From Roseovarius nanhaiticus (lineage in GTDB: Bacteria; Pseudomonadota; Alphaproteobacteria; Rhodobacterales; Rhodobacteraceae), in the NCBI RefSeq assembly GCF_900156535.1, contig NZ_FTNV01000002.1:310001-374000 (forward strand): a DNA stretch of 64,000 nt. The letters run 5' to 3'. Both the position numbers and the translations under genes were made by a program. Of the stretch, positions 1 through 64,000 are shown piece after piece; the first letter of the stretch is position 1, and each line of letters opens with the position of its first letter. Under the pieces are notes generated by a model that made no database searches, had not been told where the DNA came from, and worked only from the letters and a program-made list of their open reading frames with translations.

Positions 1-2
1 CG

Positions 3-815
3 ACCGTCGCTGCCGGGCGCCTCATGGGGCTGGACCGCGCACAAATGCGCGCCGCCATCGGCCTTTGCGCCAGCCGCGCGGCCGGTCTGCGCTGCCAGTT
101 CGGCACGATGGGCAAGCCTTATAATGCCGGCGTCGCGGCCTCTGCCGGCGTGGAATGCGCGCAGCTTGCGGCACTGGGCATGGCGGCGCCCGATGACGGG
201 CTTTTCGGGCCGAACGGTTATCTGGCCACCCACAGCGATGCGCCGGGCGAGATTTTGGCGCCGGATGGCGCATGGCTGATCGATGACATGAAGTACAAGC
301 TGCACGCCTGCTGCCACGGCACACACGCAATGATCGAGGCACTCAAAGGCTACAAGCTGGAGGATGTGCGCGCCGTCTCCTTACGCACAAACCCCCGCTG
401 GCTGAGCGTTTGCGACATCAAGGCGCCCCGTACCGGACTGGAGGTGAAGTTCAGCTACGCCTGGCTGGCCGGGATGGCCCTGCGCGGCGATGCGACCGGA
501 AGCGACCGAACCTATACCGACGCACTGGCCGCCGATCCGGAACTGGCCGCGTTTGCAAAGGCGGTGACCGTGACCGGCGACAGCGCGCTGACCGACATGC
601 ACGCCGCGGGCGAGATCACACTGGCCGATGGCGGCACGCTTGGCTTTGAACATGATCTGGCCGCGCCAATCCCGCTAAACGTTCTGATGCAGAGCTTGCG
701 GGACAAGGCCGCCGCATTGCTGGGCGAGGAGGGGACGGCTTTGTGCGATGCGCTGGCACCAATGGACAGGATGAGCGCCCGTGCCCTTGGGGATCTGGTG
801 GAGGCCGAAGCATGA
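3..815 (+). CDS. MmgE/PrpD family protein (5' truncated by window edge)
   Basis: The reading frame is open to the left edge, so the N-terminus lies outside the window; 270 residues are visible. The piece resembles the C-terminal two thirds of the MmgE/PrpD family, which includes 2-methylcitrate dehydratase, cis-aconitate decarboxylase and related cytosolic hydro-lyases. Family-like features are the GMGKPYNAGVAASAGVECA stretch, the KYKLHACCHGTHAMIEAL stretch with conserved His/Cys residues, and a later DMHAA segment. Its stop overlaps the start of the next gene as ATGA, which implies translational coupling. The partner is a FAS1-type dehydratase-like protein, so a CoA-ester or carboxylic-acid degradation cluster is likely. 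The exact substrate cannot be told, and propionate metabolism is not supported by the neighbours. Confidence 0.85.
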   Translation, partial: TVAAGRLMGLDRAQMRAAIGLCASRAAGLRCQFGTMGKPYNAGVAASAGVECAQLAALGMAAPDDGLFGPNGYLATHSDAPGEILAPDGAWLIDDMKYKLHACCHGTHAMIEALKGYKLEDVRAVSLRTNPRWLSVCDIKAPRTGLEVKFSYAWLAGMALRGDATGSDRTYTDALAADPELAAFAKAVTVTGDSALTDMHAAGEITLADGGTLGFEHDLAAPIPLNVLMQSLRDKAAALLGEEGTALCDALAPMDRMSARALGDLVEAEA

Positions 816-1636
816 GCGACTTTTCCGACTGGATCGGCCGCAGCACAACGCGCACGGACCCGGTGGCGCCGCGCCTCTTGGCCGAGTTTCGCGCCACGCT
901 CGATGGCGTGCTGGCACCGCTCGATGTGCCGCCCGGCGTCGAATTCTGTCTCGCGCCCGATATCTGCGCGCCGGACCTCTTAGGCCGTGACGGTCATCCG
1001 CGCACGGGCCTCTACCTGCCGGACCTGCCCCTGCCCCGCCGGATGTGGGCGGGTGGCCGGATCATGCGGCACGCTCCGCTGGCCGAGGGCGACGTGGTCA
1101 CGCGCGTCTCGACCATCGAGGATGTGACCTTCAAGACGGGGCGGAGCGGGCAACTGGGCTTCGTCACCGTGCGCCACCTCTATAAGACCGAAGGCGAGAC
1201 ACGGATCGACGAGCGGCAGGATATCGTCTATCGCGAGGATCCCGCCCCCGGCGCCCCCGCACCCATCCTGCCCGAAGCCGATCCCTGGCCCGAGGCCACC
1301 GCATGGGATGTTACCACAACGCCGACGCTCCTTTTTCGCTACTCGGCCCTCACCTTCAATGGCCACCGCATCCATTACGATGCGCCCTACGCGCGCGCGG
1401 TCGAGGGATATGACGGCCTTGTCGTGCATGGCCCCATGCAGGCAATCTGGATGCAGAACCTTGCCTCCACAGTGATGGGTCATGCGCCCGCGCGCTTCGA
1501 CTATCGCGGAACCGCGCCATTGATCTGCGGCGAGCCTGTGCGCGTCGAGGCAATATCCGAACCGACGGGTCTTGCGCTTCGGGTGCGCCGTTTGTCCAAT
1601 AATACAATCACAATGCAGGCGCGCGCGACGGCCTGA
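812..1636 (+). CDS. FAS1-like dehydratase / mesaconyl-C4-CoA hydratase-like protein
   Basis: The 274-residue product resembles the MaoC/HTD2-like hot-dog hydratases described as FAS1-like dehydratase, itaconyl-CoA hydratase or mesaconyl-C4-CoA hydratase. Typical features are the N-terminal half with LPLPRRMWAGGRI and the C-terminal hot-dog half with FRYSALTFNGHRIHYDAPYA, where the N-H-R-I-H-Y-D segment carries the usual catalytic-type His and Asp. The ATG at 812 overlaps the upstream stop by four bases and was chosen over an in-frame upstream start inside the previous gene. Such enzymes hydrate or dehydrate branched C4-C5 acyl-CoAs. Pairing with an MmgE/PrpD protein suggests a short acyl-CoA catabolic operon whose other genes lie to the left. 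The family call is firm; the substrate is inference. Confidence 0.82.
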   Translation: MSDFSDWIGRSTTRTDPVAPRLLAEFRATLDGVLAPLDVPPGVEFCLAPDICAPDLLGRDGHPRTGLYLPDLPLPRRMWAGGRIMRHAPLAEGDVVTRVSTIEDVTFKTGRSGQLGFVTVRHLYKTEGETRIDERQDIVYREDPAPGAPAPILPEADPWPEATAWDVTTTPTLLFRYSALTFNGHRIHYDAPYARAVEGYDGLVVHGPMQAIWMQNLASTVMGHAPARFDYRGTAPLICGEPVRVEAISEPTGLALRVRRLSNNTITMQARATA

Positions 1637-1682
1637 CACAGGCATCCGGTCACTTCCTGCAATCGCAGCAGTCACTTTTGCG

Positions 1683-1695
1683 AATGATTATCATT
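1683..1695. promoter_or_regulatory. Fur-family operator (perfect 6-1-6 inverted repeat)
   Basis: AATGATTATCATT is a perfect 6-1-6 palindrome identical in form to the core of the classical Fur box. It lies 61 bases before the sitA ATG. In alphaproteobacteria the Fur homologue Mur represses sitABCD in response to manganese, so Mur or Fur is the likely binder. AT-rich DNA follows, but no confident -35/-10 pair was found. Confidence 0.7.
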
Positions 1696-1756
1696 TTACT
1701 TGCATCTTGCGAGTGCGTCGCATTTACACTACCCCGTATTTAACGATGAGGACGCC

Positions 1757-2659
1757 ATGACTTCGAAACTCACGACATCCCTGCGCGCCGCTCTGTTGCT
1801 GACGGCTGCATTTCATTTCTCGCCCGCCGCTGCGGACGACGATCCGCTGAAAGTCGTCACGACTTTCACCATCCTTCAGGACATGGCCGCCAATGTTGCG
1901 GGGGATGCCGCCGAGATCGTCTCGATCACCAAACCGGGCGCGGAAATTCACGGCTATCAGCCCACTCCGCAGGATATCGTGCGCGCCTCGGATGCAGATC
2001 TGATCCTCTACAACGGTCTCAATCTCGAGCTTTGGTTCGAGCAGTTCCTCGCCAATCTTGGCGATATCCCCTCTGCAACGCTGAGTGACGGGATAGACCC
2101 CATTTCGATCTCGTCCGGCAGTTACGAAGGCAAGGCCAATCCGCACGCATGGATGGGTCTCGACAATGCGATGGTCTATGTCGACAATATCGCCGCCGCC
2201 TTGGCAGAGCATGATCCAGCCAATGCCGAGACCTATGCCACCAACGCCGAAGACTACAAATCCCGCATCCGCGGCGCCGTCGCCCCTCTGCGCGAGCGTA
2301 TTCAGGCCATCCCCGAAGAGGGCCGCTGGCTGGTGACCTGCGAGGGCGCATTCAGCTATCTCGCCCGTGATTTCGGGCTGAAGGAGCTTTATCTCTGGCC
2401 GATGAACGCCGATCAGGTTGGCACGCCCCAGCAGGTGCGCCGCGTCATCGACGGTGTACGCGACCAAGGCATCCCCGTCGTTTTTTGCGAAAGCACCGTC
2501 AATACCGACCCGGCCAAGCAGGTGGCACGAGAGACAGGCGCGCTATATGGAGGTGTGCTCTACGTCGACAGTCTAAGCGGTCCCGATGGCCCCGTGCCGA
2601 CATATATCGACCTTCTGCGCGTCGACGCCGAGACAATCGCAAATGCGCTCGAACGGTGA
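1757..2659 (+). CDS. sitA: Mn/Fe ABC transporter, periplasmic binding protein
   Basis: This 300-residue cluster A-I metal-binding protein has a Sec signal peptide (residues 1-26, ending SPAAA-DD). The metal ligands expected for Mn/Fe binders are visible: His65 (GAEIHGY), His130 (NPHAW), Glu196 (TCEGAFSY) and Asp271 (YVDSLS). The His-His-Glu-Asp set, with no His-rich loop, favours the SitA/PsaA Mn/Fe class over ZnuA. The ATG at 1757 was chosen because it starts a clean signal peptide; a start further upstream would add residues encoded in the promoter. It is the first gene of a four-gene transporter operon behind a Fur-type palindrome, so metal-dependent repression is expected. Confidence 0.93.
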   Translation: MTSKLTTSLRAALLLTAAFHFSPAAADDDPLKVVTTFTILQDMAANVAGDAAEIVSITKPGAEIHGYQPTPQDIVRASDADLILYNGLNLELWFEQFLANLGDIPSATLSDGIDPISISSGSYEGKANPHAWMGLDNAMVYVDNIAAALAEHDPANAETYATNAEDYKSRIRGAVAPLRERIQAIPEEGRWLVTCEGAFSYLARDFGLKELYLWPMNADQVGTPQQVRRVIDGVRDQGIPVVFCESTVNTDPAKQVARETGALYGGVLYVDSLSGPDGPVPTYIDLLRVDAETIANALER

Positions 2660-2689
2660 GACGCCAACATTGAAACGCCAAGGAAGTCT

Positions 2690-3592
2690 ATGACGCCCCA
2701 GCCAAGCACCACGCCGGAAACCGAGGCTATGGACGGCATCACCGCCACCGGCGTCACAGTCACCTATCGCAACGGACACACTGCGCTGCGGGATGCGACA
2801 TTCCAGATCCCGCGCGGCACGATCACCGCACTTGTCGGCGTCAACGGCGCCGGGAAATCCACGCTTTTCAAGGCCATCATGGGCTTCGTCCCCGCCGCCA
2901 GCGGCGAGATTCGCCTGCTGGGCAAGTCGGTGAAGGAGGCGCTGGCGCAAAACCTCGTGGCTTATGTGCCGCAATCCGAAGAGGTCGACTGGGCCTTCCC
3001 CGTGCTGGTCGAGGATGTGGTGATGATGGGGCGCTACGGCCATATGGGTTTTTTGCGCCGCCCCCGCGCCGCCGACCGCGCCGCCGTGGATCAGGCGCTG
3101 GCCCGCGTTGGCATGGCCGAGTATCGCCACCGCCAGATCGGCGAGCTGTCGGGCGGCCAACGCAAGCGCGTCTTTCTCGCCCGCAGCCTTGCGCAGGACG
3201 GCCAGGTCATCCTGCTGGACGAGCCATTCACCGGCGTCGACGTCAAGACCGAGGAGCAGATCATCGCCCTCCTGCGCGAACTGCGCGACGAGGGCCGGGT
3301 GATGTTGGTTTCGACCCATAATCTGGGGTCGGTGCCGGAATTCTGCGATCGTACGGTTCTCGTCAAAGGCACCGTGCTGGCCTACGGGCCGACCGAAGAG
3401 GTCTTTACCCGCGACACACTGGAAGAGGCATTCGGCGGCGTCCTGCGCCACTTCACGCTGGGCGGCCAAGACCTGCACGACGATGATGACCCGCGCGAAT
3501 TGCGCATCATCACCGATGACGAACGCCCTTTCGTCCACTATGGCGAGCGCCGGAAAAAGCCGAAAGCGGCCAAGCCGGAGAACGCCGAATGA
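2690..3592 (+). CDS. sitB: Mn/Fe ABC transporter, ATPase
   Basis: The 300-residue ATPase powers metal import together with the SitC/SitD permeases. Walker A is GVNGAGKST, the signature is LSGGQRKR, Walker B is VILLDEP, and the switch His lies in VSTHN. The Q-loop region reads [12 protein letters not shown], typical of Mn/Fe SitB/MntB-type ATPases. A charged C-terminal tail (about residues 255-300, rich in Asp, Arg and Lys) extends past the core domain. AGGAA lies six bases before the ATG. The gene follows sitA by 30 bases and overlaps sitC by ATGA. Confidence 0.93.
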
Positions 3593-4452
3593 TCAGTGTC
3601 CTGCTAGAGCCCTTTGGCTACAGCTATATGTTCAACGCCATGTGGGTGTCGGCGCTGACGGGCGGCGTTTGCGCGTTTCTTTCGTGCTATCTCATGCTCA
3701 AGGGCTGGTCCCTGATCGGCGACGCGCTCAGCCATTCGGTCGTGCCGGGCGTCGCGGGCGCCTACATGCTGGGTCTACCTTTTGCATTGGGTGCGTTCTT
3801 GGCGGGCGGACTGGCGGCGGGGGCGATGCTGCTGCTGTCGGGGCGCTCGGGCCTGAAAATTGACGTGATCATCGGTATCATCTTTACCTCCTTCTTTGGC
3901 CTCGGCCTTTTCATGGTGTCGCTCTCGCCCATGTCGGTCAGCATCCAGACGATCATCATGGGCAACATCCTGGCCATCACGCCCGAGGATACGCTGCAAC
4001 TCGCCATCATCGGCTTTGTCGCGCTGGCGGTCCTCCTCGCCAAGTGGAAAGACCTCATGGTCGTCTTCTTTGAAGAGAACCATGCGCGCACCATCGGCCT
4101 GCGCCCGGAATTGCTGAAGGCCGTCTTTTTCATGCTGCTCTCGGCCGCCGTTGTCGCGGCGATGATCACCGTCGGCGCGTTTCTGGTGATCGCGTTGGTG
4201 GTCACGCCCGGCGCCACGGCCTATCTGCTCTGCGACCGCTTTCCGCGCCTCATTATCGTCTCGGTCCTCATCGGCACGCTCACCAGTTTTGCGGGGGCCT
4301 ATATCAGCTACTTCCTCGACGGCGCGACGGGCGGCATCATCGTGGTACTGCAAACGGTGATTTTCCTCATCGCCTTCTACCTCGCGCCCAAGCATGGCAT
4401 GCTGGCCGCCCGTCGCAAGGCAATGCTTGCGACAAGCGAGGCGCGATCATGA
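3589..4452 (+). CDS. sitC: Mn/Fe ABC transporter, permease subunit 1
   Basis: The 287-residue ABC-3 family inner-membrane permease has about eight hydrophobic segments. The conserved [20 protein letters not shown] motif near residues 40-60 is typical of zinc/manganese/iron permeases of this class. Its start overlaps the end of sitB (ATGA) and its end overlaps sitD (ATGA), so all three are translationally coupled. It should pair with SitD as a heterodimeric channel for metal released by SitA. Confidence 0.92.
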
Positions 4453-5294
4453 TCGAGCAGCTCCTCCTGCCCTTCCAGTTTCCCTTCATGCAGAACGCCT
4501 TCTGGATCGCGCTGCTGGTGGCGCCGCCGACGGCACTGCTATCGTGCTTCATGGTGCTAAAGGGCTGGGCGCTGATGGGCGACGCGGTCAGCCACGCGAC
4601 GCTGCCGGGCATCGTTCTGGCGTGGATGCTGGGCCTGCCGCTGATCACGGGCGCCTTTGCCGCGGGCATGGCCTGCGCGCTGGCGACGGGCTATCTGTCC
4701 TATAACAGCCGGGTCAAGGAGGACACGGTGATGGGCGTCGTCTTCTCGGGCATGTTCGGCCTCGGGATCGTGATGTACACCTCGATCAGCACGAACGAGC
4801 ATCTTGACCACATCCTCTTCGGCAACATGCTGGGCGTCGGCGCGCGCGACCTGTGGACCTCGGGCCTCATCGCCCTCGTCGTCACCGGGCTGCTGGCTCT
4901 CAAATGGCGCGACCTTCTGCTTCATGCCTTCGATCCCGCGCAGGCCAAGGCATCGGGGCTGCGCACCGGCCTGTTGCATTACGGCCTGCTCACCGCGCTC
5001 TCGCTTTGCATCGTGGCCACGCTTAGCTCGGTGGGCCTGATCCTCGCGGTTGCCCTCCTCGTCACGCCGGGCGCCATCGCGTTCCTGCTGGTGCGCAGTT
5101 TCGGCGCGATGCTGATCACCTCGGTGCTGGTCTGCGCGGCGTCGATGGTGGGCGGCACTTACGCCAGCTTCTTCCTCGATTCAGCCCCCGCCGCGACGAT
5201 CGTGCTGATCCTGACGGCCATCTTCATCGCCGCCTTCCTGCGCCGCATCGCGATCACGCGCCGCACCTCGCGCATGCAAGCGCGGCAGGTCTAG
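4449..5294 (+). CDS. sitD: Mn/Fe ABC transporter, permease subunit 2
   Basis: This 281-residue ABC-3 permease is paralogous to SitC. It carries MGDAVSHATLPGIVLAWMLG near the N-terminus and about eight membrane segments, and ends in a basic tail (RRIAITRRTSRMQARQV). It is the last gene of the sit operon. Its stop is followed after one base by a dispersed intergenic motif described separately; no classical terminator was seen before the convergent gene. Confidence 0.92.
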   Translation: MIEQLLLPFQFPFMQNAFWIALLVAPPTALLSCFMVLKGWALMGDAVSHATLPGIVLAWMLGLPLITGAFAAGMACALATGYLSYNSRVKEDTVMGVVFSGMFGLGIVMYTSISTNEHLDHILFGNMLGVGARDLWTSGLIALVVTGLLALKWRDLLLHAFDPAQAKASGLRTGLLHYGLLTALSLCIVATLSSVGLILAVALLVTPGAIAFLLVRSFGAMLITSVLVCAASMVGGTYASFFLDSAPAATIVLILTAIFIAAFLRRIAITRRTSRMQARQV

Positions 5295-5295
5295 G

Positions 5296-5318
5296 CTTTC
5301 ATTGTTCTGAAAATACTC
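5296..5318 (+). repeat. Dispersed intergenic motif, copy A
   Basis: CTTTCATTGTTC, then TG, then AAAATACTC. It lies directly after the sitD stop, in the gap between two convergent genes. Near-identical copies occur at 50467-50489 (opposite strand) and 56144-56167. It shows no terminator-like stem and is not inside a gene. Confidence 0.7.
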
Positions 5319-5349
5319 AAGTCCGCGGCCAGCCATAGGGCGCCGCGCT

Positions 5350-6399
5350 CTAATCGAACGTGCCCGCCACCCGGCCAAGCAGCATGAAGGCCCGCGCCGT
5401 GCGCGTGTCCGACAGATCCGAGATGTCGCTGTCCGTCGCATCATCCGCAAAGCTCGAAAACATCTGATCGAAGCGCCGCAGGAAATGGTGCGCGGCGTCG
5501 CGAAAGATCGGATCGTTCTTCATCCGCGCCGCCGCCAGCGCCAACGACGAGCGGTCGCGGATCCCGCCCAGCGCGGCAATCGCGCGACCCCGCGCGCCGC
5601 CCGCGAAGTTGCGCCACGTTTCCGGGCGAGCCATATCGGGACGCAGATCATCCATATAGATGCCGTCCTGGCTGAGCAGCGTCAGCACGTCCTGCGCCGC
5701 CTGGATCAGCTGCGCCGTGGGGCGGTCCTTCAGCGCGCGGCGCAGAGCGGCAAAACCTTCTTTATCCTCGGCCGTCTCGGGGAAGTTCAGCGCGCGGATA
5801 AAGTCGCTGCGCTCCAGCGGGGGCCGCATATCTTCGGCCTGCGTGCCGAGGGGCAGCGCGGTCTGCGCCTCATCGGAGGGCGCGGCAGGCGCTGGCGCCG
5901 GGGCGCGGCGCACGGGCGCAGGATTGGCCATGGGCCGGATCGACGAAAATGTGGCCAGCGCGGTCTCGGTCTTGCGCTGCGCCGCCGCGATCTCGTCCAG
6001 CTTGCGCGCGACGCTGACCTGACTGTTCGCGGGCGCCGCGAGCGTTTGGCTCTGGGTGATATAGGCCTGCCGGATGGCGTCGATTGCGGCGTGAAGGCGC
6101 GCGCTCTCCTCTCGCATGACGCGTGCGGTGCGCGCCGCGGTCGCGGCGACCCAGATCATCGCGACCGGCAGGAAAATGACCAGCGCAATTACCAGAAAGC
6201 CCAGCGCGCCGTCGGTCCCCGCCATCCCGAAGACGGCAAAGACCACCGCCGTCAGAACCAGCCATGCTGCGGACAGCACCAGCGCCGCCCTCTCCGGCCC
6301 CGACAGGCCCTGTGCGGGGGCGGGCGACGGCCTTGGCGTGCGGTCCTGCGCCGGTTTCGGCGTCTGTCCGGGCCGCGAGGCGTGGCTGGAGGGGGGCAT
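5350..6399 (-). CDS. Hypothetical membrane protein with coiled coil
   Basis: The 349-residue product is not recognised as a named family. A Pro-rich cytoplasmic N-terminus (residues 1-35) is followed by two adjacent membrane segments (about 37-57 and 64-85). A charged, probably coiled-coil region (about 88-150) comes next, then a Pro/Ala-rich linker, then a soluble C-terminal domain of about 150 residues (from PPLERSDFIRALNFP to the end). This resembles conserved roseobacter hypothetical proteins with the same layout. It sits downstream of greA on the same strand with a 13-base gap, so the two may be co-transcribed. No catalytic motif is visible. Confidence 0.8.
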   Translation of the reverse strand: MPPSSHASRPGQTPKPAQDRTPRPSPAPAQGLSGPERAALVLSAAWLVLTAVVFAVFGMAGTDGALGFLVIALVIFLPVAMIWVAATAARTARVMREESARLHAAIDAIRQAYITQSQTLAAPANSQVSVARKLDEIAAAQRKTETALATFSSIRPMANPAPVRRAPAPAPAAPSDEAQTALPLGTQAEDMRPPLERSDFIRALNFPETAEDKEGFAALRRALKDRPTAQLIQAAQDVLTLLSQDGIYMDDLRPDMARPETWRNFAGGARGRAIAALGGIRDRSSLALAAARMKNDPIFRDAAHHFLRRFDQMFSSFADDATDSDISDLSDTRTARAFMLLGRVAGTFD

Positions 6400-6412
6400 G
6401 CGCTGCGCCTTT

Positions 6413-6883
6413 TCAGATATACTGGATCTTCAGCACTTCATAGGCACGGTCGCCGCCAGGCGTGCGCACCTCGACGCTGTCGCCCTCATCCTTGCCAATC
6501 AGAGCACGGGCAATGGGCGATTTGATGTTGAGAAGACCCTTTTCGATATTGGCCTCATGCTCGCCCACGATCTGCCAGGTCTTTTCCTCGTCCGTATCCT
6601 CGTCGACCAGCGTGACGGTCGCGCCGAACTTGATCGGACCCGACAGCTTTTTGGGGTCGATCACCTCCGACAGGCCCAGCGCGCCCTCCAGCTCCTTGAT
6701 GCGGCCCTCGATGAAGCTCTGCTTTTCGCGGGCGGAGTGGTATTCGGCGTTTTCCGACAGATCGCCATGCTCGCGCGCCTCCGCGATGGCGCGGATGATT
6801 GCCGGACGCTCAACCGATTTCAGCTGCTTCAGCTCGGCATTCAGCGCGTCGTATCCGGCGCGTGTCATCGGTAGTTTATCCAT
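6413..6883 (-). CDS. greA: Transcription elongation factor GreA
   Basis: The 156-residue protein has full GreA length. The N-terminal coiled coil carries the acidic tip motif [19 protein letters not shown], whose Asp and Glu reach into the RNA polymerase secondary channel to stimulate cleavage of backtracked RNA. The C-terminal FKBP-like domain ends [15 protein letters not shown]. The start ATG at 6883 gives [18 protein letters not shown], the family N-terminus; upstream in-frame codons only add non-family residues. A second, divergent Gre-type gene lies at 54294. Confidence 0.96.
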
Positions 6884-7062
6884 GGAAATCCCCCAAACCG
6901 GCGATGCGAGCATTCCCGCATCGGCCTTTTCTTGTCTTTCGTGCCGCCCGAGGATGGCCCGAGCATGCGCGGCTTTGCAATAGGGCATCGGGGGGTCGCG
7001 CGCAATCGCGCCGCAACAGCGGCGAAATGCCGTTTTGCACCCCGCAAGGCGTCGTGTTTGAA

Positions 7063-7091
7063 TTGACGCGCCCCGGCCCGCCGCGCTAGCA
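7063..7091 (+). promoter_or_regulatory. Putative promoter of the ETF-QO gene
   Basis: TTGACG (7063-7068) and CTAGCA (7086-7091) are separated by 17 bases, 50 bases before the ATG. The -35 matches consensus well and the -10 moderately. It lies in the divergent greA/ETF-QO intergenic region of about 260 bases, which shows no other gene. Confidence 0.45.
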
Positions 7092-7141
7092 ACGTGCGAC
7101 CGGAAATTGCCCCATTGGGGCGCCCAGTGAAAGGATGCTTC

Positions 7142-8800
7142 ATGGCCGATCAGGCGCGCGAGACGATGGAATATGACGTTGTGATCGTCGGGGCCGGGCC
7201 GGCGGGCCTGTCGGCGGCGATCCGGCTCAAGCAACTGGACGCGGATCTGGACGTTGTCGTTCTGGAAAAGGGCAGCGAAGTAGGCGCGCATATCCTGTCA
7301 GGCGCAGTGTTGGACCCTGTGGGGCTGAACCGCCTCATCCCCGACTGGAAGGAAAAAGGCGCGCCGCTGAACGTGCCGGTCAAGGACGACAATTTCTATC
7401 TGCTGGGCGAAGGCGGCCAGGTGCGCATCCCCAATTTCCCCATGCCGCCGCTGATGAATAACCACGGCAACTATATTGCCTCGATGGGCAATGTCTGCCG
7501 CTGGATGGCCGAACAGGCCGAAGAGCTGGGCGTCGAGGTCTTTCCCGGCATGTCCTGCTCGGAGCTGGTCTATGCCGAGGATGGCGGCATCAAGGGCGTC
7601 GTCGCCGGCGAATTCGGGCGCAATCCCGACGGCACCGAAGGCCCCAACTATGAGCCGGGGATGGAGCTGCACGGCAAATACGTCTTTCTCGGCGAGGGCG
7701 TGCGCGGATCGCTGTCCAAGCAGGTGATCGCCAAGTTCGATCTGGCAGACGGGCACGAGCCGCAGAAATACGGCCTCGGCATGAAGGAAATCTGGGAGAT
7801 TGACCCCGACAAGCATAGCGAGGGCAGCGTCACGCACACGATGGGCTGGCCCCTGGGCAAGAATGCCGGCGGCGGGTCGTTCATCTATCACCTTGAAAAC
7901 AATCAGGTTTATGTCGGCTTTGTCGTTCACCTGAACTACAAGAACCCGCATCTTTACCCCTATATGGAGTTCCAGCGGTTCAAGCATCATCCGATGGTGG
8001 CCGAGCTCTTGAAGGGCGGCAAGCGTGTGGCCTACGGCGCCCGCGCCATCAGTGAGGGCGGCTATCAGTCCATGCCCAAGATGGTCGCGCCCGGCGTTGC
8101 CCTGCTGGGCTGCTCGGTCGGGATGGTCAACGTGCCACGCATCAAGGGCAACCATAATGCGATGCTCTCGGGTATGGCCGCCGCCGAGGCCGCCTATGCG
8201 GCCATCAAGGACGGGCGTAGCGGTGATGAGCTGTCGGACTATGAGGCCGAGGTGCGCAATGGCGATATCGGCGAAGACCTGAAAAAGGTGCGCAACGTCA
8301 AACCGCTCTGGTCCAAGCATGGATTGACCGCTTCGCTGACGCTGGGCGGCCTCGATATGTGGACCAACTCCTTGGGCAAGCTCAGCTTTTCCATTCTCGG
8401 CACGCTCAAGCACGGCAAGAGCGACGCCGAGGCGACCGAGCCTGCGGACAAGCACAAGAAGCTGGAATATCCCAAGCCGGATGGCACGCTCAGCTTTGAC
8501 CGGCTGACCAATGTCAGCTTTTCGATGACCAACCACGAGGAAAACCAGCCCGCGCATCTGAAACTCAAGGATGCCAGCATCCCGGTGGACGTGAATCTGC
8601 CGAAATATGCAGGGCCTTCCGCGCGTTACTGCCCGGCGGGCGTCTATGAATTCGTCGAGGAGGACGGCAAGGCGCCGCGCTTCCAGATCAATTTCCAGAA
8701 CTGCGTGCATTGCAAGACCTGCGACATCAAGGATCCGTCGCAGAATATCGTCTGGACCACGCCTCAAGGCGGCGATGGCCCGAACTATCCCAACATGTAG
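7142..8800 (+). CDS. Electron transfer flavoprotein-ubiquinone oxidoreductase
   Basis: The 552-residue protein is a full-length homologue of mitochondrial ETF dehydrogenase. It takes electrons from ETF, fed by acyl-CoA and amino-acid dehydrogenases, and passes them to ubiquinone at the inner membrane. The N-terminal FAD-binding site is [17 protein letters not shown] (about residues 12-28). The C-terminal ferredoxin-like segment has the 4Fe-4S cysteines in YCPAGVYEF and [16 protein letters not shown]. The membrane-associated middle region contains [18 protein letters not shown]. The start ATG follows AAAGGA. It probably stands alone: a GC-rich hairpin follows and the next gene begins about 135 bases later. 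Confidence 0.96.
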
Positions 8801-8834
8801 GCAGATCGGGCGCCTTCACACGCAGAAGTCATAG

Positions 8835-8863
8835 GCGGGCCCGCGCGGATAGCGCGGGCCCGC
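8835..8863. terminator. GC-rich hairpin after ETF-QO
   Basis: GCGGGCCCGCGC and GCGCGGGCCCGC form a perfect 12-bp stem with a GGATA loop, 35 bases past the stop. There is no T-tract after it, so it may work as an mRNA-end hairpin rather than as a strong intrinsic terminator. Confidence 0.5.
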
Positions 8864-8934
8864 ATTGCCCTGAGGGCGGCGCCGCATTACGTTGCCCCCA
8901 ACAGCCGATTGACATCAATGCAAAGGCAGCGCGC

Positions 8935-10656
8935 GTGACCCTTCGATTTCTGACCATTCTGGCCTTTGTGGCCCCCACCGCCCTTGCCCTGCCCGCGCCG
9001 GTTCAGGCGCAGGAGGCCGCAGGCGCGTATCTGGCCACGCGGCAAGCCCGCTATGACAGCGACTATGCCGCCGCGGCGAAATACGCGCTCGAGGCGCTGA
9101 AATCAGACGCGGACAACCCATTGCTGATGGAAAGTGCGGTTGGAGCGCTCTTGGCCACAGGCGATGTGGCGCGCGCGATCCCCATCGCCAAACGCATGGA
9201 CGACGCCGATATCCGCAGCCAGGTTGCGCAAATGGTGCTTCTGGGTGATGAGGTCGCGCGCGGGGATTACGACGCGGTTCAGGCGCGCATTGACGCCGAA
9301 CATGGCGTCGGCCCGCTGGCCGATGGCCTGATCGGCGCCTGGGCCACATTGGGCCAAGGCGACATGGCCGCCGCGCTAAAAGAATTTGATACCATCGCCG
9401 CCGAGCCGGGCCTCCGCGGCCTCGCCATCTATCACAAGGCGCTGGCGCTTGCCTCGGTCGGCGACTTCGAGAGCGCAGACAAGATTTATTCGGGCGACAG
9501 CGACGGACCGATGCAGACCACCCGCCGCAGCACACTGGCCTGGGTCGAGGTTCTGAGCCAGCTGGAGCGGTCGGAAGACGCCATCAAGGTGCTGGATGAC
9601 ACGTTCGGCACCGACCCCGACCCGCAGATCGCCGATCTGCGCGCGCGCCTCGCGGCAGGCGAGACGCTGGACATGGGCCGGATCGAGACGCCGGCGCAAG
9701 GCATAGGCGAAGTGTTCCTGTCCCTCGGGATGGCCCTCTTGCAGGACACCAGCCCGGATTACATCCTGCTCTATAGCCGCATGGCGGAGTATCTGGACGA
9801 AACCGACGTTGACGCCATCATTCTAACCGGCGAGCTGCTGGAACAGCTGGGCCGCTATGAGCTGGCAACCCAAGCCTTCGCCCGCGTGCCCGAAAGCTCG
9901 CACGCGTATTACACCGCCGTTCTGGGCCGCGCGGAGGCACTGCGCAGCTCTGGTGATCTGGAGGGCGCGATCGCGCTTGTGGCCGAGCTGCGCGAGACGC
10001 ATCCCGATCTGGGGCTGGTCCATGCTTCGGCGGGGGATCTTTACCGCCAGAACAACGATTTCGCCAAGGCTGTGGACGCATATGACGCCGCCCTCGAGAT
10101 ATTTGAGGCGCAAGAGGGTGATGCACCTTGGGTGATCTACTATTCGCGTGCCATCAGTCACGAGCGGCAGGGCAACTGGCCCCCCGCCGAGGCCGATTTC
10201 CGCCGCGCTCTAGAGCTGAACCCGGACGAGCCGATGGTGCTGAACTACCTTGGGTATTCCCTTGTCGAGCAGCGCGAGAAGCTGGACGAAGCGCTGGACA
10301 TGATCGAGCGGGCCGTCGCCGCCGAACCCAATAGCGGCGCCATCGTCGACAGCCTCGGATGGGCGCAATTCCGGCTGGGCCGCTACCAGGAGGCGGTCGT
10401 CACACTGGAGCGTGCCGCCGAGCTTTATGCCGTGGATCCCGTGGTGAATGACCATCTGGGCGACGCAATGTGGGCCGTGGGCCGCACGACAGAGGCCAGA
10501 TTCCAGTGGCGCCGTGCGCTGTCGCTCATCAACGAGGACACGCCCAGCCAGGATGTCGACCCCGAGCGCATTCGCCGCAAACTGGAGGTCGGCCTCGATA
10601 CCGTTCTTGAGCAGGAGGGCGCAGCGCCCTTGAAAGTGAGTGGCAATGAAGGATGA
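8935..10656 (+). CDS. Secreted/periplasmic TPR-repeat protein
   Basis: The 573-residue tetratricopeptide protein begins at a GTG that opens a good Sec signal peptide (about residues 1-26, ending APVQAQ). An ATG a few bases earlier is out of frame. The body is a run of TPR-like helical pairs; the clearest are near the C-terminus (ADFRRALELNPDEPMVLNYL and DSLGWAQFRLGRYQEAVVTL). Such proteins act as assembly scaffolds or in outer-membrane biogenesis, but no partner is evident here. The last 11 bases overlap ispE, so the two are coupled; this pairing is also common in related bacteria as far as I recall. Confidence 0.85.
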   Translation: MTLRFLTILAFVAPTALALPAPVQAQEAAGAYLATRQARYDSDYAAAAKYALEALKSDADNPLLMESAVGALLATGDVARAIPIAKRMDDADIRSQVAQMVLLGDEVARGDYDAVQARIDAEHGVGPLADGLIGAWATLGQGDMAAALKEFDTIAAEPGLRGLAIYHKALALASVGDFESADKIYSGDSDGPMQTTRRSTLAWVEVLSQLERSEDAIKVLDDTFGTDPDPQIADLRARLAAGETLDMGRIETPAQGIGEVFLSLGMALLQDTSPDYILLYSRMAEYLDETDVDAIILTGELLEQLGRYELATQAFARVPESSHAYYTAVLGRAEALRSSGDLEGAIALVAELRETHPDLGLVHASAGDLYRQNNDFAKAVDAYDAALEIFEAQEGDAPWVIYYSRAISHERQGNWPPAEADFRRALELNPDEPMVLNYLGYSLVEQREKLDEALDMIERAVAAEPNSGAIVDSLGWAQFRLGRYQEAVVTLERAAELYAVDPVVNDHLGDAMWAVGRTTEARFQWRRALSLINEDTPSQDVDPERIRRKLEVGLDTVLEQEGAAPLKVSGNEG

Positions 10657-11521
10657 TCAAACCCAACCGGAGGGCGACGTAATAGAGATTTTCGCCCCCG
10701 CCAAGGTCAACGTGGCGCTGCATGTCACCGGCCAGCGCGAAGACGGGTATCACACGCTCGACTCGCTGGTGATGTTCGCCGATGTGGGCGATCACATCAC
10801 GGTGCGGCATGCCCCCCAGACCGAGCTGACCATGACGGGCCCGATGGCCGACAAGACGCCGTCGGGCGACGATAACCTGGTGCTGCGCGCGGCACATCTG
10901 ATAGGCGTCACCGCCGCGATCACGCTGGACAAACGGCTGCCCGTCGCTGCGGGGATCGGAGGCGGCTCGACCGATGCCGCCGCCACGCTGCGCGCCCTGT
11001 CGGAGTTGTCGGGCCGTGACATCCCGGATGACGTGATGTCGCTTGGCGCCGATGCACGGGTGTGCTGCGCAGCGGGTGTTGGCGCGGCGCGCATGGGCGG
11101 AATAGGCGATATGGTCGAGCCGGTGACAAACCTGCCCGAGCTTCATGCCGTGCTGGTCAATCCCAATGTGCCGGTCGTCACGGCCGATGTTTTTGCCCGG
11201 CTGGGCAAACGCGACAATACCCCGATGCCGGACGCCTTGCCACAGCATTGCGATGCGGCGGAATTGATCGAGTGGCTGCGCACGCAGCGCAACGATCTGC
11301 AAGGGCCCGCCATCGACGCCGAGCCAGTGATCGAACAGATCTTTGGCGCGCTTGAAGTGACGCCGGGCTGTCTGCTCACGCGCATGTCGGGGTCAGGCGC
11401 GACCTGTTTCGGTCTTTATGCAGATGCCGAGACCGCCGCCTCGGCGGCAGGGCGCTTGCAGCTCAGCCATCCGAGTTGGTGGGTGGCCGCGACACGCCTC
11501 AACCCCGGCGGCGGCGCCTGA
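10646..11521 (+). CDS. ispE: 4-diphosphocytidyl-2-C-methyl-D-erythritol kinase
   Basis: This GHMP kinase of the MEP pathway phosphorylates CDP-methylerythritol for isoprenoid synthesis. Motifs in order are APAKVNVALHV (motif I, with the catalytic-type Lys), LPVAAGIGGGSTDAAATL (ATP-binding motif II) and MSGSGATCFGLY (motif III). The length of 291 residues is normal. The ATG at 10646 overlaps the TPR gene by 11 bases; a GTG six bases earlier is the alternative. The next gene, a polyprenyl diphosphate synthase on the opposite strand and ending two bases away, uses products of the same pathway. Confidence 0.93.
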   Translation: MKDDQTQPEGDVIEIFAPAKVNVALHVTGQREDGYHTLDSLVMFADVGDHITVRHAPQTELTMTGPMADKTPSGDDNLVLRAAHLIGVTAAITLDKRLPVAAGIGGGSTDAAATLRALSELSGRDIPDDVMSLGADARVCCAAGVGAARMGGIGDMVEPVTNLPELHAVLVNPNVPVVTADVFARLGKRDNTPMPDALPQHCDAAELIEWLRTQRNDLQGPAIDAEPVIEQIFGALEVTPGCLLTRMSGSGATCFGLYADAETAASAAGRLQLSHPSWWVAATRLNPGGGA

Positions 11522-11523
11522 GA

Positions 11524-12549
11524 TCAGTTGATCCGCGCCACCACGTAATCTGCCAGATCCGAGAGCATGTCCCGCACATCATGGGCGGGCAGCACCTTCA
11601 GCGCATCCGTGGCGCGGGTGGCCCAGGCAACGGCGTCGTCCCGCGCGGCATCCAGCGCCCCATGCTGGGTCATCAGCGTCATCGCATGGTCCAGATCACC
11701 GTCTTGCTGATCACCCTTCTCGATGGTGCGGCGCCAGAACGCGCGCTCTTCTTCGTCCGCCTTGGCGACCGCCTTGATGATGGGCAGGGTCAGCTTGCGC
11801 TCACGAAAATCGTCACCGATATTCTTGCCGGTTGCCGCCGCATCCCCTTGAAAATCCAGCAAATCATCCGCGATCTGGAACGCGATACCCAGGGCATCAC
11901 CGTAGTCGAACAGCGCGCGTGTATGGTCTTCGGGCGCGCCCGCGATGACGCCGCCCACCTCCGTCGCCGCCGAGAAAAGCGCTGCCGTCTTGCCGCGCAC
12001 AACTTGCAGATAAATCTCTTCGGTGGTCGCCAGATCGCGAGCGGCGGTCAGTTGCAACACCTCGCCCTCGGCGATCGTCGCCGAGGCATTGGCCAAGATA
12101 TCCAGCACCCGCAGCGAGCCGGTCTCAACCATCAACTGGAAGGACCGCGAGAAGAGGTAATCACCGACCAGGATGCTGGACTTGTTGTCCCATAATAGGT
12201 TGGCAGTCGCGCGCCCGCGGCGCTGGCTGCTTTCGTCCACGACGTCGTCGTGGAGCAGTGTGGCGGTATGAATAAACTCCACCGTCGCTGCCAGCTTCTC
12301 GTCATCGACGCCGCGATAGCCGCAGATATCTGCCGCAGCCAGCGTCAGCATGGGCCGCAGGCGCTTGCCCCCGGCGCCGACCAAGTGGGCGGTTACCTCG
12401 GGGATACGCGGCGCATGGCGCGACTCCATCCTGGTGCGGATCAATGTGCCGACGGCGTCCAGCTTGGTCTCGAACCGGGCCGCCAGCCGATCATGCGGTT
12501 TGCTTGGATCTGTCGTCAAACGCCGCTCACTCTCACTTGTGCTACTCAT
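11524..12549 (-). CDS. ispB: Polyprenyl diphosphate synthase (octa/decaprenyl)
   Basis: This trans-isoprenyl diphosphate synthase makes the long side chain of ubiquinone. The first Asp-rich motif is HDDVVDES (Asp101-Asp105), the second is ADDLLDF (Asp228-Asp232), and the substrate-binding GGKRLRPML is near residue 61. The 341-residue length fits the octaprenyl/decaprenyl class. Rhodobacteraceae make ubiquinone-10, so a decaprenyl product is probable, but chain length cannot be read with certainty. The start at 12549 gives a normal N-terminus; longer in-frame extensions run into the divergent DUF2007 gene. Confidence 0.92.
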   Translation of the reverse strand: MSSTSESERRLTTDPSKPHDRLAARFETKLDAVGTLIRTRMESRHAPRIPEVTAHLVGAGGKRLRPMLTLAAADICGYRGVDDEKLAATVEFIHTATLLHDDVVDESSQRRGRATANLLWDNKSSILVGDYLFSRSFQLMVETGSLRVLDILANASATIAEGEVLQLTAARDLATTEEIYLQVVRGKTAALFSAATEVGGVIAGAPEDHTRALFDYGDALGIAFQIADDLLDFQGDAAATGKNIGDDFRERKLTLPIIKAVAKADEEERAFWRRTIEKGDQQDGDLDHAMTLMTQHGALDAARDDAVAWATRATDALKVLPAHDVRDMLSDLADYVVARIN

Positions 12550-12597
12550 TGAATGCGCGGCTCGACAAATTCGGCCGCTCTGCCTAAACCTTTGACG

Positions 12598-12819
12598 ATG
12601 AAACAATTGATGCGCACGACCGATATGTCCACCATCGCCTTCGCCCAGGCATTGCTGCAAGGCGAGGGTATAGACTGCTTTGAAATGGACGTAAATATGA
12701 GCGTCCTGGAAGGCGGCATCGGTATATTTCCAAGGCGTTTGATGGTGCATCCCGATGACTGGGAGGACGCCGCGACTGCCTTGCGCGACAACGGCATCGA
12801 GGTGCATGACGGCCCCTGA
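12598..12819 (+). CDS. DUF2007-type small protein
   Basis: The 73-residue protein (MKQLMRTTDMSTIAFAQALL, then a segment ending RRLMVHPDDWEDAATAL) matches the shape of the DUF2007 family. These are small cytosolic proteins sometimes annotated as putative signal-transducing proteins, of unknown function. The start at 12598 was chosen because earlier in-frame codons lie in the ispB promoter region. It is divergent from ispB with a 48-base gap. Confidence 0.8.
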   Translation: MKQLMRTTDMSTIAFAQALLQGEGIDCFEMDVNMSVLEGGIGIFPRRLMVHPDDWEDAATALRDNGIEVHDGP

Positions 12820-12955
12820 GCCGCACCATGGGCGGAAATGTCGCGCCCGCGTAAGAGCTTATTTTTGCACAAGTTGCGCAAAACTGTTCGCAATAATCCG
12901 CCACGATGCTGCGACTGCGGCGTGACAGACTTAAAATTATGTGCTGCACTGCCCA

Positions 12956-12971
12956 TGTACTATTTTGTACA
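12956..12971. promoter_or_regulatory. Inverted repeat upstream of the YdcH-like gene
   Basis: TGTAC-TATTTT-GTACA is a 5-bp perfect inverted repeat with a six-base AT-rich spacer, 22 bases before the ATG. Its place near the expected transcript start suggests an operator or a leader hairpin. No binder is known. Confidence 0.3.
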
Positions 12972-12993
12972 CACACAAGCAGAGGAGCTTTTC

Positions 12994-13161
12994 ATGAGCC
13001 TGACATCCCACATCGAAGAACTGAAGAGAAAGCATCAGGACCTCTCGGCCAAAGTGGATCAGGCGCAACGCGCGCCGGGTATCAGCACGCTCGATGTAGC
13101 GGAAATGAAAAAGCAAAAATTGCGCCTGAAGGAAGAAATCGCTCGCCTGTCGGGCCTCTGA
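12994..13161 (+). CDS. YdcH family protein (DUF465)
   Basis: The 55-residue, highly charged protein starts MSLTSHIEELKRKHQDLSAK and continues as a helical, probably coiled-coil chain ending LKEEIARLSGL. This is the YdcH/DUF465 pattern; its function is unknown. The ATG at 12994 is preceded by AGAGGAGC at good spacing, so the longer upstream frame is not used. A strong terminator follows. Confidence 0.85.
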   Translation: MSLTSHIEELKRKHQDLSAKVDQAQRAPGISTLDVAEMKKQKLRLKEEIARLSGL

Positions 13162-13198
13162 CCTTCCGTTCCCACCGGAATACCATTCAAATCGTCAA

Positions 13199-13228
13199 GG
13201 GCCGGTGCGGGATGCACCGGCCCCTTTT
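13199..13228 (+). terminator. Intrinsic terminator after the YdcH-like gene
   Basis: GGCCGGTGC and GCACCGGCC form a 9-bp perfect stem (one more G-C pair outside), with a GGGAT loop, followed by CCTTTT. It lies 38 bases past the stop and also separates this gene from the convergent phaB. Confidence 0.85.
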
Positions 13229-13252
13229 GAATTTCGAAGGGGTCATGCGCCC

Positions 13253-13975
13253 TCAGACGAAGAACTGTCCACCATTGGCCGAAATGGTCGAGCCATTGAC
13301 GAAACCCGACCCGTCAGCCGCCAGGAAAGACACGCAGCGCGCGATTTCTTCTGGCTCACCCAAACGGCCTGCCGGGATCTGGCCGATGATCGCCTCACGC
13401 ACCTTTTCCGGAACCGCCATCACCATCTCGGTCGCAATATAGCCGGGGCAGACCGCGTTCGCGGTGATGCCCGCGCGCGCGCCCTCCTGCGCCAGAGATT
13501 TGACGATGCCCAGATCGCCGGCCTTGGTCGCGGCGTAGTTGACCTGCGCGAACTGGCCCTTCTGCCCGTTGATCGAGCTGATGACGATAACCCGGCCAAA
13601 CTTGCGCTCGCGCATGCCGGGCCAGACGGGGTGGACGGTGTTGAAGACGCCGGTGAGGTTGGTATCGATCACCTGGTGCCACTGCTCGGGCGTCATCTTG
13701 TGGAAAGGTGCGTCTTTGGTGATGCCGGCATTGGCCACGACGATGTCGATGGGGCCCAGATCGGCCTCCACCTTGGCGATGCCCGCGGCGCTTTCCTCGT
13801 AATCGGCGACGTTCCACTTGTAGGTCGCGATGCCCGTTTCGTCGGTGAACGCCTTGGCCGCCTCATCATTGCCGGCATAAGTCGCCGCCACGTTGCATCC
13901 GTCCGCCTTCAGCTGTTTCGAAATCGCCGCGCCGATCCCGCGGGTGCCGCCCGTCACCAATGCCGTTCTTGCCAT
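13253..13975 (-). CDS. phaB: Acetoacetyl-CoA reductase
   Basis: This NADPH-dependent short-chain dehydrogenase reduces acetoacetyl-CoA to (R)-3-hydroxybutyryl-CoA for polyhydroxybutyrate. The nucleotide motif is TGGTRGIG (residues 8-15). The catalytic residues are Ser134, Tyr147 and Lys151 (YAATK), and VVANAGI is conserved. The 240-residue length is typical of PhaB. The ATG at 13975 has GGAGG nine bases before it; the ATG at 13984 would abut that site. It is the last gene of phaA-patatin-phaB. No phaC synthase gene is in the window. Confidence 0.95.
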   Translation of the reverse strand: MARTALVTGGTRGIGAAISKQLKADGCNVAATYAGNDEAAKAFTDETGIATYKWNVADYEESAAGIAKVEADLGPIDIVVANAGITKDAPFHKMTPEQWHQVIDTNLTGVFNTVHPVWPGMRERKFGRVIVISSINGQKGQFAQVNYAATKAGDLGIVKSLAQEGARAGITANAVCPGYIATEMVMAVPEKVREAIIGQIPAGRLGEPEEIARCVSFLAADGSGFVNGSTISANGGQFFV

Positions 13976-13998
13976 GTCCTTCATCCTCCCGAGATGAT

Positions 13999-14835
13999 TT
14001 ATTTTTCGGCGCTTCGAAGGAAACGCTCTCCCTCATTCTTACCTTGATTCCAGGTGCGGTCAATTTTTGCCGGATCGGTGAAATCCACCTTGTCGGCCTC
14101 CACCTCATCGCCCGGCGCGACATAATGGCGGCCCTCGATCTCGGGGATCCGCCGATACGCGCGTGTGAGCAGGATAAGGCTTCGCCCCTCGTCCGGCTCC
14201 GGCATTGGTGCCTGGTCCGACATGCCGCCGTCGATGACGTCCTTGCCATCCCAGCGGGCCAACTCGAACAGCGGCGGGATGACCGCCGCGGCGCAGATGA
14301 GGTCCACGAGCAAACCGTCACGCGCGGCCTGACGCGCGTCCACCATGGTCGCGGTGACGCCGATCCGCTCGGCCCAGTTGAAGTGAGGGGAAGAAATCAG
14401 ATGCAGCTCGGCCTCGTAGGCCATCGTCGCGGCAACGCCTGTCACGGAGGCCAGCGCGCCAGTGGGCGGATGGCCGAGATAGATCTGAAAGACCGGGCCA
14501 TTCGCCACGGCCTCGACCGCATCGGGTGTCATCGCCGCCTCAACCACCTCGCGATAGATGCGCTGGTGCGGGCTGATCCCGGCGCCCTCGGCAATCTCGT
14601 GCATCGGCGCGTTGCTGTCCTGCTCGGAAAAAGCGTCCTTCATGAGGGACAAAATCCGCGGACCTTGCCGGGTGACAAAGCCCGCCCCGGTCAGCGCGCC
14701 GCCACTGACGGCCGAAATGCGCGCCGGATCCAGATGTAGCGGATCGCGCACGACATCCAGAAAACCGCCCTGCCAGAAGCAGCGCGTCCCGCCGCCGGAG
14801 AAGACAAGCTGGTCATAGGGCGGGCGCGGGCTCAA
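13999..14835 (-). CDS. Patatin-like phospholipase/hydrolase within the PHB operon
   Basis: The 278-residue patatin-fold hydrolase has an N-terminal oxyanion-hole motif FSGGGTRCFWQGG, a nucleophile elbow AVSGG, and the catalytic-dyad Asp in DGGMSDQ. The first Gly of the usual G-x-S-x-G elbow is Ala, a mild departure. No ATG is available in frame between the phaA stop and the first conserved motif, so the start is uncertain. The TTG at 14835 lies 23 bases past the phaA stop and 10 codons before the SGGG motif, behind a G-rich stretch. It is wedged between phaA and phaB with gaps of 23 bases on each side, so it is almost surely co-transcribed. A role in lipid or PHB-granule turnover is inference only. 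Confidence 0.83.
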   Translation of the reverse strand: MSPRPPYDQLVFSGGGTRCFWQGGFLDVVRDPLHLDPARISAVSGGALTGAGFVTRQGPRILSLMKDAFSEQDSNAPMHEIAEGAGISPHQRIYREVVEAAMTPDAVEAVANGPVFQIYLGHPPTGALASVTGVAATMAYEAELHLISSPHFNWAERIGVTATMVDARQAARDGLLVDLICAAAVIPPLFELARWDGKDVIDGGMSDQAPMPEPDEGRSLILLTRAYRRIPEIEGRHYVAPGDEVEADKVDFTDPAKIDRTWNQGKNEGERFLRSAEK

Positions 14836-14858
14836 CGCCGCGCGCCCCCGCCGGTCTC

Positions 14859-16034
14859 TCAGTCCCGCTCCACGCACATGGCCACGCCCATGCCGCCGCC
14901 GATGCACAGCGTCGCAAGACCCTTCTTGGCGCCGCGACGCTGCATCTCGAAGAGGAGGGTGTTGAGCACGCGGCAACCCGAGGCGCCGATGGGGTGGCCG
15001 ATGGCGATGGCGCCGCCGTTGACGTTCACGATCGACGGATCCCAGCCCATGTCCTTGTTCACGGCGCAGGCCTGAGCCGCAAACGCCTCGTTCGCCTCGA
15101 CGAGGTCCAGATCGCCCACGCTCCAGCCTGCCTTCTCCAGCGCCTTGCGGCTGGCATGGATCGGGCCCACGCCCATGATGGACGGATCCAGGCCCGCTGT
15201 GGCGTAGCTGGCGATGCGTGCCAGCGGCTCGATCCCGCGCTTGGCGGCCTCATCCGCGCTCATCAGCAGGGTCGCGGCGGCACCGTCGTTGATGCCCGAC
15301 GCGTTGGCGGCGGTAACGCTGCCGTCCTTGGTAAAGGCGGGGCGCATCTTTTGCATGGCCTCGATGACGGCGCCGTGGCGGATGTATTCGTCCTTGTCGA
15401 CGATGTTCTCGCCCTTGCGGGTCTTGACGGTGAAGGGGACGATTTCGTCGTCGAACTTGCCGGCGTTTTGCGCCGCCTCTGCCTTGTTCTGGCTGGCGAG
15501 GGCGAATTCATCCTGCTGCTCACGGCTGATCTGCCACTGCTCGGCCACGTTCTCGGCGGTCTGGCCCATGTGATAGCCATTGAATGCGTCCCAAAGACCA
15601 TCGCGGATCATGGTATCGATCATCGACAGATCACCCATTTTCTGCCCGGCGCGCAGATGCGCGGCGTGGGGGCTGAGCGTCATGTTCTCTTGCCCGCCCG
15701 CGCAAATGATCGATGCATCACCCAGCATGATGTGCTGCGCACCCAGCGCCACAGCCCGCAGGCCCGAGCCACATACCTGGTTGATACTCCAGGCCGCCGA
15801 CTCCTTTGGCAGACCCGCGTTGATATGCGCCTGGCGCGCGGGGTTCTGGCCCTGCGCGGCGGTCAGAACCTGGCCCAGGATCGTCTCTGACACCTCGGAT
15901 TTGTCGATGCCTGCGCGCGCGACGACCGCCTCGAGTACGGCAGCGCCCAGGTCATGTGCAGGCGTATTGGCAAACACGCCCCCGAACGAGCCGACGGCAG
16001 TGCGCGCGGCAGATGCGATAACGACTTTGGTCAT
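14859..16034 (-). CDS. phaA: Acetyl-CoA acetyltransferase (beta-ketothiolase)
   Basis: This 391-residue thiolase condenses two acetyl-CoA to acetoacetyl-CoA. The active-site residues are Cys88 (NQVCGSG), His347 (GHPIGASG) and Cys377 (CIGGGMG). The N-terminus [19 protein letters not shown] is typical, which supports the ATG at 16034 with GGAGGGAATCCT before it. It leads the phaA-patatin-phaB operon. About 140 bases with no gene separate it from the EAL gene. Confidence 0.96.
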
Positions 16035-16175
16035 AGGATTCCCTCCACCAGGATCATGATTGGCGCGCGTGTCAGCGCCGCCCCTGATTAGATTGATAGA
16101 CCATGCGCCGCACTGCGGCAACCGGCGCCATGGCCCCCGCCTCGCGCAACAGCGACCGGCAAGCGGCCTTCCCGA

Positions 16176-17018
16176 TCACGCCGCGCCGAGCCTGTCATCG
16201 CGGTTCAGCCAGACGGGTTTGACCGAAGGCGCGCCGAAGTAATACCCCTGCAGACAGTCGATCCCGATCGAGGTGAGATAGGCCGCGTCATCGGGGCGTT
16301 CGACGCTTTCCGCGACCGTAATCATGTCGAACTGTCGACCGATGGTGGCCAGTGCCGTGGTCAGCACCTGATTGTCCGCGTCCTGCGCGATACCGCGGAT
16401 GAACTGGCCATCGATCTTGAGAATGTCGAAAAAGAAATCCTTGAGATAGCGCAGCGAGGTGAAGCCGGCCCCGAAATCGTCCAGTGCAAAGCTGACGCCG
16501 CGCTGCGACACCTCATCCATGAAACCGGTGACCAACTCGGGCACCAACATGGCCGAACTTTCGGTGATCTCGAGGATCAGGCGCTCGGCCACGGTCGGAT
16601 CGTTCTGGAGCCCCTCGTTCAAGGTGCGCAACCAGCGCGCATATCCGATCGAGCGGGCGGACATATTGATCGACAGGCGCAGATCACGATGCACGGATAG
16701 CGTGCGCAGACCCTTCTCCAGCGCCACGCAATCAATGATGCGCCCTGTCTCGGTCGTTTCGATCGCGCCGATGAATTCGCGCGCCGGAATGATGCGCCCG
16801 GTGGCGTCCAGCACCCGCACAAGACCCTCGTAGAAGGCGACACGCTCGGTCTGGCCTGCGGGCACGACCGGTTGATAGGCAAGCATCACCTGTTTATGGC
16901 GTACCGCGTCGTCGACCATCTGGATGGTCGTGCGATCCCGCGCCGAGATGGCATATGATAGCGGGTCCTGATGACCCTCGGGCACGTCCGCCCACTTCCC
17001 CTTGCGATGGTCCAGCAT
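16176..17018 (-). CDS. EAL-domain c-di-GMP phosphodiesterase
   Basis: The 280-residue protein is essentially a lone EAL domain with a short N-terminal extension and no membrane or sensor domain. Metal and substrate residues are all present: the ExLxR motif as EGLVR, then LSINMSA, LEITES, ALDDFGAG, LKIDG, AESVE and QGYYFG. It should therefore hydrolyse c-di-GMP to pGpG even though the signature reads EGL. The ATG at 17018 has GGAG six bases before it; a GTG at 17045 has no ribosome site and is less likely. It is divergent from tag. Confidence 0.92.
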   Translation of the reverse strand: MLDHRKGKWADVPEGHQDPLSYAISARDRTTIQMVDDAVRHKQVMLAYQPVVPAGQTERVAFYEGLVRVLDATGRIIPAREFIGAIETTETGRIIDCVALEKGLRTLSVHRDLRLSINMSARSIGYARWLRTLNEGLQNDPTVAERLILEITESSAMLVPELVTGFMDEVSQRGVSFALDDFGAGFTSLRYLKDFFFDILKIDGQFIRGIAQDADNQVLTTALATIGRQFDMITVAESVERPDDAAYLTSIGIDCLQGYYFGAPSVKPVWLNRDDRLGAA

Positions 17019-17107
17019 GTCACGCTCCGATTTGAGTAGGGACACGCTATCGCCAAGCGGCTAATCAGGACTTAACACTTTGCAAAGAAGTATAGAGGAT
17101 TGTTCCG

Positions 17108-17698
17108 ATGTGCCAAAGGTGCGCCTGGGCGGGGCCCGAAGACATCTATATCGCCTATCACGACACCGAATGGGGCGTGCCCGAATGGAACAGCCGGGCC
17201 TTGTGGGAAAAGCTGATCCTCGATGGATTTCAGGCGGGCCTGTCCTGGATCACGATCCTTAAAAAGCGCGAGAATTTTCGCGCGGCCTTTGCGGGATTCG
17301 ACCCGGACATCATCGCAAAATGGGGTGAAGCGGACGTCACGCGCCTTCTGGCCGATCCGGGAATCATTCGCCACCGGGGCAAGATCGAGGCGACCATCGG
17401 CAATGCCCGCGCCTGGCGCCGAATCGAGGATGAGGGCGGGTTCGACCGCTTTTTATGGGGGTATGTCGGCGGCACGCCGCTTCAGAACAGCTTTGCCAGT
17501 CAGGCCGACGTGCCGACCCATACCGCCCTTTCGACCCGGATCTCAAAGGACCTGAAGCGCCACGGGTTCAAATTCTGCGGGCCGACCATCGTCTATGCCT
17601 TCATGGAGGCCTGCGGTCTGGTCAACGATCACCTGACTACCTGCCACCGCCATGCGCCGGTGGCCGAGATGGCCCGGCGGCCAGACACCGGCGCCTGA
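17108..17698 (+). CDS. tag: DNA-3-methyladenine glycosylase I
   Basis: This enzyme removes 3-methyladenine from alkylated DNA. The 196-residue protein has the zinc-site residues of the family: an N-terminal Cys (MCQRCAW), His18 (YHDTEWG), His175 and Cys179 (DHLTTCHRH). Conserved YHDTEWGVP and FQAGLSWITIL segments lie in the helix-hairpin-helix fold. It appears to be a single-gene unit: the next gene is about 235 bases away. Confidence 0.95.
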   Translation: MCQRCAWAGPEDIYIAYHDTEWGVPEWNSRALWEKLILDGFQAGLSWITILKKRENFRAAFAGFDPDIIAKWGEADVTRLLADPGIIRHRGKIEATIGNARAWRRIEDEGGFDRFLWGYVGGTPLQNSFASQADVPTHTALSTRISKDLKRHGFKFCGPTIVYAFMEACGLVNDHLTTCHRHAPVAEMARRPDTGA

Positions 17699-17870
17699 TC
17701 CCGGTCTACCCGCTCGCCTCTCGCGCGAGCGATGCGCCACATTCTCGCCACAATGGCCAGTCTGGTAGGTCACTGGGCGCCCGCCCCCATATCTAGGCGC
17801 AGGACCCTGCCAGAGCCTGAAAATTCCATTGAATCTAAGACTTTATTCGAAAGAAATCATGTGCTACCTT

Positions 17871-17886
17871 ACTTAAATAATTAAGT
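17871..17886. promoter_or_regulatory. AT-rich palindrome upstream of the D,D-carboxypeptidase
   Basis: ACTTAA-ATAA-TTAAGT is a perfect 6-bp inverted repeat, 47 bases before the ATG, in an AT-rich patch of an otherwise GC-rich 234-base gap. It could be an operator or a leader hairpin. No further gene was seen in this gap. Confidence 0.35.
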
Positions 17887-17932
17887 CAGCCGGGCAAATC
17901 GGCGGCGTGAGGCAGTAAAAAAGAGTGGTTCC

Positions 17933-19429
17933 ATGAAAAATCGGAACAGGCAGCCCATTCGGCTGGGTCTGTGGGCGTTCGCAACGCTCTGGATGTTGGT
18001 CATTTTGCCGCTCAGCGCGGCAGCGGCCCCTTATGCGGCGATGGTGATTGACGCGAGGTCCGGCAAGGTGCTGCACGCTGAAAACGCGGATGCACGGCTG
18101 CATCCCGCCTCGCTGACCAAGATGCTGACCCTCTATATCGCTTTCGAGGCCATCGAGCATGGCGAGATCGGCCTTGATGACGAGGTGGTCATCTCGCGCT
18201 TTGCCGCGTCCGAGCCGCCCAGCAAGCTCGGTCTGAAATCGGGCCAGCGGATCAAGCTCCGCTATCTGATCCGCGCCGCCGCCGTGAAATCCGCCAATGA
18301 CGCCGCCACCGCGATCGGCGAGGCGATCGAGGGCAGCGAGGCGGCCTTTGCCCGCCGGATGAACCGCACCGCGCAGGCGTTGGGTATGTCACGCAGTACG
18401 TTCAAGAACGCGCATGGCCTGACCGAAGAGGGGCACCTGTCGACCGCGCGCGACATGACGGTGATGGGGCGTCACCTGCTTTACGACTTCCCGGAATACT
18501 ACAACCTCTTCTCGCGCATCACTGCCGATGCGGGCGTGCGGAAGGTTTCGCACACCAACCGCAAACTTCTGCGCGACTACAAGGGCGCCGACGGCATCAA
18601 GACCGGCTATACCCGCGCTGCCGGCTTCAACCTTGTCGCCAGCGCCGAGTTGGGCAGCGAGCGGATCATCGCAACCGTCTTTGGCGGACGCTCTACCGCG
18701 ACGCGCAACGCCCGCGTGGCCGAGCTTCTGGATCTCGGCTTTCGCCAGGCGCCCACGCAGATGGCCCTTAACCGGCCAGCCAAGCCACGCTATCAGGGGC
18801 CTGGCGGCACACGCGTTGTGACCGTGGGCGACAACGAAGAACATGGCGTCGCCGGCAAGACCGTGCGCCTGACCACGGCCGCCGCCGTCAAGACCAGCCT
18901 ACGTCCCAAAGCGCGCCCCCTGCCCGCCGAACCGGTGCTGATCGCCGCCGCGGATGACATCGAAAAGGCGCTGGCCGCTGCGCAAGAGGCGGATATCGCC
19001 GCCGCGTCCCTGCCCGGCGCCGAGCAGCCCGCACCGGCCACGACACCCGCCACCGCGGCGGTCGCCGTCGCGCGTGCCGATCCCGACATGCCGCGCCCCG
19101 TGCGCCGCCCCGAGGGCCTGACGCTGGCCAGCCTCCAGACCCAGACCGAAGATCCGGTGCAGGAAGTCGTCACGCGCATCTCCACGTCGGGTGGGCGCAA
19201 TTGGGGCATCAATGTAGGCCGCTATCCCAGCCAATACGCAGCGCGCAAAATCCTGCTGCGAACCGCGCTCAGCGAGATGAGCACACTGGACGGATCGCTG
19301 CGCAAGGTTGTGACCCGCTCGAACGGGTATGACGCGAATTTCATGGGCCTGACGCGTGAGACGGCCGATCTGGCCTGCCGGCGCCTGCAGTCGCGCCAGT
19401 TCACCTGCTTCATGATCGAGCCGGGCTGA
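17933..19429 (+). CDS. D-alanyl-D-alanine carboxypeptidase with SPOR domain
   Basis: This 498-residue low-molecular-mass penicillin-binding protein (peptidase S11) trims the terminal D-Ala of peptidoglycan stem peptides in the periplasm. A signal or anchor segment covers about residues 10-32. The catalytic motifs are SLTK (Ser60-Lys63), SAN (120-122) and KTG (223-225). A Pro/Ala-rich linker (about 270-420) leads to a C-terminal SPOR domain (about 425-498, from GRNWGINVGRY), which in other proteins binds denuded glycan at division sites. DacA's usual C-terminal amphipathic helix is replaced by SPOR, as is common in alphaproteobacteria. The ATG follows GTGGTTCC, a weak ribosome site. Confidence 0.93.
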   Translation: MKNRNRQPIRLGLWAFATLWMLVILPLSAAAAPYAAMVIDARSGKVLHAENADARLHPASLTKMLTLYIAFEAIEHGEIGLDDEVVISRFAASEPPSKLGLKSGQRIKLRYLIRAAAVKSANDAATAIGEAIEGSEAAFARRMNRTAQALGMSRSTFKNAHGLTEEGHLSTARDMTVMGRHLLYDFPEYYNLFSRITADAGVRKVSHTNRKLLRDYKGADGIKTGYTRAAGFNLVASAELGSERIIATVFGGRSTATRNARVAELLDLGFRQAPTQMALNRPAKPRYQGPGGTRVVTVGDNEEHGVAGKTVRLTTAAAVKTSLRPKARPLPAEPVLIAAADDIEKALAAAQEADIAAASLPGAEQPAPATTPATAAVAVARADPDMPRPVRRPEGLTLASLQTQTEDPVQEVVTRISTSGGRNWGINVGRYPSQYAARKILLRTALSEMSTLDGSLRKVVTRSNGYDANFMGLTRETADLACRRLQSRQFTCFMIEPG

Positions 19430-19451
19430 GCTATTTCACAGGGCATCGGAC

Positions 19452-19488
19452 AAAGGCGCGGCGGGCATGTCCCCTAGCGCCTTTTTCA
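19452..19488 (+). terminator. Intrinsic terminator after the carboxypeptidase
   Basis: AAAGGCGC (19452-19459) pairs with GCGCCTTT (19477-19484) around a 17-base loop, followed by TT and CATTTT. It overlaps the end of the convergent LysR gene. Confidence 0.6.
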
Positions 19489-20370
19489 TTTTGCAGGTGC
19501 AACATCACGCTGCGCGCGCAACCATCGGCGAAACGCCTTGGCTTGAGGGCGCAGGATGCCGGGCCGCGTCACGATGAAATACCCCGTCTCGCCGCAATCG
19601 CGAAAGAGGATGCGCAACCGGCCCGCCGCGACATCTGCCTCGACGGACGAAGCCGTCAATACCGCAACGCCGTGGCCCGCGCGCGCGCCATCAAGCATCA
19701 GGTTGCCCGGCACCTGAGTGATCGAATGACCACGCGGCAGTTCCAGCCCGGCACGAAACATCCAGTCCGAGGCAGGGCTCTGATCCAGCTCTGTCAGCCA
19801 CGGATAATCCAGCAACTCCTCCCGCGTAGTGAACTGCCGATCCCCGACCAGCGAAGGCGCCGCCGTCACGACGATATCTGTCGGCACAAGCAGCTCGGCC
19901 TCCAGCCCGTCCCAGTGACCAAGACCAAACCGCAGCGCCAGATCAACACCGCCCGGCGCCGGATCGGCGCGCTGTGGCGAGGGATGCACCATCAGGTCCA
20001 CGCCGGGATGGCGCGTCTGAAAATCACGCAACCGCGGCATCAGCCAGACCGCTGCAAATTGCGGCGTCGTCGAGATCTGAAGCGGCCGCGCGGCATCCGC
20101 ACCCGTCAGCGCCGCCACCTGCTGCGCGATGAGGCCAAAGCCCTCGTCCAGCGCAGCGGCCAGATGCTTGCCCTCATCCGTCAAAGCCAAGCCGCGCCCC
20201 TCGCGCCGAACCAGTGCCAGGCCCATATGCGCCTCCAGCGCCTTGATCTGCTGGCTGATCGCGGCGTGGCTGACATTCAGCGCCGCCCCCGCGCCGCTGG
20301 CGGATCCCGCCTGCGCCAGCGCCGAAAACGCGCGCAAGGCGTTCAGCGAGGGAAGGTCGCACCAATTCAT
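19486..20370 (-). CDS. LysR-family transcriptional regulator
   Basis: The 294-residue regulator has an N-terminal winged helix-turn-helix (about residues 8-65: LNALRAFSALAQAGSASGAG, then NVSHAAISQQIKALE). It is followed by a periplasmic-binding-protein-like effector domain. The N-terminal MNWCDLPSLNALRAF and the overall form resemble GcvA-type regulators. It is divergent from a 46-residue ORF, the usual arrangement in which a LysR protein controls its neighbour across a shared promoter. The effector is unknown. Confidence 0.93.
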   Translation of the reverse strand: MNWCDLPSLNALRAFSALAQAGSASGAGAALNVSHAAISQQIKALEAHMGLALVRREGRGLALTDEGKHLAAALDEGFGLIAQQVAALTGADAARPLQISTTPQFAAVWLMPRLRDFQTRHPGVDLMVHPSPQRADPAPGGVDLALRFGLGHWDGLEAELLVPTDIVVTAAPSLVGDRQFTTREELLDYPWLTELDQSPASDWMFRAGLELPRGHSITQVPGNLMLDGARAGHGVAVLTASSVEADVAAGRLRILFRDCGETGYFIVTRPGILRPQAKAFRRWLRAQRDVAPAK

Positions 20371-20469
20371 TCGTTAGCCTGCTTTACATGTGGGTAATAT
20401 TCCAGACTCGCATCATGTCACGCAAAAGCGCAATTGTATAGCATATCAGCGCAATGAAAGGATCGCGCC

Positions 20470-20610
20470 ATGCTCAGTATCTTTGCCAAAACTTTCATGA
20501 CTGCCGCACGTCAGCCCGAGGTCAAAGGCCATCAAGGCACCCGTCACCGCTTTGAATCGCGCCGCGAGGCCGAGATCGAGGCGCATCTGACCGCGCGGCG
20601 CCGCGACTAA
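20470..20610 (+). CDS. Small basic protein (46 residues), divergent from LysR
   Basis: The ORF translates to MLSIFAKTFMTAARQPEVKG followed by a charged half ending AEIEAHLTARRRD. AAAGGA lies seven bases before the ATG, good spacing for a ribosome site. A short hydrophobic N-terminus and a Glu/Arg-rich C-terminus suggest an amphipathic helical peptide. It is transcribed away from the LysR gene 99 bases off, and its stop abuts a terminator. No family was recognised; it may be a target of the regulator, but this is inference. Confidence 0.55.
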   Translation: MLSIFAKTFMTAARQPEVKGHQGTRHRFESRREAEIEAHLTARRRD

Positions 20611-20648
20611 ACAAAAACGGCCCGCCCCCGGATTTCCCGGAGGCGGGC
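20611..20648 (-). terminator. Intrinsic terminator of the CBS-domain gene
   Basis: Read on the minus strand, GCCCGCC-T-CCGG pairs with CCGG-G-GGCGGGC around GAAAT, then CGTTTTTGT. It serves the minus-strand CBS gene and may also end the 46-residue ORF, which stops one base away. Confidence 0.8.
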
Positions 20649-20675
20649 GATGCATGTCTGCCGTGGGGTATGCGT

Positions 20676-21215
20676 TCAGATCACGCTCAGCACGATGATC
20701 ATCGCGAGTGCATACATCAAGATGCCGCCGCCTATTAGGAAATAGGGAAACCTGCCCATGACCTGCGCCTTGGCCAAATTGCCCGCTTGAGCCAGCAGGT
20801 CGGGCCATGTGTAGCTGACAAAATCGCCTTGTGTGAATATCGCCTTGATGCGCCCATTCTCGTCGGTGACGGGCAAGCGGCGAAAGCGATCATTGGACAT
20901 GATGCGCAGCCAGTCGATGATCTGATCATCCTCGCGGGCGCAACGTGGGTTGCGCGTCATCAGCTCGGACACTTTCGTCTTGGCCGGATCCAGCCCCTTG
21001 TCGACCAGCTTCTTGAGAATATCGCGCTCGGTCATGATGCCGGTCACTTTCTCGTCGTCGTTCACCACGATGATGCACCCGAAATTACGCTCGGTCATGT
21101 CGGCCACCGCAGCGGCGACCGTGCTGTCCTCGCGGCAGGTCAGCGGCTCGGGTTTGCTGGGATATTCGGGGCGGTCCATCAGGCGGGCGCCAGTTCGATT
21201 TTCGGTTGCGGCCAT
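20676..21215 (-). CDS. CBS-domain protein with C-terminal membrane anchor
   Basis: The 179-residue protein has two CBS motifs in tandem, about residues 20-75 (PLTCREDSTVAAAVADMTER, then GIMTERDILKKLVDKGL) and about 80-140 (SELMTRNPRCAREDDQIIDW, then IKAIFTQGDFV). Its C-terminal hydrophobic helix (FPYFLIGGGILMYALAMIIV) should anchor it in the inner membrane. CBS pairs bind adenine nucleotides and regulate attached domains, but here nothing is attached except the membrane helix. AAGGA lies before the ATG at 21215. Confidence 0.88.
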   Translation of the reverse strand: MAATENRTGARLMDRPEYPSKPEPLTCREDSTVAAAVADMTERNFGCIIVVNDDEKVTGIMTERDILKKLVDKGLDPAKTKVSELMTRNPRCAREDDQIIDWLRIMSNDRFRRLPVTDENGRIKAIFTQGDFVSYTWPDLLAQAGNLAKAQVMGRFPYFLIGGGILMYALAMIIVLSVI

Positions 21216-21342
21216 TGGTCGGTCCTTCCGATGATTGCGTTTGCTTGGAATTGAGGTAGCCCGCACCGCCCATGCGTCAAAGACACGCAGCGACCCTACC
21301 CTGAGCAGGGCGGGATCGACCAATCGCTACAGAGGCTTAGGG

Positions 21343-22953
21343 CTAGCGCGCCGCGCCCTCATGCGCCACATCCAGCGCGGCGCGCAGCAAGGCTTGGGTG
21401 TATTCGGTTTGCGGACGCTCGAAGAGGTCTTCGGCACTGCCGGCCTCGACCACATCACCCTGCTTCATAACCATGATCTTGTGGCTCATCGCACGCACCA
21501 CCGCGAGGTCGTGGCTGATGAAAAGATAGGCCAGTCCATATTTCTGCTGCAGCCGGCGCAGCAGATCCACGATCTGAACCTGCACCGTCATGTCCAGCGC
21601 GCTTGTCGGCTCGTCGAGCACCAAGAGCCGGGGCCGCAGGATCATCGCGCGGGCGATCGCGATACGCTGGCGCTGTCCGCCCGAGAACTCGTGCGGGTAG
21701 CGATCCATCGCCGCGCGCGGCAATTCCACCTCGTCCAGCATCTCGGCCACCAGATCGCGCTGCGATCGGCCCTCTTGCCCCTCGGGCAGGCCATGCACGC
21801 CCAGACCCTCGGCAATGATCTCGGCGCAGGTCATACGCGGGCTGAGGCTGCCGAACGGGTCCTGAAAGACGATCTGCATGTCCGCGCGCCGGCGGCGCAG
21901 CGCCTTGGTGGACCAGCCATGCACATCCTCGCCGCAAAACCGGATGCCCCCTTCGGAGCCAATCAGCCGCATCATGGCCAGCGCCAGCGTTGTCTTGCCG
22001 GACCCGCTCTCGCCCACGATGCCAAGCGTCTCGCCCGCGTGCACGCTCAGGCTGGCCTCGTTGACCGCCTTGACGTGACCAACCGTCTTTTTGAGGAAGC
22101 CTTTCTGGATCGGGAACCAGACCCGCAGCTTGTCGGCCTCAAGGATGACGGGCGCATCGGGCGCCACTGGCGCCGGCCTTCCCGATGGCTGCGCATTCAG
22201 CAGCTTGCGGGTATAGTCATGCTGCGGATTGCCAAAGACCTCGGCCGTGGGCCCGGCCTCGACCACCATCCCGTCCTTCATCACACACACCTTGTCGGCG
22301 ATACGCCGCACGATCCCCAGATCGTGGGTGATGAAGAGCAGCCCCATGTCACGGCTCTTCAGCTCCGCCAACAGCTCAAGAATCTGCGCCTGAATGGTCA
22401 CATCAAGCGCCGTCGTCGGCTCGTCCGCGATCAGGATGTCGGGCTCGTTTGCCAGCGCCATTGCAATCATCACGCGCTGCCGCTGCCCGCCCGACAGCTG
22501 ATGGGGATAGGCGCCCAGACGGCTCTCGGGCTCGCGAATGCCGACCTCGGTCAGCAGTTCGATGATGCGCGCGCGGGCCTCCGCCCCGGTTAATCCCTGG
22601 TGCAGCGCCAGCGACTCGCCCAGCTGCTTTTCCAGCGTATGCAGCGGATTGAGCGAGGTCATCGGCTCCTGAAATATGAAGCTGATGTCGTTGCCGCGCA
22701 CCTTGCGCAGGGTCTTTGCCGGCGCGCCAATCAGCTCCTGCCCGTCATATTTTACACTGCCGCCCACCTCCGCGGCATCGCCCAGCAACGACACGGTGCT
22801 GAGCGCGGTGACGGATTTGCCCGACCCGCTCTCGCCCACCAGAGCGACGGTCTCGCCCCGGTCCACGGTAAAGCTGACGCCATGCACGCAGCGCGTCAGC
22901 GTCCCATCCTGCCGAAAGGCGATGGTCAGGTTTTCGACCGTCAGAAGGCTCAT
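21343..22953 (-). CDS. yejF: Peptide ABC transporter, duplicated ATPase
   Basis: The 536-residue fusion of two ABC ATPase domains drives the YejABEF oligopeptide/microcin C importer. Walker A motifs are [10 protein letters not shown] (first half) and [10 protein letters not shown] (second half). Signatures are LSGGQRQR and FSGGQRQR, and Walker B regions are DILIADEP and LLVLDEP. Each half has the OppD/F-type C-terminal extension (GRPAPV and ERPQTEYT). Its start overlaps the yejE stop by ATGA. It is last in the operon yejA-yejB-yejE-yejF. Confidence 0.95.
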
Positions 22954-24056
22954 CTAAACGTCTTTCTGGGGTCGAAGGCGTCGCGCACCCCTTCAAAGAT
23001 AAAGACCAGCAGCGACAGCATTATCGCGAAGGCGAAAAAGGCGGTAAAGGCCAGCCACGGCGCCTGCAGGTTCTGCTTGGCCTGCAAGGTCAGCTCGCCC
23101 AATGAGGGCGACGAAGACGGCAAGCCAAAGCCGAGGAAGTCGAGCCCCGCCAAGAGCGAGATCGTCCCGGTGATCACGAAGGGCAGCATGGTCAGCGTCG
23201 CCACCATCGCATTCGGCAGCATGTGGCGGAACATGATGCGCCGATTGCTGACGCCCAGCGCCTTGGCCGCGCGCACGTATTCCAGGTTGCGCGCGCGCAA
23301 GAACTCGGCCCGCACCACGCCCACCAGCGCCATCCACCCGAAAAGCACCGTGATCCCGACCAACAGCCAGAAACCCCGCGGCAGGATGGCAAACAGGATG
23401 ATGATCACATAAAGCTGCGGGGTCGCTGCCCAGATCTCGATGAACCGCTGAAAGGTCAGATCCAGCCAGCCGCCGAAATAGCCCTGCACCGCCCCCGCCG
23501 CGATCCCGATGACCGAGGCGAGCGTGGTCACGATCAGCGTGAACATCACCGAAAGGCGGAAGCCGTAGATGACGCGCGCCAGCACGTCCCGCTTGGTATT
23601 GTCCGTGCCCAAGAGATTCTGCCCGTTCGGCGGCAGCGGCGCCGCCCCGGGCCGGTCGACGGGGGTGTCGTAGCTGTAGGGAATGGGCGGCCAGATGGCC
23701 CAGCCCTTGGCGATCTCCTCGCCCTCCACCACGCCATCGGCGGCATCTCCGATGACCCCTTCCGGATCGTCGAAACAGATATCAAGCCCGCCGGACGCGA
23801 TCAGGCAGCGCACTTCGGGATCGCGGTAAACCGCCTCGGTCTTGAAATCGCCGCCAAATTCCGTCTCGGGATAGAAATTGAAGATCGGCGTATAATACTC
23901 GCCCCGGTACTGCACCAGGATTGGCTTGTCGTTGGCGATGAACTCGGCAAAGAGACTCAGCCCGAAGACAATCGAAAAGAGGACCAGCGACCAGAACGCA
24001 CGCCGATTGCGCCGGAAATTGCGCCACCGACGCTGGTTGAGCGGCGAAAGGGCCAT
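22950..24056 (-). CDS. yejE: Peptide ABC transporter, permease YejE
   Basis: The 368-residue inner-membrane permease of the DppC/OppC family has an unusually long periplasmic insert after the first membrane helix, typical of YejE (about residues 40-150, with GGDFKTEAVYRDPEVRCLIA and the GTDNTKRDV motif). Five more hydrophobic segments and the EAA-type loop (EYVRAAKALGVSNRRIMFRH) contact the ATPase. The ATG at 24056 starts MALSPLNQRRWRNFRRNR, the family form. The 124-base gap upstream of it holds a dispersed motif and two hairpins. Confidence 0.94.
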   Translation of the reverse strand: MALSPLNQRRWRNFRRNRRAFWSLVLFSIVFGLSLFAEFIANDKPILVQYRGEYYTPIFNFYPETEFGGDFKTEAVYRDPEVRCLIASGGLDICFDDPEGVIGDAADGVVEGEEIAKGWAIWPPIPYSYDTPVDRPGAAPLPPNGQNLLGTDNTKRDVLARVIYGFRLSVMFTLIVTTLASVIGIAAGAVQGYFGGWLDLTFQRFIEIWAATPQLYVIIILFAILPRGFWLLVGITVLFGWMALVGVVRAEFLRARNLEYVRAAKALGVSNRRIMFRHMLPNAMVATLTMLPFVITGTISLLAGLDFLGFGLPSSSPSLGELTLQAKQNLQAPWLAFTAFFAFAIMLSLLVFIFEGVRDAFDPRKTFR

Positions 24057-24072
24057 CAGCGCCGCCCCCCCG

Positions 24073-24094
24073 TTTCTTCTTGCGAAAAATATCC
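24073..24094 (+). repeat. Dispersed intergenic motif, related copy E
   Basis: TTTCTTCTTGCG then AAAAATATCC. It is related to copies A-D at the same base positions but less similar. It lies between yejB and yejE, where a transporter operon would not normally need a spacer. Confidence 0.45.
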
Positions 24095-24108
24095 TGGGGT
24101 GAGCCGGA

Positions 24109-24148
24109 GGATTTCGCAGAAATCCGTAGGCGAGGGGCAACGCCCCTC
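24109..24148. repeat. Two adjacent hairpins between yejB and yejE
   Basis: GGATTT-CGCAG-AAATCC (24109-24125) and GAGGGGC-AAC-GCCCCTC (24132-24148) are perfect inverted repeats. They sit just after the dispersed motif in the 124-base yejB-yejE gap. In the mRNA they could attenuate or stabilise the downstream part of the operon. Confidence 0.5.
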
Positions 24149-24180
24149 TGCGCGGCTAACCAGATGGACAGAACAGCGCA

Positions 24181-25269
24181 TCATCCCTCCCGCTTCTCGA
24201 AGTCGATGCGCGGATCGACCAGCACATACATCAGGTCGCTAAAGATGTTCACCACGAGGCCGATCAGGCCAAAAAGGAACAGCGTGCCGAACATCACCGG
24301 GTAATCGCGCCCCACGGCCGCCTCGAAGCCCAGTCGCCCCAGACCATCGAGCGAGAAGATCGTCTCGATCAGGACAGACCCGCCAAAGAAGATGCCGATG
24401 AAGACCGTCGGAAATCCCGCGATCACGATCAGCATCGCGTTGCGAAAGACATGGCCGTAGAGCACACGCTTTTCCGACAACCCCTTGGCGCGGGCGGTAA
24501 TCACGTACTGCTTCTTCACCTCGTCGAGAAAGCTGTTCTTGGTCAGTAGCGTCAGCGTCGCAAAGGCTGCAATGGTGCTGGCCAGCACCGGCAGGGCGAT
24601 GTGCCACAGATAATCGAGTATCTTGCCGGCCAGCGTGAACGTGTCGAATTCGTCCGAGGTGAGGCCGCGCAGAGGAAAGATCTTGAAATAACTGCCCCCC
24701 GCAAAGAGGACCAGCAGCATGATGGCAAAGAGGAAGGCCGGGATCGCATAGGCCACGATGATTATCCCACTGGTCCAGGTATCGAAGGTGCTGCCATCCC
24801 GCACCGCCTTGGACACGCCCAGCGGGATCGAGATGAGATAGGCGATCAACGTGGACCATAGCCCGAGCGAGATCGAGACAGGCATTTTCTCCAGCACCAG
24901 ATCGGTCACCTCGATCTTGCGGAAATAACTCTCGCCGAAATCGAACTGCATGTAATTCCACATCATCAGGCCGAACCGCTCCAGCGGCGGCTTGTCGAGG
25001 CCGAACTGCCTTTCCAGCTCTGCGATCATCTCGGGCGGCAGGCCGCGCGCGCCGACATAGGCATTTTCGCCTTGGGTGCCCATGGCCGTGCCCGCATCGC
25101 TGCCGCCACCGGCAAAGCTGTCAAAGACGTCGCCCTTGCCCTGCATGTTGGCGATGGCCTGCTCGACGGGGCCGCCCGGCACGAATTGCACAAGGGCAAA
25201 GTTGATCACCATGATCCCCAGAAGGGTCGGGATGATCAGCAAGAGCCGCCGCAGGATATAGGCCCCCAT
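24181..25269 (-). CDS. yejB: Peptide ABC transporter, permease YejB
   Basis: The 362-residue DppB/OppB-type permease has an N-terminal helix ([20 protein letters not shown]) and a large periplasmic segment (about residues 35-120). Several membrane helices follow, and the EAA loop ([20 protein letters not shown]) contacts the ATPase. It begins six bases after the yejA stop. It forms the channel with YejE. Confidence 0.94.
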
Positions 25270-25275
25270 GCGGCG

Positions 25276-27234
25276 TTACCTCATTTCGCCCGACGCGGCG
25301 AGCGCGGCGGCCTTGTCCGGATCAACCCACCAGAAATCCAGCACGCCCAGCGCATAGGGCGGCATCGGCTCGGGATGGGCGAACTTGTCCCAATAGGCGA
25401 CCCAGTGAGAATCGTTGTACCAAACGGGGATCATAAACCGCTCATAGCGCAGCGCACGGTCGAGGGCCATCAGCGCCGCCTCCTGCGTGGCCAGATCGTT
25501 GGTGTCCAGCGCCGCGTTGATGATGGCGTCCACCATGGGGCTGGCGAGGCCCGCGGGATTGAACAGGCTGTATTCCGCCCCTTCCGAGCCGAAACGCTGC
25601 ATCAGGCCGGTGCCGGGCTCCAGAAAGGCCATGTAGCTGTCGAAAATCATGTCGTAATCGCGGTCTCGGTTGCGCAGCGTGTATTGCGACGAGTCGATCT
25701 TCTCCATCTTGGCATCGATGCCCATCGCCTCGAGATTATTGATGAAATTCTCGACCACGGCGACGATCGTGGCCGACCCCGAGGAGGAGACGGGCAATTC
25801 GATGCTCAGCACCTCACCCTCCGCATTACGCCGCATGCCGCCCTCGCCTACGGGCCAGCCGGCCTCGTCAAGCAGCGACATCGCGCGGCGCAGGTTGCGC
25901 CGGTCCGTCAGGCGGCTGGCATCCGAAGTATGCGCCGTGACTGCCGGCTGGGTCAGCACCTCTTCGGGGATGACGTCGCCGAGGCTTTGCAGCAATTCCA
26001 GCTCGGCGCCTTCGGGCGCCCCCATTGCTTCCAGCGGCGTATCCTGAACAAAGCTGTCGCGCTGCTCGAAAAGGCCGAATTGCAGGCTCTCGTTGGTCCA
26101 TTCAAAGTTGAAGGCCAGAGAGATCGCCTCGCGCACACGCTTGTCCTGCAGCTTCTCACGGCCGAGGTTGAAGACGAAGCCGGAAGGAACAGGGGGCGAG
26201 CCGTCGGGGATCTCTTCCAGCTTGACCCAGCCCTCGTTCGCGGCGGGAAAATCATAGCCCGTCGCCCAGGTCTTGGATGTCGTCTCGGCGCGGAAGCTGT
26301 ATTCGCCCCCGGTGAATGCCTGAAACGCGACGGCGTCATCGGCGAAGTAAAGCACGCTGATCGTATCGAAATTGTGCCGTCCCAGATTGATCGGCAGGTC
26401 GCGGCCCCAATACTCGGGGTTGCGCGTGTAGGTGATGCTGCGGTCGGCCTCGGCGTTTTGCAGGACATAGGGCCCCGAGCCGGGGGACGGGTCCATGCGC
26501 GGCTCATCAAGGCGCGCGCCCGTTTCCTCGTACCACGCCTTCGAGAAGACCGGCACATTGCCAACCTGGTCGATCAGCGACCGGCGCGAGATACCTTCGG
26601 CGAAAGTGAACTTGACCGTATGATCGTCCAGCGCTTCGGCGCCCGGCACACGCTGCCTTACCGCTTCGGCGTAGGATTGCAGGCCCTGATCCAGCAGCAG
26701 ATTGTGCGAAAAGACGACGTCATGCGCCGTCACTGGCGTGCCGTCCGAAAACCGCGCTTCGGGGCGCATATAAAAGATGACCCAATTCTTGCCCGCATCA
26801 TATTCCAGCCGCTCGGCCAGCAGGCCGTAGGACTGACCATAGACATCGGCGGGCAGACCCTCACTGGTGCTGGGCATGTCGCCCAGCAGGCTTTCGTACA
26901 TCATCCATGAATAGGCCCCCGCGCGATCCTTGCGCGAATAGGGGTTCATAGAGCTGAACGTGCCGGTCACGGCCAGCGATATCTCGCCGCCTTTGGGCGC
27001 CTCGGGGTTCACATAGTCGAAATGCGGGAAATCGGCGGGGTATTTCAGATCACCGAAATAGCTGTAGCCATGGCTTGTGATGATCTCGGCGTCCTGGTTA
27101 TTGCCAGTGGCTGCGGCATCATCGGCCAGCGCGCCATGGGCCATGAGGGCCGCAATGGCCAGTCCGGCAAGGGCCGCGCGCAGACCAAAGCTGCGCCCGC
27201 CTGCCGTCTGTGCCTTGGTGTCGCCAGATCTCAT
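25276..27234 (-). CDS. yejA: Peptide ABC transporter, substrate-binding protein YejA
   Basis: The 652-residue family-5 extracellular solute-binding protein has a Sec signal peptide (about residues 1-37, ending HGALA-DD; a basic MRSGDTKAQ precedes it). It captures oligopeptides for the YejBEF channel; in E. coli the Yej system imports microcin C. Conserved stretches include SMNPYSRKDRAGAYSWMMYE and the YWGRDLP and PEPMPPY regions. It is the first gene of the yej operon; the promoter lies in the 180 bases upstream, which also hold an AT-rich TATATA stretch. Confidence 0.95.
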   Translation of the reverse strand: MRSGDTKAQTAGGRSFGLRAALAGLAIAALMAHGALADDAAATGNNQDAEIITSHGYSYFGDLKYPADFPHFDYVNPEAPKGGEISLAVTGTFSSMNPYSRKDRAGAYSWMMYESLLGDMPSTSEGLPADVYGQSYGLLAERLEYDAGKNWVIFYMRPEARFSDGTPVTAHDVVFSHNLLLDQGLQSYAEAVRQRVPGAEALDDHTVKFTFAEGISRRSLIDQVGNVPVFSKAWYEETGARLDEPRMDPSPGSGPYVLQNAEADRSITYTRNPEYWGRDLPINLGRHNFDTISVLYFADDAVAFQAFTGGEYSFRAETTSKTWATGYDFPAANEGWVKLEEIPDGSPPVPSGFVFNLGREKLQDKRVREAISLAFNFEWTNESLQFGLFEQRDSFVQDTPLEAMGAPEGAELELLQSLGDVIPEEVLTQPAVTAHTSDASRLTDRRNLRRAMSLLDEAGWPVGEGGMRRNAEGEVLSIELPVSSSGSATIVAVVENFINNLEAMGIDAKMEKIDSSQYTLRNRDRDYDMIFDSYMAFLEPGTGLMQRFGSEGAEYSLFNPAGLASPMVDAIINAALDTNDLATQEAALMALDRALRYERFMIPVWYNDSHWVAYWDKFAHPEPMPPYALGVLDFWWVDPDKAAALAASGEMR

Positions 27235-27363
27235 GCCGTCCCTCCCGAGTGATGTGAATACAGTCTTATATATACAAGCCGCACGCTAAAGGAGGGGCAG
27301 CGCGACATTCAAGCGGGTAAAAAATTTGTCAGCGCGCGCGCCGAGGGGCACCGGACATAAATA

Positions 27364-27393
27364 GGGCCGCCACTCCATCGGGAATGACGGCCC
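27364..27393 (-). terminator. Terminator hairpin after the cytochrome c gene
   Basis: On the minus strand GGGCCGTCATTCC pairs fully (with G-T pairs) with GGAGTGGCGGCCC around CGAT, 22 bases past the cytochrome stop. A short TATTTAT follows rather than a long T-run. Confidence 0.6.
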
Positions 27394-27414
27394 ATGATCC
27401 GCTATAATGCGGTG

Positions 27415-27939
27415 TTAGCTGCCGACCGAATCCAGATACGCGATCAGGTTCGCGCGGTCCTCGACATCCTTCAGCCCCGAATAACCCATCGATGTGCCGG
27501 GCGCATAACCCTGCGGGTTTTCGAGAAAGCCATTCAAGTTCTCGGGCGTCCAGACGTCAGCCGCCTCGGAGAGCGCGCCGGAATAGGCATAGCCGTTGGC
27601 GGTGCCAACATCGCGGCCCACGACATTATAAAGATAGGGGCCCGCACCGTTCACACCGTCCTCCAGCGCGTGGCACGCACGGCACTGGTTGAAGATCCGC
27701 TCGCCGCGGCCCGCATCGGCCATGGCATAGACTTCCTCGAAGGGGACAGCGGCCTCTTCGGGCTCGGCGCTCTCGTCCTCGCCGGTGTCGATCATGTAGC
27801 CTTGCACGACCTCGCCGTCATGATCCCCACCGGCCTCGGCGTGATAGATCGTCTCGGCCGCGAACTTGCCCAGCAGGAACACCAGGAAGGCGCCGGCGAA
27901 ACCGCCCAGAATTTTGGTGAATGTCATTGTATCGAACAT
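27415..27939 (-). CDS. cycM: Membrane-anchored cytochrome c (cy/c552 type)
   Basis: The 174-residue class I c-type cytochrome has an uncleaved N-terminal membrane helix (about residues 9-28), an acidic linker (38-65) and a heme domain. The heme site is CRACH (Cys86-His90) and the axial Met is Met151 in GTSMGYSG. This architecture is that of cytochrome cy of Rhodobacter and CycM of Bradyrhizobium, which carry electrons from the bc1 complex to terminal oxidases at the periplasmic face. It is divergent from pheA with a 141-base gap. The symbol is by family. Confidence 0.92.
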   Translation of the reverse strand: MFDTMTFTKILGGFAGAFLVFLLGKFAAETIYHAEAGGDHDGEVVQGYMIDTGEDESAEPEEAAVPFEEVYAMADAGRGERIFNQCRACHALEDGVNGAGPYLYNVVGRDVGTANGYAYSGALSEAADVWTPENLNGFLENPQGYAPGTSMGYSGLKDVEDRANLIAYLDSVGS

Positions 27940-28080
27940 GAGCCCGCTTCCATTTGATATCCGTTGGCCGCGTATCTATCCGCTTCCCCTCCCCTTGCGC
28001 AAGGTATAGTTTCCGCGACCAAATGCCCGCCCTGCCCCGATCACGGCGCCCGCGGGCGACGGCACGGGGGACAGCACGAC

Positions 28081-28914
28081 ATGAGCCAGATCATTGCCTT
28101 TCAGGGCGAGCCGGGAGCCTATTCGCATCAAGCCTGCTTGCAGACCTATCCCGACGCCACGCCCCTGCCCTGCCGCACCTTCGAGGATGCGATCGAAGCG
28201 GTGCGCAGCAATGCCGCGCATCTGGCGATGCTCCCGGTCGAGAATTCCACTTTCGGCCGGGTCGCCGATATCCACCATCTGCTGCCCGGCACCGGGCTGC
28301 ACATCATCGCCGAAGCGTTCGTTCGGGTGGAAATCGCGCTTCTGGCCGTGCCCGGCACGCCGCTGAAGCGGATCGAAAGCGCAATGAGCCACGCGATGCT
28401 GTTGGGCCAGTGCCGCGCGTTTCTGGGCGCGCATGGCATCGCCCGCGTCACTGGCGCCGATACCGCCGGATCGGCCCGCGAGGTCGCCGAGCTGAACGAT
28501 CCGGCCATGGCCGCCTTGGCCAGCCCTCTGGCGGGCGAGATCTATGGTCTCGACATTCTGGCGCGCGGCATCGAGGACGAGGGAAATAACACCACCCGCT
28601 TCCTGGTAATGTCGCCGACACCCGACAGGGCGCGCCGCGGCACGGCAGGCATGATGACCAGTTTTGTCTTTGAGGTGCGCAATATTCCGGCCGCGCTTTA
28701 CAAGGCCATGGGCGGATTCGCGACCAATGGCGTCAACATGACCAAGCTTGAAAGCTACATGGTGGGCGGATCTTTTACCGCTACACAGTTCTATTCCGAC
28801 ATCGAGGGGCACCCGGATGATGCGAATGTTGCACTCGCGCTGCAGGAACTCGATTATTTCACCAGCCAAGTGACAATTCTGGGCGTCTACCCGCGCGATC
28901 CGCGTCGGGACTGA
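28081..28914 (+). CDS. pheA: Prephenate dehydratase
   Basis: This 277-residue monofunctional enzyme converts prephenate to phenylpyruvate for phenylalanine synthesis. The dehydratase domain covers about residues 1-180 (FQGEPGAYSHQAC, LPVENSTFG) and carries the catalytic NNTTRF motif. A C-terminal ACT domain (about 190-270) senses Phe. Its usual ESRP motif reads ESYM, as in many alphaproteobacteria. The ATG at 28081 gives the conserved MSQIIAFQGEPGAYS start. Confidence 0.95.
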   Translation: MSQIIAFQGEPGAYSHQACLQTYPDATPLPCRTFEDAIEAVRSNAAHLAMLPVENSTFGRVADIHHLLPGTGLHIIAEAFVRVEIALLAVPGTPLKRIESAMSHAMLLGQCRAFLGAHGIARVTGADTAGSAREVAELNDPAMAALASPLAGEIYGLDILARGIEDEGNNTTRFLVMSPTPDRARRGTAGMMTSFVFEVRNIPAALYKAMGGFATNGVNMTKLESYMVGGSFTATQFYSDIEGHPDDANVALALQELDYFTSQVTILGVYPRDPRRD

Positions 28915-28942
28915 CCAAACGCCTTCCTGCGTTGACGATCGA

Positions 28943-28975
28943 ACGTCCATCCGGCCTCCGGATGGGCGTTTTTTC
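28943..28975 (+). terminator. Intrinsic terminator after pheA
   Basis: ACGTCCATCCGG pairs with CCGGATGGGCGT around CCT, followed by a run of Ts. The last stem bases are part of a G-rich duplex with one G-T pair. Confidence 0.88.
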
Positions 28976-29169
28976 ATGGTCGGAGGTTACAGCCCCTCAC
29001 GCCGGAGGACGAAAGCAGTCACGCCGAAGTGACGCATTGCGAGGCCAGAGTCACAGGGTTGCGAGGCGGGTTTTTAATTTAGACCATTAGGTTCATATTC
29101 ATCTCACAGCACGGCGACAGACGCCCTACACCACATTGAATAACGCAACCAGCACAAAGGATTAACACA

Positions 29170-30009
29170 ATGACACGCTTTGCACTCATCGCCCTTATCG
29201 CCGCCACCGCCACCGCCGGCCCCGCACTGGCAGTCGGGTTCACCTCGTCCGCCAATGAAGCCGTCGCGGCCCGTGACATCGCAGATCGCCAACACGGCTT
29301 TCAGATCAGCGAACTGAGCGCCGACGAGCGTGGCGGTCTCAACACGACGCCCAACGCCCGTGACATCGCGGACCGCGAAGACGGCTTCCAGATCAGCGAG
29401 CTGAGCGCCGAAGAGCGTGGCGGCTTCAACACGACACCCAACGCCCGCGATATCGCAGACCGCGAAGACGGCTTTCAGATCAGCGAGCTGAGCGCCGACG
29501 AGCGTGGCGGCCTCGACACGACGCCCAATGCGCGTGACATCGCAGACCGCGAAGACGGCTTTCAGATCAGCGAACTGAGCGCCGACGAGCGTGGCGGCCT
29601 CGACACGGCACCCAACGCCCGCGATATCGCAGACCGCGAAGACGGCTTTCAGATCAGCGAGCTGAGCGCCGACGAGCGTGGCGGCCTCGACACGACGCCC
29701 AATGCGCGTGACATCGCAGACCGCGAAGACGGCTTTCAGATCAGCGAACTGAGCGCCGACGAGCGTGGCGGCCTCGACACGGCACCCAACGCCCGTGACA
29801 TCGCAGACCGCGAAGACGGCTTCCAGATCAGCGAGCTGAGCGCCGACGAGCGTGGCGGTCTCGACACGGCACCCAACGCCCGTGACATCGCAGATCGCGA
29901 AGACGGCTTTCAGATCAGCGAGCTGAGCGCCGACGAGCGTGGCGGTCTCGACACGACGCCCAACGCCCGTGACATCGCAGACCGCGAAGACGGCTTCCAG
30001 ATCAGCTAA
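29170..30009 (+). CDS. Secreted acidic protein of nine 29-residue tandem repeats
   Basis: The 279-residue product starts with a Sec signal peptide (MTRFALIALIAATATAGPAL, cleaved near Ala21). After a short linker it is only repeats: eight full copies and one 14-residue part copy of a 29-residue unit (ARDIADREDGFQISELSADE, then RGGLDTTPN). Units differ by a few residues (QH/ED, D/E, L/F, N/D, TT/TA). The protein is acidic, with no Cys and no predicted membrane segment after the signal. AAAGGA precedes the ATG. The 194-base gap before it is AT-rich near its middle but no clear promoter was found. Perfect terminators stand on both sides, so it is a single-gene unit. I do not recognise a family. 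Function is unknown; a periplasmic or surface repeat protein is inference. Confidence 0.85.
   Translation: MTRFALIALIAATATAGPALAVGFTSSANEAVAARDIADRQHGFQISELSADERGGLNTTPNARDIADREDGFQISELSAEERGGFNTTPNARDIADREDGFQISELSADERGGLDTTPNARDIADREDGFQISELSADERGGLDTAPNARDIADREDGFQISELSADERGGLDTTPNARDIADREDGFQISELSADERGGLDTAPNARDIADREDGFQISELSADERGGLDTAPNARDIADREDGFQISELSADERGGLDTTPNARDIADREDGFQIS
29269..30006 (+). repeat. Tandem array of 87-bp units
   Basis: Eight 87-bp copies (29269-29964) and one partial copy (29965 on) keep one reading frame. Units 3+4 (29443-29616) and units 5+6 (29617-29790) are identical over 174 bp, which shows a recent two-unit duplication. Units 7 and 8 differ by few bases. The array can be expected to change copy number between strains. 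Confidence 0.95.
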
Positions 30010-30030
30010 AAAATGTAGTGGTCGCATTGC

Positions 30031-30062
30031 AAAAGGCGTCGGACTGCGGTCCGACGCCTTTT
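30031..30062. terminator. Bidirectional terminator between repeat-protein and SRPBCC genes
   Basis: AAAAGGCGTCGGAC and GTCCGACGCCTTTT form a perfect 14-bp stem with a TGCG loop. The A/T ends let it work in both directions; it lies between two convergent genes. Confidence 0.9.
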
Positions 30063-30078
30063 CGCATGTCGCATTATG

Positions 30079-30546
30079 TCACGCGTTACGCATGTATCGC
30101 TCTTCCAGCTCCTTGGCGTAGGAGGCGACACGCATCTCGAAGCGTTTGGTCACATTGCCCCGCGCCAGCTTAAGCGACTGCAGCATCAGACGCGCCGACA
30201 GGTTCTTTGCCTTCAGCTCGCAAGTCAGCGCGACCCGGGTACGACCGCGCGACAACGCCACCAGCTCGACCACCAGATCGCCACTCAAGGACTTGCCGAT
30301 CCCCTCAAAGCGCATCATCGCGGGGGGCTCAAACGTGACGAGCGTGACTTCCAGCTGTCGACGCTTGCCCTTCATCTGAAACGAGGTGTCCCAAATCATG
30401 CCAGCGGCGGGCGGGGTATGATCCAGCTTACGCTGAATTTCGGCGCCGCGGCGCAGGATCGACCGCTCGATCGCGGCGAAGTCGGAGAGTTGCGCAAAGA
30501 CGAAGTCGATCGGCGCTTCGATATCTTCGCGGGTCGTGAAAATCAT
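30079..30546 (-). CDS. SRPBCC-family (START-like) protein
   Basis: The 155-residue protein starts MIFTTREDIEAPIDFVFAQL, the usual opening of polyketide-cyclase/START-like domains, and continues in that fold. These proteins bind hydrophobic ligands or lipids; ligand and role are unknown. The ATG at 30546 was chosen because it starts the domain; the longer frame would run into the nudC end. It lies 94 bases downstream of nudC on the same strand. Confidence 0.85.
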   Translation of the reverse strand: MIFTTREDIEAPIDFVFAQLSDFAAIERSILRRGAEIQRKLDHTPPAAGMIWDTSFQMKGKRRQLEVTLVTFEPPAMMRFEGIGKSLSGDLVVELVALSRGRTRVALTCELKAKNLSARLMLQSLKLARGNVTKRFEMRVASYAKELEERYMRNA

Positions 30547-30640
30547 GTTGGTGCCCTGTTTCGATGCACCGCTTCGGGTGCTTTGCAGCGCGGGTCGCAA
30601 AATAGGCCCCGGCGCGTGATGCCTCGTCGCTATTGTCGCC

Positions 30641-31603
30641 TCATTCAAGATTGTCCGCAAGCCAGTTGCGCAGCAGGAATTGCGCAATGGCGCCCTCGCG
30701 TGCGGGCATCAAGAAGGCGTGCTGCCCGGCGAATGCGTCCATTAACTCTTCACGTGTGATCCAGACGGCATCCTCGATCTCGACCGGGTCAATCTGTATT
30801 TCCGTGGTGCGCGCCGTGCCGCGCATCCCCATCATCAGCGATGCCGGAAAGGGCCATGGCTGACTGGCAAGATAGCTGACCTCGCCCACCTCGACATGCG
30901 TCTCTTCCCAGACCTCGCGCCGCACCGCGGCCTCCAGCGTTTCGCCCGGTTCGACAAAGCCGGCAAGCAGCGAATACATTCCCTCGGGCCAGCCGGGCGA
31001 GCGGCCCAGCAGCACCGAATTGCCATGCGTGATCAGCATGATGACGACGGGATCGGTGCGCGGAAAGTGATGCGCGCCGCAGGCCGGGCAAAGGCGCTGC
31101 CACCCGGCTTGCGTGATGTTGCTTGCCGCACCGCAGCGCGCGCAAAACCCGTGAATGTCGTGCCAGCCGGACAGCGCACGAGCGGTTGCCGCCAGGGCCG
31201 CGTCATCGGCGGTGAGCACTGTCATGATGCGCCGCAGTTCGGCAAAGACGCCGGCTTCCAGCGCCGGGTGGCGCTGCTCGGTCGGGTCGGAAAATGTGTC
31301 GATGACGCCGGGCGCATCGCCCACATCCGGCTCCCAGCGCGAAATGTCATGCGCAAAGATCAGCTGGCCATCCTCTTCGCGGCCCAAGAAGATGCGGCGC
31401 GCACCGTCCAATACCGGGTGATCCATCGGCAATCTGATCAGCGGCGCCAGCGCGCCTTCGGCAACCAGGGGTTTGCCGCGCCATGTCAGGATCGTCTGAG
31501 CGCGCGAACCTTGCCGCAGCGCCGCGTCCAAATCGGTGCCGCGCAACTCGGCGGCACGGTCCAGCGTGCCACCTCCGAAAGTCACCGTCTCTGCCAACCT
31601 CAC
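30641..31603 (-). CDS. nudC: NAD(+) diphosphatase (NudC-type Nudix hydrolase)
   Basis: The protein has a zinc ribbon with four cysteines (FCARCGAAS and RLCPACGAH). The Nudix box reads GFVEPGETLEAAVRREVWEE. An SQPWPFPASLMMGM segment downstream is the SQPWPFPxS array specific to NADH pyrophosphatases. It cleaves NAD(H) to NMN(H) and AMP, and family members also decap NAD-capped RNA. The start is uncertain: GTG at 31603 has a GGGGGAG ribosome site and gives 320 residues, while ATG codons to 31687 would extend it. The GTG was preferred. Confidence 0.92.
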   Translation of the reverse strand: MRLAETVTFGGGTLDRAAELRGTDLDAALRQGSRAQTILTWRGKPLVAEGALAPLIRLPMDHPVLDGARRIFLGREEDGQLIFAHDISRWEPDVGDAPGVIDTFSDPTEQRHPALEAGVFAELRRIMTVLTADDAALAATARALSGWHDIHGFCARCGAASNITQAGWQRLCPACGAHHFPRTDPVVIMLITHGNSVLLGRSPGWPEGMYSLLAGFVEPGETLEAAVRREVWEETHVEVGEVSYLASQPWPFPASLMMGMRGTARTTEIQIDPVEIEDAVWITREELMDAFAGQHAFLMPAREGAIAQFLLRNWLADNLE

Positions 31604-31864
31604 CCGCGCTCTCCCCCGCTCGCCCCATCCCGCCGGGGTGCCACGAAGGCCCGCCCCGCGCAAGCCGTGCATGCAGTGACGCAACACTCCCCGCGGAAAT
31701 CCGGTTTTCGCTTTAAGGTTGCATCATAAGTCTTTGTAAATTCTTGTGGGTGTATTAGCCCAAAAAGGGACGGGCGCCCGAAAACCCACCCCGGCGCAGA
31801 CTGCAATGATTACCAAAGACGACCCTCTACACTGAAAAATCCCCAAGGGCCCAAGGGAGAAAGC

Positions 31865-33772
31865 ATGAACGTCATATCAGCCGCCCCAGACAGGGTCGAC
31901 GCCGCCACACCATTGCCGGACGGCACGACGGCGCAACTACGCCTGCTGGGAACGACCGATCTGCACGCACATGTGATGGCCTACGATTATTACGCTGACC
32001 AAGGTGGGCAGCCTTACGGGCTGGTGCGCATCGCAACCGCCATCCGCGCCGCCCGCTCCGAAGTGCAAAACACCTTGCTTTTTGACAATGGCGACGCGCT
32101 TCAGGGGACGCCGATGGGCGATCTGACGCTATGCCCGAAAACGCGTTGGGCTGGCCCAAGCCCCGTCATCGATGCAATGAATGCGCTTGGCTATGACGCG
32201 GCGGGCCTCGGCAATCACGAATTCAACTTCGGCATCGACTGGCTGGTGCGGACAATTGGCGCTGCCGCGCATCCTGTGACCTGTGCCAATGTCGAGATAC
32301 CAAGCGGCGCCGCGCGGCGCGACTGGCCGGTCAAGCCCTATCTGATCCTCGATCGCTTGCTGACATGCGAGGATGGCACGCAGCATCCAGTGCGCGTTGG
32401 CGTGCTGGGCCTGGTGCCGCCGCAGATCACCATGTGGGATCGGCTGCATCTGGATGGCCGCCTGGCCGTCCATGACATGGTCGAGACCGCGCGCTGGACC
32501 ATCCCGCGCCTGCGGGCCGCGGGCGCGGATCTGGTCGTCGTGCTGGCCCATAGCGGCATTGGCGCAGAAACCCACGAGGCGATGGCAGAAAACGCGGCGC
32601 TCGCCCTCGCGGGGCTGGACGGGGTCGACGCGATCATGACGGGGCATAGTCACGGTCTCTTTCCAATTGGCGGCGCCACAGAGGGCAGCGGTGGCGTCGA
32701 CCACGGCCGTGGCCTGCTGGCGGGTGTGCCTGCAGTCATGGCAGGTGCCTGCGGTGGTCACCTGGGCGTTCTTGACCTGGCGCTAGAGGCGCGAGAGGGG
32801 CGATGGGCCATCGCCGGCCACGGCGCCGCCTTGCGCAGCGCAGCGTCGCTGCCCTGCGATCCGCCGCTCGAGGCGCGGCTGGCAGCGGCGCATCAGATGA
32901 CGCTGCAACATATGCGACAGCCCATAGGCACGGCCGCGATGCGCCTGCACAGCTACCTCGCCCTGGCGCGGCCCGACGCATCGGTTTCGGCGCTCAATGC
33001 GGTGCAGACGCGGCTGATGACGCGCAGGCTGAGAGGTACAGCATATGAGGGCAGAGCGGTGCTGTCGGCCACGCCCGCCTTCAAGACCGGCGGGCGGGGC
33101 GGCCCCCGCAACTTCACCGACCTGCCGGAAGGCACCCTTTCGGTGCGCCATGCGGCCGATCTCTATCCTTTTCCCAACCGCCTTTGCGGGATCGCGATCA
33201 GCGGCGCGGACTTGCGCGACTGGCTGGAGCGCGCGGCGATTTGCTTTGCAAGGCTGCACCCCGGCGTGCCGGATCAGGTGCTGCGCAACATGAATGTGCC
33301 GGGGCATGATTTTGACGTCATTTCGGGTGTCACCTACAGTCTCGATCTGACCGCGCAACCGCTCTATGACCGGATGGGACAGCGCCAGCCGGGCACGCTC
33401 GGGCGTGTCCGCGATCTGCGCCATCATGGCAGGTCAGTCGCAGACGAGGCGCAGTTCATTCTCGCCACGAACACCTATCGCGCCTTCGGTGCGGGCGCTT
33501 TCGCTCCGATCCCGCGGGAGCGCATCGTGCATATATCGGACAGCCTGTTGCGGCAGGATCTGACAGATGAGGTGGGGCAAACACCCCTTGCCCCGACGCC
33601 GGACTATGAGAGCAACTGGCGTTTTTCGGCCATTCCCGGCGCGTCGGCCCTTCTGGATACCGGGCCGGGCCTGCGCAGCGATCCTGCGGCGATGGCCGCG
33701 CTGGTCGCTGAGGGCGCTGTGGATCTGGGCGATGTCGAGGGCGGCTTCTGCCGCATCCGCCTGCCTTTTTGA
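31865..33772 (+). CDS. cpdB: 2',3'-cyclic-nucleotide 2'-phosphodiesterase/nucleotidase family, lacking a signal peptide
   Basis: The 635-residue protein has both domains of the 5'-nucleotidase/CpdB family. Metallophosphatase motifs are TTDLHAHV, FDNGDALQG, LGNHEFNFG, LAHSGIG and GHSHGLFP. The C-terminal nucleotide-binding domain covers about residues 340-630, with FPNRLCGIAISG. Unlike periplasmic CpdB there is no signal peptide: the ATG is followed by polar residues (MNVISAAPDRVDAATPLPDG), and the AAGGGAGAA ribosome site fixes this start. It may thus be cytosolic or exported by another route. The symbol is by homology only. Confidence 0.87.
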   Translation: MNVISAAPDRVDAATPLPDGTTAQLRLLGTTDLHAHVMAYDYYADQGGQPYGLVRIATAIRAARSEVQNTLLFDNGDALQGTPMGDLTLCPKTRWAGPSPVIDAMNALGYDAAGLGNHEFNFGIDWLVRTIGAAAHPVTCANVEIPSGAARRDWPVKPYLILDRLLTCEDGTQHPVRVGVLGLVPPQITMWDRLHLDGRLAVHDMVETARWTIPRLRAAGADLVVVLAHSGIGAETHEAMAENAALALAGLDGVDAIMTGHSHGLFPIGGATEGSGGVDHGRGLLAGVPAVMAGACGGHLGVLDLALEAREGRWAIAGHGAALRSAASLPCDPPLEARLAAAHQMTLQHMRQPIGTAAMRLHSYLALARPDASVSALNAVQTRLMTRRLRGTAYEGRAVLSATPAFKTGGRGGPRNFTDLPEGTLSVRHAADLYPFPNRLCGIAISGADLRDWLERAAICFARLHPGVPDQVLRNMNVPGHDFDVISGVTYSLDLTAQPLYDRMGQRQPGTLGRVRDLRHHGRSVADEAQFILATNTYRAFGAGAFAPIPRERIVHISDSLLRQDLTDEVGQTPLAPTPDYESNWRFSAIPGASALLDTGPGLRSDPAAMAALVAEGAVDLGDVEGGFCRIRLPF

Positions 33773-33863
33773 CCCCGCCTTCACGCACGCAATGCAGTCA
33801 CGGATTTGTGAGCGCGCCCATACCCGGCACGCGCTACTTAAAGTCGCAGCAACAAGGAGACAC

Positions 33864-34778
33864 ATGATGAGCACTTCCCACATAACCCGCCGCACCCTTC
33901 TGGGCGCGGCTGCCGCGCTGCCCTTGGCCCATGCTGCAAAGGCCGCCGCCCCGATGATGGGCGCCTCCGCCGCGATCCATCGCCGCGTCGCGCTGGGGGG
34001 ATTCGAAGTTACGACTTTGCTGTCGGGTTCGATGCCGCGTGATGATCCGCATTCGATTTTCGGCCTCGACGTGGATGCCGAAACGTTCAGCCAGGTCGCG
34101 AATGACGCTCTCTTGCCCACCGACAAGGCGCAATTCTTCTTTACGCCGACGCTGGTCAATACCGGCAAAGAGCTGGTTCTGTTCGATACCGGCCTCAACC
34201 CCGAGGGCATCACCGCTGCGCTCGAGGCCGCCGGATACACAGCCGATCAGGTAGACATCGTGGTGCTGACGCATATGCACGGCGATCACATCGGCGGGCT
34301 CAGCGGCGACAATGGCACGACCTTCGCCAATGCGCGCTACATCGCGGGTGCGGTCGAATATGACCACTGGGCTGCCGCCGGGAATGACGGCTTTGACTCC
34401 AAGGTGCGCCCGCTGGCGGAACAAACGACCATGATCGCCCCCGGCGAGGATGCGGCCTCAGGCATCACCGCAGTCGAAGCCTTCGGTCACACGCCGGGTC
34501 ACATGGCCTACCGCATCGAGAGTGAAGGCAAATCCCTGCTGATCGCCGCCGACTTCGCCAACCATCCGGTCTTCTCGCTTGAACAGCCGGATTGGGAGGT
34601 GAAATTCGACATGGACAAACCCGCCGCCGCCGCCACACGGCGCAAGCTTCTGGACATGCTGGTGGCCGAGCGGATGCCGTTTATCGGCTATCACATGCCG
34701 TTCCCCGCCATGGGCTTTGTCGAGGCACGTGGCGATGGCTATGGTTATGTTCCCGAGAGCTATCAGCTCCGTCTCTGA
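33864..34778 (+). CDS. MBL-fold metallohydrolase, Tat-exported
   Basis: This 304-residue metallo-beta-lactamase-fold enzyme carries an N-terminal twin-arginine signal (HITRRTLLGAAAALPLAHAA). The metal site is THMHGDHIGG, followed by GHTPGHMAYR and AADFANHP, the conserved metal ligands of the fold. AAGGAG precedes the first of two ATG codons. Tat export means that the enzyme folds with metal before transport. The substrate is unknown; lactonase, arylsulfatase and quorum-type hydrolases share this motif. Confidence 0.9.
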   Translation: MMSTSHITRRTLLGAAAALPLAHAAKAAAPMMGASAAIHRRVALGGFEVTTLLSGSMPRDDPHSIFGLDVDAETFSQVANDALLPTDKAQFFFTPTLVNTGKELVLFDTGLNPEGITAALEAAGYTADQVDIVVLTHMHGDHIGGLSGDNGTTFANARYIAGAVEYDHWAAAGNDGFDSKVRPLAEQTTMIAPGEDAASGITAVEAFGHTPGHMAYRIESEGKSLLIAADFANHPVFSLEQPDWEVKFDMDKPAAAATRRKLLDMLVAERMPFIGYHMPFPAMGFVEARGDGYGYVPESYQLRL

Positions 34779-34833
34779 CTGAAGCTGAAAGACCTGCACC
34801 GCGCAGCTTTCCTTCGCGCGGCGCAGGCCCCAT

Positions 34834-35235
34834 ATGGGTAGGATGAAACCCACCCCCACCCTCGCCCGGATCGAAGAGATCGCGCTGGCCGCAATCGCCG
34901 TGCTGCCAGCGCCCTTCGCAGCCGCCGCAAGGCAAGTGGTGCTGCAAGTCGAGGATCTTCCGGACGCCCGCATGCTCGCCGATCTGGGCATGGACGATCC
35001 GATGGAGCTGACCGGGCTCTACGATGGCGTCCCGATGACCGAGAAATCAACCGCCTTTCCCGCGCCTTATGCCGATACGGTCTGGCTTTTTCGCCAGCCG
35101 ATCCTTGCGGAGCTGGAAACGCGCGAGGGGGTCACGCTGGAAGAGCTTGTGGCCCATGTGACAGTGCATGAGTTCGCCCATCATTTCGGGTGGTCAGATG
35201 ACGACATCGCCAGCATCGACCGTTGGTGGGAATAG
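34834..35235 (+). CDS. Metallopeptidase family protein (minimal MMP-like, DUF1025)
   Basis: The 133-residue protein has the zincin motif VHEFAHHFGWSDDD near its C-terminus: two His and one Glu of HExxH plus a later acid. This is the whole catalytic part of the DUF1025 family of very small metalloproteases, which lack extra domains. Its target is unknown. The start (34834 or ATG 34843) is not certain because no good ribosome site is seen. It is followed after seven bases by the convergent wrbA. Confidence 0.82.
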   Translation: MGRMKPTPTLARIEEIALAAIAVLPAPFAAAARQVVLQVEDLPDARMLADLGMDDPMELTGLYDGVPMTEKSTAFPAPYADTVWLFRQPILAELETREGVTLEELVAHVTVHEFAHHFGWSDDDIASIDRWWE

Positions 35236-35242
35236 CCGGGCC

Positions 35243-35833
35243 TTAGCTGCCCAGCTTGTCCGCGATCCCAATCATGCGCTTGGTTTGATGCCGGATCGCG
35301 CCCTTGACGGTGTCGTTGACCTCCCCCGCGATCGCCGTCGCACCATAGGGGTTGCCCAGCTCGAACATGATGTCATCGGTATAGCCCGGCGCGGCCACGA
35401 TGCAGCCCCAGTGAATCAGCGTGGCGTGCAGGTGCATCAATGTGGTCTCCTGCCCGCCATGCGCGCTCTGGGTCGAGGTCATGCCGCCCGCCACCTTGTT
35501 CGCCATCACACCCTTTTGCCACAGCGGGCCCAGCGTGTCGAAAAACGCCTGCATCTGGCTGGGCATGGACGAAAACCGCGTCGGCGCCGAGATCAGATAG
35601 GCGCTCGCCCATTCCATATCCTCGGGAGCGGCCTCGGGGATGTCCTTCATCCGCGCGACTTGCTCTGTCCAGGCGTCCTGCCCGTCAATCACCTCTTGCG
35701 GCGCCGTCTCGCGCACACGGCGCAAGCGCACCTCGGCACCCGCCGCACGCGCCGCCTCTTCTGCGCAAGTCGCCATCTCGTGATTGGTGCCGTAGGTGGA
35801 ATAAAACAGGATCAAAAGGCGTGTGCCGGACAT
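35243..35833 (-). CDS. wrbA: NAD(P)H:quinone oxidoreductase WrbA
   Basis: The 196-residue flavodoxin-fold enzyme performs two-electron reduction of quinones. FMN phosphate binding is by YSTYGTNH after the first strand, and the conserved PTRFSSMPSQMQAFFD, TSTQSAHGGQETT and NPYGATAIAG segments fit WrbA. The ATG at 35833 has AAGGAG before it; the longer frame to 35866 is not needed. Confidence 0.95.
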   Translation of the reverse strand: MSGTRLLILFYSTYGTNHEMATCAEEAARAAGAEVRLRRVRETAPQEVIDGQDAWTEQVARMKDIPEAAPEDMEWASAYLISAPTRFSSMPSQMQAFFDTLGPLWQKGVMANKVAGGMTSTQSAHGGQETTLMHLHATLIHWGCIVAAPGYTDDIMFELGNPYGATAIAGEVNDTVKGAIRHQTKRMIGIADKLGS

Positions 35834-35915
35834 TTGGGTCTCCTTGAACGGGGTTCCCCTAAGCAATGCACTGCCGGCCTCTTTCGTTCCCGCGGCACGC
35901 CGCGCGTGGCTCCAA

Positions 35916-35937
35916 TTTCATCTTGGCAAAAATACTC
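35916..35937 (+). repeat. Dispersed intergenic motif, related copy D
   Basis: TTTCATCTTGGC then AAAAATACTC. It lies in the 128-base gap between the nadE stop and the wrbA start. It is close to the motif at 5296 in its ends but differs in the middle. Confidence 0.5.
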
Positions 35938-35961
35938 GATCGCGCGCAGCGCGTCCCGCAG

Positions 35962-37662
35962 TCAGCCTGCCGCGCCGTCCCGCCAGCGATTGGCGATTGG
36001 ATATCGCCGGTCCAACCAGAAGGCATGTTTGCTAAGGCGCGTGCCCGGCGCGGACTGAAAGCGTTTGTATTCGCTGATATAAATCAGATGTTCGACCCGC
36101 GCCGCATCTTCGCGGCTAAAGCCTGCCTTGACGCAGTCGTCAATGCTGCCATCCCCGTCGACCAGGATCTGCAGTATCGCATCCAGCACCGGATAATCGG
36201 GCAGCGAGTCGCTGTCTTTCTGGTCCTCTCGCAGCTCGGCCGAGGGCGGCTTGTCGATGATGCGCGGCGCGATCACCTCGCCCTCCGGGCCCATCATCCA
36301 CGCGCGATGAGTGGCGTTGCGCCAGCGGCACATCTCGAACACGCGGGTCTTGTAGAGGTCCTTGATCGGGTTGTAGCCGCCATTCATGTCGCCATAGATC
36401 GTGGAATAGCCCACCGCGACCTCGGATTTGTTGCCCGTGGTCAGCAGCATTTCTCCGAACTTGTTGGACATCGCCATCAGCAAAAGGCCCCGCAGGCGGG
36501 ATTGGATGTTTTCTTCGGTCAGGTCTTCGGCGTGTCCGGCAAAGAGCGGTGCAAGCGTTTCGGTGATCGCCGCGCGCCCCTTGTCGATAGGCACAAAATC
36601 ATAGGCGCAGCCCAGCGCCTCGGCCACGGCCTGCGCGTCATCAAGCGACGCCTGGCTGGTATATTCCGAGGGCAGCATGACGCAGCGCACGTTGCCCGCA
36701 CCCAGTGCGTCCGCGGCGATGACCGCAACGATGGCCGAGTCGATGCCCCCCGAGAGGCCCAGCAGCACCTTCTTGAAGCCGGTCTTGCGCATGTAATCGC
36801 GCAAGCTGAGGACCATGGCGTGATAATCCTGCTCCATCTGGTCCGGGATATGCGCAAGCACCCCGGCCTCGGCGCGCCAGCCCTCGGGGCCTTGAATGAA
36901 ATCAACATGGGCCAGCCCGGTCTCGAAAACCGGCATCTGCACCGCCAGCCCGCCGGCGGGGTTCAGCACGAAACTGCCCCCGTCGAACACCTGATCGTCC
37001 TGACCGCCCACGAGGTTGAGGTAGACCAGCGGCAGGCCCGTCTCGACCACGCGGCTGACCATGATGGTCTGGCGCGTCTCCATCTTGCCCCGGTAATAAG
37101 GCGAGCCGTTGGGCACCAGAAGGATCTGCGCGCCTGTCTCGGCGAGCGTCTCGGCCACGTCCTCGTGCCAGGCGTCCTCGCAGATCGGGCTGCCGATCCG
37201 CACCGGCCCGACCGTATAGGGCCCCGCCACGGGGGCCGAGCCGTAAAGGCGCATCTCATCAAACACCGTCTCGTTGGGCAGGTGATGCTTGAGCACGCGC
37301 GCCGTCACAGTGCCGCCTTGAAGGACGTAATATGCGTTGAAGAGTTCCGCCCCCTCCAGTGCCGGGCCGCCGATCGCAATCGCAGGCCCGTCTGCGCAGT
37401 CGGCGGCGAGCGCGTGGATGGCCGCGATCGCCTCCTGGTGAAAGACGGGCTTCATCACCAGATCCTGGGTGTTGTACCCGGTAGCGAACATCTCGGGCAG
37501 GGCCAGCATGTCGGCGCCCGCGTCCCGCGCCTCGGCCCAGGCGGCGCGGACTTGCGCGATATTGCCTTTGATGTCGCCCACGGTAGCATTCAGTTGGGCC
37601 AGCGTCAGGCGAAACCTGCCGGAGGTGCCTGAGGTGTCGGACGTACCGGGCCGATGGGACAT
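35962..37662 (-). CDS. nadE: Glutamine-dependent NAD(+) synthetase
   Basis: The 566-residue two-domain enzyme makes NAD+ from deamido-NAD+ using glutamine. The N-terminal nitrilase-type amidase has the catalytic triad Glu57 (LPEMF), Lys125 (LKHHLPN) and Cys161 (PICEDAW). The C-terminal synthetase has the ATP P-loop LSGGIDSA (303-310) and the MSNKFGEMLLTTGNKSE region. The ATG at 37662 has GGAAGG at good spacing. It lies upstream of wrbA on the same strand. Confidence 0.96.
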   Translation of the reverse strand: MSHRPGTSDTSGTSGRFRLTLAQLNATVGDIKGNIAQVRAAWAEARDAGADMLALPEMFATGYNTQDLVMKPVFHQEAIAAIHALAADCADGPAIAIGGPALEGAELFNAYYVLQGGTVTARVLKHHLPNETVFDEMRLYGSAPVAGPYTVGPVRIGSPICEDAWHEDVAETLAETGAQILLVPNGSPYYRGKMETRQTIMVSRVVETGLPLVYLNLVGGQDDQVFDGGSFVLNPAGGLAVQMPVFETGLAHVDFIQGPEGWRAEAGVLAHIPDQMEQDYHAMVLSLRDYMRKTGFKKVLLGLSGGIDSAIVAVIAADALGAGNVRCVMLPSEYTSQASLDDAQAVAEALGCAYDFVPIDKGRAAITETLAPLFAGHAEDLTEENIQSRLRGLLLMAMSNKFGEMLLTTGNKSEVAVGYSTIYGDMNGGYNPIKDLYKTRVFEMCRWRNATHRAWMMGPEGEVIAPRIIDKPPSAELREDQKDSDSLPDYPVLDAILQILVDGDGSIDDCVKAGFSREDAARVEHLIYISEYKRFQSAPGTRLSKHAFWLDRRYPIANRWRDGAAG

Positions 37663-37813
37663 TCTGCGCTTCCTTCCGTTTCGCCCCAACATCTAGCAGA
37701 CGCGCGCGCGGAGGAAAGCCGATTTGACCGAATCGCGTTGCCCCGATGGGGGCGGTCCTTTACCTTCTGCCAAAGCCGCGCGACGTCGCGGGCAAGGGCA
37801 TCCGGGGCAGGCA

Positions 37814-39364
37814 ATGGTATCCATTACGGCAAGGCAATTCGTATTCGCAGTCACTCTGGCGCTTGGCGCGGGCATGAGCGCATCCGGCGCGTACGCGCAA
37901 GATGACGCGATTCAGACCAAGCAATATGACGATGGCGGCGTTTACGAGGGCACGTTCAAGGATGGCCTCCAGCACGGCACCGGCACCTACACGCTGCCCA
38001 ACGGCTATGAATATACCGGCGATTGGAGCGAGGGCGAGATCAAGGGCAGCGGCACGGCGCGCTTTCCCAACGGATCCGTTTATGAGGGCGAGTTTGCCCT
38101 GGGCAAGCCCAATGGCGTGGGCAAGATCGTCTTTACCGATGGCGGCACCTATGAGGGCCAGTGGGTCAACGGCAAGATCACGGGGCGCGGCACGGCCGTC
38201 TATGCCAATGGCGTCCGCTATGAGGGCGAGTTCCTGAACGCGATGCATCACGGGCGCGGCACGATGACCTCGACCAATGGCTATGTCTATGAGGGCGATT
38301 GGGTCGAGGGTATCAAGGAGGGCAGCGCCTCGATCACCTACCCCGATGGCGCCACCTATGAGGGCGAAGTCCGGCGCGGTGCGCGCGACGGCACCGGCAC
38401 GCTGACGATGCCCGACGGTCTGATCTACTCCGGCCTCTGGAAGGACGGGCAGATCGACGGCGCGGGCAAGCTGACCCAGCCCAATGGCGATGTCTACGAG
38501 GGCGATCTGGTCGCGGGCCGCCGCGAGGGCGAGGGCCGCGTTGTTTATGACAACGGCGATATCTACGAAGGCCAGTTCGTCGATGACAAGCGCGACGGTC
38601 AGGGCACCTTCACCGGGACCGACGGCTATGTCTATACCGGCTCCTGGGTCGCGGGGCGCATCTCGGGCTCAGGGCGGGTGACCTATCCCGACGGGTCGGT
38701 CTACGAGGGCGAATTCCGCGACGATCAGGCCAATGGCGAGGGCAAGATCACCTATGCCAATGGCGACACTTACGAGGGCCAGTGGGTCGACGGGGTGATC
38801 GAAGGCGTTGGCCGCGCGACCTATACCAGCGGCCTCGTCTATGATGGCATGTTCAAGAATGCGCGCAATCACGGCCAGGGCGTGATGACCTATGCCGACG
38901 GCTACCGCTATGAGGGCGACTGGGTCGAGGGCGAGCGCGAAGGCCAGGGCACGGCCACCTACCCCGATGGCACCGTCTATACCGGCGGCTTCACCGCCGG
39001 GCAACGCGACGGTCAGGGCAAGATCGAGATGCCCGACGGCTTCGTCTACGAGGGCGAGTGGCAAAACGGCGAAATCAACGGGCGCGGTGTGGCCACCTAT
39101 GCCAATGGTGACGTCTACGAGGGGCTTTTTGTCGATGGCAAGCGCCAGGGCACCGGCACGATGCGCTACGCGACCGGTCAGGAAGAGACCGGCCAATGGC
39201 AGAACGGCGCGCTGGCCGCCGAGCCGGGCAAGCCCGCGACGAATGCAGCGCCCGAGGGCGCACCCGCGGCGACAGCCGACAGCGTACCAGAAGCCGCATC
39301 CGAGACCGCAGCGCCTGAGACCGCAGCGCCTGAAACAACAGACGACACCGCGCCCGCCGAGTAA
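37814..39364 (+). CDS. Secreted MORN-repeat protein (about 18 repeats)
   Basis: The 516-residue protein has a Sec signal peptide (about residues 1-29, ending SGAYA-QD). Eighteen MORN-type repeats of 23 residues follow (pattern YEGxWxxGxxxGxGxxxYxxG), then a partial unit. It ends with an Ala/Glu/Pro/Thr-rich tail of about 45 residues. MORN arrays fold as extended beta-hairpin ribbons and often bind lipid or build scaffolds; here the signal peptide puts it outside the cytoplasm. No catalytic domain is visible. The ATG at 37814 starts the signal peptide with a weak G-rich ribosome site; the 151-base gap to nadE, divergent, should hold the promoter. Confidence 0.92.
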   Translation: MVSITARQFVFAVTLALGAGMSASGAYAQDDAIQTKQYDDGGVYEGTFKDGLQHGTGTYTLPNGYEYTGDWSEGEIKGSGTARFPNGSVYEGEFALGKPNGVGKIVFTDGGTYEGQWVNGKITGRGTAVYANGVRYEGEFLNAMHHGRGTMTSTNGYVYEGDWVEGIKEGSASITYPDGATYEGEVRRGARDGTGTLTMPDGLIYSGLWKDGQIDGAGKLTQPNGDVYEGDLVAGRREGEGRVVYDNGDIYEGQFVDDKRDGQGTFTGTDGYVYTGSWVAGRISGSGRVTYPDGSVYEGEFRDDQANGEGKITYANGDTYEGQWVDGVIEGVGRATYTSGLVYDGMFKNARNHGQGVMTYADGYRYEGDWVEGEREGQGTATYPDGTVYTGGFTAGQRDGQGKIEMPDGFVYEGEWQNGEINGRGVATYANGDVYEGLFVDGKRQGTGTMRYATGQEETGQWQNGALAAEPGKPATNAAPEGAPAATADSVPEAASETAAPETAAPETTDDTAPAE

Positions 39365-39394
39365 GTCTGGGCCGCGCATTTGGAGATCAAGGCA

Positions 39395-39838
39395 ATGCCC
39401 CATACCGGATCCTGCCTGTGCGGCGCCGCCAAATTCACCATTACCACCCCCGTCAAGCAGGCAGCAGCCTGCCATTGCAGCATGTGCCGCAAATGGTCGG
39501 GGGGCATTCTGACATCCGTCGAGGTGCCGAAGGATGGACTGGAGATTGGCGAGAGCGCGCCAATAGGCGTCTATTCCTCCTCCGACTGGGGCGAACGGGC
39601 ATTTTGCACCCGCTGCGGCAGCGGGCTCTGGTTCCGTTTGACCATGGCAGGCCCGCAGGATGGGACATTCTACGTCAATATGGGCGCGCTCGACGATCCG
39701 TCGGGGATCACCCTCGCCGAAGAGCTGTTCATCGACGAGAAGCCGGGCGGCTACGCGCTGAGCGGCGATCACCACCGCATGACTGGCGCCGAATTCTTTG
39801 CCATGATCGAGGCAGGATGCCCGCCCGGCAGCGACTAG
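39395..39838 (+). CDS. GFA-family (glutathione-dependent formaldehyde-activating-like) protein
   Basis: The 147-residue protein has the zinc-binding cysteines of the CENP-V/GFA fold: GSCLCGAAKF, CHCSMCRKWSGG and FCTRCGSGLWF. True Gfa condenses glutathione with formaldehyde, but most paralogues have unknown substrates and this one has no linked formaldehyde genes. The ATG at 39395 has GGAG at fair spacing; a TTG at 39380 is the alternative. Its stop overlaps the holA stop as CTAG. Confidence 0.88.
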   Translation: MPHTGSCLCGAAKFTITTPVKQAAACHCSMCRKWSGGILTSVEVPKDGLEIGESAPIGVYSSSDWGERAFCTRCGSGLWFRLTMAGPQDGTFYVNMGALDDPSGITLAEELFIDEKPGGYALSGDHHRMTGAEFFAMIEAGCPPGSD

Positions 39839-40860
39839 CGCCGCACCATCATCGCCAGCCGGATCAGCGCCCTCTCGACCAAGGCCATTTGCGGCGCCGT
39901 CTGCCCGGCCGAGCGCAGGGTCAGGTCCACTTCGGTCAGAACGCCCAGCGCTGATTGCAAATTGGCCGCGCCCCATGCCTGCGCCTGCCGCTGCATCCGG
40001 TCGCGGCGCGGGCCAAAGACCGGCGGGCGCATCCGCGCGATGCCCTGGCTGACGCCACCGGGATCGGAGGCCGCCGTGTAGAGCCCCCGGAAATGCCGCG
40101 AGGCCGCGATGACGAGGCCGACGGGCTGCACGCCCTGGGCGCGCAACTGCTTCATCATCGGTCCGATCTCGCCCGACCGGGCCTCGGCCACGATATGCAG
40201 GATGTCGTCCAGATCCGCCTCGACCGAGGCGGGCGCGCAGGCGGCGATATCCTCGGGTGTGACGGGGCCGTCATCGTTCAGCTTGTATAGGGCCAGCTTC
40301 TCCACTGTCTGACGAAAATCGCCGGGGTCGAGCGCGCGGCCAAGGTCATTGAGGTCGCGCATCGCCTCTTGGCCGATATTCTTCAGGCCAGATTTTTGCA
40401 GCATCGCCTCGATCTCGGCGCGGCTGGGCGGCTCTTCATAAATGGCGGCGGCGTAAGCGTTTTTATGCGCCTCGAAGGTCTTGCGCAGTTTGGATGTCGG
40501 CTTGAGCTGGCCCGCCGTCACGATGATCTGCGCATCGCCCTCGCGCCAATCCTCCAGCGCCGCAAGTATGGGCGCAGCCAGCGCCTCGGTGGCGTCCTCG
40601 ACAAAGGCGACGCGCGGGCCGGGAAAGAAACTGGCCGCCTTGACCGCGTCGTTAAGCCGCGCGGGATCCTTGCGCAGCTCGCCCGCCGGCATGCGGGTGA
40701 CGCGCATCTCCTCCTCGCCCGTGGGGCCGACAAGGGCCGCGATCACCTCGGCCCGGCGCAGCGCGATGCGCATCGCATCGGCGCCGTAGATCAGAAGGCC
40801 CGCGCGCGCCGCCTCGGGGCGGGCGAAATAGCCGGGCGCGTCGCGGGGGCTAAGCTTCAT
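39835..40860 (-). CDS. holA: DNA polymerase III subunit delta
   Basis: The 341-residue protein matches the delta subunit that opens the sliding clamp within the clamp loader. N-terminal PGYFARPEAARAGLLIYGAD is typical of alphaproteobacterial HolA, followed by a AAA-like fold (about residues 18-200) and the C-terminal collar domain. It is the last gene of leuS-lptE-holA; its start overlaps the lptE stop (ATGA). Confidence 0.92.
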   Translation of the reverse strand: MKLSPRDAPGYFARPEAARAGLLIYGADAMRIALRRAEVIAALVGPTGEEEMRVTRMPAGELRKDPARLNDAVKAASFFPGPRVAFVEDATEALAAPILAALEDWREGDAQIIVTAGQLKPTSKLRKTFEAHKNAYAAAIYEEPPSRAEIEAMLQKSGLKNIGQEAMRDLNDLGRALDPGDFRQTVEKLALYKLNDDGPVTPEDIAACAPASVEADLDDILHIVAEARSGEIGPMMKQLRAQGVQPVGLVIAASRHFRGLYTAASDPGGVSQGIARMRPPVFGPRRDRMQRQAQAWGAANLQSALGVLTEVDLTLRSAGQTAPQMALVERALIRLAMMVRR

Positions 40861-41354
40861 AGGCCCGATCTGGGCGCGGCCACGATCAGCCGTGTGATGA
40901 TCTGATCAGTCAGCATGGTCATCAGCCGCTCGCGCGCGTCCCGCTCGGCGGCCTGCGTTGCAACTGTCGAGCCGGAGGCGGAATAGCCGGTGAAATTGCT
41001 GACCTTGCCACTGGTGATGACCGCCTGCGTATTCAGATCCCGCAGCGCATAGGTCACCGCGCCCAGAAGATTATAGCGCGTGGTGACGTTGGTCGCGGAA
41101 ATCGCCACGGATTCGGATTCGATGCCGACCGAATAGCTGAGGCCATATTGCCCCGGATCGGCACGGCCCAGCCGCGCCTCAAGCTCGCGCACCAAGAGGA
41201 ATCCTTCACGCGTGACCGGATCATCGGCCAGCACGGCGCCTTGCAATGCGGTCCCCGCACCATTCACACCGTAGACCGGGGTAAAGCCGCATGCCGGCAG
41301 CACAGCCAGAAGGCCAAAGGCAAAGGCGCGGCGCGTGGGGTGGGGTAAGCTCAA
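40857..41354 (-). CDS. lptE: LPS-assembly lipoprotein LptE
   Basis: The 165-residue lipoprotein has a short basic N-terminus and a lipobox LPAC with Cys22, followed by GFTPVYG. It should plug the LptD barrel at the outer membrane. The position between leuS and holA is the common one in alphaproteobacteria, which supports the call because sequence identity in this family is low. Confidence 0.88.
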   Translation of the reverse strand: MSLPHPTRRAFAFGLLAVLPACGFTPVYGVNGAGTALQGAVLADDPVTREGFLLVRELEARLGRADPGQYGLSYSVGIESESVAISATNVTTRYNLLGAVTYALRDLNTQAVITSGKVSNFTGYSASGSTVATQAAERDARERLMTMLTDQIITRLIVAAPRSGL

Positions 41355-41375
41355 GGGATTGCTCCTACTGCGCGA

Positions 41376-43922
41376 TCAGATCACGACGTTGACGATACGG
41401 CCCGGCACGACGATCACCTTCTTGGGCGCGCCGCCCTCCAGCGCCTTTTGCACAGCATCCGTCGCCAGTGCGATCTTTTCAACCTCATCCTTGGGCATGT
41501 CCTGCGGCACCTCGATTTCGGTGCGCCGTTTGCCGTTGATCTGGACCGGCAGCGTGATCGTGTCGTCGATCAGCATGGCAGGGTCCGCCGCCGGCCAGGG
41601 TGCCAGCGCGACAAGGCCCTCGCCGCCCAGCATCGTCCACAGCTCTTCGGCCAGATGCGGCGTCATGGGCGACATCAGCTGCGCCAGCGTGCGGGCCGCC
41701 GCGCGCCTGGCCGCCGTACCCGCCTCGCTTTTGGCGAGTGCGGCGGTGAAGGCGTAAAGCCGCGCGATGGCCGCGTTGAAGCCGAAGGATTCGACCCCTG
41801 TGCTGACATCGTGAATGGCCTTGTGCATCTCGCGCAAGAGCGCCTCATCGGCCTCGGGCGCGTCCGGCGCGTCGCTGGCCGCGATCTCGGACGCGATGCG
41901 CCAGACGCGGGCCAGATGCTTGTGCGCGGCCTCGGCGCCGGCAGCGGTCCATTCCACATCCCGCTCGGGCGGGCTGTCGCTGAGCACGAACCAACGCGCG
42001 GTATCGGCGCCATAGGCGTCGATGATCTGGGCCGGATCGACGACGTTCTTCTTGGATTTCGACATCTTGGCCGAAGGGATGATCTGAACCTCGGTGCCAT
42101 CGGCCAGTTTGCCGTCCGTCACGTCCTCGGGCAGGTGATAGACCGCGCGGCCGTTGGCATCGCGGGTCTGATAAATCTCGTGCGTCACCATCCCTTGGGT
42201 AAAGAGCGCATTGAAAGGCTCGACCGCCTTTTGCGGCAGGTGGCCGGTGATGCGCATCGCGCGGGCGAAGAAGCGGCTGTAGAGGAGGTGCAGGATCGCG
42301 TGCTCGATCCCGCCGATATACTGGTCCACATTCATCCAGTATTCCGCCGCTGCCAGATCGGTGGGCGTGTCCGCATGCGGCGCGGTGAAGCGCGCGAAAT
42401 ACCACGAGCTGTCGACGAAGGTGTCCATCGTATCCGTCTCGCGCCGCGCCGCTGCGCCGCATTTGGGGCAAGGCGCATCGCGCCATGTCGGATGCCGGTC
42501 CAACGGATTGCCCGGCACGTCGAAGGTCACATCATCAGGCAGACGGATGGGCAGGTTTTCCTTGCGCTCCGGCACCACGCCGCAGGTGTCGCAATGGACC
42601 ACGGGGATCGGGCAGCCCCAGTAGCGCTGGCGCGAAAGGCCCCAATCACGCAGGCGGAACTTTGTCACGCCATGGCCAACGCCGTTATTTTCGCAAAACG
42701 CGATGGCGGCATCAATTGCGGTATGCGCCGTCTGGTCCGCCTCGCCGGCAAAGCCGCGGATGTAATGGACGATCTGCGTCTTGGGCGGCACGAAGGCTTC
42801 GGTGAATTCTTCGCTCGCCCCTTGCTCGGGCAGGAAGGTCGGGATGATTGGCAAACCATATTTCACCGCGAAGTCGAAATCGCGCTGGTCATGCGCCGGG
42901 CAGCCGAATACGGCGCCGGTGCCATAGTCCATCAGCACGAAATTGGCGACATAGACCGGCAATTCCCAAGACGTATCGAAGGGATGGCGCACGGTCAGGC
43001 CGGTGTCATAGCCGCGCTTTTCCGCCTTCTCCAGCGCCTCTTCGGTGGTCCCGCCCTTGCGGCACTCGGCTGAAAACGCGGCCAGATCCGCATCGCCCTG
43101 CTCCAGTTTCCTGGCAAGCGGATGATCGGGCGATATGGCAATGAAACTGGCGCCCATCAGCGTGTCGGGTCGGGTGGTGTAGACCTCGACGCGGTCATGA
43201 CCTTCGGGGCCGTCACCCAGGCCAAAGGCAAATTGCAGGCCGCGCGATTTGCCGATCCAGTTTTCCTGCATCAGCCGGACCTTGGCGGGCCAGTCGTCAA
43301 GGCCGTCCAGCGCCTCCAGGAGTTCCTCGGCCATGTCCGAAATGGCAAAAAACCATTGGGTCAGCTCGCGCCGCTCAACCTCGGCGCCGCTGCGCCAGCC
43401 GCGCCCGTTCTCGACCTGCTCGTTCGCCAGAACGGTCATGTCCACCGGATCCCAGTTGACGACCGCGTTCTTGCGATAGACCAGCCCCGCCTCCAGCATG
43501 TCGAGGAAGAGCGCCTGCTGCTGGCCGTAATATTCTGGATCGCACGTGGCGAATTCGCGGGACCAGTCGATGGAAAGGCCCAGCGGCTTCATCTGTTTGC
43601 GCATCTCGGCGATATTGCCGTAGGTCCAATCCTTGGGATGGCCGCCAATCGCCATCGCGGCATTCTCGGCGGGCATGCCGAAGGCGTCCCAGCCCATCGG
43701 GTGCAGCACGTTATGCCCCGTCGCTAACTTGTGCCGCGCGATCACGTCGCCCATCGTGTAGTTGCGCACATGGCCCATATGGATGCGCCCCGACGGATAG
43801 GGGAACATCTCGAGCACGTAATATTTCGGCTTGTCGCCGCCCGCCTCGGCGCGGAAAATTCCGGCTTCGTCCCAGGCTTTTTGCCAGTTGGCTTCGATCT
43901 CGGCGGCGGAATAGCGGGGCAT
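41376..43922 (-). CDS. leuS: Leucyl-tRNA synthetase
   Basis: The 848-residue class Ia synthetase charges tRNA-Leu. The HIGH motif is [11 protein letters not shown], the KMSKS motif is AKMSKSKK, and a CP1 editing domain lies between them. Zinc-ligand-type pairs appear in the insertion (CDTCGV, CPKCGA). It lies 21 bases upstream of lptE on the same strand and starts at the ATG 43922 ([20 protein letters not shown]). Its own promoter probably lies in the 185 bases before it. Confidence 0.97.
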
Positions 43923-44107
43923 GGCAGGCTCTTTCACGGGCATTGAAATTGGCGCGAGGCAGCGCGCAGTCATTGGCAAAGGGTGATAGGCCGCGCGCGC
44001 GCCAGCGTCCAGTGGCGCGGCACAAAAATGCGAGGCTTTGCAGGCCATCGGCGCGCGCCTATACAAGGTTCAGACCCCGAACCGGGCACCGCAGGCAGGC
44101 AGGCGCG

Positions 44108-45358
44108 ATGAAAATCCTCTTTATCCATCAAAATTTCCCCGGCCAGTTCAAGCATCTGGCCCCTGCCCTTGCCGCGGCGGGCCATGAGTGCACCGCGCTG
44201 ACGCTGAAAGTGAAAGAACAGTCCACCTGGCGCGGCGTCCGCGTTATCCCCTATGCCCTGCCCGAGCGGCGCGCCCAGCAGGTGCATCCCTGGCTGATCG
44301 ACCTCGACACCAAAGTGACGCGCGGCGAGGCGTGCTGGCGCGCGGCGCGCGCGCTGGCGGATGAAGGCTATGCGCCCGATCTGATCCTGGCGCATCACGG
44401 CTGGGGCGAATCGATGTTCCTGCGCGATCTGTGGCCGGGCGCGCGCATGGCGCTTTATTGCGAGCTTTATCATCAGGCGGGCTATCCGCATCTGGATTTC
44501 GATCCGGAATTCGCCAGCGAAGAGCCCGAGGTGCAGCCTCTGCGCATCCGGCTGAAAAATCTTGGCAACCATCTGCACTTCCCGGTCGCCGAGGCGGGGC
44601 TAAGCCCGACGGAATTTCAGGCCGATACCTTCCCGCCCGAATTTCGCAACCGTATCACCGTTTGCCATGACGGAATCGACACAAGCTGGTCGGCGCCAAA
44701 GCCCGATGTAAAGGTCACTTTGAAGGGCCACGCGCCCTTCACGCGGGACACTGAGGTCATCACATTCATCAACCGCAATCTTGAGCCCTATCGCGGCTAT
44801 CATGTCTTCATGCGGGCGCTGCCCGATCTTCTGCGCGCACGTCCCGATGCCCGTGTGATCATCATCGGCGGCGATGAGACCAGCTACGGCAGCGCGCCGC
44901 CCAAGGGCCGAACGTGGAAGCAGATCTTCCGCGAGGAGGTGGCGGACCGCATGATGCCGGACGACTGGCGCCGCGTGCATTTTCTGGGGCGCATCCCGCA
45001 CGAAGATTTCACGCGCATCCTGCAGCTGAGCCGGGTGCATGTCTACCTGACCTACCCGTTCGTCCTGAGTTGGTCATTGATGGAGGCAATGTCCTGCGGC
45101 GCGGCCATCGTCGCCAGCGATACGGCGCCCGTGCGCGAGGTGATTACGGATGGCGAGACGGGGCTGCTCGTGGATTTCTTCGACCGTCAAACCCTTGTGC
45201 GCCGGGTGAGCGAGCTGCTTGACGACGAGGAAGCCCGTGCGCGGCTGGGCGCGGCGGCGCGCAAGTCGATGATCGAAAAATACGATCTGGAGACCATCTG
45301 CCTGCCCCGACAGATGGCGTGGGTGAATGAGATCATGGAAACGCCGCTCGTCACCTGA
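44108..45358 (+). CDS. Glycosyltransferase (group 1/GT4-like)
   Basis: The 416-residue enzyme opens MKILFIHQNFPGQFKHLAPA, the N-terminal GT4-type domain (about residues 1-200). The C-terminal GT-B Rossmann domain (about 205-400) ends with LSWSLMEAMSCGAAIVASDT, the E-containing nucleotide-sugar loop. Sugar and acceptor are unknown; no wzx/wzy-type polymer genes flank it. It sits on the strand opposite to leuS and the DUF3576 gene, between them. Confidence 0.9.
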   Translation: MKILFIHQNFPGQFKHLAPALAAAGHECTALTLKVKEQSTWRGVRVIPYALPERRAQQVHPWLIDLDTKVTRGEACWRAARALADEGYAPDLILAHHGWGESMFLRDLWPGARMALYCELYHQAGYPHLDFDPEFASEEPEVQPLRIRLKNLGNHLHFPVAEAGLSPTEFQADTFPPEFRNRITVCHDGIDTSWSAPKPDVKVTLKGHAPFTRDTEVITFINRNLEPYRGYHVFMRALPDLLRARPDARVIIIGGDETSYGSAPPKGRTWKQIFREEVADRMMPDDWRRVHFLGRIPHEDFTRILQLSRVHVYLTYPFVLSWSLMEAMSCGAAIVASDTAPVREVITDGETGLLVDFFDRQTLVRRVSELLDDEEARARLGAAARKSMIEKYDLETICLPRQMAWVNEIMETPLVT

Positions 45359-45379
45359 GTGACGGGCTGCGCGCCTTTG

Positions 45380-45880
45380 TCAGTAGTTTTCGGCTTGGAT
45401 ACGCAGCTGACGGGCGCGCGACAGGATCGCGTCCTCGACCGCGCGGCGCGTATCGGCATCGACCGGCCCGCTTTGCGACGACAGCGCCACGTTCAACGAA
45501 CGCGCGTCGAGCGCCGGATCGCTGATCAGGATCGTTGCGCGATAGGCACGCCCACCGCCGGGCGGTATCCCGTAGCCCGTCGAGATCACGCCGGTGAACG
45601 GGTCTGCGGATTGGATGGGCAGGAAATCAAGGACTTGCAATGATGCCGTCCAAAGGTAGCGGTTGACTTTGACGCTGGCATCGCCGCCGCGAAAGATATC
45701 GAGGATCGAGCCGCCCGGCTCGCTCGGTTTGACGCCGACGCGCGCGGGCCCTTTGGCCTCACGTCCACTTTCGACGACGACTGCATCGGGATCGAATGTT
45801 GCTGGCTCGTCCCCGCAGGCACCCAAAATCGTCAGTGCCGCAAGGGCGCAGACCGCGCGTTTAACCGAATAGAGCATCAT
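45380..45880 (-). CDS. DUF3576 lipoprotein
   Basis: The 166-residue protein has a lipoprotein signal (lipobox LGAC, Cys22). Its body is of DUF3576 type, with SVKVNRYLWTASLQVLDFLP and SGPVDADTRRAVEDAIL. It is a conserved alphaproteobacterial outer-membrane lipoprotein of unknown role. In other alphaproteobacteria it directly precedes leuS; here a glycosyltransferase lies between. Two adjacent ATG codons (45880 and 45877) can start it. Confidence 0.87.
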   Translation of the reverse strand: MMLYSVKRAVCALAALTILGACGDEPATFDPDAVVVESGREAKGPARVGVKPSEPGGSILDIFRGGDASVKVNRYLWTASLQVLDFLPIQSADPFTGVISTGYGIPPGGGRAYRATILISDPALDARSLNVALSSQSGPVDADTRRAVEDAILSRARQLRIQAENY

Positions 45881-46060
45881 GTTACCGTCCGACGTTGCCT
45901 CATCCCCTAGTAACCAACGCGGCGGGACGGGGCAAGGTGTTTGCGGCAAGGCGGCGCTGGCAGGTTGCGCCGGTGCGCCAAGGTGCCGCCTTGCGCCTTT
46001 GCATCCTGCCGCGCAGAGGTTTAACTGCCAGCGAATGCAACACCTGATCAAGAGCGTCTC

Positions 46061-46714
46061 ATGAGCCTGACCGAAATTACCGCCCGCATGGATGCTGCCC
46101 TTTCCGCTGCCGGACGCAGCGCCGATAGCGCGGCACTGATCGCAGTCTCGAAGGTGCAGCCCGACAGCCGCGTAGAAGCGGTGTTGCAGGAGGGCCACCG
46201 TATATTCGGCGAAAACCGCGTGCAGGAAGCCGCAGGGAAATGGCCCGCCTTCCGAGAGAAATACGATGGAATCGAATTGCATCTGATCGGCCCGCTGCAA
46301 ACCAACAAGGTCCGCCAAGCCTTCGAGCTCTTCCAGGTAATCCATTCCGTGGACCGTCCGAAGCTGGCCAAGACAATCGCTCGCATCGCGGAAGAAGAAG
46401 GGCATTGCCCCGAACTTTTTATCCAGATCAACACCGGCGAAGAAGATCAGAAGGCGGGTGTTTCGCCCAAAGACGCTGATGATTTCATTGCGGAATGCCG
46501 CGCGCTGGATTTGCCCATCAAAGGATTGATGTGCATTCCGCCCGCCGAGGAAGAACCCAGCCTGCATTTCGCCCTATTGGCAAAAATCGCGAAAAGAAAC
46601 GATTTGGCGGGATTGTCGATGGGAATGAGCGGAGATTTCGAATCCGCCATTGCACAGGGCGCCACGCATATCCGCGTCGGAAGTGCGATTTTCGGAGAAC
46701 GCGATTACGGCTGA
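46061..46714 (+). CDS. YggS-family PLP-binding protein
   Basis: The 217-residue PLP homeostasis protein (PROSC/YggS) has the cofactor Lys in LIAVSKVQP, the FGENRVQE segment, HLIGPLQTNKVRQ, and MGMSGDFESAIAQGATHIRV at the phosphate site. It buffers free PLP and affects amino-acid metabolism; no catalytic activity is expected. Confidence 0.95.
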   Translation: MSLTEITARMDAALSAAGRSADSAALIAVSKVQPDSRVEAVLQEGHRIFGENRVQEAAGKWPAFREKYDGIELHLIGPLQTNKVRQAFELFQVIHSVDRPKLAKTIARIAEEEGHCPELFIQINTGEEDQKAGVSPKDADDFIAECRALDLPIKGLMCIPPAEEEPSLHFALLAKIAKRNDLAGLSMGMSGDFESAIAQGATHIRVGSAIFGERDYG

Positions 46715-46833
46715 GCGTCGCAGAGCGGTATCGGCTGTGCTCCAGCAAAGAACGCGACCCCTTTCGGCGCCGCGTTCATGCTCATTCTAATTATCGGGCG
46801 AGGTCATGACACCGCGCCGAGGCATATGACAGA

Positions 46834-47196
46834 TCAATCCTTGATCCGCATCGTTTCGATGTCGATGCCTTTTTCGCGTGCGTCCTTGATCCATGCAGGC
46901 GGACGGCCACGACCGCTCCAGGTCAGCTTTGGGTCGTCCTTGCTGCGGTATTTCGGCGCTGCCGGGGCGCGCGATTTCGGCTTGGGGTTGGAGCCCGTCG
47001 GCGTGACCGCGCCCTCGGACTTTCGGCCGGGTACCAGGTCATCCAGCGAATAGCCCAATTGCTTGGCTTTTTCGCGCACCGCATTCAACGCTTCCTTGCG
47101 CTGGCGCTTGTCGCGGCCTGCCAATTCACGTTCGACTTTCTTCTGCAACGATTTGAGTTCCTGAATACTCAGCGACTTGAGATCATGATTTGCCAT
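46834..47196 (-). CDS. H-NS-like nucleoid protein (HvrA type)
   Basis: The 120-residue protein has an N-terminal helical oligomerisation half (residues 1-50, LKSLSIQELKSLQKKVEREL). A linker rich in Pro, Lys and Ser follows, then the H-NS C-terminal DNA-binding motif KLTWSGRGRPPAWI. It binds AT-rich DNA; HvrA of Rhodobacter regulates photosynthesis and nitrogen genes. The ATG at 47196 is behind CACAGGGTG. Confidence 0.93.
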   Translation of the reverse strand: MANHDLKSLSIQELKSLQKKVERELAGRDKRQRKEALNAVREKAKQLGYSLDDLVPGRKSEGAVTPTGSNPKPKSRAPAAPKYRSKDDPKLTWSGRGRPPAWIKDAREKGIDIETMRIKD

Positions 47197-47215
47197 TAGA
47201 CACCCTGTGGATTGT

Positions 47216-47244
47216 TTTTTAATTTCTTAGGCGGATTCTGACAA
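47216..47244 (-). promoter_or_regulatory. Putative promoter of the H-NS-like gene
   Basis: On the minus strand TTGTCA (47239-47244) and TAAAAA (47216-47221) are 17 bases apart, 20 bases before the ATG. Both elements fit the consensus well. Confidence 0.45.
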
Positions 47245-47289
47245 AAGCGCAAAAGAAATGCGCAATTATCGGCCACGGCAACGCGCAAA

Positions 47290-47793
47290 TCAGATGGAAT
47301 TGGGAACGACAAATCGCGTTCCCGGCGTAATTTCCCGCGCAAGGCGATAAAGATCGCGCCTTTTCAACGCAAGGCAGCCTTCGGTTGGGAATCCCGGACG
47401 GCGCCATTGATGAATGAATATGCAAGATCCCTTTCCCGGCGTGGCCACCGGCCAATTCCAATCTGTTACCAGGATCAGATCATAGAGCGGATCAGCGCGG
47501 CGCAGCGCCTCGTGGCTCTGCGCGTAGGGTGCGCGCACATGGGTATTGTAGGCGGCATCCTCGGGCGCGTCCGACCAAAGATCGCCCGGCAGGATCGGCT
47601 CGGCCCAGGGCGCCGGCGGCGCGATCCGGTCGGGCCGATAAAGCGTCATCACCACGCGGTGGATACCTGCAGGTGTCGCGCCGTCGCCCTCGCGCTTGTG
47701 GGTGCTGATGCCGCCGCGCCCGATGCTGCACGGATAGCGGCGCCCGCGATAGATCAGGCCAAGCGGGGTCAATGTCATGTCGTCAAATCGCAT
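47290..47793 (-). CDS. L,D-transpeptidase catalytic-domain protein
   Basis: The 167-residue protein is a short YkuD-fold domain with the active-site His128 (FIHQW) and Cys140 in FPTEGCLALKR. No signal peptide is present, unlike typical peptidoglycan cross-linking enzymes, which suggests either a cytoplasmic homologue or export by other means. It ends just downstream of the FAD oxidoreductase stop on the same strand, which could make them a unit. Confidence 0.85.
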   Translation of the reverse strand: MRFDDMTLTPLGLIYRGRRYPCSIGRGGISTHKREGDGATPAGIHRVVMTLYRPDRIAPPAPWAEPILPGDLWSDAPEDAAYNTHVRAPYAQSHEALRRADPLYDLILVTDWNWPVATPGKGSCIFIHQWRRPGFPTEGCLALKRRDLYRLAREITPGTRFVVPNSI

Positions 47794-47805
47794 CTGCGGC
47801 CTTTC

Positions 47806-48837
47806 CTATAGCGACGCCTCGGGGCGAAAGCCGGGCGGGATATCATCCTGCCCGTTCAGCATCAGATCCGCCATCACCTCACCCACCTTGGGCGCCATGC
47901 CAAAGCCGATCTTGAAGCCGCCATTGGCAATGAATTGGCCGGGATGCAGCGGATGCGGGCCCAGCATCGGTGCGCGGCTGCGGCTGCGGGGGCGCAGGCC
48001 GGCCCAGCGCGCGATCACGGGCGCCTCCGCCAGTGCCGGAAACGCAACGCAGGCGGTGGCGATGAGGTCATCGAGCTGCGTGTCGGTCTCCAGCCCGTCG
48101 AACACGCGCTCGGTCGTCGATCCTACGGCGGTGGTGCCGTCGGCATGGGGCACGATATGCAGCCCGCCGGCAAAAAGCTGCGGATGGTCCGGCATGGCGA
48201 AATCAAAGAGCGCCGCCTGCCCCTTGATCGACGCACCGACTTGACGGGGATGCGCGGCATTGAGGGCCGCCAGATCGGCGGCGCCGGTCGCCCATACCAC
48301 ACGCCCCTCATCCGCGCCGTCGGACGCGATGCGCCCACCGCGGGCGGTGATCGCGGCGGCCAGCGCGGCGCAGGCCTGCGCCGGATGCACCCGCGCACTC
48401 AGCGTGTCGTGGATGACGAGGCCGCTGTCACACCGTGGCGGATGCGCGAACGCCTCGGCGCGCGCCACCTGCCAGACCGCGCGTCCCTGCCAGAGCGTTT
48501 CGGCCCCTTGCCCGCGCGCCTCTGCCAGCGCTTCGGCGCCCTGCTCCAGCGGTTGCAGCCGCCCGGTGCGCGCGTAGCCCGGCGATTTGCCCCCGGCCTC
48601 TTCGACGTCGCGCCAGAACGCTTCGGCCATCAAGAGGCTGTCGAGTTGAAACGCCTTCTTGTCATTCCAGTTCTCGGGCACATGCGGCGCAAGCGCACCG
48701 ACGATACCGCCCGAGGCGCAAGCGCCCGGACCGCCCGGGTCGATGACCTGCACGCGGGCGCCGCGCAAACTGCAGCACCAGGCTATAGCCAGCCCGAATA
48801 CCCCTGCCCCGCGCACCGTTATATCGGCCATTGCCAT
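47806..48837 (-). CDS. FAD-dependent oxidoreductase (DadA/MnmC oxidase-like)
   Basis: The 343-residue protein has the dinucleotide motif VRGAGVFGLAIAW (residues 8-20) and a D-amino-acid-dehydrogenase fold. The N-terminal glycine motif is followed by IDPGGPGACASGGIVGALAP; the C-terminal part contains RWAGLRPRSRSRAPMLGPHP and ANGGFKIGFG. Its divergent neighbour is mnmD, the methyltransferase half of MnmC, which suggests that it is the oxidase that removes the carboxymethyl group in the cmnm5U tRNA pathway. Other DadA-like roles cannot be ruled out. The ATG at 48837 has GGGAG seven bases before it. Confidence 0.85.
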   Translation of the reverse strand: MAMADITVRGAGVFGLAIAWCCSLRGARVQVIDPGGPGACASGGIVGALAPHVPENWNDKKAFQLDSLLMAEAFWRDVEEAGGKSPGYARTGRLQPLEQGAEALAEARGQGAETLWQGRAVWQVARAEAFAHPPRCDSGLVIHDTLSARVHPAQACAALAAAITARGGRIASDGADEGRVVWATGAADLAALNAAHPRQVGASIKGQAALFDFAMPDHPQLFAGGLHIVPHADGTTAVGSTTERVFDGLETDTQLDDLIATACVAFPALAEAPVIARWAGLRPRSRSRAPMLGPHPLHPGQFIANGGFKIGFGMAPKVGEVMADLMLNGQDDIPPGFRPEASL

Positions 48838-48895
48838 CCCATTGCTCCCGCTTCATGGTCGCGTCATTCAGCGCCATCTCATAAAGGACCGCGCC

Positions 48896-49573
48896 ATGCA
48901 GGACCAGCGCGCCGAGCTGGACTGGCGTCAGGGCGATGTGCCCGTATCGCGCCGCTTTGACGATCCGTATTTCAGCCTCGATGACGGTCTGGCCGAAACC
49001 GGCCATGTTTTCTTGCAGGGCAACGATCTGCCCGCGCGGTTTCGGGACGGGTTTGCCGTGGCCGAACTGGGCTTTGGCACGGGTCTTAACATGCTGGCCT
49101 GCGCCGAGCAGTGGGCTGCGCATGGCGCACCCGGCACGCTGCACCTGACATCGTTCGAGGCCTATCCAATGGAAGCCGCCGACATGACGCGCGCGCTTGC
49201 CGTCTTTCCGCAACTAAGGGCGCGGGCCGCGCCCCTTATCGAGGCATGGCAGGACGGCAGGTACGAAATCGATCTGGGCGATGGCGTGAAACTGACGGTT
49301 ATCATAGGCGACGCGCGCGAGACGCTGCCGCGCTGGCCGGGCCGCGCCGATGCGTGGTTCCTCGACGGCTTCTCGCCCGCGCGCAACCCCGAACTGTGGG
49401 AGCCGGATCTGCTGAACGCTGTCTTCGCGCATACCGCGCCGGGCGGCACGGCGGCCACCTACAGCGCCGCCGGCCATGTGCGCCGGGCTCTAAAGGACGC
49501 AGGATTTGCCGTCGAGCGCGCGCCCGGCCATGGCCGCAAACGCCACATGACCCGCGCGAGGATGCCCGAATGA
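48896..49573 (+). CDS. mnmD: tRNA 5-methylaminomethyl-2-thiouridine methyltransferase (MnmC N-domain type)
   Basis: The 225-residue SAM enzyme completes mnm5U34 synthesis in tRNA. The SAM motif is AELGFGTGLN (56-65) and the active-site loop is DGFSPARNPELW. In E. coli the activity is the N-terminal half of bifunctional MnmC; here the protein stops after the methyltransferase domain. It starts at ATG 48896 behind AAAGGA, is divergent from an FAD oxidase-like gene, and overlaps the next gene by ATGA. Confidence 0.93.
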   Translation: MQDQRAELDWRQGDVPVSRRFDDPYFSLDDGLAETGHVFLQGNDLPARFRDGFAVAELGFGTGLNMLACAEQWAAHGAPGTLHLTSFEAYPMEAADMTRALAVFPQLRARAAPLIEAWQDGRYEIDLGDGVKLTVIIGDARETLPRWPGRADAWFLDGFSPARNPELWEPDLLNAVFAHTAPGGTAATYSAAGHVRRALKDAGFAVERAPGHGRKRHMTRARMPE

Positions 49574-50436
49574 TCGAACAGAACGCGCGCCTCGGTGTCT
49601 GGCTGATGGTGGCGACCACATTCGTCTTTGCAGTGCAAGATGGTCTCTCGCGCTATCTGGCGGGCGAATACAATGTCTACATGGTCATCATGGTGCGGTT
49701 CTGGTTCTTTGCCGCCTTCGTCATCGCCCTGTCGGCGCGGCGCAAGGGCGGGCTGATGAGGGCCGCGCGCACGCGCCAGCCGATCTTGCAGACGTTTCGC
49801 GCCGCGCTCTTGATCACCCAGATCTGCGTGATGGTCACGGCCTTCACGCTGCTGGGACTGGTCGAAAGCCACGCCATATTTGCGTCTTACCCGCTGCTGA
49901 TCGCCGCGCTGTCGGGCCCGGTCCTGGGCGAGAGGGTGGGCTGGCGCCGCTGGACGGCCATCGGCATCGGATTTGTCGGCGTACTGATCATTCTCGAGCC
50001 AGGCTTTGCCGTGTTCGATCCGCTGGCCGTCATTCCAATCATATCCGCGCTGTTATTCGCGCTTTACGGTCTGCTGACACGCTTTGCCGCGCGCAAGGAT
50101 ACGGCCGCGACCAGCTTCTTCTGGACGGGTGTGGTAGGCATGATAGGAATGACGGCGGTCGGCATGTGGTTCTGGCAACCGATGGAGGGCGGAGACCGCT
50201 GGCTGATGGCATTGCTCTGCGTCACAGGTGTGCTGGGTCATTTCACCCTGATCAAATGCTACGAGGTGGCCGAGGCCAGCGCGGTGCAGCCCTTCGCGTA
50301 TCTCCAGCTGGTCTTCATCACTGTCATCGGCATTTTCGTCTTCGGCGAGACGATCCGCACGAATGTGGCCGTTGGCGTGGCCATCGTGGTGGGCGCCGGG
50401 CTCTTCACGCTCTGGCGCCAGCGCAAGGCGGCGTGA
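49570..50436 (+). CDS. DMT-superfamily transporter (EamA domains)
   Basis: The 288-residue protein has ten predicted membrane helices in two EamA halves and a short basic tail (RQRKAA). Substrate cannot be read. The start overlaps the mnmD stop as ATGA. It stands convergent to the lytic transglycosylase, with a dispersed motif copy in the 80-base gap. Confidence 0.9.
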   Translation: MIEQNARLGVWLMVATTFVFAVQDGLSRYLAGEYNVYMVIMVRFWFFAAFVIALSARRKGGLMRAARTRQPILQTFRAALLITQICVMVTAFTLLGLVESHAIFASYPLLIAALSGPVLGERVGWRRWTAIGIGFVGVLIILEPGFAVFDPLAVIPIISALLFALYGLLTRFAARKDTAATSFFWTGVVGMIGMTAVGMWFWQPMEGGDRWLMALLCVTGVLGHFTLIKCYEVAEASAVQPFAYLQLVFITVIGIFVFGETIRTNVAVGVAIVVGAGLFTLWRQRKAA

Positions 50437-50466
50437 GGTCCAGGATCCAGCCCACGCCTCCGGCGC

Positions 50467-50489
50467 GAGTATTTTCGGAACAATGAAAG
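50467..50489 (-). repeat. Dispersed intergenic motif, copy B
   Basis: On the minus strand: CTTTCATTGTTC, then CG, then AAAATACTC. It lies between two convergent genes. Flanks match copy C too: CCCAGAG before it and CGCC with GAGGCG after it. Confidence 0.75.
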
Positions 50490-50516
50490 CTCTGGGCGAT
50501 TCCAGAGGCGTTGAAA

Positions 50517-51779
50517 TCAGCCGCCGAGGGCATCCAGCAGGTCTTCGGTGGGAAAGCCATCGGCGCTCATCCCCGCAGATTTCTGGAACTCCCGGATCGC
50601 GTCGATCGTATTGGGGCCGATGATGCCGTCAATCTTTTCCACGGCGAAGCCCCGGTTTTGCAGACGGCGCTGCAATTCGCGGCGCTCGGTCGCGCTGATC
50701 GCGCGGTGCTGGCGCGGCCACGGGGCTTCGATGGCCGGGCGCCCCTTGAGGCGGTCCGACAGATGGCCGACACCGATCACGTAAGCGTCTGCCTTGTTGT
50801 ACCGCTCCAGCACCTCGAAATTGTCGAAGATCATGAAGGCGGGGCCGCCTGCGCCACCGGGCAGCAGGATCGAGGCGGGGCCGTGGTCCGGCACGGTTTG
50901 GCCCCTCGTGTCGCGGATGCCTTCGGCGGCCCAGGCCGAGGGGGTCTGCGGAAGGGTGCGCCGTGCGCGGACCGGATCAAAACCCTCGGGCAGACGGATT
51001 TCGACACCCCAGGGCTGATCCTTGGTCCAGCCGAAATGGGCCAGATAGGCCGCGGTCGAGGCCAACGCATCCGCCGGATCGTCAGACCAGATATCGCGCC
51101 GCCCATCGCCAGTGAAGTCAACCGCATGAGCGAGATACGAGCTGGGCATGAATTGCGTATGGCCCATGGCGCCCGCCCAACTGCCGGTCATGGCGCCCGG
51201 CGCGACATCGCCCGATTGAACGATGCGCAGCGCGGCCATCAACTCCTCCTCGAAGAACGCCCCGCGGCGGCCATCATAGGCCAGTGTGGCCAGCGCACCG
51301 ATCAAGGGCGTGTCCCCGCGCACGGCGCCAAATGCGCTCTCGAGGCCCCAGATGGCGGCGACGATTTCCTTGTCGACGCCGTATTTCTGCTCGATCAGGC
51401 GAAGCGTCCTGCCCTGCCGCTTGAGCGCGGCACGCCCGCCCGCGATGCGCGAGTCTGACACGGCGGTGTCGAGATAGTCCCAAATTTGCTTGGAGAATTC
51501 TGACTGGTTGCGGTCCAGCCGGATGATGCCCGCCTCGTACCGAGCGCCCGCAAAGGCCGCATCGAGCGTGCGCTTGGCAATACCTTGGGTAATGGCGCGG
51601 CTGCGAAAATCCGCCAGCCATTTTTCGAAACCCGCGTCCGACGTGGCTAGGCGCAATGCAGTGGCCTGCAACCCGTCGGGCCGGGACTGGGGGCGCAGAT
51701 CACTCTTGGTATCGGCAAGCGTCATCGTGGCGCCAAACGAGAGAAGCAGCGCCGCAGCGCCTGTTTTGAGATACGTCAC
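50517..51779 (-). CDS. Lytic murein transglycosylase (MltB family)
   Basis: The 420-residue protein cleaves peptidoglycan glycan strands with 1,6-anhydro product formation. A Sec signal covers residues 1-22 (MTYLKTGAAALLLSFGATMT). The SLT-2 domain has the catalytic Glu147 (WGLESAFG) and the conserved MGHTQFMPSSY segment. A peptidoglycan-binding domain lies at the C-terminus (about 350-420, RRLQNRGFAVEKIDGIIGPN). Confidence 0.94.
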   Translation of the reverse strand: MTYLKTGAAALLLSFGATMTLADTKSDLRPQSRPDGLQATALRLATSDAGFEKWLADFRSRAITQGIAKRTLDAAFAGARYEAGIIRLDRNQSEFSKQIWDYLDTAVSDSRIAGGRAALKRQGRTLRLIEQKYGVDKEIVAAIWGLESAFGAVRGDTPLIGALATLAYDGRRGAFFEEELMAALRIVQSGDVAPGAMTGSWAGAMGHTQFMPSSYLAHAVDFTGDGRRDIWSDDPADALASTAAYLAHFGWTKDQPWGVEIRLPEGFDPVRARRTLPQTPSAWAAEGIRDTRGQTVPDHGPASILLPGGAGGPAFMIFDNFEVLERYNKADAYVIGVGHLSDRLKGRPAIEAPWPRQHRAISATERRELQRRLQNRGFAVEKIDGIIGPNTIDAIREFQKSAGMSADGFPTEDLLDALGG

Positions 51780-51902
51780 GTTGGCCTCCTGTCCCGCAAA
51801 CTTGCCCGATGGGGTTGTTTCATATTACGCAACAATCGGCGGCCGTAAAAGCGTGCAGAAGACACGGCCCGCAAGGTTTCGCTTATGCAGGCGGGGCGCG
51901 GC

Positions 51903-53045
51903 CTAACCGAAAAACCTCTCCGCGACGTCGCCCGCTGCATGGCTGATGCGCCCTCCCGCAAGGGTGGCTGCCACGCGGCGCGTTCGGCTGTCGATCACCA
52001 CCAGATCCGCGCGCTGACCGGGCGCCAGATCGCCCCGGTCAGCAAGACCCAGAACCTGGGCCGGTCCCTTGGAGACCAGGTGCCAGGCGCCTGCCAGATC
52101 GTGGATGCCGGCATCCGCCAAAAGAAACGCGGCACGGCGCAACGAAGGGTAGTGATAATCCGAGGCAAGCGCGTCGATCAGCCCCATCGCTGCCATGTCG
52201 GGCGCGCTGGCATTGCCGTTATGCGATCCGCCGCGCACGACGTTGGGCGCCCCCATCACGATGGAGTCGCCTCCGGCGCGGGCCGCCTCGGCTGCCTCGA
52301 TCGTTTCTGGAAATTCGGCAATCGTGGCGCCAAGCCGCTGCCATTCGGCCCGGCCTGCCTCAGTGCGATCATCATGGCTGCCCATGCGGACGCCCGCGCG
52401 GGCCAGATCGGCGGTGAGGTGTGCCAGCGCCGCGGGCACGCGGTGCATGCCGGCGTGAAGGGCCTGCATCGCCGCCAGATGCTTCTCGGGATTGCGCCCG
52501 ATGCGCAGAGCCTGCCCCGTCAGGCGCGGCGGTCTTTTGCCGGCGGCCAGCGCCTCATGCGGGAGGTGATCGTTGAAGACGACATAGCCGATTTCATGCG
52601 CCGCGATGAAGGCGGCGACGGTGTCATAATCGTCGACCATCGACAGCTCGAAGCGCAGCTGCGCGCGCAGGTCCGTCACCACCTCGCCGCAGATACGGCC
52701 CAGCCCCTCCATCACGCGCTGCGCAAAGTCAGGCCCGCGCATCCCGCCCTCCCAGCTGTAGAACTGGGCAAGCACGGCGGTAGTCACACCATTGGCGGCC
52801 AATTCGGCCTCGGCGGCGATCAAACCTTCACCGATATCCTTCATCGCGCCGCGCCGGGGGGCCAGATGCCTCTCGAATCCGTCGCCATGGGCATCGACGA
52901 TGCCGGGCAGGATCGTATAGCCGCTCAGGTCAACCGCGCGCCCGCCATCAGGCGCAATCACGCCGTCCGCTATTGATAGAGGGGCGGCGCTCAGCCCGCC
53001 GGGATGCAGCACCTCTGCATTGATGAACCGCAGTGATAGGGTCAC
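51903..53045 (-). CDS. phnM: PhnM-type alpha-D-ribose 1-methylphosphonate 5-triphosphate diphosphatase
   Basis: The 380-residue amidohydrolase carries the metal motif [13 protein letters not shown] and the later GSHDDRTE and FNDHLPHE segments of PhnM. In the C-P lyase pathway it releases diphosphate from the ribosyl intermediate. No phnGHIJKL gene is nearby, so it is orphan here; the rest of the pathway may lie elsewhere or the role may be a paralogous one. The GTG at 53045 overlaps the lipase stop by GTGA and has a G-rich ribosome site; a GTG at 53057 has none. Confidence 0.85.
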
Positions 53046-53773
53046 GGCGTCGCCCACCAGAAGAGGTCGGTAAAGTCCATGTCGTGATCGAAAGCGCCGG
53101 TGCGCAGAAAATGCTCGACCTGCGCGATCACCATGGGGTTGTTCATCATGAATGTATGCGTCACCGGCAGCGAAATATGATCCGCCATCCCGTCAAGCCG
53201 GGTCGATGCGACCGAGACCTTGCCATCATCCTCGCCCTCCAGCAGCAGCGAGAAATAGGGGTTGAGCGAGCGTGTGCCCGCGATGATGCCCAGCTCGAAA
53301 TCGGGTTTCGGCAGCGTATCGGTATAGGTGCCCGGCCCGGTATCGAGCTGCATCCCCGCCGGTCCGTTGAGCCATTCAAAGAGGTCGAGCCCGCCCAATT
53401 CGTCCACCACTTCGCTGCCGTGATTGGGCGGCGCCATCATCACGACGCGGCCCATGTTTTCAGGCCGGTGCGCGGGCAACCACGCGCGCAAGAGGATCCC
53501 GCCCATCGAGTGGGTCACGAAATGCACCTTGTCCTCGCCGCAGGCCGCGACGGCCGCTGGCAACGCCTCGTCCGCCAGTGTGGCAATGCGCGCCTCGGTC
53601 GAGGGGTAGTAAGGGCGCACCACGGTCATGTCTGCCGCCTCCAGCGCCTCCTCCATCACGAGAAAGGACGCATCGCTGCGCGCCAGGCCGTGGATCAGCA
53701 CGGCGCAATCGGCGCGCGCCGAGAATGGCAACGCGGCAGCGGCCAGCGCGATTATGAGGCACGTTGTTTTCAT
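53042..53773 (-). CDS. Exported alpha/beta-hydrolase (lipase-like)
   Basis: The 243-residue protein has a Sec signal ([20 protein letters not shown]), the oxyanion region [11 protein letters not shown], and the nucleophile elbow THSMGG (G-x-S-x-G type with His-Ser-Met). The rest is a short alpha/beta-hydrolase of the PGAP1/lipase class with PPNHGSEV downstream. It is coupled to phnM by a GTGA overlap, an unusual partnership. It is divergent from the Nudix gene. Confidence 0.86.
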
Positions 53774-53849
53774 CCCTGACGAGATATGCGCAAACTCGGC
53801 CAGCGAAAAGGCCCGATGCGGGCCGCCCCCGGTGAAAGGCCCGCCGCCC

Positions 53850-54287
53850 ATGCCCATCCGCGTTGCCACCCGTGCCGTTCTGGTCCATGACGGCAAGCTG
53901 CTTTTGGTCAATGCCTACCCCGATGGGGCCAGCGACCTTTGGTGTGCGCCCGGCGGCGGCGCCGAGATGCATTCCAGTTTGTCCCAGAACCTCGTGCGCG
54001 AGGTAGAAGAGGAAACCGGCCTCGTTATCGAGGTCGGTGCCCCCTGCCTCGTCAACGAATTTCATGCCGCCCGCCAAGGGTTTCACCAGGTCGAGATCTT
54101 CTTTCGCTGCACGTTGGTCAAAGGAAAACTCGACGATGCCTGGCGGGATCCCGAGGGGGTCGTAACGCGGCGCCGCTGGTTCCGGCCCGCCGAATTGCAG
54201 GGCATCCGGTTGAAACCCGACAGCCTCGCCAACATCGCCTTTTCCGGCGGGATCGCCTATGATGCACTCGAACAGATCATAGGTTAG
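53850..54287 (+). CDS. Nudix hydrolase
   Basis: The 145-residue protein has the Nudix box [20 protein letters not shown] plus ETG, with the metal-binding REVEEETG end. The ATG at 53850 gives [20 protein letters not shown], a normal fold start. It is followed after six bases by a Gre-type gene on the same strand. Substrate unknown. Confidence 0.9.
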
Positions 54288-54293
54288 ACCTCC

Positions 54294-54797
54294 ATGAACA
54301 AGGCATTCACCAAGGAAGACGATGGCAGCACCGCGCCCCAGCGGCTGGACGATCTGCCGATCTCGCCCCACCCCAATTACGTGACGCCGCGCGGCCTCGC
54401 CCAACTTGAGGGGCGCGCCGAGGCTCTGGAAACCGAAATCACGCGTCTGCGCGGCGCGGCCGAGGATCCCGAGACGCTCTACCCCCTCGCCGTGGCCGAG
54501 CGGGACCTGCGCTATGTCGAGGCGCGGCTGGCCTCTGCGCATCTGGTCACCCCACCCGAGGGTGCCTATCCGCGCGTCCAATTCGGCGCCACGGTGGATG
54601 TTTTGAATGAGGACGGCGCGCCCGCCAGCTACACGATCGTTGGCGAGGACGAGGCCGATCCCGGCGCGGGCCTGATCGGCGCGCCCTCACCCCTTGCGCG
54701 GGCGCTGCTTGAGGCGGAGGTGGGCGACATCGTTGAATGGCCCCGGCCCAGCGGCATGGTCGAGCTCGAAATCACGGCCATCCGAAAGGCGTCCTAG
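54294..54797 (+). CDS. Divergent GreA/GreB-type elongation factor
   Basis: The 167-residue protein has an N-terminal coiled coil and the C-terminal GreA/FKBP-like domain (VQFGATVDVLNEDG, SPLARALLEAEVGDIVEWPR). The coiled-coil tip reads AAEDPETLYPLA instead of the GDLSEN type of canonical GreA at 6413. An acidic tip is still present, but cleavage stimulation is not assured, and a role nearer to Rnk-like or Gfh-like proteins is possible. Its stop overlaps the next gene's stop as CTAG. Confidence 0.82.
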   Translation: MNKAFTKEDDGSTAPQRLDDLPISPHPNYVTPRGLAQLEGRAEALETEITRLRGAAEDPETLYPLAVAERDLRYVEARLASAHLVTPPEGAYPRVQFGATVDVLNEDGAPASYTIVGEDEADPGAGLIGAPSPLARALLEAEVGDIVEWPRPSGMVELEITAIRKAS

Positions 54798-55645
54798 CGC
54801 CGTATCAACGACAATGCGACGCCGCCAAGCACGATGGACGCGGCAATCGCGAAGGCGGGGGTCAGCGCCTCCCCCAGCAAGAGCGCGCCACCGGCCGTGG
54901 CAAGGATCGGCACGCTCAGCTGCGCCGCGCCCGCGCTGCTCGCGGCCAGCTGTGGCAGAATACGGTACCACAGCGCATAGCCCAGTCCCGAAGTGACCGC
55001 GCCCGACACGATCGCCAGCACGGCCCCGTGTGCATCAACCCGCAGGTAAGAGCCCGGCCAGAGTGACCATGCAGCTCCAAGCAACACCGCAGCGCCCGCA
55101 GCCCAGACGAAGTTGGCCGCCGTTCCCGCCAAAGGATCCCCCGTGCCGCGGCCATTGAGCGAGTAAACGCCCCACGCCGCCCCCGCCGCTGCCATCATCG
55201 CTCCGGCGCCGACCGGCACCACCGTGCCGACACCCGGCCAAAGCAGCCAGGCAAGCCCGCCAAAGGCGATGGCGGCGCCAATCCAGCGTAGCGCCGGCAC
55301 CGGCTCGCGCGACAAAACGGCGCCGCCGAACATGGTGATCTGCACGCAGCCGAAGAGTATCAGCGCACCCAGCCCGGCATCGAGCTGCAGGTATGCCAGC
55401 GAAAAGCAACCCACATAAATCAGCAGTGCAAACACGCCCACGGCGCGGACGCTGCCGCCGGGCACGGCGCGCAAGCTTCCGCCCCGCCACCAGATCAGTG
55501 GCGCGAGAACCGCCGCCCCCGCCATCAGCCGCAGAATACCGAAGGCGACCGGATCGCTATGACCGCCGATGAGGGCCGCGCGGTTCAGCACTGAATTGGC
55601 GGCAAAGGCCAGCATGGCGATTGCCACTGCAAGAAGCAGCTTCAC
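54794..55645 (-). CDS. DMT-superfamily transporter (EamA domains)
   Basis: The 283-residue ten-helix protein has two EamA repeats. It starts MKLLLAVAIAMLAFAANSVL and ends with a short RR tail. The substrate is unknown. It overlaps the GNAT gene upstream by ATGA, so the two are coupled. Confidence 0.9.
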   Translation of the reverse strand: MKLLLAVAIAMLAFAANSVLNRAALIGGHSDPVAFGILRLMAGAAVLAPLIWWRGGSLRAVPGGSVRAVGVFALLIYVGCFSLAYLQLDAGLGALILFGCVQITMFGGAVLSREPVPALRWIGAAIAFGGLAWLLWPGVGTVVPVGAGAMMAAAGAAWGVYSLNGRGTGDPLAGTAANFVWAAGAAVLLGAAWSLWPGSYLRVDAHGAVLAIVSGAVTSGLGYALWYRILPQLAASSAGAAQLSVPILATAGGALLLGEALTPAFAIAASIVLGGVALSLIRR

Positions 55646-56106
55646 GCGCGGTGCACCAATGCCGCCGGATACACCAGCCCAGGCATATCATCTGGCGGCG
55701 TCGGCCCGGCCAAGGCCAGACGGCCGCCCGCAGGCGCAAAGCCGGCGCGCTCGAAAAAGGGAGGCGGCCCCTCTGCAATCACGGTCTGTCCGCTCAGCCG
55801 CGCCCATTCCGACAGGACCCCCATCAGCCGACGGCCATGGCCCGCCCCTTGCCAATCGGGCGCAATCGCAACCGCCGCAAGACAGAGCCACCCCTTGGGC
55901 GCGCACATCGTGGCGAGGGCGTAATATCCCACAATCTCGTCGCGATAGGGCAAAACCACCTCACCCGCGATGTCGCCAGCCCGGCGCAAGGCCGCGATCC
56001 GCGCCAGCTGCGCCGCATCGCCGAAGGCCGCCAGCAACAACGCATCAACCGCAGGCTCCTCGCCGCGCCGTAAGTCCCGGCTGAACTCAGGAAATCTCAA
56101 GATCAT
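55642..56106 (-). CDS. GNAT-family N-acetyltransferase
   Basis: The 154-residue protein has the acetyl-CoA motif A region VAIAPDWQGAGHGRRLMGVL (about residues 82-101). A C-terminal FERAGFAPAGG segment is of the YhbS-like type. The ATG at 56106 has GAGGA seven bases before it; a longer frame would run into the dispersed motif. Substrate unknown; coupled with the DMT transporter. Confidence 0.86.
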   Translation of the reverse strand: MILRFPEFSRDLRRGEEPAVDALLLAAFGDAAQLARIAALRRAGDIAGEVVLPYRDEIVGYYALATMCAPKGWLCLAAVAIAPDWQGAGHGRRLMGVLSEWARLSGQTVIAEGPPPFFERAGFAPAGGRLALAGPTPPDDMPGLVYPAALVHRA

Positions 56107-56143
56107 TCCGCGTCCTCGCATACCCCTCAAGCAAAGCCCAGAG

Positions 56144-56167
56144 CTTTCATTGTTCCAAAAAATACTC
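56144..56167 (+). repeat. Dispersed intergenic motif, copy C
   Basis: CTTTCATTGTTC, then CAA, then AAAATACTC. It lies between the GNAT start and the groEL terminator. The flanks share CCCAGAG before and CGCC with GAGGCG after with copy B. Confidence 0.75.
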
Positions 56168-56206
56168 CCGCCCGAGGCGAACGCCGCCAATCCCGCAGCG
56201 GTCCAC

Positions 56207-56234
56207 AAAAAAGGGGCCGCCCGTAGGCGACCCC
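56207..56234 (-). terminator. groESL terminator
   Basis: On the minus strand GGGGTCGCC and GGCGGCCCC pair around TACG (one G-T pair) and TTTTTT follows. It lies 43 bases past the groEL stop. Confidence 0.9.
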
Positions 56235-56255
56235 TCTCAACTTTCGGCGATTGCC

Positions 56256-56276
56256 GATTTTCGCGTTGCGAAAATC
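56256..56276. repeat. Perfect hairpin abutting the groEL stop
   Basis: GATTTTCGC-GTT-GCGAAAATC is a 9-bp inverted repeat beginning right after the groEL stop codon and before the main terminator. It may protect the mRNA 3' end. Confidence 0.55.
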
Positions 56277-57923
<1,647 letters not shown>

Positions 57924-57997
57924 TCAATTTCCTTTATGTGAGTGAAAAGGGATCAATGTGCGCCTTGCCACATTGGCCGGCGCGGCATTGCGCGATA

Positions 57998-58285
57998 TCA
58001 GGCCATCTTGCCCAGAATATCGCTCTCCTTCATGATCAGCAGCTCTTCGCCGTCGATCGTGATCTCGGTGCCGGACCACTTGCCGAAGAGGATGCGGTCG
58101 CCGGCCTTGACGGCCATCTCGATCAGCTCGCCATTGTCCTTGCGCGCGCCATCGCCAACCGAAACGATTTCGCCTTCGCTGGGCTTTTCCTTGGCGCTGT
58201 CGGGAATGATCAGGCCGCCCTTGGTTTTCTCTTCGCCTTCAACGCGGCGAACGAGGACGCGGTCATGCAGCGGTTTAAATGCCAT
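57998..58285 (-). CDS. groES: Co-chaperonin GroES
   Basis: The 95-residue co-chaperonin has the family N-terminus [20 protein letters not shown]. It has the mobile loop [20 protein letters not shown] that docks to GroEL. AAGGAGCC lies 6 bases before the ATG. It leads the groESL operon behind a CIRCE element. Confidence 0.97.
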
Positions 58286-58318
58286 CTCTGAGGCTCCTTA
58301 GCTCAAAGTTACGTTTTC

Positions 58319-58338
58319 ACGGCTCGGGTTCGAGCCGT
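58319..58338. repeat. Hairpin in the groES leader
   Basis: ACGGCTCG-GGTT-CGAGCCGT is an 8-bp perfect inverted repeat between the CIRCE and the groES ATG. One base overlaps the CIRCE. It may affect leader structure or stability. Confidence 0.5.
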
Positions 58339-58364
58339 TAGCACTCACTCTAGGAGAGTGCTAA
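58338..58364. promoter_or_regulatory. CIRCE element (HrcA operator) of groESL
   Basis: TTAGCACTC-N9-GAGTGCTAA is the exact consensus of the CIRCE operator bound by the heat-shock repressor HrcA. It lies 53 bases before the groES ATG and just after the -10. Confidence 0.97.
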
Positions 58365-58372
58365 CGGAGAGG

Positions 58373-58401
58373 TAGGTAGGCAGGAGCGCGGCGTCTGTCA
58401 A
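58373..58401 (-). promoter_or_regulatory. groESL promoter
   Basis: On the minus strand, TTGACA (58396-58401, perfect -35) and TACCTA (58373-58378) are 17 bases apart, directly before the CIRCE. This places the CIRCE across the start site, as expected for HrcA control. Confidence 0.8.
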
Positions 58402-58533
58402 CGTCCGAGTGAGACAAAAAATCACGCGAGCGTGAATACGGCGGGAGAGCGCCGACCAATCCGCGCCAGATGTGCGGGCAAAGTGGCGAAAGGCGTTAAC
58501 CTTTCATTAACTTTTCGTCCTGCGGGAGCTGAA

Positions 58534-58803
58534 TTGTCGGCAAATCCGGCGCCACCGAACAGCCTGCGAGCCGAAGGTAACGCTCTGAACGAGCTGGGGC
58601 TTGCCGCGATTTTCTGCACGCTCCTCGCCGGGGGCGAACCCGAGGCCACGCATGGCTATTCGGCGAGCGTCGCCTACCGCGAGATGGGCACCGATTTCCT
58701 GACCTGCTGGCAGATGACCAGCTATCTGCGTCATTATCCGGCGGTCGGCGCGTCCGGCTCGTTACCTTGCGCGGCGAGCGCGCCCGCCTCGGTTACACCA
58801 TAG
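58534..58803 (+). CDS. Small hypothetical protein, uncertain
   Basis: A frame of 89 residues can start at TTG 58534 with GGGAG five bases before it. The middle (NELGLAAIFCTLLAGGEPEA, then YSASVAYREMGTDFLTCWQM) has strong GC preference in the third codon position, as expected for a real gene here. The part upstream, back to a GTG at 58432, looks like promoter-type DNA. It overlaps the end of the convergent DUF2161 gene by 70 bases. No family was recognised. Confidence 0.4.
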   Translation: MSANPAPPNSLRAEGNALNELGLAAIFCTLLAGGEPEATHGYSASVAYREMGTDFLTCWQMTSYLRHYPAVGASGSLPCAASAPASVTP

Positions 58804-59408
58804 ACGCCCCGCGCGACCCTCACGAACCAACCGTGGTGATCGGCCGCCATGATGGTCGTCGCGCGGCCCACGCCCGTAGCGCGCGCCACCTCGGCGCCCT
58901 TGCACGGCCCCGACCCTGCCAGATGCGCGGCGCAGGCCAGCGCGTCCTGCCGGTAAGAGGTCATCACCTGCCCGTTCGTGCCCCCTCGGGTCGGATCGCC
59001 CGCGCGCGCCGCAAACTCGCGCACCAGCCGCCCGCGCTTCTTGGGGGATTTGCGCGGCTGAAACGGCCCCGGATCGCAATGCGTCTGCACGGCGCCCTCC
59101 CCGTCCACCGACAGAACGCCGACCCCGAGGCGCTTGCAAAGGGCGATATTGCCCTTGAACGCCTTCCAACCTGCCTTGCCGCGCCAGCGCGGCACCGCGA
59201 CATAGACCGCATCACACAAAGATTGCCGCGCCACCGCCTGCTGCAACAGGACCAATGAAAAGCCGAGCTTCAGCTCGACGATCAGCATCTCGGCGCCCTT
59301 TTGCGCCACCACATCCGCCGCGCCCACCTCACCCTTGACGTCGTAGCCCTGCGCGCTCAGCCATGCCTTGACGGGCGGGTACAGATCGGTTTCGGCGGCT
59401 TTGCTCAT
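58734..59408 (-). CDS. DUF2161 (PD-(D/E)XK-like) protein
   Basis: The 224-residue protein begins MSKAAETDLYPPVKAWLSAQ. In its N-terminal half, GEVGAADVVAQKGAEMLIVE then LKLG has the acidic-Glu-x-Lys arrangement (VELK) of restriction-like nuclease folds. The C-terminal half has a short helical domain (SGPCKGAEVARATGVGRATT). The family is conserved in alphaproteobacteria without known role. It may bind or cut nucleic acid, but that is inference. Confidence 0.86.
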   Translation of the reverse strand: MSKAAETDLYPPVKAWLSAQGYDVKGEVGAADVVAQKGAEMLIVELKLGFSLVLLQQAVARQSLCDAVYVAVPRWRGKAGWKAFKGNIALCKRLGVGVLSVDGEGAVQTHCDPGPFQPRKSPKKRGRLVREFAARAGDPTRGGTNGQVMTSYRQDALACAAHLAGSGPCKGAEVARATGVGRATTIMAADHHGWFVRVARGVYGVTEAGALAAQGNEPDAPTAG

Positions 59409-59519
59409 GAGTGCCAGATTGGCCGCGCCCGCCCCCCGTGACAAGACCGGATGCGCCGCCTATAAGGCCCCGAACTCGCACATCTCAAAACCGCAAATCA
59501 CAGCCAAGGACCGCAGCCC

Positions 59520-60440
59520 ATGACAACCCTCGTTTTCGGCCACACCGCCCCCGACACCGACAGCACCGGATCGCCCATCATCTGGGCCTGGTATCTGAAC
59601 GAGATAAAGGGCGAAGCGGCGAAGCCGGTCCTGCTGGGCGAGCCGAATACCGAGGCCGCGTTCGTACTCAAACGCTGGAATCTCGACAAACCCGAGATCA
59701 TCAGCGACGTCGCGGATGATCAGCCCGTCGTCATCGTGGACACTAACAATCCCGCCGAGTTGCCGGCCAACGTGAACGGCGCCGATATCCGGGGCATCAT
59801 CGACCACCACCGCCTTGTTGCGGGCCTGCAAACGCGCGGCCCCATCGACATCCGGATCGAACCGCTGGCCTGCACGGCGACCATCATGTGGAAGATGATC
59901 GGCAAGGACATGGCCCAGATGCCCGAGGGCGTCAAAGGCGCGATGTTGTCCTGCATCCTCAGCGATACGCTGGAATTCCGCAGCCCGACGACGACGCAGG
60001 AAGACAAGGCGATTGCCTATGATCTGGCGGAGCAGCTGGGCGTCGATATCGGAGATTACGCCGCCGAAATGTTTGCCGCCAAATCCGATGTCTCGGCCTT
60101 TTCGGATGCCGAGCTTCTGCGCATGGACAGCAAGGAATTCGAGCTGCCGGGCACAAAATTCCGCGTCTCTGTGCTTGAGACCACCGCACCCAAGATGGTG
60201 CTGGACCGCAAGGACAGCCTCATGAAATCGATGGAGACCGTGGCCGCCGAGGATGGCGTCGATCAGGTGCTGCTCTTCGTCGTCGACATCCTGAATGAAG
60301 AGGCGACGCTGCTAGTGCCCAACGATCTGGTCAAGGGTTTGGCGGAAAAATCGTTCGACGCAACGGTCGAGGGCGACACCGTTGTCCTGCCCGGCGTGAT
60401 GAGCCGCAAGAAGCAAATCATCCCCAACCTCAAGCTGTAA
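59520..60440 (+). CDS. ppaC: Manganese-dependent inorganic pyrophosphatase
   Basis: The 306-residue family II pyrophosphatase (DHH superfamily) hydrolyses PPi in the cytosol. Mn-site residues are His8 and Asp12/Asp14 (FGHTAPDTDS), Asp74, His96 in the DHH motif (residues 95-97) and Asp149 (CILSDT). The C-terminal SRKKQ motif near residue 295 binds the substrate phosphate. It overlaps the next gene by one base (TAATG). Confidence 0.96.
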   Translation: MTTLVFGHTAPDTDSTGSPIIWAWYLNEIKGEAAKPVLLGEPNTEAAFVLKRWNLDKPEIISDVADDQPVVIVDTNNPAELPANVNGADIRGIIDHHRLVAGLQTRGPIDIRIEPLACTATIMWKMIGKDMAQMPEGVKGAMLSCILSDTLEFRSPTTTQEDKAIAYDLAEQLGVDIGDYAAEMFAAKSDVSAFSDAELLRMDSKEFELPGTKFRVSVLETTAPKMVLDRKDSLMKSMETVAAEDGVDQVLLFVVDILNEEATLLVPNDLVKGLAEKSFDATVEGDTVVLPGVMSRKKQIIPNLKL

Positions 60441-60736
60441 TGCTGAGCATCGGCCCTCCAGCCGCGCTGGGGGGCTATCTTCTGGCTGTCAACGTGCTGA
60501 CCTACCTTGCCTTTCGCAGCGACAAGCGCCGCTCGGAGGTCCGCGCGTGGCGCACGCCTGAGAAAACCCTGCTGACGCTGGCCTTGGTCGGCGGCTGGCC
60601 CGCGGCCAAGCTGGCGCAGCGCCGCCTGCGTCACAAGACGCGCAAAGAGCCCTTTGCCGGCACCCTGAACATCATCGGCCTCGCATGGGCCACGGCCCTC
60701 GGGCTGTTGCTGGCCGCCGGGGCCTTTCCGGTCTGA
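60440..60736 (+). CDS. DUF1294 membrane protein
   Basis: The 98-residue protein has three hydrophobic stretches and the DUF1294 motif AFRSDKRRSEVRAWRTPEKT. It starts in TAATG overlap with the pyrophosphatase stop, so both are co-translated. The family function is unknown. Confidence 0.88.
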   Translation: MLSIGPPAALGGYLLAVNVLTYLAFRSDKRRSEVRAWRTPEKTLLTLALVGGWPAAKLAQRRLRHKTRKEPFAGTLNIIGLAWATALGLLLAAGAFPV

Positions 60737-60814
60737 AAGTTGCCCCGCCGTATCGGCGCTGGCCTTGGCACGGCGCCCCTGCCATATCTAATGCAAACAG
60801 CAGGAGACGCCCCC

Positions 60815-61690
60815 GTGACCCAGATCATCCAATCGCTTTCCGAGATTTCCAGCCGCTACGACGCGCTTTTCGTCGATCTGTGGGGATGCCTTCACAACGG
60901 GGTTACCGCCTATCCAGACGCGGTCGAGGCGATGATGCGCTATCGCGCCGACGGCGGGACGGTGATCCTGGTCACCAATTCGCCCAAACCACGCAAGGGC
61001 GTCGCCGCCCAACTGGGCGATTTCGGCGTGCCCGAGCATGCCTATGACGCCATCGCCACATCGGGCGATTCGGCGCGGGCGGCGATGTATCGCGGTGCGG
61101 TGGGCGACAAGGTCTATTTCATGGGTGATTGGGAGCGGGACGCCGGTTTCTTCGAGCCGATGGAGGTCATCACCGACCCGGTGGACATCAAACGCGTGCC
61201 GCTGGACGAGGCGACAGGGATCGTCTGCTGTGGTCCCTTTGACCCGATGGCGGATCCCGAAGTGAACCGTCCCGATTTCCTCTATGCCAAGCAATTGGGC
61301 ATGAAGCTGCTCTGCGCAAACCCCGATATCGTGGTCGATCGCGGCGACACGCGCGAATGGTGCGCGGGCGCGCTTGCGCGGCTCTATACGGAAATGGGCG
61401 GTGAAAGCCTTTATTTCGGCAAGCCGCATCCGCCCATCTACGATCTGGCGCGGCGCCGTTTGGCCGCGCTGAACAAGGATGTCCCCGACGGCAATATCCT
61501 GGCCATCGGGGACGGCATCGGCACCGATATCGCGGGCGCCATGGGCGAAGGCATCGATTCGCTTTTCATCACCGGCGGTCTGGCCGCCGCCGAGACGACC
61601 GGCGCGGATGGCATCGACCAAGCGAAACTGGAGGCGTATCTGGCGCGCGAACAGACCAGTCCGACGTACACGATCGGCCATCTGCGCTGA
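60815..61690 (+). CDS. HAD-superfamily hydrolase, subfamily IIA (TIGR01459 type)
   Basis: The 291-residue protein has the HAD motif I FVDLWGCLHNG, motif II VTNSPKPR, and motif III/IV GKPHPPIYDLA and IGDGIGTDIAGA. These fit NagD-like phosphatases of the TIGR01459 group. The GTG at 60815 has AGGAG eight bases before it; the ATG at 60791 lies upstream of that site. Substrate unknown. Confidence 0.9.
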   Translation: MTQIIQSLSEISSRYDALFVDLWGCLHNGVTAYPDAVEAMMRYRADGGTVILVTNSPKPRKGVAAQLGDFGVPEHAYDAIATSGDSARAAMYRGAVGDKVYFMGDWERDAGFFEPMEVITDPVDIKRVPLDEATGIVCCGPFDPMADPEVNRPDFLYAKQLGMKLLCANPDIVVDRGDTREWCAGALARLYTEMGGESLYFGKPHPPIYDLARRRLAALNKDVPDGNILAIGDGIGTDIAGAMGEGIDSLFITGGLAAAETTGADGIDQAKLEAYLAREQTSPTYTIGHLR

Positions 61691-61730
61691 CGCCCGCGCG
61701 TCCAAGAAACAGAGTTTTCCCGATTAGAGG

Positions 61731-61758
61731 TTGATTTTCTGCGCTCGCAAAGTAATAA
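61731..61758 (+). promoter_or_regulatory. Putative promoter of the phaJ-like gene
   Basis: TTGATT (61731-61736) and TAATAA (61753-61758) are 16 bases apart, within an AT-rich stretch 73 bases before the ATG. CGGAGG near the ATG is the ribosome site. Confidence 0.45.
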
Positions 61759-61831
61759 AGTTGCCACATCAAGCGCCTTGGCGTCTTAATATTACTCAGG
61801 CGGTCCAGGCGACCACTCCCCGGAGGACATC

Positions 61832-62275
61832 ATGTTGGACAACATGCCGCGCGGCACGATCTGTATCGAAGACATCGAGATGGGCATGACGCGCCATCTG
61901 CGAAAGGTGATTACCGACCGCGATATCGAGATGTTCGCCGAGATTTCGACCGACCGCAATCCCGTGCATCTGGACGAGGAATACGCGCAGGACACCATCT
62001 TTGCGGGCCGCATCGCGCATGGCATGCTGACCGCCGGCCTGATCTCGGCTGTCATCGGCGAGCAGCTTCCCGGCCATGGCACGGTCTATATGGGCCAGTC
62101 GCTGAAATTCCTTGCGCCCGTGCGCCCCGGTGACATGGTGACCGCCGAGGTCGAGGTGATCGCAATCGACCACGCCAAACGCCGCGTCGGCCTCGATTGC
62201 CGCTGCATGGTGGACGGCAAAAAGGTGTTGATCGGCGAGGCCACCGTTCTGGCCCCATCGCGCAAGTTCGACTAG
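61832..62275 (+). CDS. phaJ: MaoC-family (R)-specific enoyl-CoA hydratase
   Basis: The 147-residue single hot-dog hydratase has the catalytic signature DRNPVHLDEEYA (Asp and His of the R-hydratase motif) and the strand segment AHGMLTAGLIS. PhaJ links beta-oxidation to (R)-3-hydroxyacyl-CoA for PHA; other MaoC hydratases are possible. It is a separate transcription unit, some 46 kb from the phaAB operon in this window. CGGAGG precedes the ATG. Confidence 0.87.
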   Translation: MLDNMPRGTICIEDIEMGMTRHLRKVITDRDIEMFAEISTDRNPVHLDEEYAQDTIFAGRIAHGMLTAGLISAVIGEQLPGHGTVYMGQSLKFLAPVRPGDMVTAEVEVIAIDHAKRRVGLDCRCMVDGKKVLIGEATVLAPSRKFD

Positions 62276-62335
62276 GGCACAGGCAGCGGCGCATCCCCGC
62301 TTGCGCCCCGCCATGGAGCGCGCTACGCCTCGCTC

Positions 62336-63265
62336 ATGCGTATTTACCGTGATTACAGGGCCGTCCCGGCCACGGCCAAGGGCGCCAGCGCCCCCATCGG
62401 CAATTTCGACGGCGTGCATCTGGGCCACCAGGCGGTGATCGACCTCGCGCGCGGCGCGGCGGATGCGCCGCTGGGCATTCTGACCTTCGCGCCCCATCCG
62501 CGCGAATACTTCGCCCCGGATGCCCCGCCTTTTCGCCTGATGAGCCCGGCCGCCCGCGCCAACCGGCTGGCCAAACTTGGCGTCGATCTGCTGTTCGAGC
62601 TTCCGTTCGATGCAGATATGGCCGCCCACAGCCCGCGCGAGTTCGCGCAAGAGGTCATCGCCGATGGCCTCGGCCTGAGCCATGTCGTAGTGGGCCGCGA
62701 TTTCTGCTTTGGCCAGGGGCGCAAGGGCACCGCAGACATGCTGCAGGGCTTCGGCGCCGAGATGGGCTTCGACGTGACCATCTCGGACCTCGTATCAGGC
62801 GGCGCGGGCGAGATCAGCTCGACCGCGATCCGCGCCGCACTCAGCCGCGGCGCCCCGCGCGAGGCGGCCGCGATGCTGGGCCATTGGCACCGCATCGAGG
62901 GCCAGATCATCAAGGGATTTCAGCGCGGCCGCGAGCTGGGCTATCCGACCGCAAACATCAATATCGACGGGCTGCATCCGCCCCGCTTCGGCGTCTATGC
63001 GGTGTTGGCCGAAGTTCTGAACGGCCCCCATGCCGGCCAGTACACCGGCGCCGCCTCGTTGGGCGTGCGGCCGATGTTTGACGGCGAGCAGGCCAATCTC
63101 GAAACCTTCCTCTTCGATTTCTCGGGCGATCTTTATGGCGCCGACATCTCGGTCGCGCTGGTCGAATATCTGCGCCCCGAAGAGACCTTTCCCAGCCTTG
63201 AGGCGTTCATCGCCCAGATGGATGCCGATTGCGACCGCGCGCGCGGCGTTCTGGCGGCGCTATGA
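62336..63265 (+). CDS. ribF: Bifunctional riboflavin kinase/FAD synthetase
   Basis: The 309-residue enzyme makes FMN and FAD. The N-terminal FAD-synthetase domain (about residues 1-185) has GNFDGVHLGHQAV and the later FSRG-type ISSTAIRAALSRG segment. The C-terminal kinase (about 190-309) has GYPTANINI and GVRPMF. Its end overlaps the next gene by ATGA. Confidence 0.95.
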   Translation: MRIYRDYRAVPATAKGASAPIGNFDGVHLGHQAVIDLARGAADAPLGILTFAPHPREYFAPDAPPFRLMSPAARANRLAKLGVDLLFELPFDADMAAHSPREFAQEVIADGLGLSHVVVGRDFCFGQGRKGTADMLQGFGAEMGFDVTISDLVSGGAGEISSTAIRAALSRGAPREAAAMLGHWHRIEGQIIKGFQRGRELGYPTANINIDGLHPPRFGVYAVLAEVLNGPHAGQYTGAASLGVRPMFDGEQANLETFLFDFSGDLYGADISVALVEYLRPEETFPSLEAFIAQMDADCDRARGVLAAL

Positions 63266-63714
63266 GCACCCTGCGCCCCCGCTACTGGGAGGATACCCCC
63301 CTCACCCGCATGACGCGCGATGAATGGGAGGCGCTCTGCGATGGCTGCGGCAAATGCTGCATGAACAAGCTGGAGGACGAGGATACCGGCGAGGTCGTGC
63401 TGACCCGCGTCGCCTGCCGCCTGTTTGACGACACCACCTGCCAGTGTTCGCAATATCCCATCCGCCACCAATTCGTGCCCGAATGCATCGTGCTGAAGCC
63501 CACAAACATGGACGCGAACCTCTATTGGATGCCGGAAACCTGCGCCTACAAGCTCTTGTGGCAGGGCAAGCCACTCTTCGATTGGCACCCGCTGATTTCG
63601 GGCGATCCGCAAACCGTGCATGACGCGGGCGTGTCGATGCAAAGCCGCACAGTGCCTGAATTCGAGATCCATGAAGACGACTGGGAAGACCATATTATCG
63701 AGGAGCCGACCTGA
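63262..63714 (+). CDS. YcgN-family cysteine-cluster protein
   Basis: The 150-residue protein begins MSTLRPRYWEDTPLTRMTRD. Its cysteines are set as CDGCGKCCMNK, CRLFDDTTCQCSQY, PECI and PETCAY, the UPF0153/YcgN pattern, probably a metal or Fe-S site. It overlaps ribF by ATGA and the next gene by TGATG, so three genes are coupled. Function unknown. Confidence 0.9.
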   Translation: MSTLRPRYWEDTPLTRMTRDEWEALCDGCGKCCMNKLEDEDTGEVVLTRVACRLFDDTTCQCSQYPIRHQFVPECIVLKPTNMDANLYWMPETCAYKLLWQGKPLFDWHPLISGDPQTVHDAGVSMQSRTVPEFEIHEDDWEDHIIEEPT

Positions 63715-64000
63715 TGTTTTTTGCCTCCGACAATACCGGACCGATGCACCCTGCCGTGGCGCAGGCGATGGTGGCCGCCGATGCGGGCTATCACCCCAGC
63801 TACGGCGCAGATCCCATCATGGACGGCGTGCGCGCGCAGATCCGCGAGATTTTCGAGGTGCCCGAGGCGGCGGTCTATCTGGTGGCCACCGGCACTGCGG
63901 CCAACGCACTGGCGCTGGCCACGATGACCAAGCCTTGGGACGCCGTCTTTTGCACGCCGTTGGCGCATATCAATGTCGATGAATGCCACGCGCCCGAATT
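63714..64000 (+). CDS. Threonine aldolase / beta-eliminating lyase (3' truncated by window edge)
   Basis: The visible 95 residues (MFFASDNTGPMHPAVAQAMV, then GYHPSYGADPIMDGVRAQIR, ending IRDE-like segments and FCTPLAHINVDECHAPE) match the N-terminal domain of PLP-fold low-specificity threonine aldolases. It has DNTGPMHP at the start and VATGTAANALALA before the PLP-ring His (AHINVDE). The PLP-binding Lys lies beyond the right edge. It starts in TGATG overlap with ycgN. The frame is open to the end of the window. Confidence 0.85.
   Translation, partial: MFFASDNTGPMHPAVAQAMVAADAGYHPSYGADPIMDGVRAQIREIFEVPEAAVYLVATGTAANALALATMTKPWDAVFCTPLAHINVDECHAPE

Follow-up and report, generated by a model that had tools for sequence, protein, structure and literature searches.

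What does a small exported protein do that consists almost wholly of near-identical 29-residue units and resembles no named family? The repeat gene behind pheA in the window, by which we mean the whole 64-kb stretch of Roseovarius nanhaiticus DNA analysed here, raises this question (Table 1). TRF places an array of 87-bp period at 29269-30006 (8.5 copies, 92% matches, score 1245), and the second-best array in the window scores 64, leaving this one as the sole strong array. The first-pass annotation had described a protein of nothing other than repeats past its signal peptide. Eight full 29-mers and a 14-residue part copy are indeed present, and a linker of 12 residues, absent from that description, separates the first 29-mer from the signal-peptide-like start, which suggests that the protein is exported. 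The unit had also been called acidic, in agreement with a net charge of -0.152 per residue in the window protein, which contains 10% Gly and has a hydrophilicity of 0.93.

Table 1. Features of the repeat gene and its surroundings, in window coordinates.
Feature	Position	Strand	Basis
Hairpin and T run behind pheA, setting the repeat gene apart from pheA	28941..28974	+	RNA folding, z -5.8
CenR-type operator, 46 bp, half-site steps 10/10/12/10 bp	29019..29064	+	Upstream alignment of relatives
Putative -10 (CATATT) and +1 (CA)	29094..29107	+	Conserved alignment columns only; inference
Ribosome-binding site AAAGGA	29156..29161	+	Sequence; similar site in the upstream alignment of relatives
Exported tandem-repeat protein gene, 279 aa, ATG start	29170..30009	+	ORF list, TRF, codon-position pattern
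Signal-peptide-like N terminus MTRFALIALIAATATAGPALA, 21 residues, similar in relatives	29170..29232	+	Sequence, own reading
Eight complete 87-bp / 29-aa units, each module A ARDIADREDGFQI plus module B SELSADERGGLDTTPN	29269..29964	+	TRF; modules via relatives
Last part unit, module A, 14 aa; protein end coincides with unit boundary	29965..30006	+	Sequence, TRF
Terminator-like hairpin	30031..30062	+	RNA folding, z -7.8

Differences among the eight window units fall at codon positions 1/2/3 in 48/0/132 pairwise counts, which, with a pN/pS of 0.131, marks the + frame as the coding one. An overlapping 307-aa open reading frame on the - strand (29104-30027) was rejected on this codon-position pattern, as the third-position changes of the + strand would be changes at its first codon position. 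The gene has its own promoter region and is bounded by terminator-like hairpins, in keeping with the single-gene unit proposed in the first pass, and we infer that it is transcribed alone from that promoter region. The companion claim of two strong terminators holds for folding: 30028-30068, 3' of the repeat gene, folds at -29.9 kcal/mol and 28938-28978, between pheA and the repeat gene, at -23.4 kcal/mol, with the z scores of Table 1. It does not hold for sequence, in that a consensus terminator scan of 28880-30200 found none and the T run at the downstream hairpin, judged by eye, has only 4 T. A consensus promoter scan upstream of the repeat gene found none, and an Rfam search of 28900-30100 gave no match up to E 0.1.

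A family match was accepted where the score lay above the curated cut-off and at least one stretch passed by itself. The profile searches that had been suggested for the window protein yield no convincing match, either in Pfam-A (best 22.4 bits against a cut-off of 25, no single stretch passing) or in NCBIfam (best 11.4 against 281), and PDB offers no relative at E<=1, so that the earlier statement of no named family stands. A Pfam scan of six relatives (two of them trimmed) and the G092 protein gave one score above cut-off, PF08515 in G012 (23.8 against 21.3), in which no stretch passes alone; we take this match to be a summing artefact of the repeats. A search of open-licence PMC papers found no description of such a repeat-protein family. 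An origin from a plasmid or phage was considered separately and rejected, as tblastn of the window protein matched none of 72,556 records from plasmids and 50,697 from phages, a set from which records close to its own genome may be absent.

The proposed search in other roseobacters proved only partly informative at the protein level, since among 60 genomes the window protein finds, besides itself, a single relative in G013 (44% identity). This relative consists of 16 copies of a 14-residue unit (AARDLNDRKDGFEI) that corresponds to the first half of the 29-mer, and its gene sits behind pheA like the window gene. We therefore took pheA as an anchor, and a family emerged. pheA is present in 83 of 84 Roseovarius genomes and 82 flanks are readable, some of them short (G002, G017, G101); the two genomes without a flank are G103, where pheA is cut by a contig end, and G032, which has no pheA match. 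At least 32 of the 82 pheA 3' flanks hold a complete exported repeat protein. The 50 flanks without a complete gene may include overlooked members, and one in G002 is cut by the contig end. Others lie off the pheA flank in G003, G004, G009 (1.4 kb away), G086 and G101 (cut by the contig end), and G073 and G075 carry two further short members of one motif each.

Unit lengths in these homologues range from about 12 to 29 residues and the unit sequences are unlike, as illustrated by AVDLGDRAEQDIA (G026), AELSERERQTDI (G068), AELSVQERNNTF (G022), AGDLDVNDRKTMNQI (G004), SELSEQERPGIDNPRPWMT (G087), GETNPGDREGVIYN (G070) and GAPYFDEEKDNQLGFGF (G012), while the copy number varies from one to about 17. 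Residues 1-20 have a median identity of 0.50 against 0.19 for the mature part (496 pairs among 32 proteins). None of the 39 family proteins (32 at pheA and 7 elsewhere) contains Cys, 30 are net acidic, and 31 end in a hydrophobic plus a small residue. Judged from their sequences, these proteins apparently make up an undescribed Roseovarius family that is small, cysteine-free, Sec-exported and mostly acidic, with a signal peptide followed by motif modules. The pattern points to a fast-evolving cell-envelope protein, in which gene and control DNA are common to many relatives and the repeated unit differs.

Both module types are found side by side in G074, G088, G085, G082 and G094/G095. G074 and G088, which are close to the window by pheA (87% pheA identity), carry the two modules in short arrays or in mixed order, and the window 29-mer can thus be understood as a two-module higher-order repeat. 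The module core runs from an acidic to a hydrophobic residue, then, after 0 to 3 residues, to D/E and R/K, and the usual close is a hydrophobic residue followed by A/S/G. Written as [DE][LIVTP]x(0,3)[DE][RK], this core occurs in 22 of 24 representative units (the exceptions are in G086 and G012) against 2.6 expected from shuffled units, for a pattern picked after viewing the units and a set of 24 that are not independent. Two other descriptions of the units were discarded: the DG motif as an EF-hand, because by eye it is not kept in other members, and a fixed coiled-coil period, because of the variation in unit length.

A second feature that unites the family lies upstream. The upstream alignment covers 28 carriers, and 26 of these, without G095 (same upstream as G094) and G100 (gap), give the operator consensus TCAC - GTG - GTGA - TCAC - G.GA with steps of 10, 10, 12 and 10 bp. 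The window operator, about 150 bp upstream of the repeat gene, has one mismatch to this consensus, with GCGA as its third half-site. Scored over 16 positions, the operator reaches 12-16 in 31 of 32 carriers, G016 being the exception; of the 50 non-carrier pheA flanks, 47 score no higher than 11. Of the three high-scoring non-carriers, G002 has the contig-cut member, G009 has its member 1.4 kb on, and G066 scores 12. In 30 of 32 carriers the operator lies 137-177 bp from the start codon; G016 and G100 depart from this spacing. Within its own genome the window operator is the only site at one mismatch or fewer, and allowing up to three mismatches yields 10 sites, compared with 11 in the reversed control. 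Across the 84 Roseovarius genomes, a search at one mismatch or fewer yields 39 sites, spread over 32 genomes, where the reversed control yields 2. The exact consensus is present in 16 of these 84 genomes versus 1 of 394 in a sample of the bacterial family (one genome per genus, 392 from other genera), and the ORFs behind that one site are not of the repeat-protein type.

Because the operator was derived from pheA-linked genes, sites off the pheA flank provide an independent test of it. Six of the eight exact sites of this kind are followed by a family protein (G004:C59:84106, G009, G086, G101, and, with short single-motif proteins, G073:C1 and G075), and two are not (G004:C59:83678, with N beside the site, and G073:C21). 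One-mismatch sites off the flank precede members in G003 and at G004:C56:149580, and no such protein in G010, G094:C4, G096, G069 and G097:C12; G095:C1, G082:C18 and G066:C295, also among the 39, were left out of the inspection.

Two further arrangements accompany the operator. The G004 segment L218 (C59:83578-86078) contains two exact operators 428 bp apart, the second followed by a family gene start broken by an N run and then by a complete family gene, and the same genome also carries copies at pheA and at C56:149480. Elsewhere, a one-mismatch operator stands before another small exported protein of 69-117 aa that has no repeats (L217 in G092, L220 in G080 and L224 in G029; for example METDPSDRVPTWVSES), which may belong to the same regulon as a second member.

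A candidate for the protein that binds this operator is CenR, an essential protein of the OmpR type that regulates envelope genes in R. sphaeroides (PMC9275681). Its published site is TGA-N8-TGA with half-site steps of 10 bp, placed upstream of the -35 element and co-directional in activated genes; of its 31 direct targets, 29 belong to the envelope or periplasm, and the targets include tolQ as well as rpoH1, the latter by ChIP-seq and EMSA (PMC9275681). A matrix built from the 31 R. sphaeroides sites gives a mean best score of 8.8 on repeat-gene upstreams versus 5.4 on shuffles, but when the 28 upstreams are considered one by one, only 11 score above their dinucleotide shuffles at p<=0.05. 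The matrix scores equally high on either strand (mean best 8.85 versus 8.78), and its top match lies outside the conserved boxes in some species. Its boxes on the window + strand are TCACGCCGAAGTGAC (10.0 bits) and TCACAGGGTTGCGAG (8.7 bits), with p=0.020 for the window upstream; used by itself, the single-box matrix is a poor discriminator.

The composite motif GTGA-N8-TCAC is found upstream of 12 of 28 repeat genes (13 of 32 for the full carrier set) and in 8 of 23 rpoH1 upstreams, compared with 2 of 880 background 300-mers, which are mostly coding DNA from several genera, and 0 of 28 pheA upstreams, a set from which two loci lacking an anchor were dropped. The rpoH1 gene of the window's own genome (L273) has GCAC-N6-GTGA-N8-TCAC upstream. 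This sharing with rpoH1, along with half-site steps of 10 bp that agree with the published CenR sites (PMC9275681), argues against the rival reading that another regulator, OmpR-type or dimeric and palindrome-binding, occupies the operator, in which case the envelope-stress link would be wrong, with family and operator still real. That reading draws on tolQ, where the motif occurs in 0 of 27 upstreams and the promoters show a CenR box only in part. As tolQ is also a target, this counts against a simple CenR rule. The weakness of the single-box matrix favours it too, as does the related motif TCAC-N6-GTGA, which is exact in just 3 of 32 repeat-gene upstreams. The latter motif is nevertheless exact upstream of the Roseovarius metallo-beta-lactamase-fold gene in 16 of 25 cases, against 2 of 1360 background 200-mers (a part match at L321 was left out), which suggests that CenR-type boxes are readable in Roseovarius. 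Since both motifs are palindromic, another dimeric regulator is possible. On these sequence matches we regard CenR as the probable regulator of the repeat gene, and a different regulator as a serious contender with somewhat less than an even chance.

Similar sites occur elsewhere in the window. The CenR-type palindrome TCACGGATTTGTGAG lies at 33798-33812 (+), about 66 bp upstream of a metallo-beta-lactamase-fold gene (33864-34778), and the R. sphaeroides CenR table lists RSP_1834 as 'Beta-lactamase superfamily', a likeness by description only (PMC9275681). The substrate-binding gene of an ABC transporter (25276-27234, -) has a CenR-matrix match of 12.6 bits, TGACAAATTTTTTAC (27317-27331, -), roughly 80-100 bp upstream; an ABC peptide transporter binding protein appears in the same regulon table, again likened by description only (PMC9275681). 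Finally, the palindrome-like CenR-type site TCACGCGAGCGTGAA at 58421-58436 scores 14.7 and 14.3 bits on its two strands and is about 500 bp before a groEL-like ORF (56277-57920, -).

Silent and amino-acid changes were compared between the units of single arrays. Among 11 arrays tried, all of regular period, 10 were measurable (G022 gave no in-register pairs), and pN/pS is 0-0.254 in all 10, with pairwise counts inside one array that are not independent. The window array has a pS of 0.224 and a pN of 0.029, and 9 of its 15 variable codons vary silently only, the other 6 changing a residue. For the 17 units of G068, pS is 0.505 and pN 0.034. Amino-acid changes are thus rare relative to silent ones, which places the unit sequence under selection, and G068, where half of the silent sites differ and the protein hardly at all, indicates that unit likeness is not simply the youth of an array. 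Codon selection against slippage could also raise pS. Purifying selection acts within arrays, and units turn over between species. The selected repeat of the first-pass annotation is borne out by pN/pS, not by near-identity as such. Window units 3 and 5 share one DNA sequence, and units 4 and 6 another (29443-29790), pointing to a recent 174-bp duplication.

These measurements bear on the possibility that the protein is a charged, disordered filler or protectant of the hydrophilin or LEA-like kind, for which composition would matter and homogenisation would reflect mere unequal crossing-over. The charged, mostly hydrophilic sequences and the net acidity of 30 of 39 family proteins fit such a role, but a pN/pS of 0-0.25 alongside silent differences of up to 0.5 means that the unit sequence itself is kept, which argues against plain filler. 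Hydrophilins are defined by Gly above 6% and mean hydrophilicity above 1, thresholds that only 8 of the 39 proteins reach and that the window protein misses on hydrophilicity. We consider this reading unlikely.

A folded scaffold, such as a beta-solenoid on the surface or one binding ice or metal, was the role first suggested for the window protein. AlphaFold, run without an alignment, does offer one regular beta-strand repeat as the best model (pLDDT 59.5, pTM 0.57), but four of its five models have pLDDT 30-37, and a relative with diverged units is not folded (pLDDT 52.6, pTM 0.13). Perfect repeats can mislead a structure predictor. The recommended fold prediction thus returned a single beta-repeat-like model and an unreliable result overall, and we read the models as no evidence for a fold. 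Neither Cys nor the RTX or calcium-binding nonapeptide pattern (GGxGxD) is found in any of the 39 family proteins. Further, units of about 12 to 29 residues with unlike sequences occur in one family, and relatives carry quite different units at the same locus; this turnover speaks against any contact of a fixed kind, whether ice, metal or housekeeping. A folded scaffold is therefore decidedly improbable, and the mature protein is more plausibly largely disordered.

Between-species turnover of units that are alike within one protein is also what a multi-copy peptide precursor would produce. Envelope proteases would cut at the hydrophobic|Ala/Ser/Gly unit boundary, and the peptides would act outside the cell as species-specific signals or inhibitors. 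HtrA-type proteases may favour such junctions. Of the 39 family proteins, 31 end in a hydrophobic plus a small residue. The better-kept signal peptide (0.50 versus 0.19 for the mature part) and a copy number that ranges between one and about 17 agree with this idea, as does an ABC importer a few genes away (22950-27234) whose binding protein weakly matches the oligopeptide/nickel type. Inspection by eye of the ORFs in 24000-36000 reveals no protease or peptide exporter, however, and some members (G097, G074) combine two different modules or diverged units; the mixed modules in particular argue against a precursor, which we judge distinctly unlikely. A more specific version, in which CenR would switch the gene on under envelope stress and, after export and cleavage, species-specific peptides of 12-29 residues would report stress to kin or inhibit relatives, seems more doubtful still. 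If true, it would explain why units are alike within a genome yet replaced between species.

The reading that we favour, at close to an even chance, is a CenR-regulated, probably disordered periplasmic protein that displays a species-specific motif in many copies. The repeat gene would probably be switched on, along with rpoH1 and further envelope genes, by the CenK-CenR envelope two-component system, and the exported protein, most likely largely disordered, would reside in the periplasm. There, through multivalency, many identical short motifs may bind a partner in the envelope, retain it or saturate it, with array duplication changing the copy number. Duplication or conversion, combined with selection against amino-acid change, would keep the units of one array alike, and unit and partner would drift together between species, a fast coevolution that we assume.

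An exported tandem-repeat protein is a known kind of protein; what appears to be new is the family itself, membership defined by an operator, and the replacement of units at one fixed locus. Fast-changing repeat proteins easily pass for orphans when sequence search fails. Here a conserved position and operator unite quite different repeats as one family, and the operator can serve as a family finder. The members, with one to about 17 units and single, double or mixed modules, provide a natural series for studying likeness within genomes against change between species, a series that would be tied to an essential envelope two-component system if the CenR reading is true.

Several known systems resemble parts of this picture. 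Hydrophilins and LEA-like proteins, as generally defined, are likewise charged, repeat-built and Cys-free, whereas the Roseovarius family has a signal peptide, unit sequences under purifying selection and few members (8 of 39) within the hydrophilin thresholds. Multi-copy precursors of the yeast alpha-factor type share the order of a signal peptide followed by short units that are alike and differ between species; in contrast, the Roseovarius proteins have no known cleavage or receptor, and some contain mixed modules. RiPP precursors with hypervariable repeated cores also keep the leader better than the repeated rest, but the Roseovarius leader resembles an ordinary Sec signal, Cys is absent from all 39 proteins, and no RiPP modifying enzyme was recognised by eye among the window ORFs of 24000-36000, three neighbours of which were run against a family library. 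The CenKR regulon of R. sphaeroides differs in that CenR recognises one 15-mer, where the repeat-gene operator has five half-sites in 46 bp, and its 31-row table has no entry annotated as a repeat protein, with 'putative secreted' and hypothetical entries known by annotation only (PMC9275681). The two nonetheless share half-site steps of 10 bp and an upstream, co-directional placement (PMC9275681), and the core of the repeat-gene operator is common to Roseovarius rpoH1 promoters.
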